NCBI GenBank assembly: GCA_029204225.1
Contig: MU832042.1
Location: 26,233 to 90,232 of the forward strand
Direction of reading: 5' to 3'
Source of the DNA: Diphasiastrum complanatum
Taxonomy: Eukaryota > Streptophyta > Lycopodiopsida > Lycopodiales > Lycopodiaceae
Length of the DNA: 64,000 bases
Part shown: piece after piece, positions 1-64,000 of the stretch
How the letters are laid out: each line of letters starts with the position of its first letter
Numbering within the stretch: position 1 is the stretch's first letter
The notes under the pieces: model-generated
The model's input: only the letters and a program-made list of their open reading frames with translations
Told to the model about the DNA's origin: nothing
Databases searched by the model: none
Translations under genes and position numbers: made by a program

Positions 1-687
1 GGAAAAAACTTAAATGATTAGATACTCTATTATTATAGTGTTCATGACCAGCCAAGCAATGTAGTATGACGGAAAGAAATCTCCTATCTTTTATTTTTAC
101 AACAGCCAGCCAGCCAGCCTTAATTCATCCCCTGAACGTCTCACTCTGCGCATGTGAACGTTATCATAAAAAACTGAAATCAATGTCTCGCTCAATTTTC
201 TCTTAGAATATACATTGCTTAGTTTCCATGATCTTTCTTGAGAACTGCTCTCTTGCGATGCTTAATTCAAGAACAGATTGATGGCAGTAGTTAAATCGTT
301 ATGATAACAGCTACATTTCCTGACAAAAGCTCTGAGAAGATCTAGAGAAGGAAACTTAAAATTGTCGAAACTGCATTCCTTCTGTATCACTCCACCCATT
401 ATCCGTCAAATAACACCAACACACCAGGCAGATTTTGATACCTGACGGATAGGTTGACGATACAGACGCGAGAACATGCAATCCAGCTTTCGTCATTTTA
501 CAGATTAGTCTAGATCTCTTCACTCAACCGCTGAATATTATAAATCACAATTGGGTGGGCAATGCTCGGAAAAAGGTTTCAACCAACTTTTAAATGAAGG
601 ATTAGAAGGAAGCCTTTAACTTTAAAATTTAAATTTAGTGAATTTTTAACAAGTTAAAAACCTACAAATCTAAAATTAAGTGATAAA

Positions 688-925
688 ATGGGGGCACCCT
701 CTGAGGGCTTCCACCCAAGAATAGCATCCGCTCAAGTGCGGTGGTACCGCGCCGGAGGGCGGACACCTTTCCCCAAGGGGGCCTTCCTCCTTGTACAATG
801 GGTTTTTACTTTTAGACTTTTTTTTACATGCACTTTCTGGGTAGAAGGCACGTGTAAAAAAAGGCAAATATTTTTACGCGCACCTTTCGGCACTGGGAAG
901 GTGCCCATAAATTTTTTTTACCATA
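688..925. other. GC-rich island of unknown origin
   Basis: A sharply GC-rich block in AT-rich surroundings. It has several short inverted pairs (for example CCGCTCAAG then CTTGAGCGG-like arms around 728-742) and repeated GGGCACC or GGTGCCC words, then T-rich tracts. Both strands are open here for 60-136 codons, but the peptides show no domain. Similar GGGCACCTT words recur near 9676-9772. It may be part of a degraded mobile element. Confidence 0.3.
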
Positions 926-1410
926 AAAAATTCTATTCTGTGACACTGCTCCAAAATGTCAAAACTGATTTTACATATATTTTAACAATTGGCATGCTGG
1001 TATTAATGAGTTTTTTTACAAGCATTAGTGGGTATATGGGATTGGCTAATATTAACAACAGTATTAACCAAGGCATGAAGGAACTTATATGTGCTTAAGT
1101 ACTTCAGTTTTTGGGGTTAATAATCAACTTGGGCTATTTTTGGCCTTGCCAATACTTGAATCAATATTTCACATGGTGAATTTTGACCCAAGCAAAACTT
1201 TCACTCGGGGGAAAAGGGGATTTGTGCTTGCATTTCAAAGATTGATCCTGTATTGTTATCCGAATGGTATCGAAAGATTTACACTATTATAAGCTTATTG
1301 CCCCCATTGGTTGTCAAAAACAAAGAACCTTTCAATACCATGTCCCGAGAATGTATGTTGTGATAGACAAAACATGATTCCTATGTTTTGATTCGTCCGT
1401 TCGAAATTAG

Positions 1411-1515
1411 GGTTTTGACTTATTTTGACCATAAGTAATGCTAACTATGGTTTTGACTTATATTGACCATTGACTTATCTTGACCGTAAGTGAAGTATTG
1501 CTAAATATGGTTTTG
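1411..1515. repeat. short imperfect repeat of TTGACTTAT-TTGACC
   Basis: The words GGTTTTGACTTAT and TTGACC recur three times, with ATAAGT or GTAAGT spacers and a repeated GCTAA-TATGG tail. The cores TTGACT and TTGACC match the W-box form TTGAC[C/T], but nothing downstream looks like a gene, so a simple local duplication is the more likely reading. Confidence 0.45.
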
Positions 1516-3926
1516 TGTAGGTGTCAATTGCATGCCTTCATGCCCTTGGAAACTTCTATTTCCAATCGTGGGAGATGCTTGGATTGAAAATAGGTTTTTC
1601 AAGAGAGAGAATTTGTTAATTTGAGACAGGTTTATGGTGGGAATTTTAGGGCGACGACTTAAAGTATGTAGAGAATGTCAGTTGAGAGAGAGATAGTATA
1701 AATGATAGTGATATTCACCCAACATTAAAATACCGTTTAGATTTAGGTAGAATGTCATATGAGCAATGTTATATTTTGTAATGCCATCTTGTTAATATGT
1801 TGTGGCTTCATATGTTGGCATTTGTGCAGCATGACATTGTCGATAATGATCAAAAAAACTTTTGACATTCCTTGCAACACATAGTATACTCTTGTCCACA
1901 ACTTTCATATCTTCCCTTTGTCAATTGCAATATATATGTTGTGCAAGCATGCAACTTGCAATAGGACTCTTGTCAATAACATTGACCCAAAAGACTTGAG
2001 GTGGCACATAAAATTAATATTATAGTCAGAATTGTCACAATCTAAGTTCTTGTAAATAAATATCTCAACATTTTTGAAGATATTTTGCAATATCTATTGT
2101 GATCTTGTTCATAAACATATTTCACGACTTGTGAGTCATTTATTATACAACGAACTTTATGCATTCTAACTGGGCTTTAATATGGAACATATTTTAACCA
2201 TCATGCCGACTCACTCACCTCCAAGTTCACTAAATTCTAACCATTTATATTCAATCCAAACATTTTTATGGGCAAGCTCTTTATGGGATTCTATATATAC
2301 GTAGATGGCTGAGAAGTATTGATGCTTTAGAGTTTCAAGAGTATTAATGGACCATCTATCAACAGTAAAGTCTAGAAATGGGAATGTGTTTAATCCACGA
2401 AAAATGTAGTGGAAATACTTAAAAACACTAGACAAATGTATGATAATAATTATAACACATTCACAACTATTAACCCACAGGGTGTAAGCAACAATATGTT
2501 TAATAATAGAAAAATGTGAATCTATAGAAGAAATTGCAATTTAAAATTTACAATGGCAATACCAAAGAAAATTTAAACTCACATAAAGGTCACGATTGAA
2601 AATTTTAACAAGAGAATATACCAAAAAATCGAAACCAATTGCTCAACAATCTATACCACTAATATATAGAGATAGCTTGATTTCCCAAAAATGCTAAAAC
2701 CAATAAAACGTGTTATTACTATCAAGCTAGTATAACATTCCTTCAATTTAACACTCATTCAACATTAGACAACAAAGTTCTAAAATGAGAGTAAAATTGA
2801 GAACAATCTCTTCTTGATTGTCTTGTCTCAAATCATTATAGAAGGTTGATTGGTTAGATAATATATAGAAATAGTTTTTTTAACTACTTTGCTACGTGAA
2901 TGTCATATGAAACACCACTCTAGAAAAAATTTAATGTCATACTATTGATAGGTGTCATGCATGTAGCCCAATTTACAATCATACGTTAGAAGGAAATGAC
3001 ATTTATTCTACCCTATGCACTTAATATAGCAACTTGTAATTCCAACACCCCTTTTCAAGGTGTATTTACTTTTCTCGAATAGATGTAAAGCCACCATTCC
3101 ATTTGCTCCAAGTTATCTAAGTTGTTGTAGCTTTCTCAATCTGCTAACATAACCAGATTCTCTTTTCACAAAGTTTTCTTGTAGACTGATGTAGTCGAAT
3201 TGCAAGTTTGGATCAAATATCAGCTTAACAACTTTGCAGATGTAGATCCATACTTAGAACCAAGGATGTAGATGAAACATCACAGTAATTAACTTCCTCA
3301 TCCTACTATAACAATATAGATTCCATATTTCTCTCCCATGTAACAATTACTAAGAGGTGATGAAGGGCCTTGGCAATTTGTGAGTAGATCTTCTATGAGT
3401 TTAGCAATGTCATTTGCCCAAGGAAAGGTAGCATATGGCGTGTGGCATGTATCTAGTTACACAATGTAGACATTATTGATATTTTAATAGAAGCATACAG
3501 GGAGATGAAATTCAAACACAAACTGTTAATAAATTGCTCACAGAAATCAGAAACAGTTGAACGAAAAAATGATAATGATTATTGAATGATCCGAAATAGA
3601 CGCATAATGAGGAAATCTGAGTATAGACTGTAAATCTTTCTTCTGCACTATTGGAGCAAAAGAATAAGAGGGTGTCGTGTGTGAGAAACAAAAATAGCTC
3701 GAAAAGAAAGACAAACACAAATGAGAAACGAAACTCGAACGAAAAGTGTTCATGCGCAGCGGAATGAGCTATATGACTCTTTCCCTAAGCATGTTGCGAT
3801 CTGGCTATTTTTGTCTCTTATAGCAGAACGTTCAAAATAAGCTTTTCCTTCTCATTTCGTTATAATTCTATATTTTTGTGTTGCGATCCAGTGTTTTCAA
3901 CAAATGCATCGTGAATCGTTTAAGCA

Positions 3927-4511
3927 ATGATCGGAGGTGACACAGTTGATGAGCGGACGTGCTTTGTGGAGACAATAAATTTTTATTTTCAATCGGTCGA
4001 TATGCAAAAGGAAGAGGGAAAGTTGATGAACTGGCATCTTGAATGTGAGTCTGATCTGTCAAATTGGGTCACAGATGAGTGTGATGGTGATCAAAGCTTC
4101 CGGGATTCTTTCTACCACAGTGGAACGGATTGGTCTTCTCTTTACTCATTGGATGATTATGGCATTCCGTATTCAAACAATGAGGCTCACATTTGCAGAG
4201 GCGATAGTGGTGTTGTAAGAATTGTTGGTGATACTTATAAGCTGAGCTCATGGCAAGAGCAAACACAAAGTATGCAGTTATCTATGTCTGGAATAGATTC
4301 TCCCTGCTCCTCAAAAGTAGCTATCAAGGAATCCAATCTCGTAGGTCAACAACGGGGGTTATCTAAGTGGCTTCAGGTGTGGGAGGGAAGTTTGTGCAGG
4401 CTAATCTGTTTGCTTTTTTGTGGCCGAGCCTACCAGCTCGCAAGCGATCGACCATCACGAACAAGAACAGACAGATTCATTGAAAGAAAACAAGTTAGCT
4501 GTTATCCCTAA
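3927..4511 (+). CDS. hypothetical protein, 194-codon ORF, possibly a first exon
   Basis: I do not recognise this protein. The ORF is acidic and rich in Ser, Asp and Trp in its first 120 residues (SDLSNWVTDE, TDWSSLYSLDDYGIPY), then turns basic near the C-terminus (DRPSRTRTDRFIERK), which reads like translation into an intron. A plausible splice donor CAG|GTGTGG follows SKWLQ at about 4377. An open segment downstream, about 4532-4698, ends just before a GTAACT donor-like site and could be another exon. An alternative start is the internal ATG before QKEEGKLMNW. Composition differs from the transposon ORFs of this window, so a real host gene or a fragment of one is possible. There is no domain evidence. 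Confidence 0.35.
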   Translation: MIGGDTVDERTCFVETINFYFQSVDMQKEEGKLMNWHLECESDLSNWVTDECDGDQSFRDSFYHSGTDWSSLYSLDDYGIPYSNNEAHICRGDSGVVRIVGDTYKLSSWQEQTQSMQLSMSGIDSPCSSKVAIKESNLVGQQRGLSKWLQVWEGSLCRLICLLFCGRAYQLASDRPSRTRTDRFIERKQVSCYP

Positions 4512-6032
4512 TTTTGTAGTCAAATTCAGGTGAAACAAGCCTGTCGAAGCTCTTAGTCATTCAAAATGTCAGAAGACAAGTGCTTTCAATAGTGCGGTTT
4601 CCAAAGTTCGTGGTGCAGATTCAGATGTAGGCTTGGGTCAGATATCTCGAGCTTGTCCTTTTTTTACAAGAAGATACCTTGGTAACTTTTGCTAATCGTT
4701 TCCAAAACTTAGATAAAATTGAGTAATAAGATCATGATTCAAAATGACTTCATGAGGAAGGGTATTTCTTTAGCATCTATTCTAGCATTCAGAATTTGGT
4801 TGCATTCAGAATTTAGTTAATAGCTAAAGAAACATGTTTGGTGTCCTACCTATGATAGGGGACCTACTCTAGAGGGATCAATAAATAACTTGAAAATACT
4901 AGTATGACTACCACATCCATCTCCTATTTTCAATTTAGGCAAAGATTTTAATAGAACAATAATTAGAAAAATAGATTAACAATTTTAATTCATAGCTTTT
5001 GTTTTTCCATGTAATTTACAAAGTAGAGTTATAAATCATTTTTGAAATACATCGCTTTTGTATATTTGCAAGAACATGAAAAAAGAATTATATAAATCAT
5101 TAGAAAGTCTAATTGAATGTAAAATTACATATGCTAACATGCTGATAATTATTTGATGCTCATAACGAATCAATTATCGATTCTAAATTGTAACCATTAA
5201 TTCAAAAATTTGAATTCCAAACGCTAAGTAACAAAATCTATTTTCATAATTTAGATTCCAAAAATATAGAATAAGGAATTATTGTTTGAAAGAACAGTCC
5301 GCAGGCTTTGTAGACTATTTGGGATATTTCATGGCAATTTGCAGATCGCAATTTCGAATTTCATTTTTCATATTGCATTGGTGTTTGGGAGAAAGGCAAA
5401 TTTCCTAGTTTATAAAATTGAGAGGAAAATCGCCACCTCTCTTTGCCATCTTACACTTGATCAAAAGGATGGCTCTTTAACAACTAACTTTTTCTAACAA
5501 ACACTAACATTGTGAAAACATCTCAAAAATTGTACAAAGCTTGCTTAGTGTTCTTTCAAAAGATTTTTTGTAAAATGTCTATGAAAAGAATAATTTCCTA
5601 TTCTGGTTTTAGATTTAGTACTACAATTTTCAAAACAAACCGATTACAATTATTTCAAGGAATTCTCTCTTTCTATCATTTGAACCATCGAGCTAGCTTC
5701 TAAAAAAGCTTTGTTTATTTCAGGATCAATCCTTGCCAATTTCAATAATTACCATGTAGAAAGATAAAGGATTAGAGTTAGTAATTGACATCAACAATAT
5801 TTTTATGTATCCTTATCAATGAAACTACAATAGATCCAAATTTAGAAATTCCATTTTAGATGTCATTTATATCATAAGATAATGCTTAGAGAAACAAAAA
5901 GATATTCTTTTTAATATTAAATCTACTTATTTTATTTTCATAGATTAGAAAGTCCACACATGTCACATACCCGCATATGCACATGTGTTTCTAAATTTAA
6001 ATCTACTTAATATATCATAAATTTTATGCATG

Positions 6033-6140
<108 letters not shown>

Positions 6141-6766
6141 CCATATAGCTTTTGTAAACAGAGAAGTCTAGAATATCAATTTTTTGCTCACAAACAAAAA
6201 ACCATCACCATTACCGGTTTCTAAACCACGTTAAAACAAAAGCTCACATTGCAAATTATAGAGGGGATGAAACGAAATTCAGCGTCACAGTCAATTGTAT
6301 ACGAAGTACCACGGTATGTCCATTATCAATCTAAAACTGAAAATGGAAGCCTGTAATTTGTGTCTTACATGTTTGCTTTGTCTGCTCTAATTGTGTTGTC
6401 CGAATTAGGCGGCTTGAGTGTTGTTTTGTGTTGTGTTGTGTTGCAAGCTTGATCAAGATTGTAGGATGACGAACGATGACAGTCGATGGTGGCCAGGGTG
6501 TGCGTTTAACTCAGTCACTTGGTAGATGACTTAGCAACAAAATGAGTTTTTCTACTCAGCTTCATTTATGGAGTTCTCTTGTAGCTTTTTGTTTCTAATT
6601 GTTTGCAAATTGATTGACACTTCTGATTGTAAATAAATTAGTTTACATTTGTCAACTAAGTACCGGTGGATCTATGTTGCTGATTAGAACTCTTCAGAAT
6701 CTTTTATACACTTGTACCAGACAAATTAATATATAACGATCCTGGTGTTACACTACAATTTTTTGT

Positions 6767-6816
6767 GGCCGGGGTCGATGTCTTATGTGTGGGCCGGGGT
6801 CGATGTCTTATGTGTG
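6767..6816. repeat. 25-bp tandem duplication
   Basis: Two perfect head-to-tail copies of a 25-base unit that begins GGCCGGGGTCGATG and ends TATGTGTG, GC-richer than its surroundings. Confidence 0.9.
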
Positions 6817-8591
6817 TTCGGTTGTGCTTTTTGTTGTAGTCTACTAGACCTTGATTTTGTATTGAGCTTCGTGCATATTTGTTTGAAACATGTTCTTTCA
6901 TTCATATTTTTGATGCTCTCCAACGAATCACGCTATAGTATGCTATTTTTCTTTTACATTGTTGTTTTAACTAGTTTGTCGATTCTTATGTTAAGACGCA
7001 TTTCTATTCAATTTCAGACATATATTGCTTGTCTTGCGCATACTTTTGTAGTAGCGAACAAACTAGTATATCATACTATATTAGACTTAGAGAAAGCAGA
7101 TGCATCTTTTTCATTTATCTTGTTCCTTTTTATAGAAGTAATTCTGTAGCTACTTATCATTATTTCATTGTTTTTAATGAATACTTAAAGATATTCACTC
7201 GCTACCTATACGTTCGTTCAAATAATAATGATACTTTGGATTTGTTTTATAAAGTGAATGTTTCATTCTCATGCTTAATAACTTGGTTGCAATATTGATT
7301 GAAAGGCCATTAAAGGTGCTCTAACTACTAATTCTTGCTAAGAATAAAAAATGTCAAACATTTTACAATTTCTTCTCATGTTTTCATGAATACATAATCA
7401 AGTGATGAAAGTTGTGAAGTTGTATATCAGTACTTGGTATTTATTATTAATATTTATAAATACATTCTATATTTATTGGAGTGATATTTTTTAAAATTAT
7501 TCAAAAAAATAGAATAGCAACTTTGTATCAATGGCAAGTTAAATATATAAAGTCAATATATGTACAAGATTATGTTAATTGCAATTTCAATTTGCTTTGT
7601 AGATGTGAAATTGAAGTGAAAGCTTTTTATTTGAAATTTGAAAATAGAAATTGAACGTGTGTTGCATTAGAATTTTTCAATATGGAATTCCATGATGCTC
7701 GCCCTCATCTCGCACTGGCTTCCTTTTGGCGTCCGAGAACATGCAATAGAGAACAGATAGCACTCTAGTCCTATGATTAGGTCAGCGCCAACAATCACAT
7801 GTTCGTTTGAGAACATTCATTAGAGAACAAAGAGCACAGTATGATTAGGTTTTGCATCGAAAGCATGGTCTCACTATTCCAAGTTTGCATATTTCAATTA
7901 CGACAAGTTGGTTTGTTCCATTTTGAGTCTATACATTCAATGTGCTTTATGTAGAGCAATATCATATCAATCATTAGTTAACCTCTATTATACTTTGAAA
8001 TTCAAGAAAGCATGGAACTATACAAAAATGCTTATACAGAACATATATAACTCAATATCGCACGATTTCAATTAGTCTTTAAAATTTTGACTCGAATTGG
8101 GACAAAATTGAGTTGCTAGTTGAGTAATATGCAGCTTCAAGCATGTCTTTGTTTAGAGTCATTGAAGAAGCAAATTACAAGAGGATTGGAGAGGTGTCAT
8201 TCGTTGCTAGAGAGCTATTTTTTTTATAAGTACGAGAAACTTCAACGTGTATTTGATCTCTCAACTACTGTAGAGACACATTCCAAGAAGATTGGGAAGC
8301 CTCCATCGCTGTCATAGGAGCTATTTCTAACTCACTAGCAATATGTTTAATCATTGTTGGATTACTGATGGAAGAAGCCTTTGCTGCTTGGTAATCATCT
8401 AGAGCAGGCCAATAGCAGAGAGCGCGGCCTCCCAGAAAACAAATAAGGAGCTAGAGAGCGATCTGCAAGCAGTAGAGAAGAAGAGCGAGGGCCGCGAGCA
8501 TAAGGACGAGCAGACCCACAGCCCACCATTTGCCACAAGCCTCGTGAGAGAGGCTTTTCTTGCCTCCTATTGGTGGTAAAAAAATTAAGGA

Positions 8592-8730
8592 TTTCTGGCA
8601 TCCACGACCTACCTATGGTGGTTGTGGGATTAGTTCCGGATTGTTGGCATCCATGACCTATTGTGGTTGTGGGACTCGTTGCAGATTTTTGGCATCAACT
8701 ACCTACGGTGGTTGTTGGTTGATTACGGCA
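8592..8730. repeat. three imperfect 45-49 bp tandem repeats
   Basis: Three copies of TTGGCATC-ACCTA-GGTGGTTGTGG type, at about 8592-8640, 8641-8685 and 8686-8730. An ORF runs through them but shows no known domain. Confidence 0.8.
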
Positions 8731-9208
8731 AGTTGCGGCAAAGTGCAAAGGTATATCTACATACAGGAGACAATAAATTTTGAAGTACACAGTTTGTGTT
8801 TGGCTAGTCTTGCAAGATGATTCCAACCACAAATGTCCACCTTCTCCTTCTTCTTCTCAACTGCCTAGCTCGCAACGTCTTCGCATTGATAACTCACCTT
8901 CACAACATGATTCCCACGTGTTGCAACAATTTCATCGGTCTTGCAATGCCCAACCCACCTCAGATTGCCATGCAACCAATGTTGTACAACATGCTCCTCT
9001 GGTTCCTGTTTCAACCGCGCCTACTCCACCTGTTCACCACGCTGATGTGGTTCTGTATCGCCCTCCACAACGTCGTTCCTCTGACTCTCCGGCTACTTCA
9101 AATTCCTCTCTTCGTGTTCCTTGTTCTGGTTATGGCAGATTGTATGTTCAGGGGCCAGGTTTAACTTGACATCAAAAGGCCTGCTCTGCTGTTCACCAGG
9201 TTTCTTTC

Positions 9209-9586
9209 TTGCTTGTGACACCTGATTCTCCACATCCATCTCCTATCTCGCCGCCTGATTCTAGTTGGGCTTGGGCTCTGGCTTGGGCTCGCTCTGTTGA
9301 TGTTCCGAGTTCTCTTCATTTAGGATTGCCTCGTCCACGCCTCTATGCTCAAATCCCATTTGATTTACGTCAAGAGGTCCAACGAGCTTTGTGTGTGCCT
9401 CTGTCTCGTTTGGCCATGGACCCTTATGATCTCGCCGCATGGCATGTTTTCCTGCATTTTTCTGTGTGGTGTTTACTACTCCCACCTCGCGGTGGTAAAG
9501 GTGTCCATCGTGAGACTAGAACTCATCTTCGTTGTTTCTTTTTTGGCGATTGGGAGGATTTGCAAGACGAATTTTACTTTCGATGA
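9209..9586 (+). pseudogene. possible retroelement-type protein fragment
   Basis: A 125-codon frame with a segment around residues 50-115 (LRQEVQRALCVPLSRLAMDP, WHVFLHF, LLLPPRGGKGVHRETR, GDWEDL). It resembles, from memory, the conserved block just upstream of reverse transcriptase in a class of non-LTR-like elements known from algae and plants (pattern P..W..LLLFP..CL..PPRGG....R.R...GDW..L). No RT domain follows; an LTR begins 230 bases later. The overlapping upstream frame at 8780-9169 is Ser, Pro and His rich and may be the degraded N-terminus. The family assignment is a recollection and needs a profile search. Confidence 0.35.
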
Positions 9587-9815
9587 AAGGCACTTGTCGC
9601 CAAACGTGAGTTGGGTCCTCCTACTCGAGAATGTTCCATTGATGCTTGTGTTCTTCGCTAAACTTCAGTGTAAGGCACCTTCGCCTTTTTCGTCTTCTTC
9701 GCTATCTTTAGGGATTTACACATCTTAAGTCTAAGGGCACCTTCGGGAGTTGCATACCTGCAGTCTAAAGGGCACCTTTGGGTTTTTCGCATTTTTTGCT
9801 ACATTGGCAGACTGA

Positions 9816-10241
9816 TGTTGCAAACTTATTATCAACCCTAAAATAGGTGGAGAAACAAATATCCTAAGGGCGGTTACCAACTTTTGTATAGGTGCAAAAC
9901 TGAAGTAAATGGCAGTTAAGGCATATAGATATTTGTCTCTCAACATTTGTAAATATATATACTAGCTGAATCAAGCTATGTAAGTGTTAATTGAATTTCT
10001 CTTTCAATCAGAGTTATCTGTAGCCAGCGTTATCACGCTCAACAAGCTGAAGTTATTACTTCAAGCTATTGTACTCACTGTTGATTTTTATCAGACACTA
10101 CTGCGTCGTTCATTTGCACATTTTGTATGAATTCTTCTACTTGAATATTTCTGCTGTTAACTGTGGTGTTTCCGTTCCTACACGCCGCACTCTAATCCTC
10201 GAGCTTCCGCTGCCGCTCACACGTCCCGCTGTTTTACAACA
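9816..10241 (+). repeat. 5' LTR of a Ty1/copia element
   Basis: The segment runs from TGTTG to CAACA, a 5-bp perfect terminal inverted repeat, and is directly followed by a tRNA-iMet primer-binding site and a copia gag start. Length is 426 bp. The matching 3' LTR is not in the window, so the element is broken. The start is set by the TGTTG and CAACA pairing and could be off if another TG is used. Confidence 0.7.
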
Positions 10242-10253
10242 TGGTATCAGAGC
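10242..10253 (+). other. primer-binding site, initiator-Met tRNA type
   Basis: TGGTATCAGAGC, the classic plant copia primer-binding site, abuts the LTR end with no spacer. Confidence 0.9.
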
Positions 10254-10384
10254 GGGCATTTCAGTAATCTGCATTTCTCCTGCAGATTATCAGTCTTGTT
10301 TCTACCAAGACGTCTTTCTAGCAAACACGCAGCCAACAGTATTCCGACAATTGTTGTTTCTACCAACGAACTCGTTCAACCAGA

Positions 10385-10666
10385 ATGGATCCATCATCTA
10401 GTTCATCTCTCACTGACAAACTTGATGGAGATAACTACCATCTCTGGAAATTCAAGATGAAGGTTATACTTCTAGCCAAAGAACTATGGGACATCGTTGA
10501 TGGCACAGAGCTCAAACCAGAAGGTAATGCAGCCATCATCACCAAGTGGAGACTGAGAGATGGCAAAGCATTTGCCGTGATCACCCTCAACATCAAGGAT
10601 ACTCAGATCAGCCGAATATGTGCTGCTCAGACTGCTAAGGATGCATGGACGCAGATAGTGTTTTGA
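10385..10666 (+). pseudogene. gag: Ty1/copia gag, N-terminal fragment (UBN2 type)
   Basis: This is the start of a copia capsid protein. The frame begins MDPSSSSSLTDKLDGDNY and continues with HLWKFKMKVILLAKELWDIVDG and TAKDAWTQI, the signature of the gag-polypeptide (UBN2) N-terminus. It lies 131 bp after the primer-binding site, the expected place. The frame is cut after about 92 codons, where an unrelated LTR begins, so the rest of gag, the protease and the integrase are missing. The next copia sequence, at 11379, is already the linker before reverse transcriptase, so about 2.5 kb of a normal element is absent. Confidence 0.85.
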
Positions 10667-11378
10667 GCCACCTCAACACCTTCAAGAATCTTATGATCTA
10701 GTATAGAATTTAATGGCTTACTCACAATCTAGCATGCTAAGAATCAGAGAATGATAGCTTTGATCTCAAGAGAGCAAAAGTACAAGAATTTAGTGTATGA
10801 GCATAAGCCTCAACACGAGTTAGAGAGAGAAAGAGAGAGATTTTCAAGCAAATATTGGTGTAGATCCAAAATGGCATGGAATAGCTTCAAAGCTTAGTTC
10901 TTCATCAAAGTTTATGAGAATAGCTACACATATTTATGGAGTTTGAGGTATCTCGAGGTAGAACCACATCCATCCACCTTTCATTCACATCTAAAGTGAA
11001 AACTAGAGTCCAAGTGACATTTGTCACATCTCATGCATGCATTTCTACCTATTTTTGCCAAATGACAGTTTTCTATCTAGAATTGTACAAATCACCATGC
11101 ATGTGTCCATTTCACTTTGTGCATGCCTTGCATGTCACTATGGATCACTTACAACAATTGCATGTGATATGCCACGAGTTTCTACAAGCATATTAATGCC
11201 ATTTCTATGTCTACAATCTATATGCAAGTTGTATACTACCAACTAGACTTGAGAAACCCATATAGCTCGAGTTCCTTCTAGGCCAAATTTGGCATTTACA
11301 TTATGAAACAACATACTTGCATAGTAAAAAGTTTGTAGCAAGCCTAAAGTCAAGATAGATGATTTTTCAATGTCAACA
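10664..11378 (-). repeat. solo LTR related to the copia element at 46.1-52.2 kb
   Basis: The sequence aligns over its whole length with the LTRs at 46068-46838 and 51400-52166. Shared landmarks include CACAATCTAGCATGCTAAG, CTCAACACGAGTTAGAGAGA, GTTTCTACAAGCAT and the terminal TCAACA. It is clearly diverged from them. I find no 5-bp duplication at its edges (flanks differ), and gag sits on one side and pol on the other with coding sequence missing between, so recombination with deletion fits better than simple insertion followed by LTR-LTR excision. Confidence 0.8.
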
Positions 11379-12077
11379 CATCAGAGGGCCGAAGTTCAAC
11401 CCAGAAGGTCAAACAGGTCCAGACAACCTCCATCCAGATTTATGGATGATCCAGCCTGCTACTTCATGTAGGAACCAAACATAGTTGCTGAGGCGATGTC
11501 TACTCCTGATGCTGACCAGTGAAAGAAGCAATGGACACCGAATTCGATTCTCTTATGGAGAATCAAACAGGGACCTCATTGAGCTGCCAAAGGACCGAAA
11601 ACCAATTCCATGCAAATGGATATTCAAGGCAAAGCACGACGCTGAAGGAATTCTAAATCATTACAAGGCCAGGCTAGTCGCCAAAGGCTTTTCCCAGATT
11701 CCATATCTGGATTACTCAGAAACCTTCAGCCCAATCATCAAACATGCTTCGATCCGCCTACTCCTCTCCTTTGCAATCGCAGCAAATCTTGAAGTCCACC
11801 AGATGGATGTTCAGAACGCTTTCCTCAATGGAACCATCAAAGAGGAAATCTACATGACGCAGCCAGAGGGATACGAACTCAACAACAAGCAACAACACCT
11901 TGTATGCAAAATCCACAAGGCGCTCTATGGACTAAAACGGTCACCCAGAGCCTGCTTCCAGAAGATCAACGTATTTTTTATAGATAATGGTTTTATTCCA
12001 AACTCAGCAGGTTCGAATGTCTACTTCAAGTCTGTATCAGATTACTTCATCATCATCACTCTCTACGTAGATGCCAG
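11379..12077 (+). pseudogene. pol: Ty1/copia reverse transcriptase (RVT_2), truncated
   Basis: This is a fragment of a copia polyprotein. It starts with the integrase-RT linker (PRRSNRSRQPP), then the RT entry DADQ.KEAMDTEF and continues CKWIFKAKHD, HYKARLVAKGFSQ, DYSETFSPI, VHQMDVQNAFLNG, EEIYMTQPEGY, CKIHKALYGLKRSPRAC. The first catalytic Asp is in MDVQNAFLNG. The protein stops at LYVD, so the second half of the YVDD active site, the thumb and RNase H are gone. Two single-base losses, near 11520 (a TGG Trp codon) and near 11568 (another TGG), break the 5' frame; from about 11574 the frame is open to the truncation. The 3' edge abuts a minus-strand CACTA fragment. Confidence 0.9.
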
Positions 12078-13014
12078 GAATACAAGATGACTGACATAGG
12101 TCCAGCCCACTATTGTCTCAAAATTCAAATTCAATGAGATCGAACCAGCAGACTGATCTTTATCAGTCAGCAATGTAATTGGAAAATGTCGTAACACTTT
12201 TCTTGGCACTTTATCTCCTTGTACGTCATCTCGATAACATAAAGTGTTACACGTTGGACATTGAAGTTGTGCTAAATGCTCACCTTTGTATAAAACATGA
12301 TCTTTTGGACATGCATATATTGTGTCGTAATCCATCCCAAGCACGTTTATCAACTGTCGTGTTTTAGGAATCACATTTTCTTTCGGAAGTATTATATGCA
12401 ATAACTTGAAAAGAAATAAAAATGTGTGCTTTTAGAAGAGACAAAAAGATCAACTTGTAAAATAAGCTGTAAAATAAATATATTGTGTTATGCGTTAAGT
12501 ACTTGAATAATGCTTCTTGGTTTCCAAGGGGAGGCTCGAACCTGAGACCAAAGAAACTTTGGATGTCAAGCTAACCAACTGAGCCAACCCCGTTGGGTAG
12601 TACTTGAATAATGATGTGACACTATGATCACTCCATTTGCATGTTGCTTGAAGGTTTAGAATAAGAATTGACATCGCTAGTCTCGAAATAGATGCTCCCA
12701 GATATAAAGGGGTGTCTGCCTCTTTGGGTACTAAAAATCTTGCCCTCATCCATGTCAAATTGTTCGTGATCTCCATCTTCGTTAGAAGATGCGTGTGTAA
12801 CATCATTCATATTTGTTTCAAAGTAAGATTCAAACATATTGTGCATTTCATCATGTTGTACCTCATCATCATCATCATTAGAAATGAGTGCATTACTCTT
12901 TTCTCTAATTGTATTTGCCTCTTGAATTTGTTTCCTTCTTTGTTCTCTCATACGTATCAAAACTTGACAATGATTGTAACTAAACACGGATGGATCAACT
13001 CCATGGAATGGCAT
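12063..13014 (-). pseudogene. CACTA (En/Spm) Tnp2-like transposase fragment
   Basis: Read on the minus strand, an acidic N-terminal stretch (REKSNALISNDDDDEVQHDE, 13014 to about 12700) leads to the Tnp2 entry motif LYLGASISRLAMSILILNLQ and KWSDHSVTSLFK. An intron follows, then ILPKENVIPKTR, LGMDYDTIYACPKDHVLYKG, CPTCNTLCYRDD and PRKVLRHFPI. This is the conserved N-terminal part of plant Tnp2 transposases, including the CP.DH and CP.C Cys pairs. It aligns with the larger copy at 38.0-38.7 kb and shares the intron position after the SLF motif. A frameshift near 12720 splits the first exon, a SINE sits at the exon end (12513-12598), and everything after HFPI is missing. Confidence 0.85.
12513..12598 (-). 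mobile_element. 86-bp tRNA-derived SINE, copy 1
   Basis: On the minus strand the element begins ACCCAACGGGGTTGGCTCAG. It holds an RNA polymerase III A box (TGGCTCAGTTGG) and B box (GGTTCGAGCC) at tRNA spacing, then ends in a small hairpin CTTGG-AAA-CCAAG and AAG, with no poly-A. It is flanked by perfect 15-bp target duplications AGTACTTGAATAATG (12498-12512 and 12599-12613). A second copy at 56816-56901 is identical at 84 of 86 positions. The middle holds a CCAAAG-TTT-CTTTGG hairpin where an anticodon arm would be, so it is tRNA-like but not a working tRNA gene. Confidence 0.9.
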
Positions 13015-14237
13015 TCGATTTATTGGCTACACACATTAAATAAATTCAATAAATAACATACATAGAGTGATGAGCATTATAATAGAGTACAAAAAAACAA
13101 TCATATAAAATTAACAAATGTCAATGTCTTCCAAATTTGATGGTTGACCCTCATTTTTTCATCCAAACTTCCACAAATGATTTTCAACAATGCATCTGTC
13201 ACGATGCATGTGCACCATATTTTATTTTGAAAATAGTTTTTCTACAAGAAACAAAAATTAAGTACATGTCACTTTAGCATAATATTCCAAGTCTTGTTTG
13301 ACTTATAGTAATAAATTCTTTATCAACGTACAAACATGTATATCATTTACTCTATTGACTTGAGTAGTGTCTTCATCACTAACTGATCTAAATGTAAGTC
13401 ATCTCCTTGTGGTAAACTGCATATATGCACAAGTACAAACACAAATAACATAAAATTAGTCAATTTAGAATAAAGTTGATTCTTATGTTTTGATTTTTAA
13501 ATAATATGATTCTTATATGTAGATTCTTATATGATTCTTTTGCACCTTGTTGTAGATTATAAACGCGCGTTCATCCTTTTTTTTGTTATTGTAGGTATGA
13601 AACTCTAACTCTAATATGTATTAAAGTTTTGTAATTGATTTTTTTTTCTACTTCATTTCAACATATTTTTGGATTAAGACGTATTTAGGAGTTGGCTCCA
13701 ACTAAGTTTGGAGGCCATCTTGTAAATGTTGTGACAACTCCTCTTGGCTGATCCACATAAAACGACAATAAAATCAAGGTATTCAACTACATAAACTTAT
13801 AGAGGCTACTTGGACTTGCACCTCTAAAATAACTAACAAGATCGACATGAGTAAAACTTGCATATTGGGACTTTTACTATATGTACAGTTTTCTCTTTGT
13901 AATCTAAAACTTTTGTTGTGACATTGCAAACAACACGTCATATAGCTAGTCTATTTCCATTCACCAAACCGATTCCCTAAGAAACACTTGTCTACAAAAT
14001 TTTGTTGCATCTCATCTATGTACATGTCATCGACTAGAAGTATTATCTATACTATTAGATGATAGGAGCATAGAGATGATGAGTTCCCTAAATATGTCCC
14101 TTAACTTTATCATGCACTCAACATAGAAAAAAGAACAAAGGATCTATTCCATATGTAGAGCCCTCAACTATTCAGATCTTACAAAAGTTACAGAAGGGAT
14201 TTACAAGTTCTCCATTATATCCATTAGCTAAAAAAGA

Positions 14238-14480
14238 ATGGTCAAAATGCACATCAAATCACTGAATAGTCCTTCAATGAGTAAAGGCGCTCGCAAAGTC
14301 CTCCTTTCCTCTCTTCAAAGTCAAGGATTTAACTTTAATCATGCTACAAAGGACATTAAAGAAAAACTTGAGGTAGAATACATGATTGAAGTAATTGGAA
14401 TTATCCAAAGCAAAGGTAAGGAAAGATGCAATGAAGGAGCTTCATGTGGAGAGCAGTGGTGGAGATGGATTAAGCCCTAA
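14238..14480 (+). CDS. hypothetical short ORF, 80 codons
   Basis: I do not recognise the product. The frame (SLNSPSMSKGARKVLLSSLQ, EKLEVEYMIEVIGIIQSKGK) has a balanced, protein-like composition and a helical pattern, unlike the low-complexity ORFs nearby, so it may be a fragment of a real gene. There is no start context, domain or neighbour that supports a function. Confidence 0.25.
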   Translation: MVKMHIKSLNSPSMSKGARKVLLSSLQSQGFNFNHATKDIKEKLEVEYMIEVIGIIQSKGKERCNEGASCGEQWWRWIKP

Positions 14481-14901
14481 TTTTGTATGAATTCCGATTG
14501 GGTTTACTTCTTAAATCATGCCTTTTGGTGCGTGTCCACATATTATGAACTATGAGATTGATCATTCGAAAGGATCTTAGTTGGATAAGCCTACTACTGA
14601 AAACCTACAAACTTGAAACCAAAAACATTCTGAAAACGACTAATCTGTTGATTTGATGACTAAAGCAAGTGGCATCTACTGTCTCCTTGCCTGGAAGGAG
14701 CTTTGATACTATGTTAACCGATATCTCAAGCCTATTTATAATTAACAAAGATCCACAGCTCGACCTAATCGAGACAAGCTAGTCAAACGCTATCATAAGG
14801 GGGGTAATATAATTAAGCATCAGGTGTGTTGAATTCCGATCCACATAGTCCCCCTATTCAAATCAACTTCACCTCATTGACTACTCACTTTTGCCACAAA
14901 A

Positions 14902-15054
14902 GATCTCTTTCCAATCACTGGAGGTGATTGGCGAATGTTCACTCCCTGGAGCAGCAGGATAAGGATCCAAAACCAACATCTTTGATCCTCTTTCCAATCA
15001 CTGGAGGTGATTGGAGCATATTCACTCCCTAGAGCAACAGGATAAGGATCCAAA
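14902..15054. repeat. tandem duplication, about 80 bp, with inner palindrome
   Basis: Two near-identical units (14902-14983 and 14984-15054) share TTTCCAATCACTGGAGGTG, TTCACTCCCT and GGATAAGGATCCAAA. Each contains the palindrome CCAATCAC-TGGAG-GTGATTGG. Confidence 0.85.
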
Positions 15055-15376
15055 TTCCTCAATTGCAGTATTCCTCATAGTAGCCAGACCTTGAAGTGTA
15101 AGGTCCAAATGACATGAAAAACGTGAACCCATGTTCAATTAGGCTGTTCATAGTTGTGAATTGTCCATAGCATATGTACTGAAAGCCTGATCTTCAACCA
15201 ATATTCCCAGAACCAACTTTATCATTCTGGAACATGCTTCTTTCGCGCTCTAAACTTCATGCTGTTCACAGGGGAAGCACAAAATGGGTTTTGCTTACAC
15301 TAACCAATAGTCAGGCAAACAACATGCTTCTAAGTTAGTAAAATTAGCTAATAGCAAATGATTAGTGTATCAAAAC

Positions 15377-16190
15377 CATAGTTGCAGCGAATCGCGATTC
15401 GCTGGGACTGCGATTCGCGGGTCGCGATTCTACGAATCGCGATTCGCGACCCAGAATCGCAAAAAAAAAAAAAAAAAAAAAAATTGGAAAAATAGCTTAT
15501 TGCTGAAATTTTTTAGGGGATCAATTGTCAAACCAGCGTTTTGCCTCTCATAAGTGCAGTAGATGAGGCACAAACAGATCTTATTTTCAGTAGCTATCCG
15601 GTTGTCATTTGCTCTGGTTTTCAGTAAATGTTAATGCTACAGTTTGGACTATCAACTGTATGGATGATGATCACTTTTGCAATTGGTTCACTGGAGATGT
15701 GAGTGCAATGTACATACAGTTGGGGGCATAAATATTGGGCCCTTCTCGGCGCGCATTTGGACCCCATTTTTATCTAAGGGGGGCGGTGGCATTTTTATCT
15801 ACAGTGTCTATAGGGGGTTCGGGGGACAGTAGCCCCCCGGGAAACGGAGGGTTCGGGGGGCGGTAGCCCCCTGGTGGGGGGTTTGGGGGGCAACGCCCCC
15901 CAACGGCGGGGTCCAGGGGCTTCCGGTAGACCCCGGCCCCGACGGTAAGGTCTCTTCATGATTTGGCCTTCCAACTCCCCGAGTGAAAACACACTTTTTG
16001 GTGTTTCGCACCCGAAACAGTCGGCAAACTACACAATCATAATCCCCTCGATCAGAGCTTTCATCTGATACCCATATTGCCTAAAAAAATTTCAAAAAAA
16101 AAAAAAAAACAAAAATTGATTCTACACGATTCTGGGAAAATCCCGAATCGCCAATCGGAATCGCGATTCGGGAATCGCGCTGCAACTATG
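15377..16190. mobile_element. non-autonomous hAT-like DNA transposon, 814 bp
   Basis: Perfect 13-bp terminal inverted repeats CATAGTTGCAGCG lie at both ends and continue as imperfect ATCGCGATTC-rich palindromes. The element is flanked by a perfect 8-bp duplication, ATCAAAAC (15369-15376 and 16191-16198). An 8-bp target duplication and a short CA-starting repeat are hallmarks of the hAT superfamily. No transposase frame is present, so it would move in trans if at all. Inside are poly-A tracts and a GC-rich hairpin block. Confidence 0.9.
15790..15955. repeat. GC-rich tandem hairpin block inside the hAT-like element
   Basis: Three or four units pair a G-rich arm (GGGTTCGGGGG or GGGTTTGGGGGG) with a nearby C-rich arm (TAGCCCCC, AACGCCCCCC). 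Each unit can fold into a stable hairpin, and G-runs on one strand could also form a quadruplex. The ORFs across it are low complexity. Confidence 0.8.
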
Positions 16191-16198
16191 ATCAAAAC

Positions 16199-18635
16199 AT
16201 AAATGAATCTCTAAAAATTCCATTGGTGCTGGTCTTGGATATAAATGATGTAAATGTAGCTCAAAGAAGTGGCCATGATGGTTGAAAACCACTAGGATAG
16301 AGTTCTTTTCAAGCAAAATTTCAAAAAGCGAAATCAAATGTATGCATCTGGATTCCTGAAGAAAAGGCTTTGATACCAAATTTTGCACCCCCAAGGATCT
16401 CTATCTCTGAAGTTCATGCAACAAAAAATCAGATTGCTTACTCACCAGCCAGTAATAGCATCAATCCTGATTCACCCCTAGATTGGAGCTGCTGATATTG
16501 TGCGCCCATGAGCATCACAATCAAACTTGAAACAGTGAATACAAGGCATTGTAAGCAAACTGACAGGTGAAAGCTATACTTCAAGAAAAGTACTTCTGAA
16601 TCTGAAAACAAAACAAAGAAAGCAACACCAAACCAATTTTTCCATTCATTATACCCTCCAACCGAATGGCTGCAAAAGGTGTGATGGGATCCGAAAGCAC
16701 GGTATCAATCTTTGATAGTGTAGCAAAAGGTTCATTCCTCACCACCGCACTGATTCCACATTATAACAATGGTGATGTTATCCAAAAAAGCTTCTAAGCC
16801 AAAAAGGACTTACTTTGAAGTAAAAGAAATCAGGTAAGATGATTGGTTCACATGTTCAACTAGTTAATGCTAACTAAATTTTGAAAACACCTTTCCCTAT
16901 CCCTACATCCATGTAGGATGTGGTCATTTTGAATGCAGTAGAGCAACATCGTAAGGAGTGTGGCAAAAGATCCCACATTCTGTAAGAAACATCATCTTTA
17001 ATTACTTCTGATCTTATAAAACAGCAATAAGAGTTTTTAACTGATATGTTTTGTATGTGAAGAACGAAACGTGTCCCATACGCACATCCGCAATGTGGGA
17101 GCGAAAGAGTAATGGGTATCAATGATAATGACTAGCTTCATTTGCAACTAGGAACTCATGATGGAAACCTAGCTGAGCAAATGTTTCTGAAAGAAGTATG
17201 CATTCCTGCCCCTAGAAAAGGCAAGCTAAAATATCTGCGTTTGCTGCCAAACTACGCCAAAAGGACAAGTGAAGGTCCATCCCACCAATCCTACAGCTGC
17301 TAAGTGAGCAAGCGTCATAGTGTCGTTCACCAGATTCAAAGAATTTCAGTCTTCCATGAACATAGAATTGGGTCCACCAGCATGAAGCATTTGTTCATAC
17401 AAAGCAGGCCTGAACAGGCAGCATACACAACTGCTTATCTTGCCTATCTAGGGCTTTAGAAACATTGCCCAAGTGCTCAAGAGAACCTTTTGAAAAGCCC
17501 CATTTTGCATCTGAGTACATAAGTAGAACATTGATCCACATTTTGTGTCAGCGAGGAACAAAGGGAGGTGAAAGTCTGCATTATATCAAAGATAATTTTG
17601 ATTTACTAACAAGAAGATGGTAAGTGAGTGAGGTCGTCAAAGTATGTCCACCAGCTATTTACTGATCAAGAACTATATAATGTCAAGATAAAGAGTCCAG
17701 CATCCAAGGTAGTGAAAATGTGCAGTCCGTACACACTCTGATCAACAAACCTTGTAGGCCAATTTTCTTGTAGACATGTGTAAACATGTCTCAATCACAG
17801 TTGCAGAGGAACTGTGAAGGTGCAGGTGGGAACATTCTCTTTGTAGAGGGACAAGTTCCCACCCATAACTTTCCCCACGGTACCGGCCCCTTTCCACATT
17901 CCCTAGACAGCTTGAGGTCTGGGCACATTTATGCCGTCCCAACCCAGATATTTTAAATTTTCTGTTATGTATTGTTTGAGCGCTTTAAAATCAAAATTTC
18001 CAATTTTTACAAACATAAAGCAGCAATGTGGTGCACGCACGCCAGATGTTCCCCCATTCCTGTTCCCTAGCAACTATGGTCTCGACTCTCAATGCCTCTG
18101 TGGCATGGCTCATATGAGCCAATCTAATTGAACTATTGGCTTGGTTTTGGTCAGGATACGGTTGTTTACGTACCTGCACAAAGACCCAAGCAATTTAAGA
18201 TACACTTAAAAGCCTTTTGAAAGTGACTAAAACCTCTACAGTAAAATAACAAGACATAGTTCTAGAGCTAAGATAAAATAATAATTATATGCCAACTTTG
18301 TGTGAGCAAGACATAAAGGGTATGTGATCACAGTGCAGTCTATTTTACTCATAATCCAGCCATCAAGTCTGCTGCTGTACGGCATAAGGTACAGCCCTCA
18401 CCAAGCTTGCATGTTTGCATCAGTACACCAAATTATGGATAACAAGAGGATTGGATTCTTGATCCAATAATGATTAAGCAGAATTGAGGAATTCTGAATT
18501 CAAAAATTGAGAATGAATAGTCTCCTAGAATCTAAGACATACCATTCCACTTCTGTTCTTGCAAATCTGGCTAGCAACAGCGATGTGGTATAGTGATTAG
18601 ATGTTTTGCAGATTTCATGTAGTAATTGTAAAACT
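16199..18635. other. non-coding stretch downstream of the PPR gene
   Basis: No gene or clear repeat recognised. ORFs of 60-90 codons on both strands lack domain patterns. The part next to 18636 probably holds the 3' untranslated region of the PPR gene. Confidence 0.55.
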
Positions 18636-20444
18636 TCACAAAATTTGTTCTCTCTCCACTATGGAATGAGCAGGTTGCTTGTTCACTCCTCTTTTGTCCA
18701 TTGACTGTCTTAAATTGACTTTTTCATTCCACCTGCCAGCTGCAGCATACATGTTTGAGAGCATCACATAAGCAGCAGATTCTTGCGGTTGCAATTGAAA
18801 AATATGTGCAGTGACGGATTCTGCTAACTCCAAATTGCCATGCACTTTACAAGCCCCAAGCAAAGCCTTCCACAGCTTCACGTCAGGTGAAAGTGGCATT
18901 GTTGTCAGGTAGTTATATGCCTCTTGCAAACGACCAGAACGACCAAACAAATCGATCATACAGCCATAATGCTCCAACATTGGGGTAAGCTTGTATTCAA
19001 TAAACATGGATTCAAATAGAGAGCATCCTTCATCCAACAAACCCACATGGCTGCACCCAGTAAGAACACTTACAAATGTCACCTCATCTGGTTCTATGCT
19101 TTCATGCTGCATCAGCCTAAATAAATGAAATGCCTCAGCACCATCTCCATGCGTTGTGTAGGATGCGATCATGGCAGTCCAAGAAATGGTGTCGCGTTCA
19201 GGCATTTCATCAAAAACTTTGCGTGCATCTTTCAAACTACCACATTTCCCATACATATCAATTAGAGCATTGCTCACAAAGATGTCTTTCTCAAAACCTG
19301 CATCCAGGATGTCAGCATGGGCCTGCTTTCCTTCTTGTAGGGCTGCAGTGCTGGCACAAGCATTAAGAAGTGAGACAAAGGTCACCTTGTCTGGCTTCAG
19401 GCCTTCCTGCTTCATTCTTTCACAAAGTTCAATAGCCTCTTTGAACTTTTTATGCTTAACAAATCCTGCAGTTATTGTTGTCCATGATATGACGTCTCTT
19501 CTGGGTATTGCCATGAGTACATCACGTGCCTGGTCCAAACAACCACATTTCGCATACAAATTAATGAGCGCATTTCCCACGAAGATGTCAGAAAGTAACC
19601 CACATTCAAGAATTTCTGCATGGACTTGCTTTCCATACTCTAGGGCTTTTAGATTAGCACATGCATTGAGAGCATACACAAAGGCTAGTCCATCTGCTTT
19701 CAGACCTTCCCGTTTCATTTGATGAAACAGTTTTAAAGCCTCCTTGCTATCTCCATGCTTGATGGATCCACCAATTATGGTTGTAAAAGAAATAACATCT
19801 CTTCTATTCATTGAACCAAAAACTTCATGCGCATCCCTTGGACTGTGACACTTAATATACATGTCAAGAAGAGCATTCAAAACAAAAACGTCAGAGCCAT
19901 ATCCAGAGTTGACAACATCAATGTGAATCTGCTTTCCCTGCTCAAGAGCTCCTGCATTAGCACATGCCATGAGAAGACTAACAAAGGTTCTACCATCTGG
20001 TTTCAAACATTCAATTTTCATCTGCTTCAACAGCATCAATGCTGATTCGTAATTGCCTTGTTTTGCATATCCTGCAATGAGTGCATTCCATGAGGTTAAA
20101 GTCCGATTTGGCATGTTGACAAAGACATTCAATGCATCCACCAAACCATCACATCTGGTGTACATGCTCACAAGGGTATTTGCCACAAAGATGTTGGATT
20201 CAAACCCAAGCTCTACAACATGTGCGTGCACTTGCTTTCCATCTTCCAATGCTTTCATTTTGCCACACTCTTGCAAAAGACGAACATATGTGAAAGAAAT
20301 AGCCTTTGTATCCTGAGAATCCATCAGATTCAAATGCTGCAATGCCTTCTCCAAACTTCCCTGCTTGTAAAAGTTAGTCACTTTCTTGACAGCCTCCGCA
20401 ATTGTATGAGAACAACGCACAGCTAATTTTTCAATTTGCACCAT
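18636..20444 (-). CDS. PLS-class pentatricopeptide repeat protein, E-type
   Basis: This is a 602-residue intronless PPR protein. Such proteins bind organellar RNA, and the PLS class usually guides C-to-U editing in plastids or mitochondria. Four P motifs of the form DVISWTTI-AG-KHG-EA--LF-MK-EGLKPD start near residues 115, 216, 317 and 418. The spacing is exactly 101 residues, one P-L-S triplet. Between them lie L/S motifs with GKQVHA and FV-NALIDMY-KCG. An E motif begins near 523 (DVKLWKALLGACKVHGNLEL) and ends at REQIL, before a complete E+ or DYW domain, so deamination would need a partner supplied in trans. The first 40 residues (CSHTIAEAVKKVTNFYKQGS) do not give a clear transit peptide, so an upstream exon or start is possible. 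The long ORFs on the opposite strand are shadows. Confidence 0.93.
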   Translation of the reverse strand: MVQIEKLAVRCSHTIAEAVKKVTNFYKQGSLEKALQHLNLMDSQDTKAISFTYVRLLQECGKMKALEDGKQVHAHVVELGFESNIFVANTLVSMYTRCDGLVDALNVFVNMPNRTLTSWNALIAGYAKQGNYESALMLLKQMKIECLKPDGRTFVSLLMACANAGALEQGKQIHIDVVNSGYGSDVFVLNALLDMYIKCHSPRDAHEVFGSMNRRDVISFTTIIGGSIKHGDSKEALKLFHQMKREGLKADGLAFVYALNACANLKALEYGKQVHAEILECGLLSDIFVGNALINLYAKCGCLDQARDVLMAIPRRDVISWTTITAGFVKHKKFKEAIELCERMKQEGLKPDKVTFVSLLNACASTAALQEGKQAHADILDAGFEKDIFVSNALIDMYGKCGSLKDARKVFDEMPERDTISWTAMIASYTTHGDGAEAFHLFRLMQHESIEPDEVTFVSVLTGCSHVGLLDEGCSLFESMFIEYKLTPMLEHYGCMIDLFGRSGRLQEAYNYLTTMPLSPDVKLWKALLGACKVHGNLELAESVTAHIFQLQPQESAAYVMLSNMYAAAGRWNEKVNLRQSMDKRGVNKQPAHSIVEREQIL

Positions 20445-23400
20445 ATAATCCTTGTAATTGTCTAACTACAGCAACCTGTTCTTGTATCCATACAAGCTTG
20501 TGACATTGTGAGGCTGAAATTGCTCCGTGTCTGTGCCATCCGGTTCCATTGCAAATAAAACCAGCTTCATCTGCAATTCCAAAACATGTTGATCAGCTTG
20601 GTAACAGCATTATCTGCATCAAAATCATTTGCAAAGCAAACATTGAAGATGCTACGCACTACAAAATATGTAAAAACCATCAGATAGATTTCAAAGGCAA
20701 CAGTGTATTTATACAGCCATCAGAAACCCCAACATCTAAAGTGCTCCCTAAGAACTTGGTATTGCTTAATCAATGCTCCCAACAATCGTGAATACTAAAC
20801 CCTAAACCATGTTCTTAGCAATAGGAGTTGATGGGAGCATTAACTAAGGAAGAATTCGTTCTCACAACCTTCAGTCAGCACTCAAGATTCAAACGTGATT
20901 TGTGTAAGATAAAAAAATTTGTCTTTTTTCAGGTGTTTTGTGCAAACTGGCCACACACAGGCATATGCTGCACATGCAAGCCTGTCGCAATACATCCTTG
21001 ATGTCATAAATGCTCAAAAATAGATGCGTTTCAAACCCATGAGAAATTTCAAGTTATGATCCAAAACAACAAATATAGATGGAAGAAAGGGAAAGAAACC
21101 CTAAAAAGAGTTGACAATCGAGAGGAATAAAAAGAGCTGACATGGATATTAATACAGTATACTTAAGGTTCTTCCAAAGAAGAAACCCTAACTATTACTC
21201 TCACCTACTCCACATGCTAACTTGAGCTTACTGATCTCTCATAGTATTGGCAATTTCCTTTGCGTGGGCCTCTCTTGCCCCTTTCAGCACGTGAGATGAA
21301 TGGCAAGTGAATGACAGGCAACGGACATCCCTCTTTCACACCTACCCAATAAGTGTTAAATGGAGTGTTGCTAGCTGATTGGCCAGTTTGAATCCCTACC
21401 ATGTCATTGGTCCATTTTCCTTAAGTTGCTCCTGGAAACTCAACATGCCATGCAAGGTCCTCAGATCCAAAAAAATCGCTGCCCCTATGTGGCAAGGGGA
21501 CCACGCCACCTCATGTGCCACACGGTGGCATATCAAGGTAAGCATGAAAGGGGAAAGGGCCTTATTTTTCCAATGGACCAATCATAACTCCATTTTGAAT
21601 TAGGGACTTGTCAGGCAGCTCAATGTGAAAACACTCCCAAATGAGACTTAAAGTTCTATTTAAAGTCTTCAAGAAAGATATATTTGCAAGGCTGCAACTT
21701 CAAGTGTAATGCTAGATTGTGATCTTGATAGAAAAATTGGCCGCCTCATTGTAACACCATGACCGACTTTTGAAGATCATCAAGTAGTTTGCTGGTTCGC
21801 ATAATATTGGAGCAGTACTTTGTGTTATGGGTTCATCGAGGCCCATTAGTGCCTTAATTCTAATTCCCTAATGAAGTGTTCGTTGAGGTAGATTCATTGA
21901 TGGAGCAGTGTGGGAGCCCGTTAGGCTAGTTCATCATGGGCACGCTCCTATGGTCCTATTAGGTTAGCTTTGATCATTATAATTGGCATTTATGACAACC
22001 TCAATGCTCAATATGGTGATTATAATTATGTTTCAAAAATAACCCAAATCTTGGTTATAAGGAAATTGTGAAACGGCCCTATGACACTCCATGGTTTATT
22101 GTACCAATTGATCTTATCACTAAAATCTGTCCTATAAACAAGATTTTTGTCCTTAAAAAACATTCCAACCAAAATCATGTAGAGAAAAATCTTGTCTTCA
22201 TCTTAATCTGTAGTAATGGGAGCCAAGACAGTGAGATCCTTGAAAGCTCGAAAATTTCATCCAACTGATTGTTCCATACTATAGGTGGACTTGGCTTTCC
22301 TTTCTTACTTCTCAGTTTTTAGCCATAACTATTTTGCCGTGCTTGTGTGCTCATCTATGGTGAGTGCTTGGTGATTGGATTTGCAAGTAATCAATCCTCA
22401 ATTTTTCATAGTCGTTCACCACCCTACAATCCCTATATTAACGTGCATGAAGACTCCCGTATATCCGTTTCACACAAACAAGACACAAAACTGAAAAATT
22501 TGGCTTTTACAGCGCCCAAAAGTCTGGAAATTTGCTAGAAATGACCAAAAACATGCCATGCGAATTTCCAAACACTGTTCTAATCCTTATGATAGTCAAA
22601 AGATTCTTAAAACATGCTCCTTCAAAAAACTAACTGGGAATACACAATGCACATTTACCCCTTTGGAAAGATCTAGTTGACTGACTGCTGGAGAGCATCC
22701 AAATTTGACAAACAACGTAAACCCCAAGTGTCACAGCTTCCCTCTCAGAAGCCCAGCCTTCAATCAACAAACTACATGTGCAGACAGACTAGCATGCTGC
22801 AGGGCAAAGAGTCGTTCATTTTCAGGAAAAAAACAAGCAATCTAACCAACTACGCATACCAAAATTAAAATGCATTTCAAGGTATACCAGTTTTTTTTCT
22901 GAAATGACATCTGGTGGAGATTCTTTTGTCCGCAAAGCCTGCGAAAGACAGTCCAGAACTCCTGACTGACCTTTGACAACAGTCTGCCCACCTCTGCAGA
23001 GACTCTACTTGAGGGAAAAGAAACGGCTTCTTGTTCACCGAAAATGGGATAAATCATAACATTGTTAAAACCCTAAACTAGTAAGTGAAAATCTTTGAAA
23101 AAATGGTATGATGTAGTGCTGCATGGGAAAAGTTGATTATCTTTTAATGATAATGCATTTGTCCCCTATTGATGATGGATTGGTCTTTGAGTAAATGGAA
23201 TTTCAAGGATTCGGATCTTTATATAGGCAAATACCTATGCTTGTGTACCCTTGGTATATTGGGTAATTCCCACGTCCTATAAAATGCCACCTTCAAAATC
23301 GCGCACCCTAGAGCCTGAGATGACTACTAGTCCTTATGGCTAATAAGAGCATCCATCATCACAATTAGGATTGTACTGGATCCTTAACCATTAATTGAGG

Positions 23401-24620
23401 TATCTCTCTACTGTTGGTCAAGGTTTGGTCAATTGGGTCTAACTGAGCACATAATAATTATATATGTCTCGAGAAACTCCTAATATCCAATGCAACTTAG
23501 AGCACATAATAATTATATATGTCTCGAGAAACTCCTTATATCCAATGCAACACTCTAAGTACAATGAATATGTAACTTGATAAACAACGAGGTTGTGGTA
23601 TATTAACTATATTACAACGACATTGTCAAAAGTTTCTTGGCATAATGGTAAGCATTTCATTTTCTTATCTTAAGCATTAAATTCTGATTCATAGTGCATG
23701 AGTAAAGATACAACAAAAAAAACATATATGAAATGATTTTGTGAATGCAAATAGATAATCTTTATTTCATTCTTGTTGTTGATGATGATGTTAGTGCATC
23801 ATGTAGTTTGGAACATGTAGGTTGAAAGCCTAATGATCCATGCAAGAAAAAGAGAGGGACTTGAATTTTTTGCTATTTATGACTTGCATAGAGAGGTAGG
23901 TGCATCTTAAGGACAAAGTTCTTGTAATGAAGCCCTTAGAAATGTGGCAAAGCTTTTTGTGCGTACATGCCCTTAAAATTTAAGACATTGACTTAATGTT
24001 GATTTTTGTATAAATTCCATTGACCAACTTGAACACAGTGTTGCTTTTTGCAAGGCAATGCCCACAAAATACCAATGTATCACCAATGGATAAATACACG
24101 TGTGAAATACAGTAGCTTACTGTTTTTGTACAGACAGAAACTTCATTTCATGTTTTGATTGATGTTTGATCAAGATCTATTAGAGTTTGTATCTTATTCA
24201 TAGAGTAGATGTTGATTTTTCTACATTGGCAAGGTTGGTAATTTGTTGTCTTTCTAACCAAAGATCAAAGGGATGTTTTGGATCTTACTTTGAAGCTCGG
24301 ATCCAGTAGAGCTATCATCAACTTATAGCTTGAATCTAATACACATAGATTCTTGCATTGAGGAATCTTTCCATCAAATTTCTTGACATAGTCATCATCA
24401 CACTCTACTTCGATAATACACAGGTGTTTTCAACAACAATATCAAATTGGTAAAAGATACCAAAAGGATGCTTTCTCAATAACTCGAGATGACATACTTA
24501 GAAGAAGCTCATTAGTGTCTCGAGATTCAGATCCATAGAGACAAAAACAAGAAGCTACTCTACTTGACTCAACAGATGTATATCTTCGATTTGCTTTCTA
24601 AATTCGGTTTAATGAATTCC
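20445..24620. other. non-coding stretch upstream of the PPR gene
   Basis: No gene recognised. The first few hundred bases should hold the PPR leader and promoter, but I see no certain TATA box or intron. A 55-bp tandem duplication lies at 23445-23554. The small ORFs (21217-22868) have no domain pattern. Confidence 0.55.
23445..23554. repeat. 55-bp tandem duplication
   Basis: Two head-to-tail copies of a unit that starts GAGCACATAATAATTATATA and contains GTCTCGAGAAACTCC, with only a few differences. Confidence 0.92.
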
Positions 24621-24917
24621 TATCATGTACTTTTAGTACATTAGTGCTTTTCAAGGCAATATAATATCCATTGTAAGCTTTGTAGGCCCAAAAGGAGCTA
24701 TTAGCCTTAAGAACAAAGCAGTTCCCTCTATAGGCCCTCCAAAGTAATTGATAAGGATAATAGGCCAACAAGGGCCCAATATAGTTTAAATAATACTTAA
24801 CAAGGGCTAACTATCCCTCAAGATAGTTAAGTAAAGTAAAGTGAGAGCATTGTCTATAACTAGGCAAGAGACATGAATTTGTGGATCTTTTGGCTCATTT
24901 GCAAGTGAGAGCTTATA
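24621..24917 (+). repeat. LTR-like direct repeat, left copy
   Basis: About 297 bp closely match 31890-32181. Shared words include CTTTTCAAGGCAATATAATA, CCCAAAAGGAGCTATTAGCC and AACTATCCCTCAAGATAGTT. The left copy starts TATCATG where the right copy has TGTCATG, so the terminal TG is mutated. Similarity stops at GAGAGCTTAT in both, so one copy is truncated or interrupted there. Confidence 0.8.
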
Positions 24918-26011
24918 ATGATCAATATATCGCTTCAAGGCCACACATGACTTTGGCCAGTAACCCAAACAAAATACTCCAAGTGATGTCTGTATTCTTG
25001 ACTTCTTGGCGATTTCAGCTGTGAATTCTTCACAAATTTACCCCACGAATTCTCCTGCGATTACTCTTTGGCACCTACAACTTCCAACCTCCACGAATTC
25101 ATATTCTTTTCCCCCCTGTGATTCAGACTTTACAAATTCACCTTCCACGAATTCAACCCCCCGCCCTCCGTGACTTCTTTCATGATTTCCCCGCGATTCC
25201 TTTTTCTTCCATCCACGATTTCACACACTCTGTTGGCGGATTCTGACGAATCCCCAAGATAATCGGATAGAGCAACTCAAGAGCACCTCTCACCTTAGAC
25301 CGAGAAGGTCTCTGAGAAGACGAGACTAACAAAGACTGAGAGACGAGAAATGCTAGTTAGGGATGACAAGCAAGAACTGTGCAAGCCTCATGGTGAATCC
25401 CGAAAGATGGAATGACCATGTAGGAATTAGTATTTCTAGGCAAATGTAATAAATGTAAGTAGATCCCTCTTAAAGAAAGTAGAGTGAGCCACCTTTTGAT
25501 GGTGACCTCTAGGGAAGAGCATTATTCCACTTGTAGTTTGTGAAATGTGGAGATTCCACTAGGATGCCACCTAAGGAGCTCTCTTGCTTATTTAAGAGAC
25601 TCCCTCTTTGTGAAGAGGAGCTTTTTGTGTATTGTATCTACTCCATGCTGAAATGAGAAGAGCCTTCATGAGTTTGGTGCATCCATTGAGCTCCTTGATC
25701 ATGCTTGTTTCTTGAGTGATGCATTCATGATCTTGCCCTTCCCTCCTTTGTGTGTGGTTGTGGATTGTAGAGTGGATTAGATTTGCTGCTTTTCTAGAGT
25801 GGATTAGCTTTCTTTTCTTGTTTATGGATTAATGTAGGAATCAACATTCAAGTAAACTAAACAAGCTAGAAATGTGGTATAAATCTTGCATATCCTCCAA
25901 CATTCTAGTTCTTGATGTTCTTGGGATGTCCAAGAATCAAAAGACTAGTTGGTTTCTTGATTCTTGGACTTCTAAAATGTTGTAGATTAGTTCTTGTTTC
26001 AGCTTTGTGGA

Positions 26012-26912
26012 TTAATGCAAGTGTAGCTCAGTTTTAGTAAAGTGTAGGATCTTATTAAGCAACTCCAACTTAGATTTCCAAAGTTGATCTCGGGTATCCT
26101 CGATCGGCTTCGACTCATGGACAGGAGCACGTGGTGCTCTCCTTTCCCTGGATTCATCAACATCTGATCCTTCATCTTCTTCCTTGATGACATCAGACAT
26201 AGCTAATTTGAGGCTCATATATTCATCATTGGATTCAAGCTCGTGTCTAATCCATTGTGGGAGTCCAACTAGGAACCAGATGATGAGCATCTGTTCGGAG
26301 GGTTGTTCCTGTACTTGACTTTTGAGGCGTTTGAAACGCTCGATATAGTCTCGTACACGTTCATCTTTTGCCATCTTGATGTTACTCAATTTGACAAAAG
26401 GACTCTTGATCAAGCGAAAGTGCTTAAAATGCGTGATAAAGGACTCTTTCAAAATTGACCAGTCTATCTTATCTTCACGATCAAGGTTGAAAAACCAATC
26501 ACGTGCTTTAGCGATCATGTTCATCGAAAACAGTTGGACCATAGCAGCGGGAGATGTTTCGCCATACACATCACATGCATTCTCAAAGATTCGCAAAAAT
26601 CTTTGAGGGTCTGAACTACTGTCAAACTTGGGTAGATCTAACTTGGGTGTACGTCTCTCATGATGAGCACTGTGGGTAGCAAAAACTCCATAAAGGTTGG
26701 TTCTTGCCTGTGAGGGTTCCGCACCATAAAAATGGGGTCGTGCACGTGAGGACTCAGCTCTATCAGGTTCTTGTTCCTCGAATGGGTTTGTGGATGGCTC
26801 TTAGAGTTGGGGCCGCATTCGGTAGAACCTATAACATCTGATTTGTTCAACTGTAGGGGACCTTACCTCATATGGATAATCTTCTGGGATTTCATGATCT
26901 TTTTGTTGGTCC
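26012..26912 (-). pseudogene. gag: Ty3/gypsy-type gag fragment
   Basis: On the minus strand a frame from about 26912 (MDQQKDHEIPEDYPYEVRSP) runs through one in-frame TAA near 26800. It then gives KLDLPKFDSSSDPQRFLRIF, ARDWFFNL, WSILKESFITHFK, DYIERFKRLKSQVQEQPSEQ and FLVGLPQWIRHEL. This is the retrotransposon gag capsid pattern (W...L...F...F followed by V.DY..RF..L and FL.GL...I..EL). It stops near 26012 with no zinc knuckle, protease or RT downstream. It is a non-autonomous remnant, and its strand is opposite to the gag at 30.3-30.9 kb. Confidence 0.8.
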
Positions 26913-27089
26913 ATTGAGTACTGGTGTGTCTTTTTTTTGTGTTGGGTATGTGTTTCTGGTGTGTTTGGATTTTTTGGTGTTTTTGGTGTTTTTTGGATTG
27001 TTTAAAGGTTTGTAAGGAAGGCAAGGGAAGACTTAGTATGAAACGAGCTTCCTAATGGTATGGGTTTTAACTTTTTGAAATTTGTTTGG

Positions 27090-28400
27090 TGTCAAATGCA
27101 AAAATGTGGGATGGAAATGGAATGCAATGTCGGATGCGAGTTATTGGATGTAGCATTGGAACACAACGTCAGATGCAACATTGGGTTTAAGGTCGTCAAA
27201 TGCAAGATCATTCATGTTGCAGCTTTGTTGTAGTGCAGGTGTGGTGTATTGCGGCGATAATATAGTGCGGGTGCAGTGGCAATGCGATGCTATTGCATTG
27301 GAATGTAGTGCAAGGTCAGACTGTGGTGCAAGGGCAGGCAAAAAACAGTGGATGCGGTGGGAATGTGATCTGTTGCAACAGCTGATGTGGTTGGGGTGCG
27401 GTTGAATACGGTGGCTATGGTGGAAGGCGGTCGCTACGGATCAAGAGTTGATGTGATTTGGATGTGGTGTGGTTGCGAGTGAGTGCGGTCTCTACGGATC
27501 AAGGGTGGAGGCAGTCGGTGTGCAATTTTTTTATTTTTTCACTACGGATCAATGCGAGGTTACGGGTCAAGGGTGGAGGTGGTTTGATTGCGGTCCCTAC
27601 GGTTTACGGTGGAGGTGGTTTGAATGTGGTGAATACGATAGCTGGGGTGCGGTTGTTGGCGATGGCTGCGGCTCAAGGCGATCACTACGGTTCAAGGGCG
27701 GGGGCAGTTGGGGTGCGGTTATTTGCGGTCGGTTTGCGGTGGAATGTGCTGTAGTGCGATTCAAGGGTGAATGTAGGTGGAAGGTAATAGTTTGTGGTGG
27801 AATGCGGTTTAATGCGGTTCAAAGGCGGATGCGGTGGGAGTGTAATCGTAATGGGGCGAGTGTGGACTGCGGCGGTGTGATGCGGTGGGAGTGCAGTCAT
27901 AAGGTGAGGCGAGTGCGGACTGTTGCGGGTATGCCGTGGCAAGGCAGTCGTAAGTTGGGGCGAGTGCGGACTGTTGCGAGTGTGATGGTTCAAAAGTGGA
28001 TGTGGGTGGATGGCGAGTTGTTTGCGGTTGAGGGGCGGTCTGTTGCGGTGCGGATGAATGGAGTTGTAATGTATTTGCGGTTGAATACGATAGTGGGAGG
28101 CGCGTTGCAGCTACGATGGTTGACGGTGGTGCAGTTGGCAGTTCGTGTGGGTGAATACGATAGTTGGGGTGCGGTTGTTTGCGGTCGGTTTGCAGTGGAA
28201 TGTGGTTTAATGCGGTTCAAAGGCGGATGCGAGTGGATGGCGAGCTGTTTGCGGTTGAGTGCATTTAGTTGTAGTTCAAGGGCAATTGGAGTTGGGGTAC
28301 CGGTGAATGCGGTTGTGATGCGGTGGGAGTGCAGGCTGTTGCGGTTGCAAGTGTAGTGGTAAGGCGATGGTATTGTAGTGTAATGCAGTGCCATGGCTGT
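27090..28400. repeat. degenerate G-rich (plus strand) repeat region
   Basis: About 1.3 kb are built from shuffled words such as GTGCGGTT, GAATGCGGT, TACGGATCAAG, GGTGGAGG and GATGCGGTGGGAGTG. The plus strand is strongly G-rich and C-poor. Long ORFs on both strands (for example 27469-28356 plus, 27990-28505 minus) are by-products of the missing stop codons; the His, Thr and Pro rich minus-strand peptides have no domain. Confidence 0.8.
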
Positions 28401-28465
28401 CGGAAAGCGGTGATAGATCAAAAGGCGAGTCAAAGGTGTCGCTTGAAAGTTTCGTGGTTCTGTCA

Positions 28466-28832
28466 ACACACTCCCATCCACGATTTCACAAACTCTTCTT
28501 GACATTTATCTAAAAGGAAGCGCTTGAACGTGATTTTTTTCACCATTCTCATTCGATTCAGGAAGTTCCACTGCAAGTTGAACATAGAATCTAGCATACA
28601 TCTCACAAAACGTGGGTTCCATCAGTGCTTTGTCATAAATTTGAGCTATTACTCTAGTCAAAGTGGCTGTAGTTTCAATTTGAACTCCCTTCGCCTGTGC
28701 AAACAGCTTATCGAAGTTCTGTGTAGTCAACTTATTCAAAATAGCTTTGATGAGCCTTTGTTTTAATCCTCATCAGAAATCTCAAAGACTTTATATCTCT
28801 TCTCAGCCTTGTGAATGGCTGGTCGTCCAGGA
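28466..28832 (-). pseudogene. eIF4G fragment (start of MIF4G domain)
   Basis: The minus-strand peptide matches plant eukaryotic initiation factor 4G across the region entering the MIF4G domain: HKAEKRYKVFEISDED, then KAILNKLTTQNFDKLFAQAK, TLTRVIAQIYDKALMEPTFC, EMYARFYVQLAVELP, then KCQEEF in a shifted frame. In the intact protein this region binds eIF4A to bring ribosomes to mRNA. A frame break lies at the ISDED-KAILNKL junction (about 28770), with another in the A-run near 28535. Only about 120 codons are present. It sits head-to-tail with two other host-gene fragments on the same strand, so it is a captured copy and not a gene. Confidence 0.88.
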
Positions 28833-28971
28833 TTTTGTGAGCAAAAACTCTTACTCTTTTGAACAAATGAATTTTGCTGACTTCTAGCGACATTCTCATT
28901 GCCTATACTTGAAAAATGAGAGGTGCTTGGTTAGAGATACGCTCTTGCAGAATAGCTAGTAGTTGTTTAGC

Positions 28972-29547
28972 TTATCTTTCTCTTCGAGATATTCCTAGGA
29001 AAATAGGTTCACTCAGATAAGTTGCAAGAACTTCTATCTCTTCCACAACTTCACGAATAATTTCATCAAACATTTCTGCTGCAATCTTTCCATTTACCTC
29101 ATTGTTCATCTTTGACAAACTCCCAGAAGCATCAGATTTGATACCAACTTCATCAGGCTTAGAATGACCACCAAGAAAGACAACATGGCCAGGGAATTCG
29201 CCAACATTAACACTTCGTTGTAATAAAAGATTCCGTGAATCTGCAGTCTCAAAAATTGCTCCATTGCCAAGTGGACTTGCAGTGTGCATGCATCTGGTCA
29301 CATCTTCTTCAACAGGAACAAGAAAATGCTGCCATTCATGCGACAAGTTTGTTCCAACAAATTTCTTGTAATCTGTGAGACCAAGATGAATGCACAAATT
29401 TTGTGGCTTTTCCAAGTCTCCCTCACCATCAATCATATGAAAGCCTTCGTACCTAAACTTAGAGCCATTAATAAAGAAGGTGAAACTGCAAGTTGACAAT
29501 TCCAAATATGCTCAATAGATTCTTCAAGTTTCTTATCAGATGTGGTT
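28972..29547 (-). pseudogene. Nudix hydrolase fragment, NUDT9-like
   Basis: The minus-strand peptide carries LEESIEHIWNCQL, then in another frame NGSKFRYEGFHM, LCIHLGLTDYKKFVGTNL, GHVVFLGGHSKPDEVGIKSD, EMFDEIIREVVEEIE and EPIFLGISRRE. This follows plant Nudix hydrolase 9, including a split Nudix box that ends REVVEEI. The G-G-H-S-K-P stretch has Lys where the family usually has an acidic or neutral residue. A frameshift near 29500 splits the N-terminus, and the protein ends at SRRER with the C-terminal half missing. The family normally hydrolyses nucleoside diphosphate derivatives; this copy would not be functional. Confidence 0.85.
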
Positions 29548-29701
29548 CTCTATCATAGGAATTCTTGAAGTCCACCGAAACCTGTGAGCGAGACAAGCCA
29601 GCTGGGCAAGCAAGGAGTAACTTGTATTATCAGTAGCAGCATAAATGATTGCTTGCAAGCAGAAGAAATGCCTAGCCTAGGCGAGCTGCTGCCTGATCTA
29701 G

Positions 29702-30086
29702 CTATTTTCTATACATCCGAAGTTCAATTCTCAAGTTAACAGTTCGAAGTACACTAAGAGCTTTCTCTAGAAATAATCCCATTGCTGACTTCCCTGAGAG
29801 CACCAAGGCATTTGCATGTTGTTTACTGCTTCTAAAACATCTGCAACCTCAGCTCTTGTTGGTGTTGGATATTCGATCATTGACTCCAAAAGTTGAGAAG
29901 CAACTATGAGAGGCTTATCCACCTGTCCGCATAGAGGCATTACCTTATATTGTACAGAAAGAACTTGTTCAAGAGAAATCTGTGCACCAAGATCTCCCCT
30001 GGCTACCATAACTCCATCAAATACCTGAAGAATTTCTTCCAAGGTATTCAGCATCTCAGCACTTTCAATCTTTTCAATCTTAAATT
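29702..30086 (-). pseudogene. pyruvate kinase fragment, plastid type
   Basis: The minus-strand peptide [69 protein letters not shown] is the pyruvate kinase core around the catalytic ARGDLG loop. It normally reads IAKIES...[17 protein letters not shown]. After EAV a frameshift near 29815 leads to [20 protein letters not shown] and LRTVNLRIE, the next part of the plastid isoform, then a stop. Only the TIM-barrel part is kept; the intact enzyme makes pyruvate and ATP from phosphoenolpyruvate. It lies on the same strand as the eIF4G and Nudix fragments, within 1.7 kb in all. Confidence 0.88.
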
Positions 30087-30280
30087 GGAAACATCTGCTA
30101 TTTAATTTTTATTTGTTACATTTTCCATTCACAACGACTTTATTTTTTGAGGACTCAGACTTTTAAGTGGGTGGAGAAGAGCAATTTTACCATCCTGTAA
30201 AATACTTTTTGAATAAATTTTAGACGGTGAATTCATAGTCCACAAGTTTCACTAGCTATTAATGATGGATTACCGATATA

Positions 30281-30870
30281 GTGAAAACATTCAACTTCCA
30301 TCTATTGGCGAAATACAATCTGAAATCGTACGTTACAGCCTTGCATTTGACAGACAACCAATCAATCAGTATTGAAGATTGGTTAATTAAATTGAAAGTC
30401 CACTTTCACATTGCCATTATTCTAAAGAGGATAAAATTTATTTCGCTTCATTGTGCTTTCAAAGACAAGTTCGAGCATGGTGGAATACTCAAGCACATCT
30501 AATCGAAAAACTTTTGAGTAACTTCAAAAGTGCTTGCATTGATAGTTTTACAAGATTCTACGTGAACTCATTTGAATTGCTCAAGCAAACTGGATCTGTA
30601 TATCAATACAATCAACAATTTTTGGCATTGGTTCCAAAGACAAAACTTGAGTATAGAAAGTGCTATAGAAAATGCTTGGACTACTATTTAAATTCTCTTC
30701 AAACTCCTATTAGCAATGTGCTTCAACCAACTATTTCTAAATCCGTTATACAAACCGTATTATGGAGTTATATGATATGATGGATCGTGCACTTGCTCAA
30801 GAAGACTTATCTACAAACCATATCAATGAATGGTGGAAAGTCACTGCTCAACAAAAATCTTATTATTAAA
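30281..30870 (+). pseudogene. gag: retrotransposon gag remnant, plus strand
   Basis: Two overlapping frames together give a capsid pattern: SISIEDWLIKLKVHF, RIKFISLH, then RQVRAWWNTQAHLIEKLLSN, FTRFYVNSFELLKQTGSVYQ, YNQQFLAL and, further on, MMDRALAQEDLSTNHINEWW. A one-base break near 30455 joins them. The W...L...F / R..A..WW / F...Y.NSF..LKQ.GSV..Y...F pattern is typical of Ty3/gypsy gag. Downstream frames to 31860 are broken and only weakly retroelement-like. Confidence 0.65.
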
Positions 30871-31889
30871 ACCAACGATTGTCTGAATACATTAGTCCTA
30901 CCTTTGATGGAAGCATTCACTCCATCAACGCCTCATGGATCCATTAGTCAAGAGCTTCAAGTGGCTTTTGTTGGAGAACCTTACTCCTATGGATTCTCTA
31001 CAATTCAAAAGCCAATATGTAATTCAGGTGCATATTTGGAATGTATGGATGTGAATAATGATTGGAAATATTCTCTTAGTCAACCAACACTCTATAGGAA
31101 GCTGATTTTAAAATATGCCATCAATCTATATCAGTTTCTTTGGAGAGGTTTACATTGCTCAGTGGACTCTAATGTGATCAATCCTTAATTGAGTAATGTC
31201 AACAATGATTGTTCATCAATGGTTATTTGGAACAATCAAAACGTCAAATCCCTATTTCAACTTTGGTATGTATTTTCACTATTTGGGATTGATGCTTCAA
31301 CGATTTATATGGGCAACTGCAAATTTCATATTTCAAGACAAGAGTCCATTTTTGAGGTCAATCAGGTCAAATATTTAAAAACACCTATGAATGAGGTATT
31401 GACCCAATTTGAAGAAATATATTTCGGTCAACAGTATGCCCATAATTATGTTTTATCATACCAAATTTCAATATTCATGCTTCATCAAGTTGGTTAAACA
31501 ACATGGATTTCCAGCTACGGTAGAAGAGCCAGATACAAGACAAAACCAAGAATCCAAAGAAATTGGATAAGCATCCAAATTGTTATGATGTCGAGGAAGT
31601 AGTCAAAAGAGGATATTGCGGTGACACACTTTGTTCATTCCATACAGATTGGTTACACGCAAGCAATATGGTGCTTCATCAAACTCTTCTTCGACCATCA
31701 GTTTTCCTCCATGGGAACAAAGATTACAGTTTGAAGCCAACAAAATAATTTCAATTCGACAGCTTTGGATTTATAATGAGGCAATACGTTTTTGACGACA
31801 CATTCTTAATCATGACTACTTAACCAAGGCGATCAAACTGATCAGACAAACGTCTTCATTTTTTAGGACAAAAATATTAAGTAGGGGAG
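30871..31889 (+). other. degraded internal retroelement sequence
   Basis: Short plus-strand frames (31189-31497, 31563-31748) show no clear domain. The stretch ends in a purine run, AAGTAGGGGAG, directly before the right LTR-like repeat at 31890. That is what a polypurine tract of a plus-strand LTR element should look like. Confidence 0.5.
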
Positions 31890-32181
31890 TGTCATGAACT
31901 TTTAGTACATCAATGCTTTTCAAGGCAATATAATATCCATTGTAAGCTTTGTAGGCCCAAAAGGAGCTATTAGCCTTAAGAACAAGGCGATTCCCTCTTT
32001 AGGCCCTCCAAAGTCATTAATAAGGATAATAGGCCAACAAGGGCCCAATATAGTTTAAAAACTACTTAACAAGGGATAACTATCCCTCAAGATAGTTAAG
32101 TAAAATGAGAGCGTTGTCTATAACTAGGCAAAAGACATCAATTTGTGAATCTTTTGGCTCATTTGCAAGTGAGAGCTTATA
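31890..32181 (+). repeat. LTR-like direct repeat, right copy
   Basis: Pairs with 24621-24917. It begins TGTCATGAACTTTTAGTAC right after a polypurine tract. The similarity ends near 32181, though this copy may continue towards 32270 (GAATATGAGCTATGGGG), where palindrome arrays begin. With the left copy it brackets about 7.3 kb. Confidence 0.8.
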
Positions 32182-32275
32182 GCTTCCTCCTTGTGAATAT
32201 GAGCTATGGGGATTTCCTTTGCTAGGTCTCACACAAGAACAGATATAGCAAATATCCACACACAATACAAAGGAG

Positions 32276-32760
32276 GACGCGTGGGCAAAAATAAAATTTG
32301 CGTGGATATAGTCGTGGATTGGCGTGGATATACGCGTGGATTATCCACGTGTGGATGTTCCACGCAAATGTCTTTTCCAGCAGCAGATTGGCCGGATGTC
32401 ATGAAATTCAAAATGCGTGGATTGTTCACGCGTGGATTATCCACGCCAAGTCCGACTACCGGCAACTGGACAAACCTCCGACACCCGGAGCCGAAAATAA
32501 GAATTCTAATTTTGTGTGGATAATCCACGCCATAATAAAAATAAAATAAAAAAGGCTCGGCTTTTGCGTGGATACTGCATGGATAATTATCCACGCGTGA
32601 TTTATCCACGTGAAATTCGCTTTATCCACGCAAAATCCAGAGTGTTGAGGCCGTGGATACCGCGTGGATAATTTTTTTTTAATATCCACGCGGTATCCAC
32701 GCGAAAAGGTTTCTGGAATTTGTGTGGATTATCCACGTGTGGATAATTCATGCAAATTTT
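32276..32760. repeat. array of GTGGATAATCCAC palindromes
   Basis: At least 20 copies of the core GTGGATAATCCACG, or its halves GCGTGGATA and TATCCACGC, occur in both orientations, often as the composite TGGATTATCCACGTGTGGATG with GTTCCACGCAAA. Spacers contain CCGGCAAC and CGGAG words. The array resembles the subterminal transposase-binding repeats of CACTA-type elements. Similar arrays lie at 34535-34612 and 43003-43365. Confidence 0.85.
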
Positions 32761-33218
32761 TTTGTCCAAAAAAAAATCATTTGGCACGAACCAAGATGTG
32801 GTTCGCTCCGAAACTAGAGGTGACTTTCTAGTTTTGTGTTTGTGTGTGAGAGAGAAAAGGAGAGTATAAATGGGAGTGAGAATGAGATGAGGATAAATGT
32901 GAGTGAGAAGATTGATAGTGTTTAGGATTTTTAGTTCATTGATGGATGTTAATAGTATGTGTTTTGTGATCATAAGTTTTAAGATCTTTTTTGTTTGTGA
33001 TGTAGGTTTGGATATGAAATTGAGCTTTCATTGAAAGGATTCAAAGATCAAGTGCATGCAAAAGGAAAAGCAAAGATTGCAAAACAATGGAGATACAATA
33101 GTAAAGGTAAATTCACATTTATTTTGATTCATTTGATATTTAGTTGATAACTTAATGTGTTATCTATTTCCATTACTTTCCATTACTTTTTATTGTGCAT
33201 TCTAGCATGCAAATCATG

Positions 33219-33400
33219 TGCTAAAATAGATACATTGCATTGAATTCATCAATGGATACATTTGCATTGTATAGATGTGCATTAAATAGACTATACATTG
33301 CATTGAATACATCAATAGATGTATTTGCAATCAATAGATGTGCATTCAATAGAGTATACATTTGCATTCATGGATTAAAAATATATGCATTCAAAAATTT
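33219..33400. repeat. imperfect tandem repeat with TGCATT units
   Basis: The words ATACATTTGCATTGAAT, ATCAATAGATG and TGTGCATT recur about three times with roughly 65-bp spacing. Confidence 0.65.
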
Positions 33401-33529
33401 TGCAAGAATGATGTGATGCCAAAACATTATATTGATTGATTTAAAAACAAGTACATTGATGAGAGAATAAATTCTCTCTTCCTACATTGCCTTCTACAAG
33501 GTCTTACATTTAATTTAAAAACCTCTACT

Positions 33530-34245
33530 CATTATCACTTCTTCCCTCCTCGCCTCCTTCATCTTGTTGGTGTCCACATCATCAAACTCCCCTTCACTTT
33601 CATTCACGTTCTCTTCCACATTTTCTTCCACATCACGAACACTTGAAGTTATAGAGCCTCTCTACAGAATAGAATCAAAGATTTTATTAAATTGAGATTA
33701 AACTTGTAAACCACAAAGTAAACAATCACAAAACAATAAAGGTTAAGAGTTTACGATTGGAAACAATCCATGGGATTTCATAAAAGTCTTAAGACCGGCA
33801 TATCCATGATCGTAACCTTGCTTGTACTCCGCGGCGGTCATGTGTCTTCCAAAATCACTAAGCTACATTCAACAAAAAAAACATAATTTAGCAATACAAT
33901 ATAGTTTAGCAATAAAAAAACATTAACAATATCACTACAAAAATAGAATCATATTAAAAAATATTGCACTTACAAATTGGGCCTCTAGATTGCCCCTTCC
34001 TCCCGATCCCAAGTGACTTTGGCCATGTTTTAAGAGCTTCTCGGCAGCGGCCCTACGTTGTTGTTCATACTTTTGGGAATTGTTTTGCAACTATTCTCTT
34101 TACACCTTCCTCCAATCCCTTTTGGAGCACCATCCAGGCTTTGTGGGATTCTTGGGATTCCTCACGGCTCTTCTCATCAATTGCCTTTTGTGTCGAATCC
34201 AAAGGCACATTGTATTCAAGGCCCAAGTCCTACTAAAAGCATTGA
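33530..34245 (-). pseudogene. broken transposon-type gene between palindrome arrays
   Basis: On the minus strand, exon-like pieces read EYNVPLDSTQKAIDEKSREE, SHKAWMVLQKGLEEGVKRIV, then after a one-base break near 34080 KYEQQRRAAAEKLLKHGQSH and GSGGRGNLEAQF. An intron-like AT-rich gap follows, then LSDFGRHMTAAEYKQGYDHG and LKTFMKSHGLFPI, and an acidic tail DVEENVEENVNESEGEFDD. The layout (charged helix, then Q-R-R--A-KL-H--GS-G----E) recalls the second protein of CACTA elements (Ptta/TnpA group), but the likeness is from memory and weak. Its position between two palindrome arrays fits a transposon origin. Confidence 0.4.
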
Positions 34246-34534
34246 AGAGAGAATTCTTAATACAAAGTCTCTATTATTTTATTCTTGTCTTCAAGCGATT
34301 GGAAGGACCAAAAGCAAGAACAAAGAAGATCAATAGAGCAAGCAAAAACAAGAGCACAATCACTAGCAATGAAGAGCAACCAAAAGCAAGCAAGCAAACA
34401 AGCAAGATTTATAGAGCTTAGAGAGCAATAGCAAGCAAGGGCACTAAACACTAGATTAGAAAACCTATAAAACTTGAAAGCAAAAGAAGAAGAGCAAGAA
34501 TGCTCACGGAAATGCCATTTTATTGGCATTCAAA

Positions 34535-34612
34535 TTTCGTGTGGATTATCCACGCAAAAGTTATCCACGCGTGGATAATCCACGTGATATCTATGCGTGG
34601 ATGTTCCACGCG
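34535..34612. repeat. short array of GTGGATAATCCAC palindromes
   Basis: Four or five units like those at 32276-32760, including the composite ending GTGGATGTTCCACGCG. Together the two arrays could be the subterminal regions of one 2.3-kb element. I could not find matching terminal repeats or a target duplication. Confidence 0.8.
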
Positions 34613-35687
34613 TTTTTTTCCTCTCTTGGCACGTGAGAGAGTCCCCCACATGGGCTTGCATGCTTCAAATGTCATTCAATATTCTCATAATCTTTTCTAG
34701 ATTTTATGAAAATATTTTATTGTAGGATTTTACATAAAATATATTTTTTAATATGATGGAATGTAAAAAAAATCAATTCAAAGATCATTATGGTAGTATT
34801 TAATTGTTAAAACTAGTTTTATATTGTTCTAAATTTTATTTTTCTTGAGATTTGACATACAAGACAAAATCATGAAATAAGAAATAGTACATATTATTAT
34901 TAAACAAGCAATTTGACAAGTTTTTTAAAATTTTATGACATAATATTATGTCAAATCGGTGATGTCATAAAACATTTAGTTTATTAATAATCTAGGTGTC
35001 ATAGATATGATATAATTTGATGACATAATTACATGGTCAAATAATTTTTTTTGGTTTTGTCATGTGGCCTCTTAAATGGTTGCATGGGATCATTTAGATT
35101 CATGATCAGAAGCATTTATGTTATATTCAGGACCTTATTGATATGTGACCTATATGATAAATCTTTTTAATTGTTGATGTGTGACTTATATAACCTTATA
35201 TGAAATCATAGTAATTAGTTGAAATATCATTTAGCATTGTAATTAAGATGTTGATCAATGGTGTGTTATCTAGTAAATGATTTCTTGCATACAAAGCAAC
35301 CATAGATAGAAAGAGCGAATGCATATTGCTCGTCATGAGATACCATGGCACACTAGGCCAATCCAAAGAGATTTACCTTGAGATCATCAATCATCTTAGA
35401 CAAGAGTTTAAACTGAGAGCTTCGAACATTAACTGCTATGTGGTCTTTAAATTAGTTGAGATAGGCCTGCACACACTATCTACTGATGTCTAACATTTGT
35501 CAGTATGAACATCATTTTGATTGCTCGTCATGTGTTGCCCCACCCAAGCAATTTTCTTGATAGCAATGTCATTAGAATATTAGATTTACATTAAGCATAA
35601 GTAGAATATACATGGATTAGATGTTGGCATGTCTTTAACAAATTTTATTATATTTGTTCAGAACATACGGTCTCATAATGATTACTT
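34613..35687. other. AT-rich non-coding stretch before the SET gene
   Basis: No gene. Near 34930-35045 the words TTATGACATAAT, ATTATGTCAAAT and GTGATGTCATAA occur in both orientations and could be subterminal binding repeats of the following transposon. No CACTA terminus is visible. Confidence 0.45.
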
Positions 35688-36463
35688 ATGATGTGGTATA
35701 GAGTAGCTGGCTACAATGTGTATATGTCATCGACGATGTCATCATCAGATAGCGATTCATCTCATGATCGCAACAACAGGTATATATTGTTATTGATATT
35801 GACATCAATTGCACTTTTTTTTTTATTTAAATATGAGTGTATGATTTTTCTTGCAAATTTATTCTTACAATGACATTTGATTGGAATTATGAATTCTAGG
35901 AAAATTATCGTACCTCCACGTGATTTAGAAAAAGAAAAAAGAATTGAGCTCTATCACAAAAAAAAAAGGAGCAATCAAGACTAAAGTACAATGAACAACT
36001 ATTGACTGGTTCATCTTCGAGCTCTTCCATCAGTCAACGTAGATCGCCTATTGATCCATCACATGTATGTATATTGATTTATGTCATAATTTTTTTATTT
36101 GTAATAGTGATGTAATCCGATTTGCTCTATGAATATAGTATATTGCTCTTTGGAAAGCCAAGACACCACACCATCACAAATGAAGGTTGAAAATACACTA
36201 AATGTACAAAGACTATTTTGTCAATTTTTGTCACATGTTACAATTCGTCACATGTTAGAATTTGTCAATTTTTACTTGAATGACACTGAAAGAATTTGTG
36301 CAATTTGCAATTGGATTATTGGGCCAGTTTCAACCAGAATATGATGAGAGGATACCATGTACATGCACACAATGCAAAGGCCTTAGGATTTGGACAAGGA
36401 GGATTGCCAACGATCATATTTGGGCCAATGGAATGCACACAGAGAATCCAAGAGTACAAGAGG
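35688..36463 (+). pseudogene. N-terminal exons of SET gene copy 1, with transposase-associated domain
   Basis: Three exon-like blocks can be joined at good splice signals. 35688-35779 is Ser/Asp-rich (MSSSDSDSSHDRNN, donor CAG|GTATAT). 35900-36064 holds KIIVPPRDLEKEKRIELYHK and a Ser-rich stretch; the frame is broken by one base in a run of ten A. About 36277-36463 holds EFVQFAIGLLGQFQPEYDER, then IPCTCTQCKGLRIWTR and NDHIWANGMHTENP. The last block follows the transposase-associated domain found before plant Tnp2 (F...A..... I.CPC..C.N... V..H....G....Y). The splice model is inferred from signals and frames. Confidence 0.6.
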
Positions 36464-36678
36464 TAAACTCTTTAAAGTGTTTTTTGGAAATGCTTTAATC
36501 TTTGACCCTCATGACACTTCAAGTATAGTTTGGCCAATAAATATTGGGCGATAGGATGAGTGTCACGATACTTTGAAGTAAATCTCTCACTTGATTCTAA
36601 AAGGAAAAATGCCTTGTGATTCAATCCATGTCTCCAAATCTCTAGAACGTTCTTACCACCCAACCACACCTATCCTAG

Positions 36679-37420
36679 ATGTTGCACATGAGTCCTCCAC
36701 GATACTCCACATGGATTCCACAAACTTGACCACCCTTTAAAAAAGAGAACACGTCTTGGACGTATTGTGACTAGTTTGAAAGATAATTGCAAATTACTAC
36801 GCACTGTTGATGTGTCAAAAGACATTCTAGGTTCTTTGTCTGACCTTCCTCTTCCACCTAACTTGCAACCATTAGTAAAAACTTTTATTAGAAGTAGATA
36901 TTCATGTTGGCCACTCCAATCACCATTACCATTAAATGGAACACCATTTACGTATTGGAGTCGAATGTACATGATCATGCCTAGTGAACACTTTCTTGAA
37001 GCTGGTTTGGGCCTTTTTGCATTGAGTAGTATTGAGGTCCCTCTAAATAGTGTTGTGACATTGATGCCATATGCAGGACCTCAAGACAATTGGGGTGATT
37101 GGCATGCTTTGTGTCGTCACCAATGGAGAATGCAAATATATGGCTTGAATTCAAATGCTTATTCTTTAGAAGAGCAACGCATGCAAGGAGGCAACATTTC
37201 AAGGGCAAATCGTACATACATTGATGGATGTCCAGATGTGCATGGAAACATTGCTGCATATATAAATAGTTCCATTGGCCACCCTCTATTGACGAATTGT
37301 GATTTTGAAGAACGCACCAATGGAAAAGAAGAATATTTTACTAGGAATGTAAAGGGCACTTATGTAATGGTTTGTGCCACTAGATCTATCAGGTTTGGAG
37401 AGGAATTGTTCATCAAATAG
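36679..37420 (+). CDS. SET-domain protein, copy 1, transposon-linked
   Basis: An exon starting at about 36679 (VAHESSTIL) is broken by a stop near 36737. From 36767 a 217-codon frame is intact. It has LPLPPNLQPLVKTFIRSRYS, FTYWSRM and the SET-N motif EAGLGLFAL. GNIAAYINSSIGHPLLTNCD follows, which stands in for the R-F-I-N-H-S-C-x-P-N core, and the end is RFGEELFIK, the SET GEEL motif. SET domains transfer methyl groups from S-adenosylmethionine to lysine. Here the NHS-C core reads N-S-S and the usual final D/E-Y-G is lost, so activity is doubtful. The ORF ends about 440 bp before Tnp2 coding sequence on the same strand. A homologue of the same design is at 45853-53181. Confidence 0.75.
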
Positions 37421-37858
37421 TTTCAACCGTCCTCTACCCAAATGTTTGCAAAAGACAATAAGTCAAATGTGAAGATTTAAATTTTGTTGATATGTAGAAA
37501 TGTATAATCCATGCATCTTGATTGTATTTGGTTTGTGTCATTAAATATGTCAAATGTTAGGAGTATTATTCGTCATTTGCCTAGATTAAATGTTAGGAGC
37601 ATTATTCGTCTTTGAGTTCATTGAATGTTAACAAGTTGAAAAGACAAATCTGTCTAATAGATACATTGGTATGTTAATACTTTTTAAAATAAGAGGTAAT
37701 TTATATTCATATGCAACATTTAGATCTATCAAGTATTGGGAGGAAATGTTTATCAAGCATTGTTTCAACCTACTTCTTGTTATTTTGATATATAGGATTC
37801 TTCATCCTCATTTAGTGTTAGAGACAATAATCCTCGTAATGGTTGACGTAGACGACGA

Positions 37859-40800
37859 ATGCAATACAACAGACTACATATAAAGCAATTACCTTGTCGT
37901 CTATGTCAAGGCTTAAAAGAGATGATGGAAATTGATGAGCGCATTAATCAAGAGACTAATGCATCTGAATCTAGCTCATCTAGATCTACTTCTTCGCAAA
38001 CAAGTTCCAACGATGAAAATGAGCTTCCAATGAATGATGATTTGAAGTCATGGGAGACATGTTGGATGATATGTACGAGAACAATATTGCAGCTAGACAC
38101 AATGAACAAGATGAGGAGGCACTTTTGTCTAAAGAAGAAAGAAAATTGCGAGAAGAATCAAAGACCGCATTGTATCCTGGAGCAAAGACATCTCGTTTGG
38201 CGACTTCTCTACTTCTATTAAATCTTCAAGCCAAATATAGATGGAGTAACCAAAGCCTCACATCATTATTTGAGTAAATTTTTTTTCATCTACTTGTCAT
38301 TTTTGCTTTGAAACAAAATTTACAATTTGGACATTGAGTAATATTTTTTTTACAATGACTTCTTTTGTCATGTACAGACTATTGAAAAACAAAATTCTCC
38401 CAAAAGAGAATGTCATGCCTGAGACAAGAGATGAGGCACGAAAGATGTTGACTAACATCGGGATGGACTACAATATCATGCATGTCCAAAAGATTGTATT
38501 TTATATCGAAAAAAGTACGAATCACTCAAGAAATGTCCCATTTGTGATACTCCTCGATATAGAGATGATTTGTAAGGGGCAACCACTCCGTGCAAAGTTT
38601 TACGACATTTTCCAGTAATTCCACAATTGCAACGTTTATTTCGTTGTAAATCTCTTACACAACTTATGGACTGGCATGCACACCATACCTCTACGGATGG
38701 GATGATGAGGGTACCTTCAGATTCACCTGCATGGAAACACATCAACAAAGAGTATCCAAGCTTTGCCAATGAGTCAAGAAATGTGAGATTTGGTCTTGCA
38801 ACAGATGGTGTGAACCTCTTTGGTGTACGAGCAACTACATGCTCCATTTGGCATGTTTTCTTGGTAAATTATAATATTTCTCCTTGGTTGAGTACAAAAA
38901 AGGGACATATTATGTTGGCACTTTTAATTCTTGGCCAATGCAAGATTAAGAACATAGATGTGTATCTTGAGTCGCTTATTGACGAGTTAGAAGATTTGTG
39001 GAAGGGGATAAAAGCATATGACATTTTGTGCCCCTTACATGAGAGGGAGTTTACAATACATGTCCTTGTAATGTGGACAATGCATGACTATCCAAAATTA
39101 GGTGAATGCTCAAGTAATCATTCAAACAATGTCTATCTTGTGTACTAGGAGTTTGTTTACAGTTACATACAACTAGTAATTCTTGACATTTACATGATAT
39201 ACTACAATGGCTATAATTATTCATTGACATATACTTTTTTTAATAGTGATTGATAGTATCCATTTGTTGGACAGGCTTTCAAATGGCTGAAAAAAATGCT
39301 TATTTTATACGAGGGCCAAATCGTGTGGGAAGATACTCTTTTAGTCTCAAAAAAGTGGTTTATGAAAATCATCGTAATTCAAAAACACTCATAGAAGAGG
39401 TTTTGGAGGAAGAGTTGAGAGAGAGATGTCTCCAAAGAGGATGTTCGTGAAAGATTGGCGAATACTATGAGAAGAATCTCAAGCAAAGCCAATCGATGGT
39501 ATGAAAAGATTATCTATATTTCATCGTTTGGAATATTGGAATAACTTTTTGATTAATCACCTACTTGATCTCATGCACATATTTAAAAATGTGGGTGAAT
39601 CTATTTGGAAACACTTGATTGGTGAAAAAGATACCATTGCTGCAAGGCACGATCTAAAAGAATCAAATACCAAAAAAGAATATTGAATAAAGGATGGTGA
39701 AGATCATGCTCCAAAAGTACCTTGGACATTCACTAAAGAGGAGCTTAACCATGTGCGCTCCATTATTCATGACATTAGAACACCAACTGGTTTTGTCCAT
39801 TCTCTATGGTCATCATTCACAGTGGATGGAAAGTTGCAAGGTCTCAAATCTCATGATTGGCTGAAGATGATTCAATTCATCTATCCATTTTCAATTCATG
39901 GGTGCTTGTCAAAAGATATTTGTGAGACCATATACAAACTATCAATCATTGTCAGGTATTTACATGTATTTGGTGCATTTTTCTATTTAGTATTTATTGA
40001 TTGAAAATTCAAATAGACATAAAATGGATTGAATATGTTGCAGATGGATGTGTTCAAAAGAAATCCATGAGCTGGATCTTTGCAAGAGACATGAGGATAT
40101 GGTGGAGATTGTGTGCATGTTTGAGAGATATTTTTTGACTTCCATCATCGACTCACAAGTGCATTTATTGGTGCACTTGGTTGAAGAAGTTTCTATTGCT
40201 GGTCCAGTGCACACTAGGTATAAGTGCATAAATTATCTTTTGCATGTGTATTTAAACTAAATCAATTGATACATGAACTCATTATATAAAACACTTATTT
40301 CTAACCATTTGTGACTTTTTAGGTGGATGTTCTTTATGGAAAGGTACATGAAAGTCTTCAAGATTTTGTGTGTCAAAAGGCAAGGCCTGAAGGTAGCATG
40401 TCAGAGGGATGGTTAGTACATGAATCTCTCTTTTATGTTACTGAAATTTTGCACCAACTACATCCATCTGCTCCACTATTGTGGCGTGATGAAGAAGCTG
40501 AAGAGGTAACTAGTGAAAAACCTTAGGGGATGGGAAAGGTCCATAGCTGGCACCCTTCCAACGAGAAAAAATTTCTACATTCATGCTTTATAATTGTGGA
40601 GTTATGGATAAATGGTTAAACCTATATGAAGAAGAAAAAAAAGAGGACTTTGTCTAGAAAGCGCCAACGACAGAATAGAGGTAGACACATGGTCTCAAGT
40701 TCACATGATCTTGAGCCATTGCCCAAGCAATGCACTATAGAGTGGATGCATGACACACTACAAAAAGCAACAAAAGAGGGACAAAAAATATCAAACGCAG

Positions 40801-41744
40801 AATGTGACTTTGCAAGAGGATGCGAATGAAAGGTATTATTCTTTAGATACTTTATTATTAGAACATTCTTGTTTATAACAATATTTGCTTAATCATTTTG
40901 AAATACCATGTTCATTCACAATAATTATTTATGAGATTCATGTTTGTCATGTGGCAGTGCAAAATGTATAATGCTATAAGGGCTTTTGGTTTTCACTTTC
41001 GTGTTGAAAGGATTGATAACAAGAGACGCACACACGATTGTGGTGTAATAGCATCTTTCCAACAAGAAAGTCAAAACAGTGCACGAGATCGGAATCCCAT
41101 CTCAGAAGATATAGAATACGTAGGAACTATACAAAATATTTATGATGTGTCATTTGGTGAAAGTGGACACTATTTTTTATTTGATGTGAAATGGTTCAAG
41201 GTAGTTTGTAGAGGGCCAAATGCAACCGTAAAATCGGATCCAAGTGGATTTTTTGTGATTGATTCATCAAAAACATTGGTCATGGAGTCCTTTGACACAT
41301 TGGTGTTGCCTCGTCACTGTGAGCAAGTGCACATGCTATGCTATAATGTTTTTCATTTTATTGCAAGTGACTTCAGTATTTGAGTTTTCGATATGTTCTA
41401 AAATAGTGATTTTTGCAGGGATTTTTTCAACCAGATCGACTAAACAAGATATGATGGTTTGTAGTTCAAGTTGAACCACGTTCACGACGAGTATTTGAGG
41501 GTGCAAATGTTGAGAATGAAATGGAAAACCTTCATTTTAACTATGAGATTGAGCTACCTAGAGATGTAATAATTGTCAAACCATACTTGAAGCACCTACT
41601 TCCATAGATGTTGAGAATAGAAATTCTAATAGTCAAGATGATGAAATAATTTTTGAAAGTGAGAGCGATGATGAAAATCAACTAAGAGGAGATAAATTGC
41701 AACATGATGTCGCTGATGAAATTGATTCTTGTAACTTTGAATAA
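37859..41744 (+). pseudogene. CACTA (En/Spm) Tnp2 transposase, full-length but decayed
   Basis: Exons in order: acidic N-terminus (EIDERINQETNASESSSSRS), LREESKTALYPGAKTSRLAT, RWSNQSLTSLFE; an intron (about 38275-38378); ILPKENVMPETRDEARKM, CPKDCILYRKKYESLKKCPI; LRHFPVIPQLQRLFRCKS, MDWHAHH, WKHINKEYPSFANESRNVRF, GLATDGVNLFG, SPWLSTKKGHIMLALLI, DVYLESLIDELEDLWKGI. Then LDLMHIFKNVGESIWKHLIG, LQGLKSHDWLKMIQFIYPFS; a DUF4218-like part (MFERYFLTSIIDSQVHLLVH, EGSMSEGWLVHES); and a DUF4216-like part (NPISEDIEYVGTIQNIYDVS, HYFLFDVKWFKVVCRG). The last exon ends in an acidic tail at 41744. This is the whole Tnp2 architecture (cut-and-paste transposase). Frameshifts near 38049, 38483, 39450 and 40385 and a stop near 38574 make it non-functional. 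Confidence 0.9.
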
Positions 41745-41959
41745 AAATTGATTATTGCAATTCTGAATGAAATTGATTCTTGCAATACTTTCACATGATT
41801 GCTATTTAGCCAAAATAGAGTCTCATTTATGGTCAAGTAAGTGAAAAGAATAGACATAGTTTGACTTCAATCCCATTTTTTTGGAGATAATGTCGGTGAA
41901 GATAGATGTGCGGCTTCATGTTCTAAGAAAATTCTCATTTTTTAACAAATGTTGCAAAG

Positions 41960-42391
41960 GCAATAAATCACTAAAAGCATGTGAGTTAATGAAATCACCA
42001 CCACAAACTATGACAAAATCAAGTGTTTCATCATAGTCAATCTGCTTGAATTGAACATATCCCTTGGCAACTAGTCTTGTTTTATAATTGCTCACACTAC
42101 CATCTCGATTAGATTTGATCTTAAAGACCCATTTGCAAACAGTAACATTTTGTATCTTTGATGGAGGATCAATAATTTTACAAGTATCTCAAACAATGCA
42201 TCATGTACTCACCTCACTTTTCATTACATCAAATCACTCTTTTGTTGCTACAGTTTCATTCACACTTGAAGGAACATCATCAAACTTAAGGTAGTAATAA
42301 GGGCAATAAAAATTAAACAATCATCAACTTGTAATTGCTTCTATCTTCTTTGTATTTGAGCATTGATGGTTGCATTTGGGCTCTGATACCA
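41960..42391 (-). pseudogene. pol: copia RT fragment next to a primer-binding site
   Basis: On the minus strand 42290 to about 42010 reads WFDVMKSEVSTWCIV, DPPSKIQNVTVCKWVFKIKS, NRDGSVSNYKTRLVAKGYVQ and DYDETLDF, the N-terminal part of copia RVT_2. Right of it, GGCTCTGATACCA (42379-42391) is the complement of an initiator-Met primer-binding site, so gag, protease and integrase were deleted between the LTR side and RT. Confidence 0.85.
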
Positions 42392-42790
42392 TGTTAAAAT
42401 CAAAGGTTATGAACCTCATTTGGATACTAAAACCTTGAAAAAACATCAAAGGTTTCACTTATATCTAATAGATAGAAAACTAGCACACAATTCAACCTAT
42501 TTTGCATCTAATTGGCAAAGGCTTTTGAATATCACAATAAAACTAGAAATAATTGATCTTCACATCTTGTCACACACGTGGAAAGTATAATACTTTGTTC
42601 AGATTCAGATCTATTCATTAGACACAAAAAATATCACATTCATCATTCATCAATTTCTCATTAAAGAGCAAACTTGCCAAAATCACCATCTCTTGATAAT
42701 CTCTCGAAGTAAGTACAAAATGAGCTCTCAATCCATATCAAATGATCTCGGATATGAGATTAGGTAGAGTGCCATTAGGGTAGATCCTAA
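42392..42790 (-). repeat. probable copia 5' LTR, minus strand
   Basis: Begins TGTTAAAATC directly at the primer-binding site above. The far end is not clear because there is no second copy in the window; the repeat at 42797 may mark it. Confidence 0.5.
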
Positions 42791-42796
42791 ACACCA

Positions 42797-42990
42797 TGAT
42801 ATAATTCATTTTAGAAAAATATTTATCTAACTAATTCCATTTCATTATGAACATGCAAAAAAAAAAAAATCATCATAATATAATTCACTTTAAAAAAAAT
42901 ATATATAGCCTAATTATAATATAATTCACTTTGGAAATATATTTATTTAACTAATTTCATGTCATTATCAACATGCAAAAAAAAACAAAA
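42797..42990. repeat. imperfect tandem repeat, AT-rich
   Basis: Two to three copies of TATAATTCACTTT-GAAATAT, ATTTAACTAATTTCAT and CATTAT-AACATGCAAAAA. Confidence 0.75.
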
Positions 42991-43002
42991 AAAATGCGTG
43001 GA

Positions 43003-43365
43003 TAATCCATGCAAAAGATATCCACGCGTGGATATCTTTAACTTTCGGTCTCGTTTGGTGAACAACTTGAAATTTGCGTGGATAATCCACGCGTGGATTA
43101 TCCACGCCAATACTACTTTCCGGCGCTGCCAACCTTCCCTCCCAAACAGTTGCCGGAATTTTTAAAATTCAATTTTGCGTGGATAATCCACGCGCATAAA
43201 TTTTTCGACGCCGTGTCAGAAAAACACCAGTAGACTGGTCGGAGGCGTGTTAAAAATTTTTTTGGCGTGGATAATCCACATGTGGATGTTCCATGCAAAC
43301 AAAATTTCGAAAAATCGACTAAGGGTCGGGTCTTGCATGGATACTTTGCGTGGATAAACACAGAG
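43003..43365. repeat. third array of GTGGATAATCCAC palindromes
   Basis: About a dozen units in both orientations, with the same composite (GGATAATCCACATGTGGATG then TTCCATGCAAAC) and the same CCGGAATTT and CGGAGGCG spacers as the array at 32276. It could be the far end of the CACTA-type element that holds Tnp2, or a separate fragment. No gene lies between it and the copia pieces. Confidence 0.8.
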
Positions 43366-43593
43366 TTTTTTAGTTGTGTCATGTGCCTTATCTACATGAA
43401 TTCATGCTCATTTCCATTGCCATGTACTCTTTCTTTCATTTCTATTGAGATTCTATCGAGATCCTTGTGTTTCTAGCTTTCTATGGATATGCTATTTTGA
43501 ATGTTTTGTACTTTTTTTGCTCTTAGCTTTACTTCCATTGTAATTGCTATTAGCTTAGATTTGGCACATGACAATTACAAGATTTTACGTTCT

Positions 43594-43858
43594 CCTATGG
43601 ATCTAGGTCTAAAACTGTCTAAAGAGCAATGCCCTCAATCTAAAGAGGAGAAGGAAGAAATGAAGGGATATCCATATTAGTCCATTATGAGAGTCATCAG
43701 ATACGTACAAGCTACTATTGACCTCTGCATCTGCTATGGAGAGACTAATTCATCCGACATCCATATATTACATGGATATACGTATGCGAATTGGGCAGGT
43801 GACATTGACACAAGAAATCCACTTCTGAATTTATCTACTTGCTCAACGATGGTTTGAT
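43594..43858 (+). pseudogene. copia RNase H fragment
   Basis: The plus-strand frame reads LGLKLSKEQCPQSKEEKEEM, a broken copy of PYASAVGSLMYA, then DLCICYGETNSS and LHGYTYANWAGDIDTRN. This follows the copia region between RT and RNase H (LSK.QCP......M...PYA and GY.DADWAGD.D.RKST). Part of the middle is deleted and a stop lies near 43680. Confidence 0.8.
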
Positions 43859-43869
43859 ATCCTAAAATA

Positions 43870-44262
43870 GTTGAAAGTAGACCTCCATTGCAATGTCCTC
43901 AACAAATTTGGAATACATTGGAGTTTCTCAAGCTACCAAAGAGATAGTCTAATTGACTTATCCTCGATGGTTTTCGTGTCATCCTTTCATTTGGATCGTC
44001 ATTGTCTCTTTTATCTCCTTTATCAGCTTCTGATTCTGATGACTGCATCATCGAAAGTAGTCCCTTTAAAATGATCGTACTTAATTTTTTAGATAGAAGT
44101 GAAACGTACAGTAGGACCTCTCATACTGAAGTTAATTAGGAGTTCAAGAAACTGGGTAGTGATTTCGTCGAGATATTTTTGACTCGCACTCTCACTTTGT
44201 CTTCGTAAAAATTCCTCTCTAAGCTTACGGTATCATTCTAATCGGGATTCTCTATCTGACAT
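43870..44262 (-). pseudogene. gypsy-type gag N-terminus
   Basis: From the ATG at 44262 the minus strand reads MSDRESRLE, an in-frame TGA, then YRKLREEFLRRQSESASQKY and LDEITTQFLELLINFS before further stops. It lies just inside a gypsy-type primer-binding site, in the right orientation. The reading is supported mainly by position. Confidence 0.5.
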
Positions 44263-44312
44263 ATACTAGAAATGGAGATGGATGTTTCACTTTTCTTATA
44301 ACTTTTCTAAGC

Positions 44313-45180
44313 TATCCCCGACAACGGCGCCAAAAATTGGTATATGTTGTACTATACCAACAAGATTAATATAGATTTTGTAGTAAATAATGTCGAACCC
44401 ACAGAGGATAGCTTTAGAAAGTTATGTATTTGGTACAATTTATAATTTATTTTGAGTGAAGTGGTTTCGAGTGTTATTCTGATTGTCACCAGACATTAGA
44501 AAGTAACCAGTAGTACTTACGTTGGGGTGTGTAGTGTTAATAATTCTAGAACAGTAGTCTTGCCTCTATCAAATCGAATGAAATGCATTCTACAGTTGAG
44601 ATGTTATCAGAGTAGTACAACAATACTACACTCCAGCTGATTAAGGTGTCAACGGAGAATCGAGAAATGTTCGATGTATTTATGGTTGTACAAACAATTA
44701 ATTAGTCGCATTTGCGAACTGTTCGTTTATGAACAAAAGTCCTCAACAACTTAAGTCCAAAGTTATGGTTAAAGAACACGAATAGTTTTAGAGCACGTTC
44801 GAAATTAATGTCAGTTACAAACAAGAACATAGATCAAAGACTCAATTTTTCAGACATGGACTGTCATCTCAAATGTATACATACATTTTTATTCAATGAT
44901 CGTGCTAGACTGTACCAAATGTAGACGTTATTCGAGTGCCGAAAAGAAAGTATTCGCGACAGACGAATAAGATGATTTTAAGATAGTTCCTTAGAGCATA
45001 TTTACGGATACACAGCACACGACTGTAATGCACTAGAGAGTCTGTCTGATCATAGAGTCATTCATGTAATGTGTTAGAGATTGCTAGTAGAATCAGGATC
45101 ACTCACACTCAACAGTGCGGAGAACAGAGATAAGGGAGAATAACTCTCAACACTCAATTAACTTCTTCAACCTCTTATAA
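44313..45180 (-). repeat. gypsy-type LTR with primer-binding site
   Basis: On the minus strand, TTTTTGGCGCCGTTGTCGGG (complement of about 44315-44335) is the familiar junction of many plant Ty3/gypsy elements, just downstream of the 5' LTR. To its right, GTCGAACCCACAGAGGATAG is another common word of such LTRs. I could not fix the outer LTR end; 45180 is approximate. Confidence 0.6.
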
Positions 45181-45184
45181 CAAT

Positions 45185-45345
45185 TTCGTGGTATCACAGG
45201 ACCTGTTCGACCTTCTGGGTTGAACTTTAGTCCTCTGATGTGGGTTGATTCGTTGAGGTTCTAACTCATTGTCTGAGTCAGCATAAAATGGTCTTTCCAT
45301 TTAGTAGAAGCTTGCACTTGATTCATTTTCTCCCAAATTTCTCTT
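45185..45345 (-). pseudogene. copia integrase-RT linker fragment
   Basis: The minus strand matches 11379-11425 at the words CATCAGAGG, AAGTTCAACCCAGAAGGTC and AACAGGTCC, and reads PRRSNRS. A TGGTATCACAGG word at 45189-45200 resembles a plus-strand copia primer-binding site, but this may be chance. Confidence 0.55.
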
Positions 45346-45852
45346 TTTTTGATCCAATCTAATATTTGAAAACTATGTATTCTTCTAGGAGTGGGTCTTC
45401 TATCCTCATGGCCATCGAAAAAAGCTTTCATGCATCTAAATCTATGGTTAGGTGGAAGAAAACATCAATAATTGTAAAGTCATCATACATGGTATTATTA
45501 ACAAATATGATAGGCTCAATAAAATTTTCAACACTGTTTCATAGCAATGCATGCATGTTAACATATGACTAAACTTGATTCACTTAATAAGCTATTGGAA
45601 ATTGGAAACATAACAACAATCAATGAAAAATAACATTAGGACTAAGCACTCATACAAAACAAAAACTCGTACATCAATTATGTGCAAAAAATGAAAAAAA
45701 AGGCTTAATCGTAACACACATTTAAACCATATGAAAATCCTCTCATAAACTCAAAACATCAACAAATACATCATAATTGTAGCACCATGAATACGTTGGC
45801 TAAAAACTAGTGAGAGAAATTTATGAATAAATGCAAGCTGTAAATTACAACA

Positions 45853-46067
45853 TTACAATGACCACTCATAATGTGAAAACAATTCTTCACCAGCTTGAAT
45901 GTCTCTAGTGGCTATAGTCATGGTGTGCCCATAAGCTCCTCTAATAGATAGCTTAAGTGGGATTTCTGGATTCACCAATGGACCTTCACAAAAATGCCAC
46001 TCAACATTCCTCAATTCTGGTTGATCCCATGAACTAGTAATATATCCAGCCACATTTCTATAATCCA
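45853..46067 (-). pseudogene. SET gene copy 2, C-terminal part
   Basis: The minus-strand frame DYRNVAGYITSSWDQPEL, VEWHFCEGPL, GAYGHTMTIATRDIQAGEEL, FSHYEWSL then stop continues in frame with the part at 52167 once the copia element between them is removed. It holds the second half of the SET domain: N-V-A-x-Y-I-x-S-S matches the copy 1 core, and QAGEELFSHYEW is the SET-C GEEL...Y.W motif, better kept than in copy 1. The gene is cut by the insertion and carries stops upstream, so it is dead. Confidence 0.75.
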
Positions 46068-46838
46068 TGACAAATTTTCCAGATTTCACACGTGTGGGGA
46101 ATGCCCACAAGTATGATGAATCTAATTAAGCCTTGTGATTAGCACAGTAACCTGATTCTAGATTGATTAACAAGATCTAGTTCAAAAGATATGGCTTAAT
46201 CACAATCTAGCATGCTAAGCATCAGAATATGATAGCAATAAATCAATAATGAGCAAAAGTACAAGATATCAGTGTATTGGCATTAGCCTCAACACGAGTT
46301 AGAGAGAGAAATATAGAGAGATAACAAGCAAAAATTGTGTGGATCCAAAATTGCATGAGATAGCTACAAAGCTTTGGTTCTTCTACACAAATTTATGGAG
46401 TTTGAGGCAGCTCGAGGTAGAACCACATCCATCCATCATTTAATGAGATCTAAAGTGAAAACTAGAGTCTATGTGACATTTGTCACTTCTCATGCATGAA
46501 ACTCTACCAACTATTTCCAAGTGTGCTAGTTCTAACTAGAAATGTACAAATCATCATGCATGTGTCCATTACACTTTGTGCATGCCTTGCATGTCACTAT
46601 GGATCACTTACAATTAATGCATGTGAATTGCCACGAGTTTCTACAAGCATAATTTTGCTAATTCTATGTCTACAAACTATATGCAAGTTGTACTCATCAT
46701 TCTAGATGTGACATATCCATGTAGCTCGAGTTCTATCTAGGCCAAACTTGGCATTTTGCATTTATGAACAACATACTTGCATGGTACAATATTTGTAGCA
46801 AGCCTAAAGTCAAGATGGATTATTTTTCCATTTCAACA
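46068..46838 (-). repeat. 3' LTR of the copia element
   Basis: On the plus strand it runs from TGACAAATTTTCC to TTTCAACA, 771 bp. It contains AG-rich runs and a GAGTTAGAGAGAG word and is related to the solo LTR at 10664-11378. Confidence 0.93.
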
Positions 46839-46855
46839 GTCCTCCTAAAAACAAT

Positions 46856-48331
46856 CTATATGGACTTGAACATTGATCTTGGTATTACTCCAAGATTGGC
46901 TCTATGCTTGATGAAGGAACTTTTGCTCAAAGGTTTGGTGAGCATATCAGCAATACAAGATGATGTGTCGATGTGCTCCAAGTAAATTTCCCCTCCAATG
47001 AGCTTCTCTCTCATGAAGTGATGTGCAACTTCTATATGCTTGCTCCTTGCATGGAATATCGGGTTGTTGGCAAGGGCTTGGGCCGAAATGTTGTCAAACA
47101 TGATCATAGGTAGATCCTCTTCCATGATTATCTTTAGCTCCACTAGCAGCCTCTTGATCCAAAGCACTTCCTTTGTTGTTGTAGTGAGCGCCTTGTACTC
47201 AGTTTCACATGATGAGAGTGATACAGTATCTTGCTTTTTGGAAAGCCAAGATATCAACTTTCCTCCAAGATATATGACATAAGCACTTGTAGATTTTCGA
47301 TCTGCTCTATCACTTGCAAAATCCGAGTCAGAATAACCAACAATAGAAAGATCTTCACTTTTATACAATAAACCATAATCAAAAGTTGAAGATATATATA
47401 TAAGTACTCTCTTGGCCATTTTCCAATGATAACTAGTAGGATTTTGCATAGCCTGGCTCAACTTATGAACACTAAAGCTTATGTCAGGTCTAGTTATTGT
47501 GAGCCAAATTAAGGAGCCTATAAGACGCCTAAAAAGTGTGATGTCCACGAAGGATCTTTCATCACCTTTGTTAGGGTCTTTTACATTTTTCTCCATAGGA
47601 GTTTCTATACTCTTACCATCTAACATATTGAGCTTTTTTAACATTGAAATAGCATACTTGGATTGACATACAAAAGCTTTATCTTTAAGAAAGTCAATCT
47701 CTAATCCTAGAATGTAGTGAATTTTTCCAAGATCTTGCATCTTGAGTTCTTTTCCAAGTGCAATCTTGGTTTCCTCAACTAACTTGATACAACTTCCTAT
47801 TAGAATGATATCATCAACATAAATAAGAAGGATGACAATATCTTTATCAGAAAATTTGACATATAAGGAAGGATCATAGTTACTAAGATTAAATCCTAGT
47901 GACTCAAGAAAGGTGTTAAGTCGAGAATACCATGACCTTGGAGCTTGCTTTACTCCATATAAACTTTTGAAGAGCAAGCAAACTTTGTCTTTGTCATTGA
48001 TGAACCCAATAGGCTCATCCATATAAATCTCTTCTTCTAGATATCCATTTAGAAATGCATTAGAGACATCTAGTTGAAGAACTTGCCAATTGAAAAAACA
48101 AGCAACAGAAATTATGATTGTACTGATACCATCTTTGCAACTGGAGCAAAAGTCTCCTATAATCAAGTCCATAAACTTGAGCAAAACCTTTAGCACAAAG
48201 TCTAGCCTTGTACTTGTTGATTGTGCCATCTTGATTATACTTGACTCGAAAAACCCACTTGCAACCAATGGCGTGCTTGTTGGATGGAAGATCCACAAGC
48301 TCCCATGTCTTATTGGCCATAAAAGCATCAT
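46856..48331 (-). pseudogene. pol: copia reverse transcriptase and RNase H
   Basis: The frame holds LQLDVSNAFLNGYLEEEIYM, KSLYGVKQAPRSWY, the active-site YVDDIILIGS, LGKIHYILGLEI, RRLIGSLIWLTITRPDISFS, the RNase H segment GYSDSDFASDRADRKSTSAY and CETEYKALTT, and ends KHIEVAHHFMREKL, ADMLTKPL. These enzymes copy the element RNA into DNA and degrade the template. The YVDD and the RNase H Asp and Glu residues are present. The first 80 or so codons are out of frame with the known RT start, which continues in the neighbouring ORF (KARLCAKGFAQVYGLDY), so a frameshift near 48110-48190 separates integrase-RT into two frames. Confidence 0.93.
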
Positions 48332-49460
48332 ATTCCTCCTTCATGGCAAGGTACCATTCCTTCAAGTTGAGTGCATCATATACATCCTTTGGCTCCTCAT
48401 GAGAAATAAAATAAGCACAATTAGTGGAGTTGATTTCCACTTGCTTGCCTCTATCTTCATAGGTAAGCCTCCTAGGCTCGGATCTTTCTCTTTGAGATCT
48501 CCTTGGTGAAAAGATTTGAGGTGACTCCTCCTCAATTCTCGGCCCCATCTCTCCATGATAGTCTTCAAGGGTGATGATTGGAGTATCTTTGTGAGAATTT
48601 TTGAACTCGCCCTCCTCAAGAATGTATTTTTGATCCTCATGGAATATAACATCCCTACTCTCAATTGTAGTTGAGGTAGAGGGAACATAGATTCTGTAAG
48701 CTTTCTTGTTGGATGCATATCCAACCATGATCCCTTTAATCGAGTTAGGATCATCTCTTTTCCCTGTTTCCAAGGGCACATGAACAAAGCAAGCACAACC
48801 AAAAATTCTAAGGTGATCTACCTTAGGTTTCTTCTTAAACAAGACTTCAAAAGGTGATTTTCCAACAAGTGCATTGTGAGGTAATCTATTGCACAAATAG
48901 TTTGCACAATTTATAGCTTCACCCCAATATTCAATAGGCAAAGAACCTTCAACTCGAATTGCTTTAGCATATTCACATAAAGATCTGTTTTTCCTCTCAG
49001 CAACTCCATTTTGAGATGGAGAATAAGCACATGAAAGCTCTCTCTTTATTCCTTCACCTTCATAGTATTCATGAAACTTGTTGGAGACGTATTCACCTCC
49101 TCCATCACATCTTAAAACTTTAACTTTGAATGAAAACTGTTTCTCAACATAAGCTTTGAAGATTAGGAAGTGATTAAAAACCATAGCCTTTAAAGAAAGT
49201 AGATACAACCAAGTATATCTAGTAAAGTCATCAATAAAGGTGACAAAACATGTTGCACCACCAATACTTTTAGAAGAGGAAAAATGTACATCTGAGTGTA
49301 TAAGCTCTAAAGGATGAGTAGTCTTTATAAAAGACTTCTGATATGGCTTTATGTGTGATTTTGCAATGGTAAAGTTAGGATGCCCTAATCTTCTATGCCA
49401 CAACTCCTCCTTAGATAACAAAGCAACTTCACAAAGATTTTCATTCTCATAAGAATTCAA
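48060..49460 (-). pseudogene. pol: copia integrase and start of RT
   Basis: The frame has WHRRLGHPN, the His end of the HHCC zinc motif, but then jumps to AKSHIKPYQKSFIKT. The Cys pair expected between them is deleted. The integrase core follows: HSDVHFSSSKSIGG, FIDDFTRYTW, VLRCDGGGEYVSNKF, AYSPSQNGVAERKNRS with the D-D-E residues present. After it come PRRSQRERSEPRRL and EEYDAFMANKTWELVDLPSN, CKWVFRVKYNQDG, the RT entry. Loss of the Cys pair suggests a crippled integrase. Confidence 0.9.
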
Positions 49461-49503
49461 CTTGAAAATTCCACCACATCTAGATCCATCAGCTAGGATC
49501 TCA

Positions 49504-50121
49504 TCATTTTTTTTTGATAAAGCAAGTATTGGAGTTGAACTTTACATCACAACCATTATCAAGCAACTTTTCCACACTAATCAAGTTCTTTGTAAGTTTT
49601 GGAATGAAAAGAACATTAGAAAGTGCAAGAACTTTTGAAGAAGCAAGTTTCAATGGAATGTTGCCAATTCCTTCTATAGAGCACTCATGATCATTAGCAG
49701 TGTAAATAGATCTCTTAAGTCCTTTGTAAGGTGCAATTGAGTCAAATGACTCCTTTGAATAGCACATATGTGAAGAAGCTCCACTATCTATGTACCAAGC
49801 TCCATCTTTCTTGAAAGGTGATGAAGAAAAACTGGACACCATAAGTGATCCTTCTCCATCACTTGCAACAGAATCTTCTTCAATTTCTTTGGAGAGATTA
49901 GCTTGCTTGAGTTGGTTTTTCTTCTTAAAGCAATTAGAGGCATAGTGCCCCTTCTTGCCACAGAAGAAACACTTCTCTTTCTTCTTCTTGGTCTTTGAAA
50001 TAGAAGGATGAGATAAATCATCCTCTCCACCATGCTCGAGTTTGTTCATCCTGGAAAGTCTATAGCTTTGCCTAGATTCTTCAGAAATAAGAATTCCTTG
50101 GAGAGTTTCTAGATTAGGCAA
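49504..50121 (-). pseudogene. copia gag C-terminus and protease
   Basis: The frame contains the nucleocapsid zinc knuckle CFFCGKKGHYASNC (C-X2-C-X4-H-X4-C) and the aspartic protease site WYIDSGASSHMC with its flap-side pattern IGNIPLKL, LSNVLFIPKLTKNLISVEKL. It is separated from the gag N-terminus by a break near 50122-50200 and from integrase by a stop in a T-run near 49510, so the polyprotein is not continuous. Confidence 0.92.
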
Positions 50122-50202
50122 CTCCTCCTTAATGGAAAAAGACTGAACAAGATTATCATAGTCATTTCTTAGGCCATTTAAAATGACTTGAACTAGCTCA
50201 TC

Positions 50203-50637
50203 TTAATTAATGGTAACACCAACACAGGAAAGCTCTCTATGTAAATCTTTAACTCTCAGAACATATTTTGATGCACTCTCTTCACTTCTTTGGAAACTTT
50301 GAAAAATCTGATTTTTAAGAGTGAGTATTCTAGAAGTATTCTTTGCTTCATAGATGGACTTAAGTGCATCCCAAGCTTCTTTTGTTGTAGTGCAAGATCC
50401 TATCTCTCTCAGAATTTCATTAGATACATTCATCTTAATGAAATGTATAGCCATTCTAGCTCTCTTCCTATACTTAGGAATTTCAGCCTGTGCTTGAGGC
50501 TCCTCCTCAACACCAAGCACAATGTCCATAACATCCTGGAGTATCAAAATAGACTCCATTCTGAACTTCCAAATTGAGTAATTAGAAGTGTTTAGTCTTT
50601 CATTAGCTTCTAGAAGATATCCTCCCAGAGGTGACAT
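50203..50637 (-). pseudogene. gag: copia gag N-terminus (UBN2)
   Basis: Starts MSPLGGYLLEANERLNTSNY and has SIWKFRMESILILQDVMDIV, EAWDALKSIYEAKNTSRILT and LKNQIFQSFQRSEESASKYV, the copia capsid signature. It ends at VTIN with a stop just before the region that leads into the zinc-knuckle frame. The start lies about 750 bp from the primer-binding site, a rather long leader. Confidence 0.92.
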
Positions 50638-51399
50638 TTTGATGAAGACTTCTTAATTATTGGACTGCAATATGTTTGAGCTTGTTCCAATCAGACTTAA
50701 AGTTACTGCTCTCTTTCACTATAGGTATTTTCAAGGATGTACTACCTTCCTATGTGAAACACTTGCAACTATATTTGAGATGGATCTCAAATATTCCACA
50801 AGACAAGTTATCTAGATCAGACACACAAAGTGGATTGAGACACTTTGGCTAGTTTGAATCCTAATTTTGGCACGTGTGAAATGTATCAAAAGAAAAGACT
50901 ATTGACACTTTGAAGGCTCAAAGGGTGTTCAATTACTTCAAACTTAGTCTTGATCTTCAGTTTCTTGTGTAGGATGCTCAAAACAATGGATTCAGAACAA
51001 AGGAATCAAATCAAAATGCTGTCACTCGGATTTTGGACCTATCCATATCCTCTTTAAAAGCTTATAACTCTTGATAGACACATCAGATTGATTTGATTTC
51101 AATTTCTATGGAAAGTACAGATCATAAGCTTTCCATCACGCTATAACATCACTATCTTTGGATATACAAGCAAGGAATTAGAAGGGACTGAAAATCTTTG
51201 ATTTTCACATGTGCAGAATTCCAGAATTTCGTAATGCCACTATTTAGGTCTGAAAATTCAGTTCCAATCTGATTTGATCCAAATACACTCCAGAGAAAGA
51301 TGAGGAAAAGTGCAAAACTGCTTTTTGCTTGAATTAGCTCTCATTCTCTTGTACAATCAGAGATGTTAGCATGCAAAGCTCAATTTGGCTCTGATACCA

Positions 51400-52166
51400 T
51401 GACAAAATTTCCAGATTTCACACATGTGGGGAATGCCCACAAGTATGATGGATCTAATTAAGCTTTGTGATTAGCACAGTAACCTGATTCTAGATTGATT
51501 AACAAGATCTAGTTCAAAAGATATGGCTTAATCACAATCTAGCATGCTAAGCATCAGAATATGATAGCAATAAATCAATAATGAGCAAAAGTACAAGATA
51601 TCAGTGTATTAGCATTAGCCTCAACACGAGTTAGAGAGAGATAGATAGAGAGATAACAAGCAAAAATTATGTGGATCCAAAATGGTATGAGATAGCTACA
51701 AAGCTTTGGTTCTTCTACACAAATTTATGGAGTTTGAGGTAGCTCGAGGTAGAACCACATCCATCCATCATTTAATGAGATCTAAAGTGAAAACTAGAGT
51801 CTATGTGACATTTGTCACTTCTCATGCATGAAACTCTACCAACTTTTTCCAAGTGTGCTAGTTCTAACTAGAAATGTACAAATCATCATGGATGTGTCCA
51901 TTACACTTTGTGCATGCCTTGCATGTCACTATGGATCACTTACAATTAATGCATGTTGCCACGAGTTTCTACAAGAATAATTTTGCTAATTCTATGTCTA
52001 CAAACTATATGCAAGTTGTACTCATCATTCTAGATGTGACATATCCATGTAGCTCGAGTTCTATCTAGGCCAAACTTGGCATTTTGCATTTATGAACAAC
52101 ATACTTGCATGGTACAATATTTGTAGCAAGCTTAAAGTCAAGATGGATTATTTTTCCATTTCAACA
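51400..52166 (-). repeat. 5' LTR of the copia element
   Basis: 767 bp, paired with 46068-46838, adjoining the primer-binding site at 51387-51399. Confidence 0.95.
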
Positions 52167-53181
52167 GTCCACATCTCACACAATCCTGTGCATGTTTTGA
52201 GTGCTTTTGAGACGAGTGTCGTCAATTAAAGCATATAATTGCAATCTAGGATAATACACTAACAATTTTTTCCAAGTATGATACTTGTATCTAATTCCTC
52301 CGTAAGGCATCAGCTCCTCTCCTTTTTTAAGATCTTCTTTCAAGAATAAACCAAATCCAGCCATTGCCAAGCCAAATATTTTCACTTCATAATTTTTTCC
52401 CTAATATTCGAATGTAGTAAATTTAGGAATATTAGAAGGATGTTTTCATAATCCATGCTTCGCTGAATTAAAGTTGGTGACAAGATTTCTAGAAATTTCC
52501 AGAGGTGGTGGTATGGTCGTTAGAAATCTCATGGATTCATGAGCAACATCTTCCCACATCATCAATATAGAATCTACCATGTTTTCGACTTCATTCCATG
52601 ATTTCTGTCAAAAAACTAAGATTTTTGTCAATAGATTCATGACAATTTTTTGCATATATGTCATGTCAATTATTATTGGATGTGCAAGCTTTTACTAACA
52701 CTACATCTCAACATCTATGTTTCAAAAGATAATTAGATAGCTAAATCTAGAATATTTCATTCACGATTTTTCAAAAACAATTGGTATACCTGTACGGATT
52801 TTAGTGCTTCTTCAGTACAACACATATCTACCCAAGAGTATCTGACTAAGTGCTCCTCAACTTCTTTAAATGTTTTCAATTTTCCACGACCCCTACACTT
52901 TTTGCAGGGACATGGTGCAACATCCATTTTTCGCTCTTTTGCTTCATCCATGAGTTTGTTAAGGAGGTCCTGCACTTTATCTTCATCTTTATCTGAATTC
53001 AAAGGTATGTGCATGCACTTTGTTAAAATTTTTGAAACTATTCTTGTACTAGATGAATCAAAGCATTAAAACACATAGCTTTGTGCATGAAGTGTGTATA
53101 CATACTTGACAGGCGATGGGTTGTTTTGATGCCGATGGTTGACTAGCATCACGAGCATTCATCATGGTTTTGCTAGATTCC
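52167..53181 (-). pseudogene. SET gene copy 2, N-terminal part with transposase-associated domain
   Basis: Minus-strand exons fit good splice sites. 53181-53106 reads MESSKTMMNARDASQPSASK (donor GTATGT). 53017-52790 reads HIPLNSDKDEDKVQDLLNKL, DVAPCPCKKCRGRGKLKTFK, EVEEHLVRYSWVD (donor CAG|GTATAC), a transposase-associated type Cys domain. 52604-52167 reads SWNEVENMVDSILMMWEDVA, IPPPLEISRNLVTNF, FEY then a stop, NYEVKIFGLAMAGFGLFLKE, DLKKGEELMPYGG, the SET-N half. In-frame stops are TGA near 52456, TAG near 52408 and TGA near 52183, each explained by a C-to-T or G-to-A change. The 52408 stop falls where copy 1 has Trp in TYW. The frame continues in 45853-46067 beyond the copia insertion. Confidence 0.72.
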
Positions 53182-54662
53182 ATTATGCACAAAATGTAGT
53201 CTTTTATCCAAGATATATGTCTTATCCTACAAACTATTTGACAATCATACATATAATTTAATATTGAATGATGAAGATGCAAGGTTTTAAAAAAAAAAAA
53301 TGTTGCACACTTAAGCTCAAAAGAAAATTCAAAAGACATGATGGTGATTATGGAAAAAAATGCCACACAAGATGTGTACATCAGGCAAGCATTCATTAAA
53401 ATGATTTGATGTAGCCATTACAAAAATTTAGTATAAAAGATTACAAAGCACCATCTAGAATGAATTTTAATCCATCAAGTTTTCAAAAGAAGCAGTGTAG
53501 CCCTTTGCATAGTTGACTAGGAGTTCTTGCAAGTTAAGGCTGTGATTCTCATAAGACTTACCTTTCCAAGTGACAAGCCTAGTACAATTCAGAGACTCTG
53601 CCTTATGCTACTAATTACTAGAAGACATTTCAACGTGACATAAAATGTGATGTAATTGATCCTAAACGGCTTACAAAATGGAGAGACTTAATCTTTGGCA
53701 GGTTTGTAAGCTCTCTTACCTATTTTATGATCTTCAAACAAACGATATTATTTTATGTTTTGATCCTAAACCAATAATTCCTCCCAAATATGCTTATATG
53801 TCCTTTATGTCCACCACATTTTATATGACCTAAATGATGGTTGACCTCTACCTAATAACATAATGAGTTCACTATGTAAATTTGAAATCCCAATTGAAAG
53901 AGGAGCAAGCAAGAGTTCCATTTGAAGCATCACACAATATAGATTTTAGGTTGGCTTGGATTAAAAATGTCACATCACTCAAAGGTTTACTCAAACTACT
54001 CTTATTTTTCTAGGTAGTAGAACTTTTGTGGATGCTAAATCACTCGGTCAAACATACAGCCTACAACATGGTTTGTGTTAGTAATGACATGTAGTCATGC
54101 TACTAGCACATAACATACCTTTTATTGTTTTAAGTACTCCTATAATAGTAATTTACTAGTTTATCTAAAAGCTATCAATTTTTATGTATTTATTCTCCTA
54201 ACACTAGTTACGGGGACCTCCCGATAATTACGAGCTTAGATGTTGACATTCTACCTTAGTTTATCATGTACTTGTTGATATCAATTTTTAGGACATAACA
54301 TAGTTTACATTTTACGTTGCAAAAATAAGCACCTTCAATCTAAAACTACATTATTCTATAAATGTGCAAACAATCAAAATAGATATATTCTTGAATGATA
54401 GATGTTGATGTTTCTTAGTCCTTCTCATATATGACACTTCTTAAGTATGATTGTTTGTAGTGATATATACCTTTAAGATAGAAACTCTGTTACTAGTAGA
54501 AAATTACACAATGTTGGAAACTTATGATTTCAAAGCACCCATAAATCCTCAGGTCAGTGTTGCAATGTGGGAAATTGAGTGTGCTCACATGATTGCATGC
54601 TGTTGCTTACAGGCACATTCAAAGCGCAGCCAATTTTCACAATATCTTTATCGATATATTGC

Positions 54663-54663
<1 letters not shown>
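53182..54663. other. non-coding AT-rich stretch
   Basis: Probably the upstream flank of SET gene copy 2 and unrelated sequence. No protein, RNA gene or clear transposon end recognised. Confidence 0.55.

Positions 54664-54738
<75 letters not shown>
54664..54738. repeat. (GA)n microsatellite
   Basis: About 75 bases of perfect GA repeat; ORFs of Arg-Glu or Ser-Leu are artefacts. Confidence 0.98.
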
Positions 54739-54742
<4 letters not shown>

Positions 54743-54991
54743 AAGGGAAGGCAATTGCGACTACACTCTGGAGTCATGAAGCTTTACGTCATGGAGCGGA
54801 CATGGAGCTCCGCTCGGGAGTCATGAAGTAAAGATGTTAAAAGAAGGCGGCCCCCATAATTCTAGAAGGTCAAAAAAATTTTCTAATGCTTTATGCCGGG
54901 GAAGTCCTTCGTCCTTGGGCCTTCCCTGATTTAAGGTCTTGGGCAATTAGGGAAGGCCCTCTAACCTGGCCTTCTCCTACGAAATCTTACA

Positions 54992-55021
54992 CCCCCCCCC
55001 CCCCCCCCCCCCCCCCCGGGG
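54992..55021. repeat. poly-C run of 26 followed by GGGG
   Basis: A homopolymer of 26 C then four G, unusual in plant DNA and possibly length-variable or a gap-filling artefact. Confidence 0.9.
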
Positions 55022-55270
55022 ATTGTCATGCCTGGCTGCCAGATGCCTTTGGCCCTCGGGTTCATGGCTGTCTGTCATACCTTGCATTTCTACAGTGCTA
55101 CTTCGGCTCTTTCTGGCTACTTGCTGCTGTTCCATGGCTCTGCTCTGAATGCTACTCGATTCTCCATTGCTCCGATTGCTACTCGACTGATACTCCATTG
55201 CATGCGGTCATACTCCATGCACTAAGCACATGGGACGATACTGTCTGAAACGTTTTTTTCTTGAAGACGA

Positions 55271-55519
55271 TTGATCGCTAATCTGAGCTTTCTCAATGTT
55301 AGTTTCAACGACCTTTCCGGAGAAATCTCTCTCACTATCTTCACCAACTCCACCATTGGATATCTAGTGCTGAATCACAATGGATTTAATGGGAGCATAC
55401 CAGCAGGTATTGGCAAACTTACCAAAAAAAAAACTGTTGGGACTGGCTCTAAACGAGAATGAGTTCACAGGCAATGTGCCTGAAGAAATTGGAAACATGA
55501 CAAGTTTGTTGTATGCTTA
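55271..55519 (+). pseudogene. leucine-rich repeat fragment (LRR receptor type)
   Basis: Plus-strand peptides LSFLNVSFNDLSGEI, GYLVLNHNGFNGSIPAGIGK, then after a one-base change in an A9 run LGLALNENEFTGNVPEEIGN and MTSLLY. The LxxLxLxxNxFxGxIPxxIG unit is typical of plant LRR receptor kinases. Only about three repeats remain and no kinase domain follows, so this is a gene fragment. Confidence 0.8.
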
Positions 55520-56054
55520 ACAAATGAGGAACATACATGCTAACTGTTTTTGTTGTTTTGAAAGTGTGTGGCAGTATAGGAGCTCAAGAAAGAAACGTTG
55601 CTGACAAATAGGAGGACAACTGCTCAGGAAAACAATGTTGCTGACCAATAGCAGCAAATCAAACAATGTCCAGTGTGACACAAGCTGCAGACAAAGTATG
55701 TAGATGCTTCTATCAACCCAGATTAGTTCTACACTTACACATGACAGCACATCAAATGTTCACTAGTTTTATTCTTTTGAGCTAAACTAGAATGGTAGCA
55801 CAACATATTGACATATTGACAATTGTTGAGAAGATAAAGTCCAGGTATTTTCATTCACTCACCTCAGTTTTTTCAAACTGATGTGGAGCTTGGAACCTGA
55901 TGTGATTTTGTAGGAGGTCAAGCCTGTTGCTGTTTGAGACACTATGCTGGAGTTTTCACTACAACACAAAGTAAGAAACTGCCTAAACATATGCAACAAG
56001 CATTTGACTTCTCATTTAATGGATACCTAGCCTGAAATTGGAAGAGAAAAACGA

Positions 56055-56375
56055 AAGGTGTCATTTTTTCAGTAATATTCAACATGAAAGTTAGCATTTG
56101 TTATATCATTAAATTTAAAAAGATGTATCATTTGTCAATAACATTCAGATGGAAAGATGACATTGGTCTGTAACATTCAATGGTAGACCATTTGTTAGTA
56201 CCATTGAAGTTGAAAAGCCATATTTTCTCATTAACTTTCAAGTTGAAAGGTAGCATTTGTCATTAACATTCAGTGTGGTATTGTTTCTCACATTTGTCAT
56301 TAAGATTGAAGTTGAAAAGTACCATTTGTTAGTATCATTTATTACTAACGCTAGACATGAAATGTAAGTTGATAC
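56055..56375. repeat. degenerate minisatellite, about 40-bp units
   Basis: The words AGTTGAAAAG, CATTTGTTAGTA or CATTTGTCATTAAC and ATTCA recur about eight times at 35-45 bp intervals with many changes. Confidence 0.7.
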
Positions 56376-56815
56376 TTTGCCTTTCAAATGAAATGTGTAA
56401 TTATTTTGGACCTTTTGAACACTTTTTTGACTAAGGAGTTGTAGATTTCAAGATTCCCTTGTGAATTTCCTTGTAGCTTGAAGTTTTGAAGATTCCCTTG
56501 TAGATTTTTCATATTACACTCCATTCCTTTGAGAAGTACATAACGAACTAGCATATGAAGAATTTGACATGCACCCCTCTCCATTTCAGCCTGATGGGTT
56601 GTTTTTTCTTTTAGCTTTCAAATGACATGCATATTTCAAACGTACCTTTCTAATTAAAAATGTATGAACATTCCAACCACTTATACATACAATTTGTGGT
56701 ATTTAATAAAAAAAAATACAAAATTTTAAACTAGCATGGCATTTGACTTTCTAAAGTTATCTTCATATTTGCGAAGAAAGAAAAGTTAAAAGGATTGCCT
56801 AGATCAAATCTCATG

Positions 56816-56901
56816 CTTCTTGGTTTCCAAGGGGAGGCTCGAACCTGAGACCAAAGAAACTTTGGATGTCAAGCTAACCAACTAAGACAACCCCGTTGGG
56901 T
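56816..56901 (-). mobile_element. 86-bp tRNA-derived SINE, copy 2
   Basis: 84 of 86 bases match copy 1 at 12513-12598; the two changes fall in the A box. Perfect 15-bp target duplications AGATCAAATCTCATG flank it (56801-56815 and 56902-56916). B box GGTTCGAGCC and the terminal CTTGG-AAA-CCAAG hairpin are intact. Confidence 0.9.
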
Positions 56902-59570
56902 AGATCAAATCTCATGACGTGACATGGTTTCTAAAGATACTTTGAAAAACCAATTGGCTGCATCTCCTCCTTCATCTATGGCTAAGCTTGTCCAATCAAA
57001 ATAGACTAGAATACTAGGCTACGTTCAGCTTACTTCCTGAAAAGCCATAGTCCATTGTGAAGTGTCCATTTTTCAAGTTTTTATATGTTGGAATTCCTCC
57101 TCTCAGAGTTTACGAGTGGACGTGGCAAAGCTTTTATAGTGAAGGGAATGGCAACCATTCAAGTACAAGGGCAATTGCTATTTCTGTCGATCCGATTCTG
57201 GCAGCTTGCTCAATTGGGGCATTGAAGAGTTCACCTCTTGTTGTAGCCAGGTTAGCAACATCAGTTTAAATCAATTCATCTATGTCCGTAAGGAAATCTA
57301 TGTCGTAATAAGTAACATTATGCCTTGGTTAAAACATATGTAAGCAGGTTTATTTTATAGAATATAGTATTGCTGTATATATGAAGGTGTTTGAGAAGGG
57401 CTCAGACCCCTTCATTTGAAGCAAATGACAAATGGACAATGAGTTTTTTAAGTTGGCCCCTTTTATAGTTTAAATTGGCCCTTGGTACATGGGTGTCCTC
57501 CATCTTAGCTATTGATCTATGCCTCTCAATGTCAATGTCAATTTGGGTCTAAACTATATGAAATATCATTTTTTAGTTGAACGACTTCAAAACTTGATTA
57601 TAGGCTCTTAGTTTGCAATTAGTGACAAGAAGCTTTTTGCAAAGCCTTTCTATTGTGCTTCTTTGGCATAAAGTACAATTGCACCAATTAGAAACGACTA
57701 ACTATACAAAGTATCTCCAACTAATTTATGAAGAGTTCTCTAAGTCGTCCATAGTTTGAGATATTGTTGATGAATATCATGACAAAGCTACTCGAGATTC
57801 ATTGCAACATTAAAAAGGTTCATATTGTTGATGTGGGTGTTTTGTATAAGTCATGATGGCATAAATATTGATAAGAGACATAGAAATTATGAATGGGCTT
57901 GGAAATCCCAATCATGATGGTTTAAAAATATCAAGATATTACTTAGTTGTACATGCGCATCCACCATTGCGCTAGCGTTTCATGCCACTCTACTCTTTCT
58001 GTGGCTTCACAAGCTACGGTATTGTAGATATCTCTTCCTAGTTAGGTCTCGGCTAGCATAAGCTTGAGGCTTTATAATTTTGGTTGCCAAAAGGTAATCC
58101 TCCATTTGCGCTAATGACGTAGTGGTACTGGTAAATAATAACTAATAATTTTCCTTAATCAATTTGTCATCAACATTGCTCACTCGTCCAATGTCTGCTC
58201 ACAAAATCTAATTAACTTATATAATCCTCATTGAATAGATCATATAGTTCCAATACAACATAGAGTAAGAAGGTGAAAGGACTGAGAGGTTCAATGAGGG
58301 CTTTAGATCCTCCTAAATGTGGTGTTTTGGTACAAAATCTAGACATTTAAATATATTTTGAATTTGATACAGCTAACCAAGTTAGGAGCACTACTTCTGA
58401 GTTAGTTGTTGGAAATCAACAATATTATTGTACTTATGAATATTGTTGTTGAAATGTATTGCTTATAACTCACAACCTTTATGGGTGAAGTTTGGATTCA
58501 TTTAAAGGTCTATATGCATAGAATACACAAGAACTTTTGGCCTTATCTTTTCCCGATTGGAAAAGATGGTATGCTATCCCAAAAGACTCAGGAGAGTTGG
58601 GTAGTTGATGGTAGCCAAAAGATAGAACCTCACGTAATGAAGTTCCGGTGAATCTTAAGTTATTTTAGATTAGAACTTAAGAGTAAATTTTAGACGTATT
58701 CTAGATTGGACCCTAACTTTGGAATGACACTTTGTGCCATGGCTAAAGTAAGGGCATTTTTGGATTACAATCTTTATATAGGCATCCTAAGTGAGTTGGA
58801 AAAGTCTGAAACTTTTCTGATGGAAAGGACTTTTTGGAACAACTCATGTGTCTTTTAAGAATTGTGATGCATTCTTATGATATGGTATGGTCTCGAGAAT
58901 CTGGAAAGTTGTGATTAGAGAATCATAACTCAGACTCCAAAATATACCAAATCAATAAGAGAGAATTGTGATCTTGATAAGATTACCCTGAATGAATAAA
59001 CAAGATAACAAAACTTTGGTAATGATTGACATCTTGCCAAATCGATTATGTTTATTCGGGTAAGGACTATCAGGAAAGCATCTGATTTTGCTCAAGTAGT
59101 TGTAGAGCGTCTGTTTAGATTTACAGATTACCAAGTGACATTGTGAACGATTGTGATTCAAGGTTTACTGGTCACTTTTGGTCGGCCGTATTTGCTAAAC
59201 TAGAGATGACTCTGAGTTTAAGTTCTTCTTATTATTGGTCAGATGGAAAGAAAAAATTAGGTGAGGTAGAAAATGCTTCGAGCATATTTTTCGGCGACAA
59301 TCTCATTGAGAAGTGTATCTACCCTTGATTGAGTTGCCTATACTATGGTATTAAGTTCTGTTATTGAGTATAGGACAAGATTTCGATGAATTATGATTGA
59401 TGAATCATAGTTGAAATTCTAGTTATACTTGATCGTTTAAGAGAAGGATTATCCGCGTGATCAAAAGATCAGATGATATCTGCATTTTGATTGCAATGTC
59501 CTCGAAGAGGAAGTATCCTTGATGGAGATTAAGTTATAGTAAGCTTTTAACTACCGATAGTGTCAAAAAG

Positions 59571-60748
59571 TGGTGTGCAAAAGATAGGTCTAGTTCGAAA
59601 AGATATCGAACTCGAAAAAGAAACGCATGAACTTAATTTGAGTGTCTAGAAAGAAAACTTTTCATGCACGACGAAATAAACTATCTTTATCTTTCCAATG
59701 CATGACTATGCCTATCAATTTCAAACAAAACAATAGTGATAGAAATCACGTTTGAACTTATAGTAACTAACTTTGAAATCGCCAGTACTACAGTGATTAC
59801 GTAGCCAAACAATTAAGCATCGAAAATTATTAGACAAATAATTAGTCACGAAGAAACACAAAAATGCATACATTATGAGACAAAAACTGAACGCAATGAA
59901 GGATAGTATTGATTCAGTATGAAACGTAACAGAAGTAAATGAGTACAATAAGTTGTGGATCAAAGTCGCGTACTCTATGCTATCTTTGAGTGGCTAAGAT
60001 TGAAAGTCTAAATTAAGTGTAATGCTGATAAGCTGTAGCGCAATAGCAATCTCTGAAACAACTCTAAGAAGTGAGCTAGAATGCTCAGGAGTGTTCAAAC
60101 TCGTAAGCTTGAGAGAGAGAGCTAACTATTCAAAATGCTTCTGATAATCTTAACTTCTGATGATAAAATTGTATGAATATGAACAACTATTTATACTAAG
60201 AAATTAGGTCGTCATCAATTGCAATCGCCAGTTGGCTGGTGATCAGCTGACATCCATCTGGTCCTTGTTATTAATTGCTAATAAGCAGTGAAATTGGCCG
60301 TAAACATTGTGTCTGCATAAATGAACCAAAACTGTAGCTCTACAGAAATGAACTAAAACAGCCACAAGCGACATTATCGGGTTTTTTGCGAAAAAAGAAA
60401 AAGAGGAGAAGGTGCCTTTAAATCTCATTTAGGGTTGCCCCACACTTTGCTAGAGTCATTTCCTTAACATTTGAGGCTCTTTGAAAAAAAAGACGACACT
60501 GTGATTTTACACGAGATTTCTGTCAAACGAAAAATGCAAAAAAGGAGAAGCTACATTTCTTCAATGAGAATCCTGACAGGCGAAAAAGGAGAGACTGTCG
60601 TAAACTCCGTGTAATTCTGCAGACTGTGTAAAAACACTTGTGATTCTGTAGAATGTGTAAACACACGGGAAAATCTACAGAACTGGATAAACAATGGATG
60701 AAGATTAAAACCAATTAGTCGATTGGTAAGAAGGAGAATAATTTAACA
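59571..60748 (-). repeat. 3' LTR of the deleted copia element
   Basis: On the plus strand starts TGTCAAAAAGTGG and ends TTTAACA, next to the purine tract on its right. Confidence 0.92.
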
Positions 60749-60990
60749 CTCCTCCTTAATCTGAATCCTTGAATGCCTTGACTTTCAAACTTAGTTCTAC
60801 ACAGAATTTTCTGCGTGACTCCAAACTTAATGTTTTAGTAAAAATATCTGCTGTCATATCTTGCGTTCTATAGTACTGCAATCTGACCTCTTCATTGAGA
60901 ACTTTGCTTCTGAAGAAATGATACTTCAGTTCAATGGATACTTTAGTTCAATGTGCTTACTCCTGGAATGAAATCTAGGGTTGGTTGATA
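60749..60990 (-). pseudogene. copia RNase H C-terminal remnant
   Basis: The minus strand reads KHIELKY, YHFFRSKVLNEEVRLQYY, QDMTADIFTKTLSLESRRKF in two frames and stops just before the 3' LTR. This is the last 60 or so codons of a copia polyprotein (KHI-I-YHF-R...ADI-TK-L). Confidence 0.8.
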
Positions 60991-61079
60991 AAGTGATGGC
61001 ACTTTGATTATCACAAAATAATGTCGTCAGAGCATATTGATTTAGACTGATCTTGAATAGTGTGTGTACTATTGTCACC

Positions 61080-61500
61080 AAGATGAACAAATTTCTTCAT
61101 GCTGTAAGGAGTGTAGGAGTTGAGATCTCACGTTGATTGGTCATATGTTGAGTTGTTCTAGAATCCAGAAACTATGAATTATCCAAAAATGCGCTTTGAT
61201 CTTTGACCATGAATGCACCTTCGTCCACTTCGACTTGGGAGATGATGAAACTGCGTTTGCTTATTGATCAAGTTGCTTGACTGCATTCTTCGCTTGAAAA
61301 ATTCGACAGTCCTTGATCTCATGGTTATTGTGGTTGCAATACCTGCAAAACATCTTCTTCTTTGATTGTGGATTCGATGATTGTTCTTGACCTTGAGTCG
61401 GCTTTTGATTGGTTTCAGTCTTTTTGGAGCTTTTCTGCTTCTGTCGCTTTGAGCCTTTGTTGACATATAGAGTCTGAGAGGAGGAAGTAGACGAAGTGTA
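61080..61500 (-). pseudogene. copia zinc knuckle and decayed protease
   Basis: The minus strand reads KKMFCRYCNHNNHEIKDC, a C-X2-C-X4-H-X4-C knuckle, then a stop, and in another frame FLDSRTTQHMTNQ, which stands for the protease site LDSGATQHMT with Gly and Ala changed. It is catalytically dead. Confidence 0.8.
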
Positions 61501-61513
61501 TTGACTTCTTCGA

Positions 61514-61792
61514 TTATCTTCTTGCAGGCAACATAGTGATAACTCTAGTAAGAGTTAAATATGAGTGTGTCAATATGATCATCACCCAATTCTCATATGT
61601 AGAGGACAAGTTTGAAAGCAATGTCATAATTGCGTCTTGATCATCTATGACTGATCTGACAGAGGCCATCTGTTGCAAGAGATTCTTAAACTGGTTAATG
61701 TGACTCTGAAGAGAATCACCAGTAGACATTTTGAATGTGAAGAAAATATGTAACTTAGTAGTTACGTCCCTCACGTCATATAGTGAGTTCAA
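61514..61792 (-). pseudogene. gag: copia gag fragment (UBN2)
   Basis: The 92-codon minus-strand frame MNSLYDVRDVTTKLHIFFTF, KMSTGDSLQSHINQFKNLLQ, IDDQDAIMTLLSNLSSTYEN and LTLTRVITML matches the middle of copia gag (KM..G.S...HIN.F..L...L....I.D.D....LL..LP.SY). The N-terminal part up to about 62000 is present but frameshifted. Confidence 0.88.
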
Positions 61793-62286
61793 AATGTACC
61801 AAACGTCTTTTGACGTTTTAGTTTCATCTATGTGTCCAATCTGTGTATCTGATATATTGAGGATAATAAGCGCAAAAGTTTGACCATCCTTCGATTTTCA
61901 CTTTGAGTCGTCATCTTCAAGTTTTACTTCTGTACTTGTAACAACATCTCATAAGTCGCTGACGATTAGCAAGGTCTTCATTTTAAATTTTCACAAATGA
62001 TAATTGGATCCATTCAGCTTGTTTGCGATAAGACCGACTTTACTTGTGAGAATCCATTTGGAACTTAGTCTATCAATTGTATCGATGACGCTAAGATGTG
62101 GTAATGCCAACAATAGGAAATTAATTATCTGATACTGAAAGGTTGAAAAGAACTGAAGAGTATGATATCAATTTGATATTGCGAAAGATATCATTTGATA
62201 TCACGAAGGATATGAAGTATTAGAGTTTTCGCCTTTGATATCATATTGGAATAAGATAAAGTAGTAGTGAAATTGCTCTCAGACCA

Positions 62287-63465
62287 TGTCGGAAAGTGGT
62301 GTGTAGAAGATAGGTCCAGCTCAAAAAGATAACGAACTCGAAAAAGAAACGAATAAAAATAATTCGAGTGTCTAGAAAGAAAACTTTTCGTGCACAGCGG
62401 AATAAACTATCCTTTATCTTTCCAATGCATGACTACGCCTATCAATTTCAAACAAAACAATAGTAAACTTATAGTAAACTAACTTTGAAATCACCAGTAC
62501 TACAATGATTATGTAGCCAAACAATTAAGCATTGAAAATTATCAGACAAATATTAGTCGCAAATTGTTTGTGAATTAGTCGCGGAAGAAATACGGAAACG
62601 CATACATTTTGAGACGAAAACTGAATGCAATAATGATACTATTGATTTAGTATAAAAACGTAACAAAAGTAAATGAGTACAATAAGTTGCAGATCAGCTA
62701 AAATTGAAAGTCTAATTAAGCGCAATGCTGATAAGTAGTAGCGCAATACCAATATCTGAAACACTCTAAAAAGTGAGCTAGAATGCTCAGGAGTGTTCAA
62801 GCTCGCAAGCTTGAGAGAGAGAGAGCTAACTATTCAAAAATGCTTCTAATAATCTTAACTTCTGATGATAAAACTGTATGAATATGAACAACTATTTTAT
62901 ACTAAGAGATTAGGTTGTCAATTGCGATTGCCAGTTTACTGGTGATGAGCTGGCATCCATCCAGTCCTTGTCATTGATTGCTGATAAGCGGTTGAAATTG
63001 GCCATAAACGTTTTGTCCTGCATAAATGAACCAAATTGTAACTCTCCAGAAATGAACTAAAATAGCCACAGACGACACTATCAAGTTTTTCGCGAAAAAT
63101 GGAGAAAGAGGAGAATGTGCCCTTAAATTTCATTTAGGGTTGCTCCGCACTTTGTCAGAGTCATTTTCTTAATATTTAAGACTCTTTGGAAAAAGCAAAA
63201 AATGCGACAAACTGTGATTTTACCACAACATTTCTATCAGGCAAAAAATGCGAAAAAGGAGAAGCTGCCTTTTTTTCAATGAGATTCTTGACAGTCGAAA
63301 AAAGGAGATCTGCCTGTAACTCCGTGTAATTTTGCAGATTGTGTAAAAACACTTGTGATTTAGCAGATTGTGTAAACACACGGGGAAAATCCCGCAGAAC
63401 TGAGATAAACAATGGATGAGATTAAAACCGATTAATTGATTGATATGAAGGAGAATAATCCAACA
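62287..63465 (-). repeat. 5' LTR of the deleted copia element
   Basis: 1179 bp, TGTCGGAAAG to AATCCAACA on the plus strand, paired with 59571-60748. Confidence 0.92.
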
Positions 63466-64000
63466 GATAGTCCGCTCATGCTTATAATTAATTTTTAACC
63501 TAGATCACCTATTTTAGGAGAGAGTCGTATGATCAAGTTTCAGAAGGTAGCAAATTTTCTACATGACATGCAGGAAATGCTACGGATAGCACATGAAAAT
63601 ATCTAGTGTGCCCAAGATAGGGATTGACATTATGCTAATCTGAAATAATCACCTCGAGACTTTCAAATGAGGGTTTGGATGTATTGAATAATCCCGAAGG
63701 ATTCTAGTGTAATGCGTACCGTCAAACATTACAAATTGTCCCCTAGATATAGAGGACTGTATTAGATCATGTAAAAGATCGGGATCTTTAGCTTACTAGT
63801 TAGACCTCCCGGAAGGAACTCAAATGCATCCGGTTTTTCACATAAGCTGATTCAAGAAGAGTCTATATGAAGGAGAGCATCTTGGTTCTGGAGACCAATT
63901 GGACATGTTGGATGAATCATCGAGTACGCGGCTTGATCCATAACTTATTGTACTTCATTTACTTCTTAGCTTTCGTTTGAATCAATACTATCCTTTATTG
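63466..64000. other. non-coding flank
   Basis: After the GATAG duplication no gene or repeat is recognised. Confidence 0.6.

Follow-up and report, generated by a model that had tools for sequence, protein, structure and literature searches.

Gene content of the locus

On the plus strand of the 64,000-nucleotide stretch of Diphasiastrum complanatum DNA analyzed here (the window), a transposase-associated (TA) exon, an open reading frame (ORF) for a SET domain, and a Tnp2 transposase gene follow one another within a proposed 11.1-kb element (locus 1). A second, diverged group of the same parts lies on the minus strand (locus 2). The coordinates of all features are collected in Table 1.

Table 1. 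Features of the two loci, in order of position within the window
Feature	Position	Strand	Evidence
Candidate target duplication TCA, left copy	32229-32231		End-pair scan
Proposed CACTA/EnSpm-type element, 11,147 bp	32232-43378	+	Candidate ends CACAA...TTGTG
Left subterminal-like array	32300-32702		13 of 28 GCGTGGAT/ATCCACGC motifs
Inner motif cluster, ~1.7 kb 5' of the TA exon	34548-34602		4 of 28 motifs
TA domain with CTCTQC motif, locus 1	36280-36462 (PF13963 match to 36495)	+	PF13963, 21.9 bits (under cut-off, 27.7)
SET-domain ORF, locus 1	36692-37417	+	PF00856, 24.1 bits (cut-off 22.4; Pfam)
C-terminal tail of SET protein, other frame	37419-37469	+	17/17 residues identical to P0001 216-232
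Decayed tandem partial copy of SET C-terminus	37608-37802	+	D7 repeat and P0001 match
Tnp2 transposase gene, full extent, broken	38041-41329	+	PF02992, PF13960, tblastn with 93 relatives
Right subterminal-like array	42996-43355		11 of 28 motifs
Candidate target duplication TCA, right copy	43379-43381		End-pair scan
Tnp2 fragment (FLPPNHRFRCMKAFFDG..), locus 2	45264-45464	-	tblastn with Tnp2 relatives; profile E 3e-7
SET C-terminal half, locus 2, retains GEELFSHY	45853-46067	-	Profile E 2.6e-15; PF00856, 20.1 bits (under cut-off)
copia-type LTR element in the SET gene of locus 2	46068-52166	-	LTRs 97.5% identical; flanking 5 bp TGGAC/TGGAT
SET N-terminal half, locus 2, with stops	52167-52604	-	Profile E 1.5e-8 (52400-52179)
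TA domain with CPCKKC motif, locus 2	52790-53065	-	PF13963, 25.2 bits (under cut-off, 27.7); local profile E 2.1e-8

The locus 1 SET ORF encodes a divergent SET domain. It scores above the Pfam cut-off, and a SET profile built without the rows from the window matches it with an E value of 4.4e-79, so the SET-like domain of the original prediction is borne out by profile search. The ORF is 87% identical to P0001, an uncharacterized protein of Diphasiastrum complanatum, and its 242 codons make it the longest stop-to-stop ORF within the proposed element, a length reached in none of 200 dinucleotide shuffles (longest shuffled ORF, 187). At the codon of the C-terminal catalytic Tyr the frame breaks and the residue is lost; P0001 continues past this point, and the matching residues of the window stand in another frame. 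The tandem partial copy of the C-terminus that lies further 3' is 83% alike over 36 nt (D7) and matches residues 163-229 of P0001 with an E value of 0.006.

A local TA profile was built from 31 Tnp2 relatives and searched against the 1,535 six-frame ORFs of at least 25 codons in the window. Clear matches were obtained for two of these ORFs, one per locus, and the match at locus 1 (E 4.7e-8) confirms that the Cys-motif exon had been rightly read as a transposase-associated domain. The additional exons proposed at 35688-36279 found no such support, either for the one ORF there that was searched with Pfam or for all ORFs there in comparison with the TA, SET, and Tnp2 profiles.

The Tnp2 gene shows a match of 160 bits to PF02992 (Transposase_21) at 38576-39148 and one of 47.6 bits to DUF4218 (PF13960) at 40033-40260, and the alignment of its relative P0009 spans 38465 to 40859. 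Tnp2 had been described as full-length and on the same strand as the SET gene; this holds for its extent and fails for its intactness, since the aligned stretches contain six stops (38573, 39468, 39684, 40524, 40617, and 40827) as well as frame changes. Previously put at about 440 bp, the distance from the SET stop depends on the exon taken as the first of Tnp2: about 380 bp for a possible exon at 37797 seen by eye, and about 620 bp for the earliest one with profile support, at 38041. With SET broken at the catalytic Tyr and Tnp2 interrupted by stops, the locus 1 copy is dead.

For comparison, 7,999 candidates of 0.55-1.75 times 666 aa were scored, and 93 Tnp2 relatives at E <=1e-30 are listed. 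No Diphasiastrum name appears among these 93, many of which are entered without a name. None of the 93 shows a SET domain in its Pfam column or with the local profile, and we therefore reject a single fused SET-Tnp2 protein.

Candidate element ends and motif arrays

Where does the element begin and end? EnSpm elements are described as having CAC..GTG ends and 3-bp duplications (PMC12730594). Of the CAC..GTG pairs in the scanned regions, which exclude the arrays, CACAA..TTGTG alone is flanked by 3 bp that match, and this pair and its TCA flanks are located at the array edges. We treat these ends as provisional because 11 of 300 random segment pairs match as well as they do (8/13 and 11/30 end bases alike). 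A repeat in the left flank (31892-32181) has a copy at 24623-24917; because this copy ends at the same point, it demonstrates no empty site. The flanks join into no second copy within the window, and another complete copy of the element was not encountered there either.

All 28 of the GCGTGGAT/ATCCACGC motifs in the window fall within three clusters, and GTGGATWATCCAC, with at most one mismatch, occurs 11 times in the window versus 0.07 expected. In a blind scan for repeats, the outer two arrays came out as the strongest of the window, the left one being the top-ranked 450-bp stretch. These two clusters bracket the SET and Tnp2 genes and resemble the direct and inverted repeats reported as subterminal features of the CACTA superfamily (PMC8978399). 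A TnpA/Ptta-like gene suspected by eye at 33746-34229 on the minus strand is unsupported, as Pfam and comparison with P0049 gave nothing.

A second relic with the same order

Locus 2 (53065-45264, minus strand) is a diverged relic in which a TA domain, a SET gene split by a copia element, and a Tnp2 fragment again follow one another. The SET rows of the two loci are 29% identical. The Tnp2 fragment comprises 67 residues, lies about 390 bp 3' of the SET gene on the same strand, and is matched by 13 of the 93 Tnp2 queries at E <=0.01 (best 2.4e-5). By rough arithmetic, the chance of this second adjacency is about 0.6%. The repeat scan that recovers both outer arrays of locus 1 detected no subterminal arrays in the flanks of locus 2.

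A third Tnp2 relic is present on the minus strand at 12806-12066, with no TA match nearby and a SET match at chance level only (E 0.32) about 3.8 kb upstream. The window also holds many nested repeats, and a weak 42-nt repeat occurs in four copies, 62-81% alike, at 56063-56332.

The SET family and its catalytic residues

Eight relatives of the SET protein were identified at E <=0.01 among 2,758 candidates scored. Long host SET proteins could not appear in this search because candidates were limited to 0.55-1.75 times the query length (ceiling ~423 aa); within that range, no common host SET protein is found among the eight. P0001, whose reading frame is uninterrupted, scores 33 bits with PF00856, and P0003-P0006 fall under the cut-off. 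The C-terminal Tyr is kept in all eight relatives and in locus 2, and the GxG motif in 9 of the 10 SET alignment rows. At the NHS motif, which forms part of the cofactor site in active SET domains, the Asn is likewise kept in 9 of 10 rows, with Thr in locus 2, and the His is replaced in every row, by Cys in P0001 and by Ser in the other nine (both read by eye). In MLL5, an Asn-to-Arg change at the NHS position abolishes cofactor binding (PMC5094779).

Searches of solved structures with single sequences and with profiles gave no significant match for the family. The plant SET enzymes ATXR5/ATXR6 were the best single-sequence match (E 1.6 with the window ORF and 0.17 with P0001, neither significant), and EZH2 ranked first in the profile search at a nonsignificant E of 0.17. 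Pattern scans of viral contigs (75 matches) and genome contigs (88 matches), both non-plant collections, confirmed no relative.

Origin and possible role of the SET gene

Why should a SET gene stand between a TA exon and a transposase? Most likely the SET ORF is part of a CACTA lineage. The recurrence of the same order of parts in a second relic suggests that this lineage of transposons had an enzyme of its own for modifying chromatin. Our preferred reading, which we consider probable, is that locus 1 is a decayed autonomous CACTA/EnSpm element from a lineage with an internal SET gene, and that the SET protein acted at copies of the element. Within the element, the gene would have the TA exon on one side and the catalytic Tnp2 exons on the other, and to judge from the sequence its product in intact copies would have been a lysine methyltransferase that changed chromatin at those copies. 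Recruitment may have occurred through a TA domain spliced to SET or, alternatively, through contact with a transposase that bears the TA domain and is bound close to the GCGTGGATTATCCACGC arrays. The altered chromatin could have served anti-silencing or the tuning of transposition. A more elaborate version, which we hold to be rather doubtful, has alternative splicing of one TA exon yield both a TA-Tnp2 transposase and a TA-SET methyltransferase with the same targeting domain, the latter writing histone (or transposase) methylation at the element's own subterminal arrays. If true, the element sets its own chromatin state.

With a probability not far short of even, the TA domain is instead the transposase's own first exon and SET a separate nested gene, so that no TA-SET protein is made. 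This is a variant within the preferred explanation, with the fusion removed and targeting left to protein contact. The TA domain may be the transposase's first exon because it occurs in none of the eight SET relatives identified and SET in none of the listed Tnp2 proteins, in searches that were both limited by length. These same counts lend no support to the "fused" half of the original prediction that the lineage carries or has fused a SET protein, whereas carriage is upheld by the arrays and the second locus. Each locus has a single clear TA domain, and Tnp2 normally begins with one, PF13963 being present in 34 of the 93 relatives listed. Moreover, P0001 starts with MMTSLKDN and has no TA domain, and a Met occupies the corresponding place in locus 2 (by eye). 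On the other hand, a good donor at 52790 and an acceptor before 52604, as read from the sequence of locus 2, match in phase and would join the TA domain directly to the SET frame; at locus 1, the only in-phase junction from TA to SET is a weak one. A CRLCQG remnant before the locus 1 Tnp2 could also be that gene's own TA domain, although it reaches only 3.5 bits with the TA profile.

It is unlikely that the SET sequence is a passenger, a host fragment picked up in the manner of Pack-CACTA elements and without a role for the element. CACTA elements do take up host sequence (PMC8616336, PMC13317346), the locus 1 copy is broken at the catalytic Tyr, and host SET proteins above ~423 aa lay outside the range of the protein search. 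However, the same order recurs in two diverged relics, relatives of the family are few, none of the solved SET structures matches it significantly, and the Diphasiastrum relative is uninterrupted. Pack-CACTA elements are non-autonomous and without their own transposase, whereas this element has a Tnp2 of full extent, though decayed. That a host SET gene merely neighbors an unrelated transposon in repeat-rich DNA is very improbable despite the many nested repeats and modest terminal evidence, and we reject it on the arrays that bracket both genes and on the second locus with the same order and strand.

Comparison with known systems

A literature search with subscription papers and Repbase Reports mostly outside its scope turned up no case of a SET gene in a plant CACTA element, in agreement with the original prediction, which knew of none. 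SET-bearing DNA transposons are already known from oomycetes: in Phytophthora, SET genes are reported inside Harbinger (HarbingerS) and MuDR transposons (PMC12730594, citing Kojima and Jurka 2014). Like the element proposed here, these are DNA transposons with a SET histone methyltransferase gene; unlike it, they belong to other transposase superfamilies, the locus 1 transposase being a Tnp2 and not a Harbinger transposase, and to oomycete hosts, and the likeness is one of gene content. They are nearer than SETMAR, which had been named as the closest precedent. In SETMAR of primates, SET likewise stands beside transposase parts that recognize element ends, but SETMAR is a domesticated gene of the host, in which SET is fused to a mariner transposase rather than to Tnp2, and does not lie inside a mobile element (PMC8616336).

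Among CACTA elements, Jozin of Chenopodium shares the TA, Transposase_21, and DUF4218 domains, whereas the extra domains described for such elements are DUF4216, Peptidase_C48, and Transposase_24, not SET, and "methyltransferase" is absent from the main text of that paper (PMC8978399). Fungal EnSpm and other transposons with TET/JBP dioxygenases similarly have gained an enzyme connected with chromatin that is presumed to counteract silencing, although it is an enzyme of DNA demethylation and not a protein methyltransferase, and the hosts are fungi (PMC12730594).

How transposons evade or use silencing is understood in some detail from the VANDALs of Arabidopsis and from fungal DNA demethylation enzymes. 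We know of no SET domain in the VANDAL/VANC system. It provides a working analogy in that a protein encoded by the element targets repeated motifs in the element's own copies, but it belongs to the MULE group and causes loss of DNA methylation (PMC5735166). If our reading is true, a SET gene carried by a CACTA lineage of an early-branching vascular plant adds a histone-type enzyme to the plant list. It would also offer a test case in which one 11-kb element unites arrays with a catalytic domain and a candidate for the targeting domain, helped by the uninterrupted relative already deposited from Diphasiastrum complanatum.

A SET gene amid the transposase sequences of two CACTA relics

In two CACTA relics, a SET open reading frame sits inside the transposase region. 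On the plus strand of locus 1, within a proposed CACTA/EnSpm-type element, a transposase-associated (TA, PF13963) domain is followed by a SET (PF00856) domain and then by a Tnp2 transposase (Transposase_21, PF02992, with DUF4218, PF13960). This order, noted in the original prediction, is borne out by Pfam and by TA and SET profiles, with TA scoring below its Pfam cut-off; the predicted SET domain exceeds its own.

The TA profile, built from 31 of the 34 TA-bearing Tnp2 relatives (the other three, in which the CxCxxC motif was not found, were omitted), gave exactly two clear matches when run on the window's 1,535 six-frame ORFs, at 53065-52760(-) (E 2.1e-8) and 36280-36495(+) (E 4.7e-8); the third best stood at E 0.73. 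Built from eight database relatives with the window's own sequences left out, the SET profile matched 36692-37417(+), 46125-45856(-) and 52400-52179(-), the next best having E 0.8. The SET ORF of locus 1, 242 codons without a stop, is the longest in the element, a length reached in 0 of 200 shuffles.

Features of the two loci, the repeat arrays and the third Tnp2 relic (window positions)
Feature	Position	Strand	Remarks
Motif cluster, left	32300-32702		13 copies
Motif cluster, inner	34548-34602		4 copies
Motif cluster, right	42996-43355		11 copies
TA domain, locus 1	36280-36462 (profile match 36280-36495)	+	Pfam 21.9 bits, under cut-off 27.7
SET domain ORF, locus 1	36692-37417	+	Pfam 24.1 bits, cut-off 22.4
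Tnp2 transposase, locus 1	38041-41329	+	Pfam Transposase_21 160 bits, DUF4218 47.6 bits
TA domain, locus 2	53065-52790	-	
SET gene N-terminal half, locus 2	52604-52167	-	
Copia-type LTR element inserted in SET gene 2	52166-46068	-	LTRs 97.5% identical
SET gene C-terminal half, locus 2	46067-45853	-	ends GEELFSHYEWSL
Tnp2 fragment, locus 2	45464-45264	-	FLPPNHRFRCMKAFFDGHEDRRPTPRRIHSFQIL; ~390 bp beyond SET gene 2
Third Tnp2 relic	12806-12066	-	

TA, SET and Tnp2 of locus 2 also share one strand; the order TA, SET, Tnp2 is therefore seen in two diverged loci, whose SET sequences are 29% identical. The Tnp2 fragment there is matched by 13 of the 93 listed Tnp2 relatives (best E 2.4e-5) and by the Tnp2 profile (E 3e-7). 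Because no space remains for the first half of Tnp2, locus 2 either lost it or never had one there. The copia-type insertion is flanked by TGGAC and TGGAT (one mismatch in 5 bp), and the joined SET translation contains three stops. By eye, the insertion holds long pol-like ORFs; a related LTR-like stretch (~81% identical) lies at 10695-11378, and four 42-nt repeats, 62-81% alike, lie ~3 kb 5' of locus 2 (56063-56332).

Near the third Tnp2 relic no TA match was detected, and SET appears only at chance level (E 0.32, 16596-16522), with no SET profile match. Elsewhere, the window holds a weak Tnp2-profile match at 63223-63504(-) (12 bits, E 0.0037), a direct repeat pair (59561-60748 and 62287-63465, 81.6% identical), a 609-codon ORF that is PPR-protein-like by eye (18636-20465(-)) and a G-rich, internally repetitive stretch containing a long low-complexity ORF (27457-28356).

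Decay and proposed boundaries of the locus 1 element

The locus 1 copy is dead. Its SET frame is lost at the C-terminal Tyr codon, where P0001, an uncharacterised SET protein of Diphasiastrum complanatum, reads on; the last 17 residues of P0001 are identical to window sequence in another frame. The Tnp2, predicted to be full-length, is so in extent, residues 23-710 of the 715 of its relative P0009 aligning piecewise over 38465-40859, but not in reading frame: six stops fall within aligned stretches (38573, 39468, 39684, 40524, 40617, 40827) and the frame changes. Between SET and Tnp2 lies a decayed second copy of the SET C-terminus (37608-37802(+)), and elsewhere in the element a broken coding-like stretch (GLEYNVPLDSTQKAIDEKSREESQESHKAWMVLQ.., 33746-34229(-)) with no Pfam match.

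All 28 copies of GCGTGGAT or its complement in the 64 kb fall within three clusters, and the longer palindrome GTGGATWATCCAC, at no more than one mismatch, occurs 11 times against 0.07 expected. When 450-bp stretches were ranked by how often their commonest 8-mer recurs, the outer two arrays came top in the window; the same scan found no such array flanking locus 2. Enclosing the SET and Tnp2 genes, they look like CACTA subterminal repeats. CpG observed/expected is 1.42 and 1.43 in the arrays (32232-32770, 42990-43378), 0.39 in SET, 0.38 in Tnp2 and 0.51 in the window; the array motif itself contains a CpG.

EnSpm ends of the form CAC..GTG with 3-bp duplications are recorded (PMC12730594). When 32000-32340 was paired with 43270-43700, outside the arrays, the sole such pair with a matching 3-bp flank was CACAA (32232) and TTGTG (43378), with TCA on both sides. 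A search for shared ends enclosing both genes had been proposed; this one candidate pair is suggestive only, because 11 of 300 random segment pairs equal it. No second full copy was seen within the window. No comparable pair turned up for a left end by the inner cluster (34200-34545 scanned). An LTR-like repeat (31892-32181 and 24623-24917, 92.5% identical) stops ~50 bp short of the element's proposed left end.

Ownership of the TA domain

On sequence, the chances that TA belongs to the SET gene or to Tnp2 are near even. Ownership by Tnp2 would fit its absence from all eight SET relatives, the start of P0001 at its own Met, and the usual presence in Tnp2 of its own TA (34 of 93 listed relatives). 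Against this, the donor after the TA exon and the acceptor before SET in locus 2, read from sequence, match in phase, which favours a TA-SET protein. In the stretch of locus 1 examined, the sole phase-matched acceptor with an open frame, at 36746, is weak; a CRLCQG remnant upstream of its Tnp2 reaches only 3.5 bits with the TA profile.

Origin and proposed role of the SET protein

Searches of ~5.8 billion proteins yielded three SET relatives from 217 scored candidates and then, by profile, eight from 2,758: P0001 (Lycopodiaceae; 87% identical), a match that points to a lycophyte source for the window, and seven others. A family this small makes it less likely that an ordinary plant SET gene was captured recently, within the reach of a search confined to candidates 0.55-1.75 times the query length that have short words in common with it, which a longer host SET gene could escape. 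Among solved structures of any length there was no significant SET match (ATXR5, E 1.6 and 0.17 with single sequences; EZH2, 0.17 with the profile). PF00856 occurs in none of the 93 Tnp2 relatives listed, nor does the SET profile match any.

By eye, across the eight relatives and both loci, GxG is retained in 9 of 10 sequences, as is the final Tyr (the exception being locus 1); in the NHS motif Asn is retained in 9 of 10 and His substituted in all ten. Intact copies of the element would have made a SET enzyme whose target, at copies of the element itself, may have been chromatin or the transposase. As a working analogy we take VANC, a protein that acts on motifs in its own VANDAL elements and lifts silencing (PMC5735166; PMC13317346). 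Because the NHS motif is changed, there is room for a dead enzyme serving as a binding module.

Comparison with known systems

Plant CACTA elements are described with TA, Transposase_21, DUF4218 and DUF4216, to which Peptidase_C48 or Transposase_24 may be added (PMC8978399), whereas the added domain of the locus 1 relic is SET; the literature searched yielded no plant CACTA element with a SET gene. Fungal TET/JBP show that EnSpm can carry chromatin enzymes (PMC12730594). As proposed for locus 1, a SET gene lies within DNA transposons of the Phytophthora HarbingerS and MuDR families (PMC12730594). The kind, a SET gene in a DNA transposon, is therefore already known.
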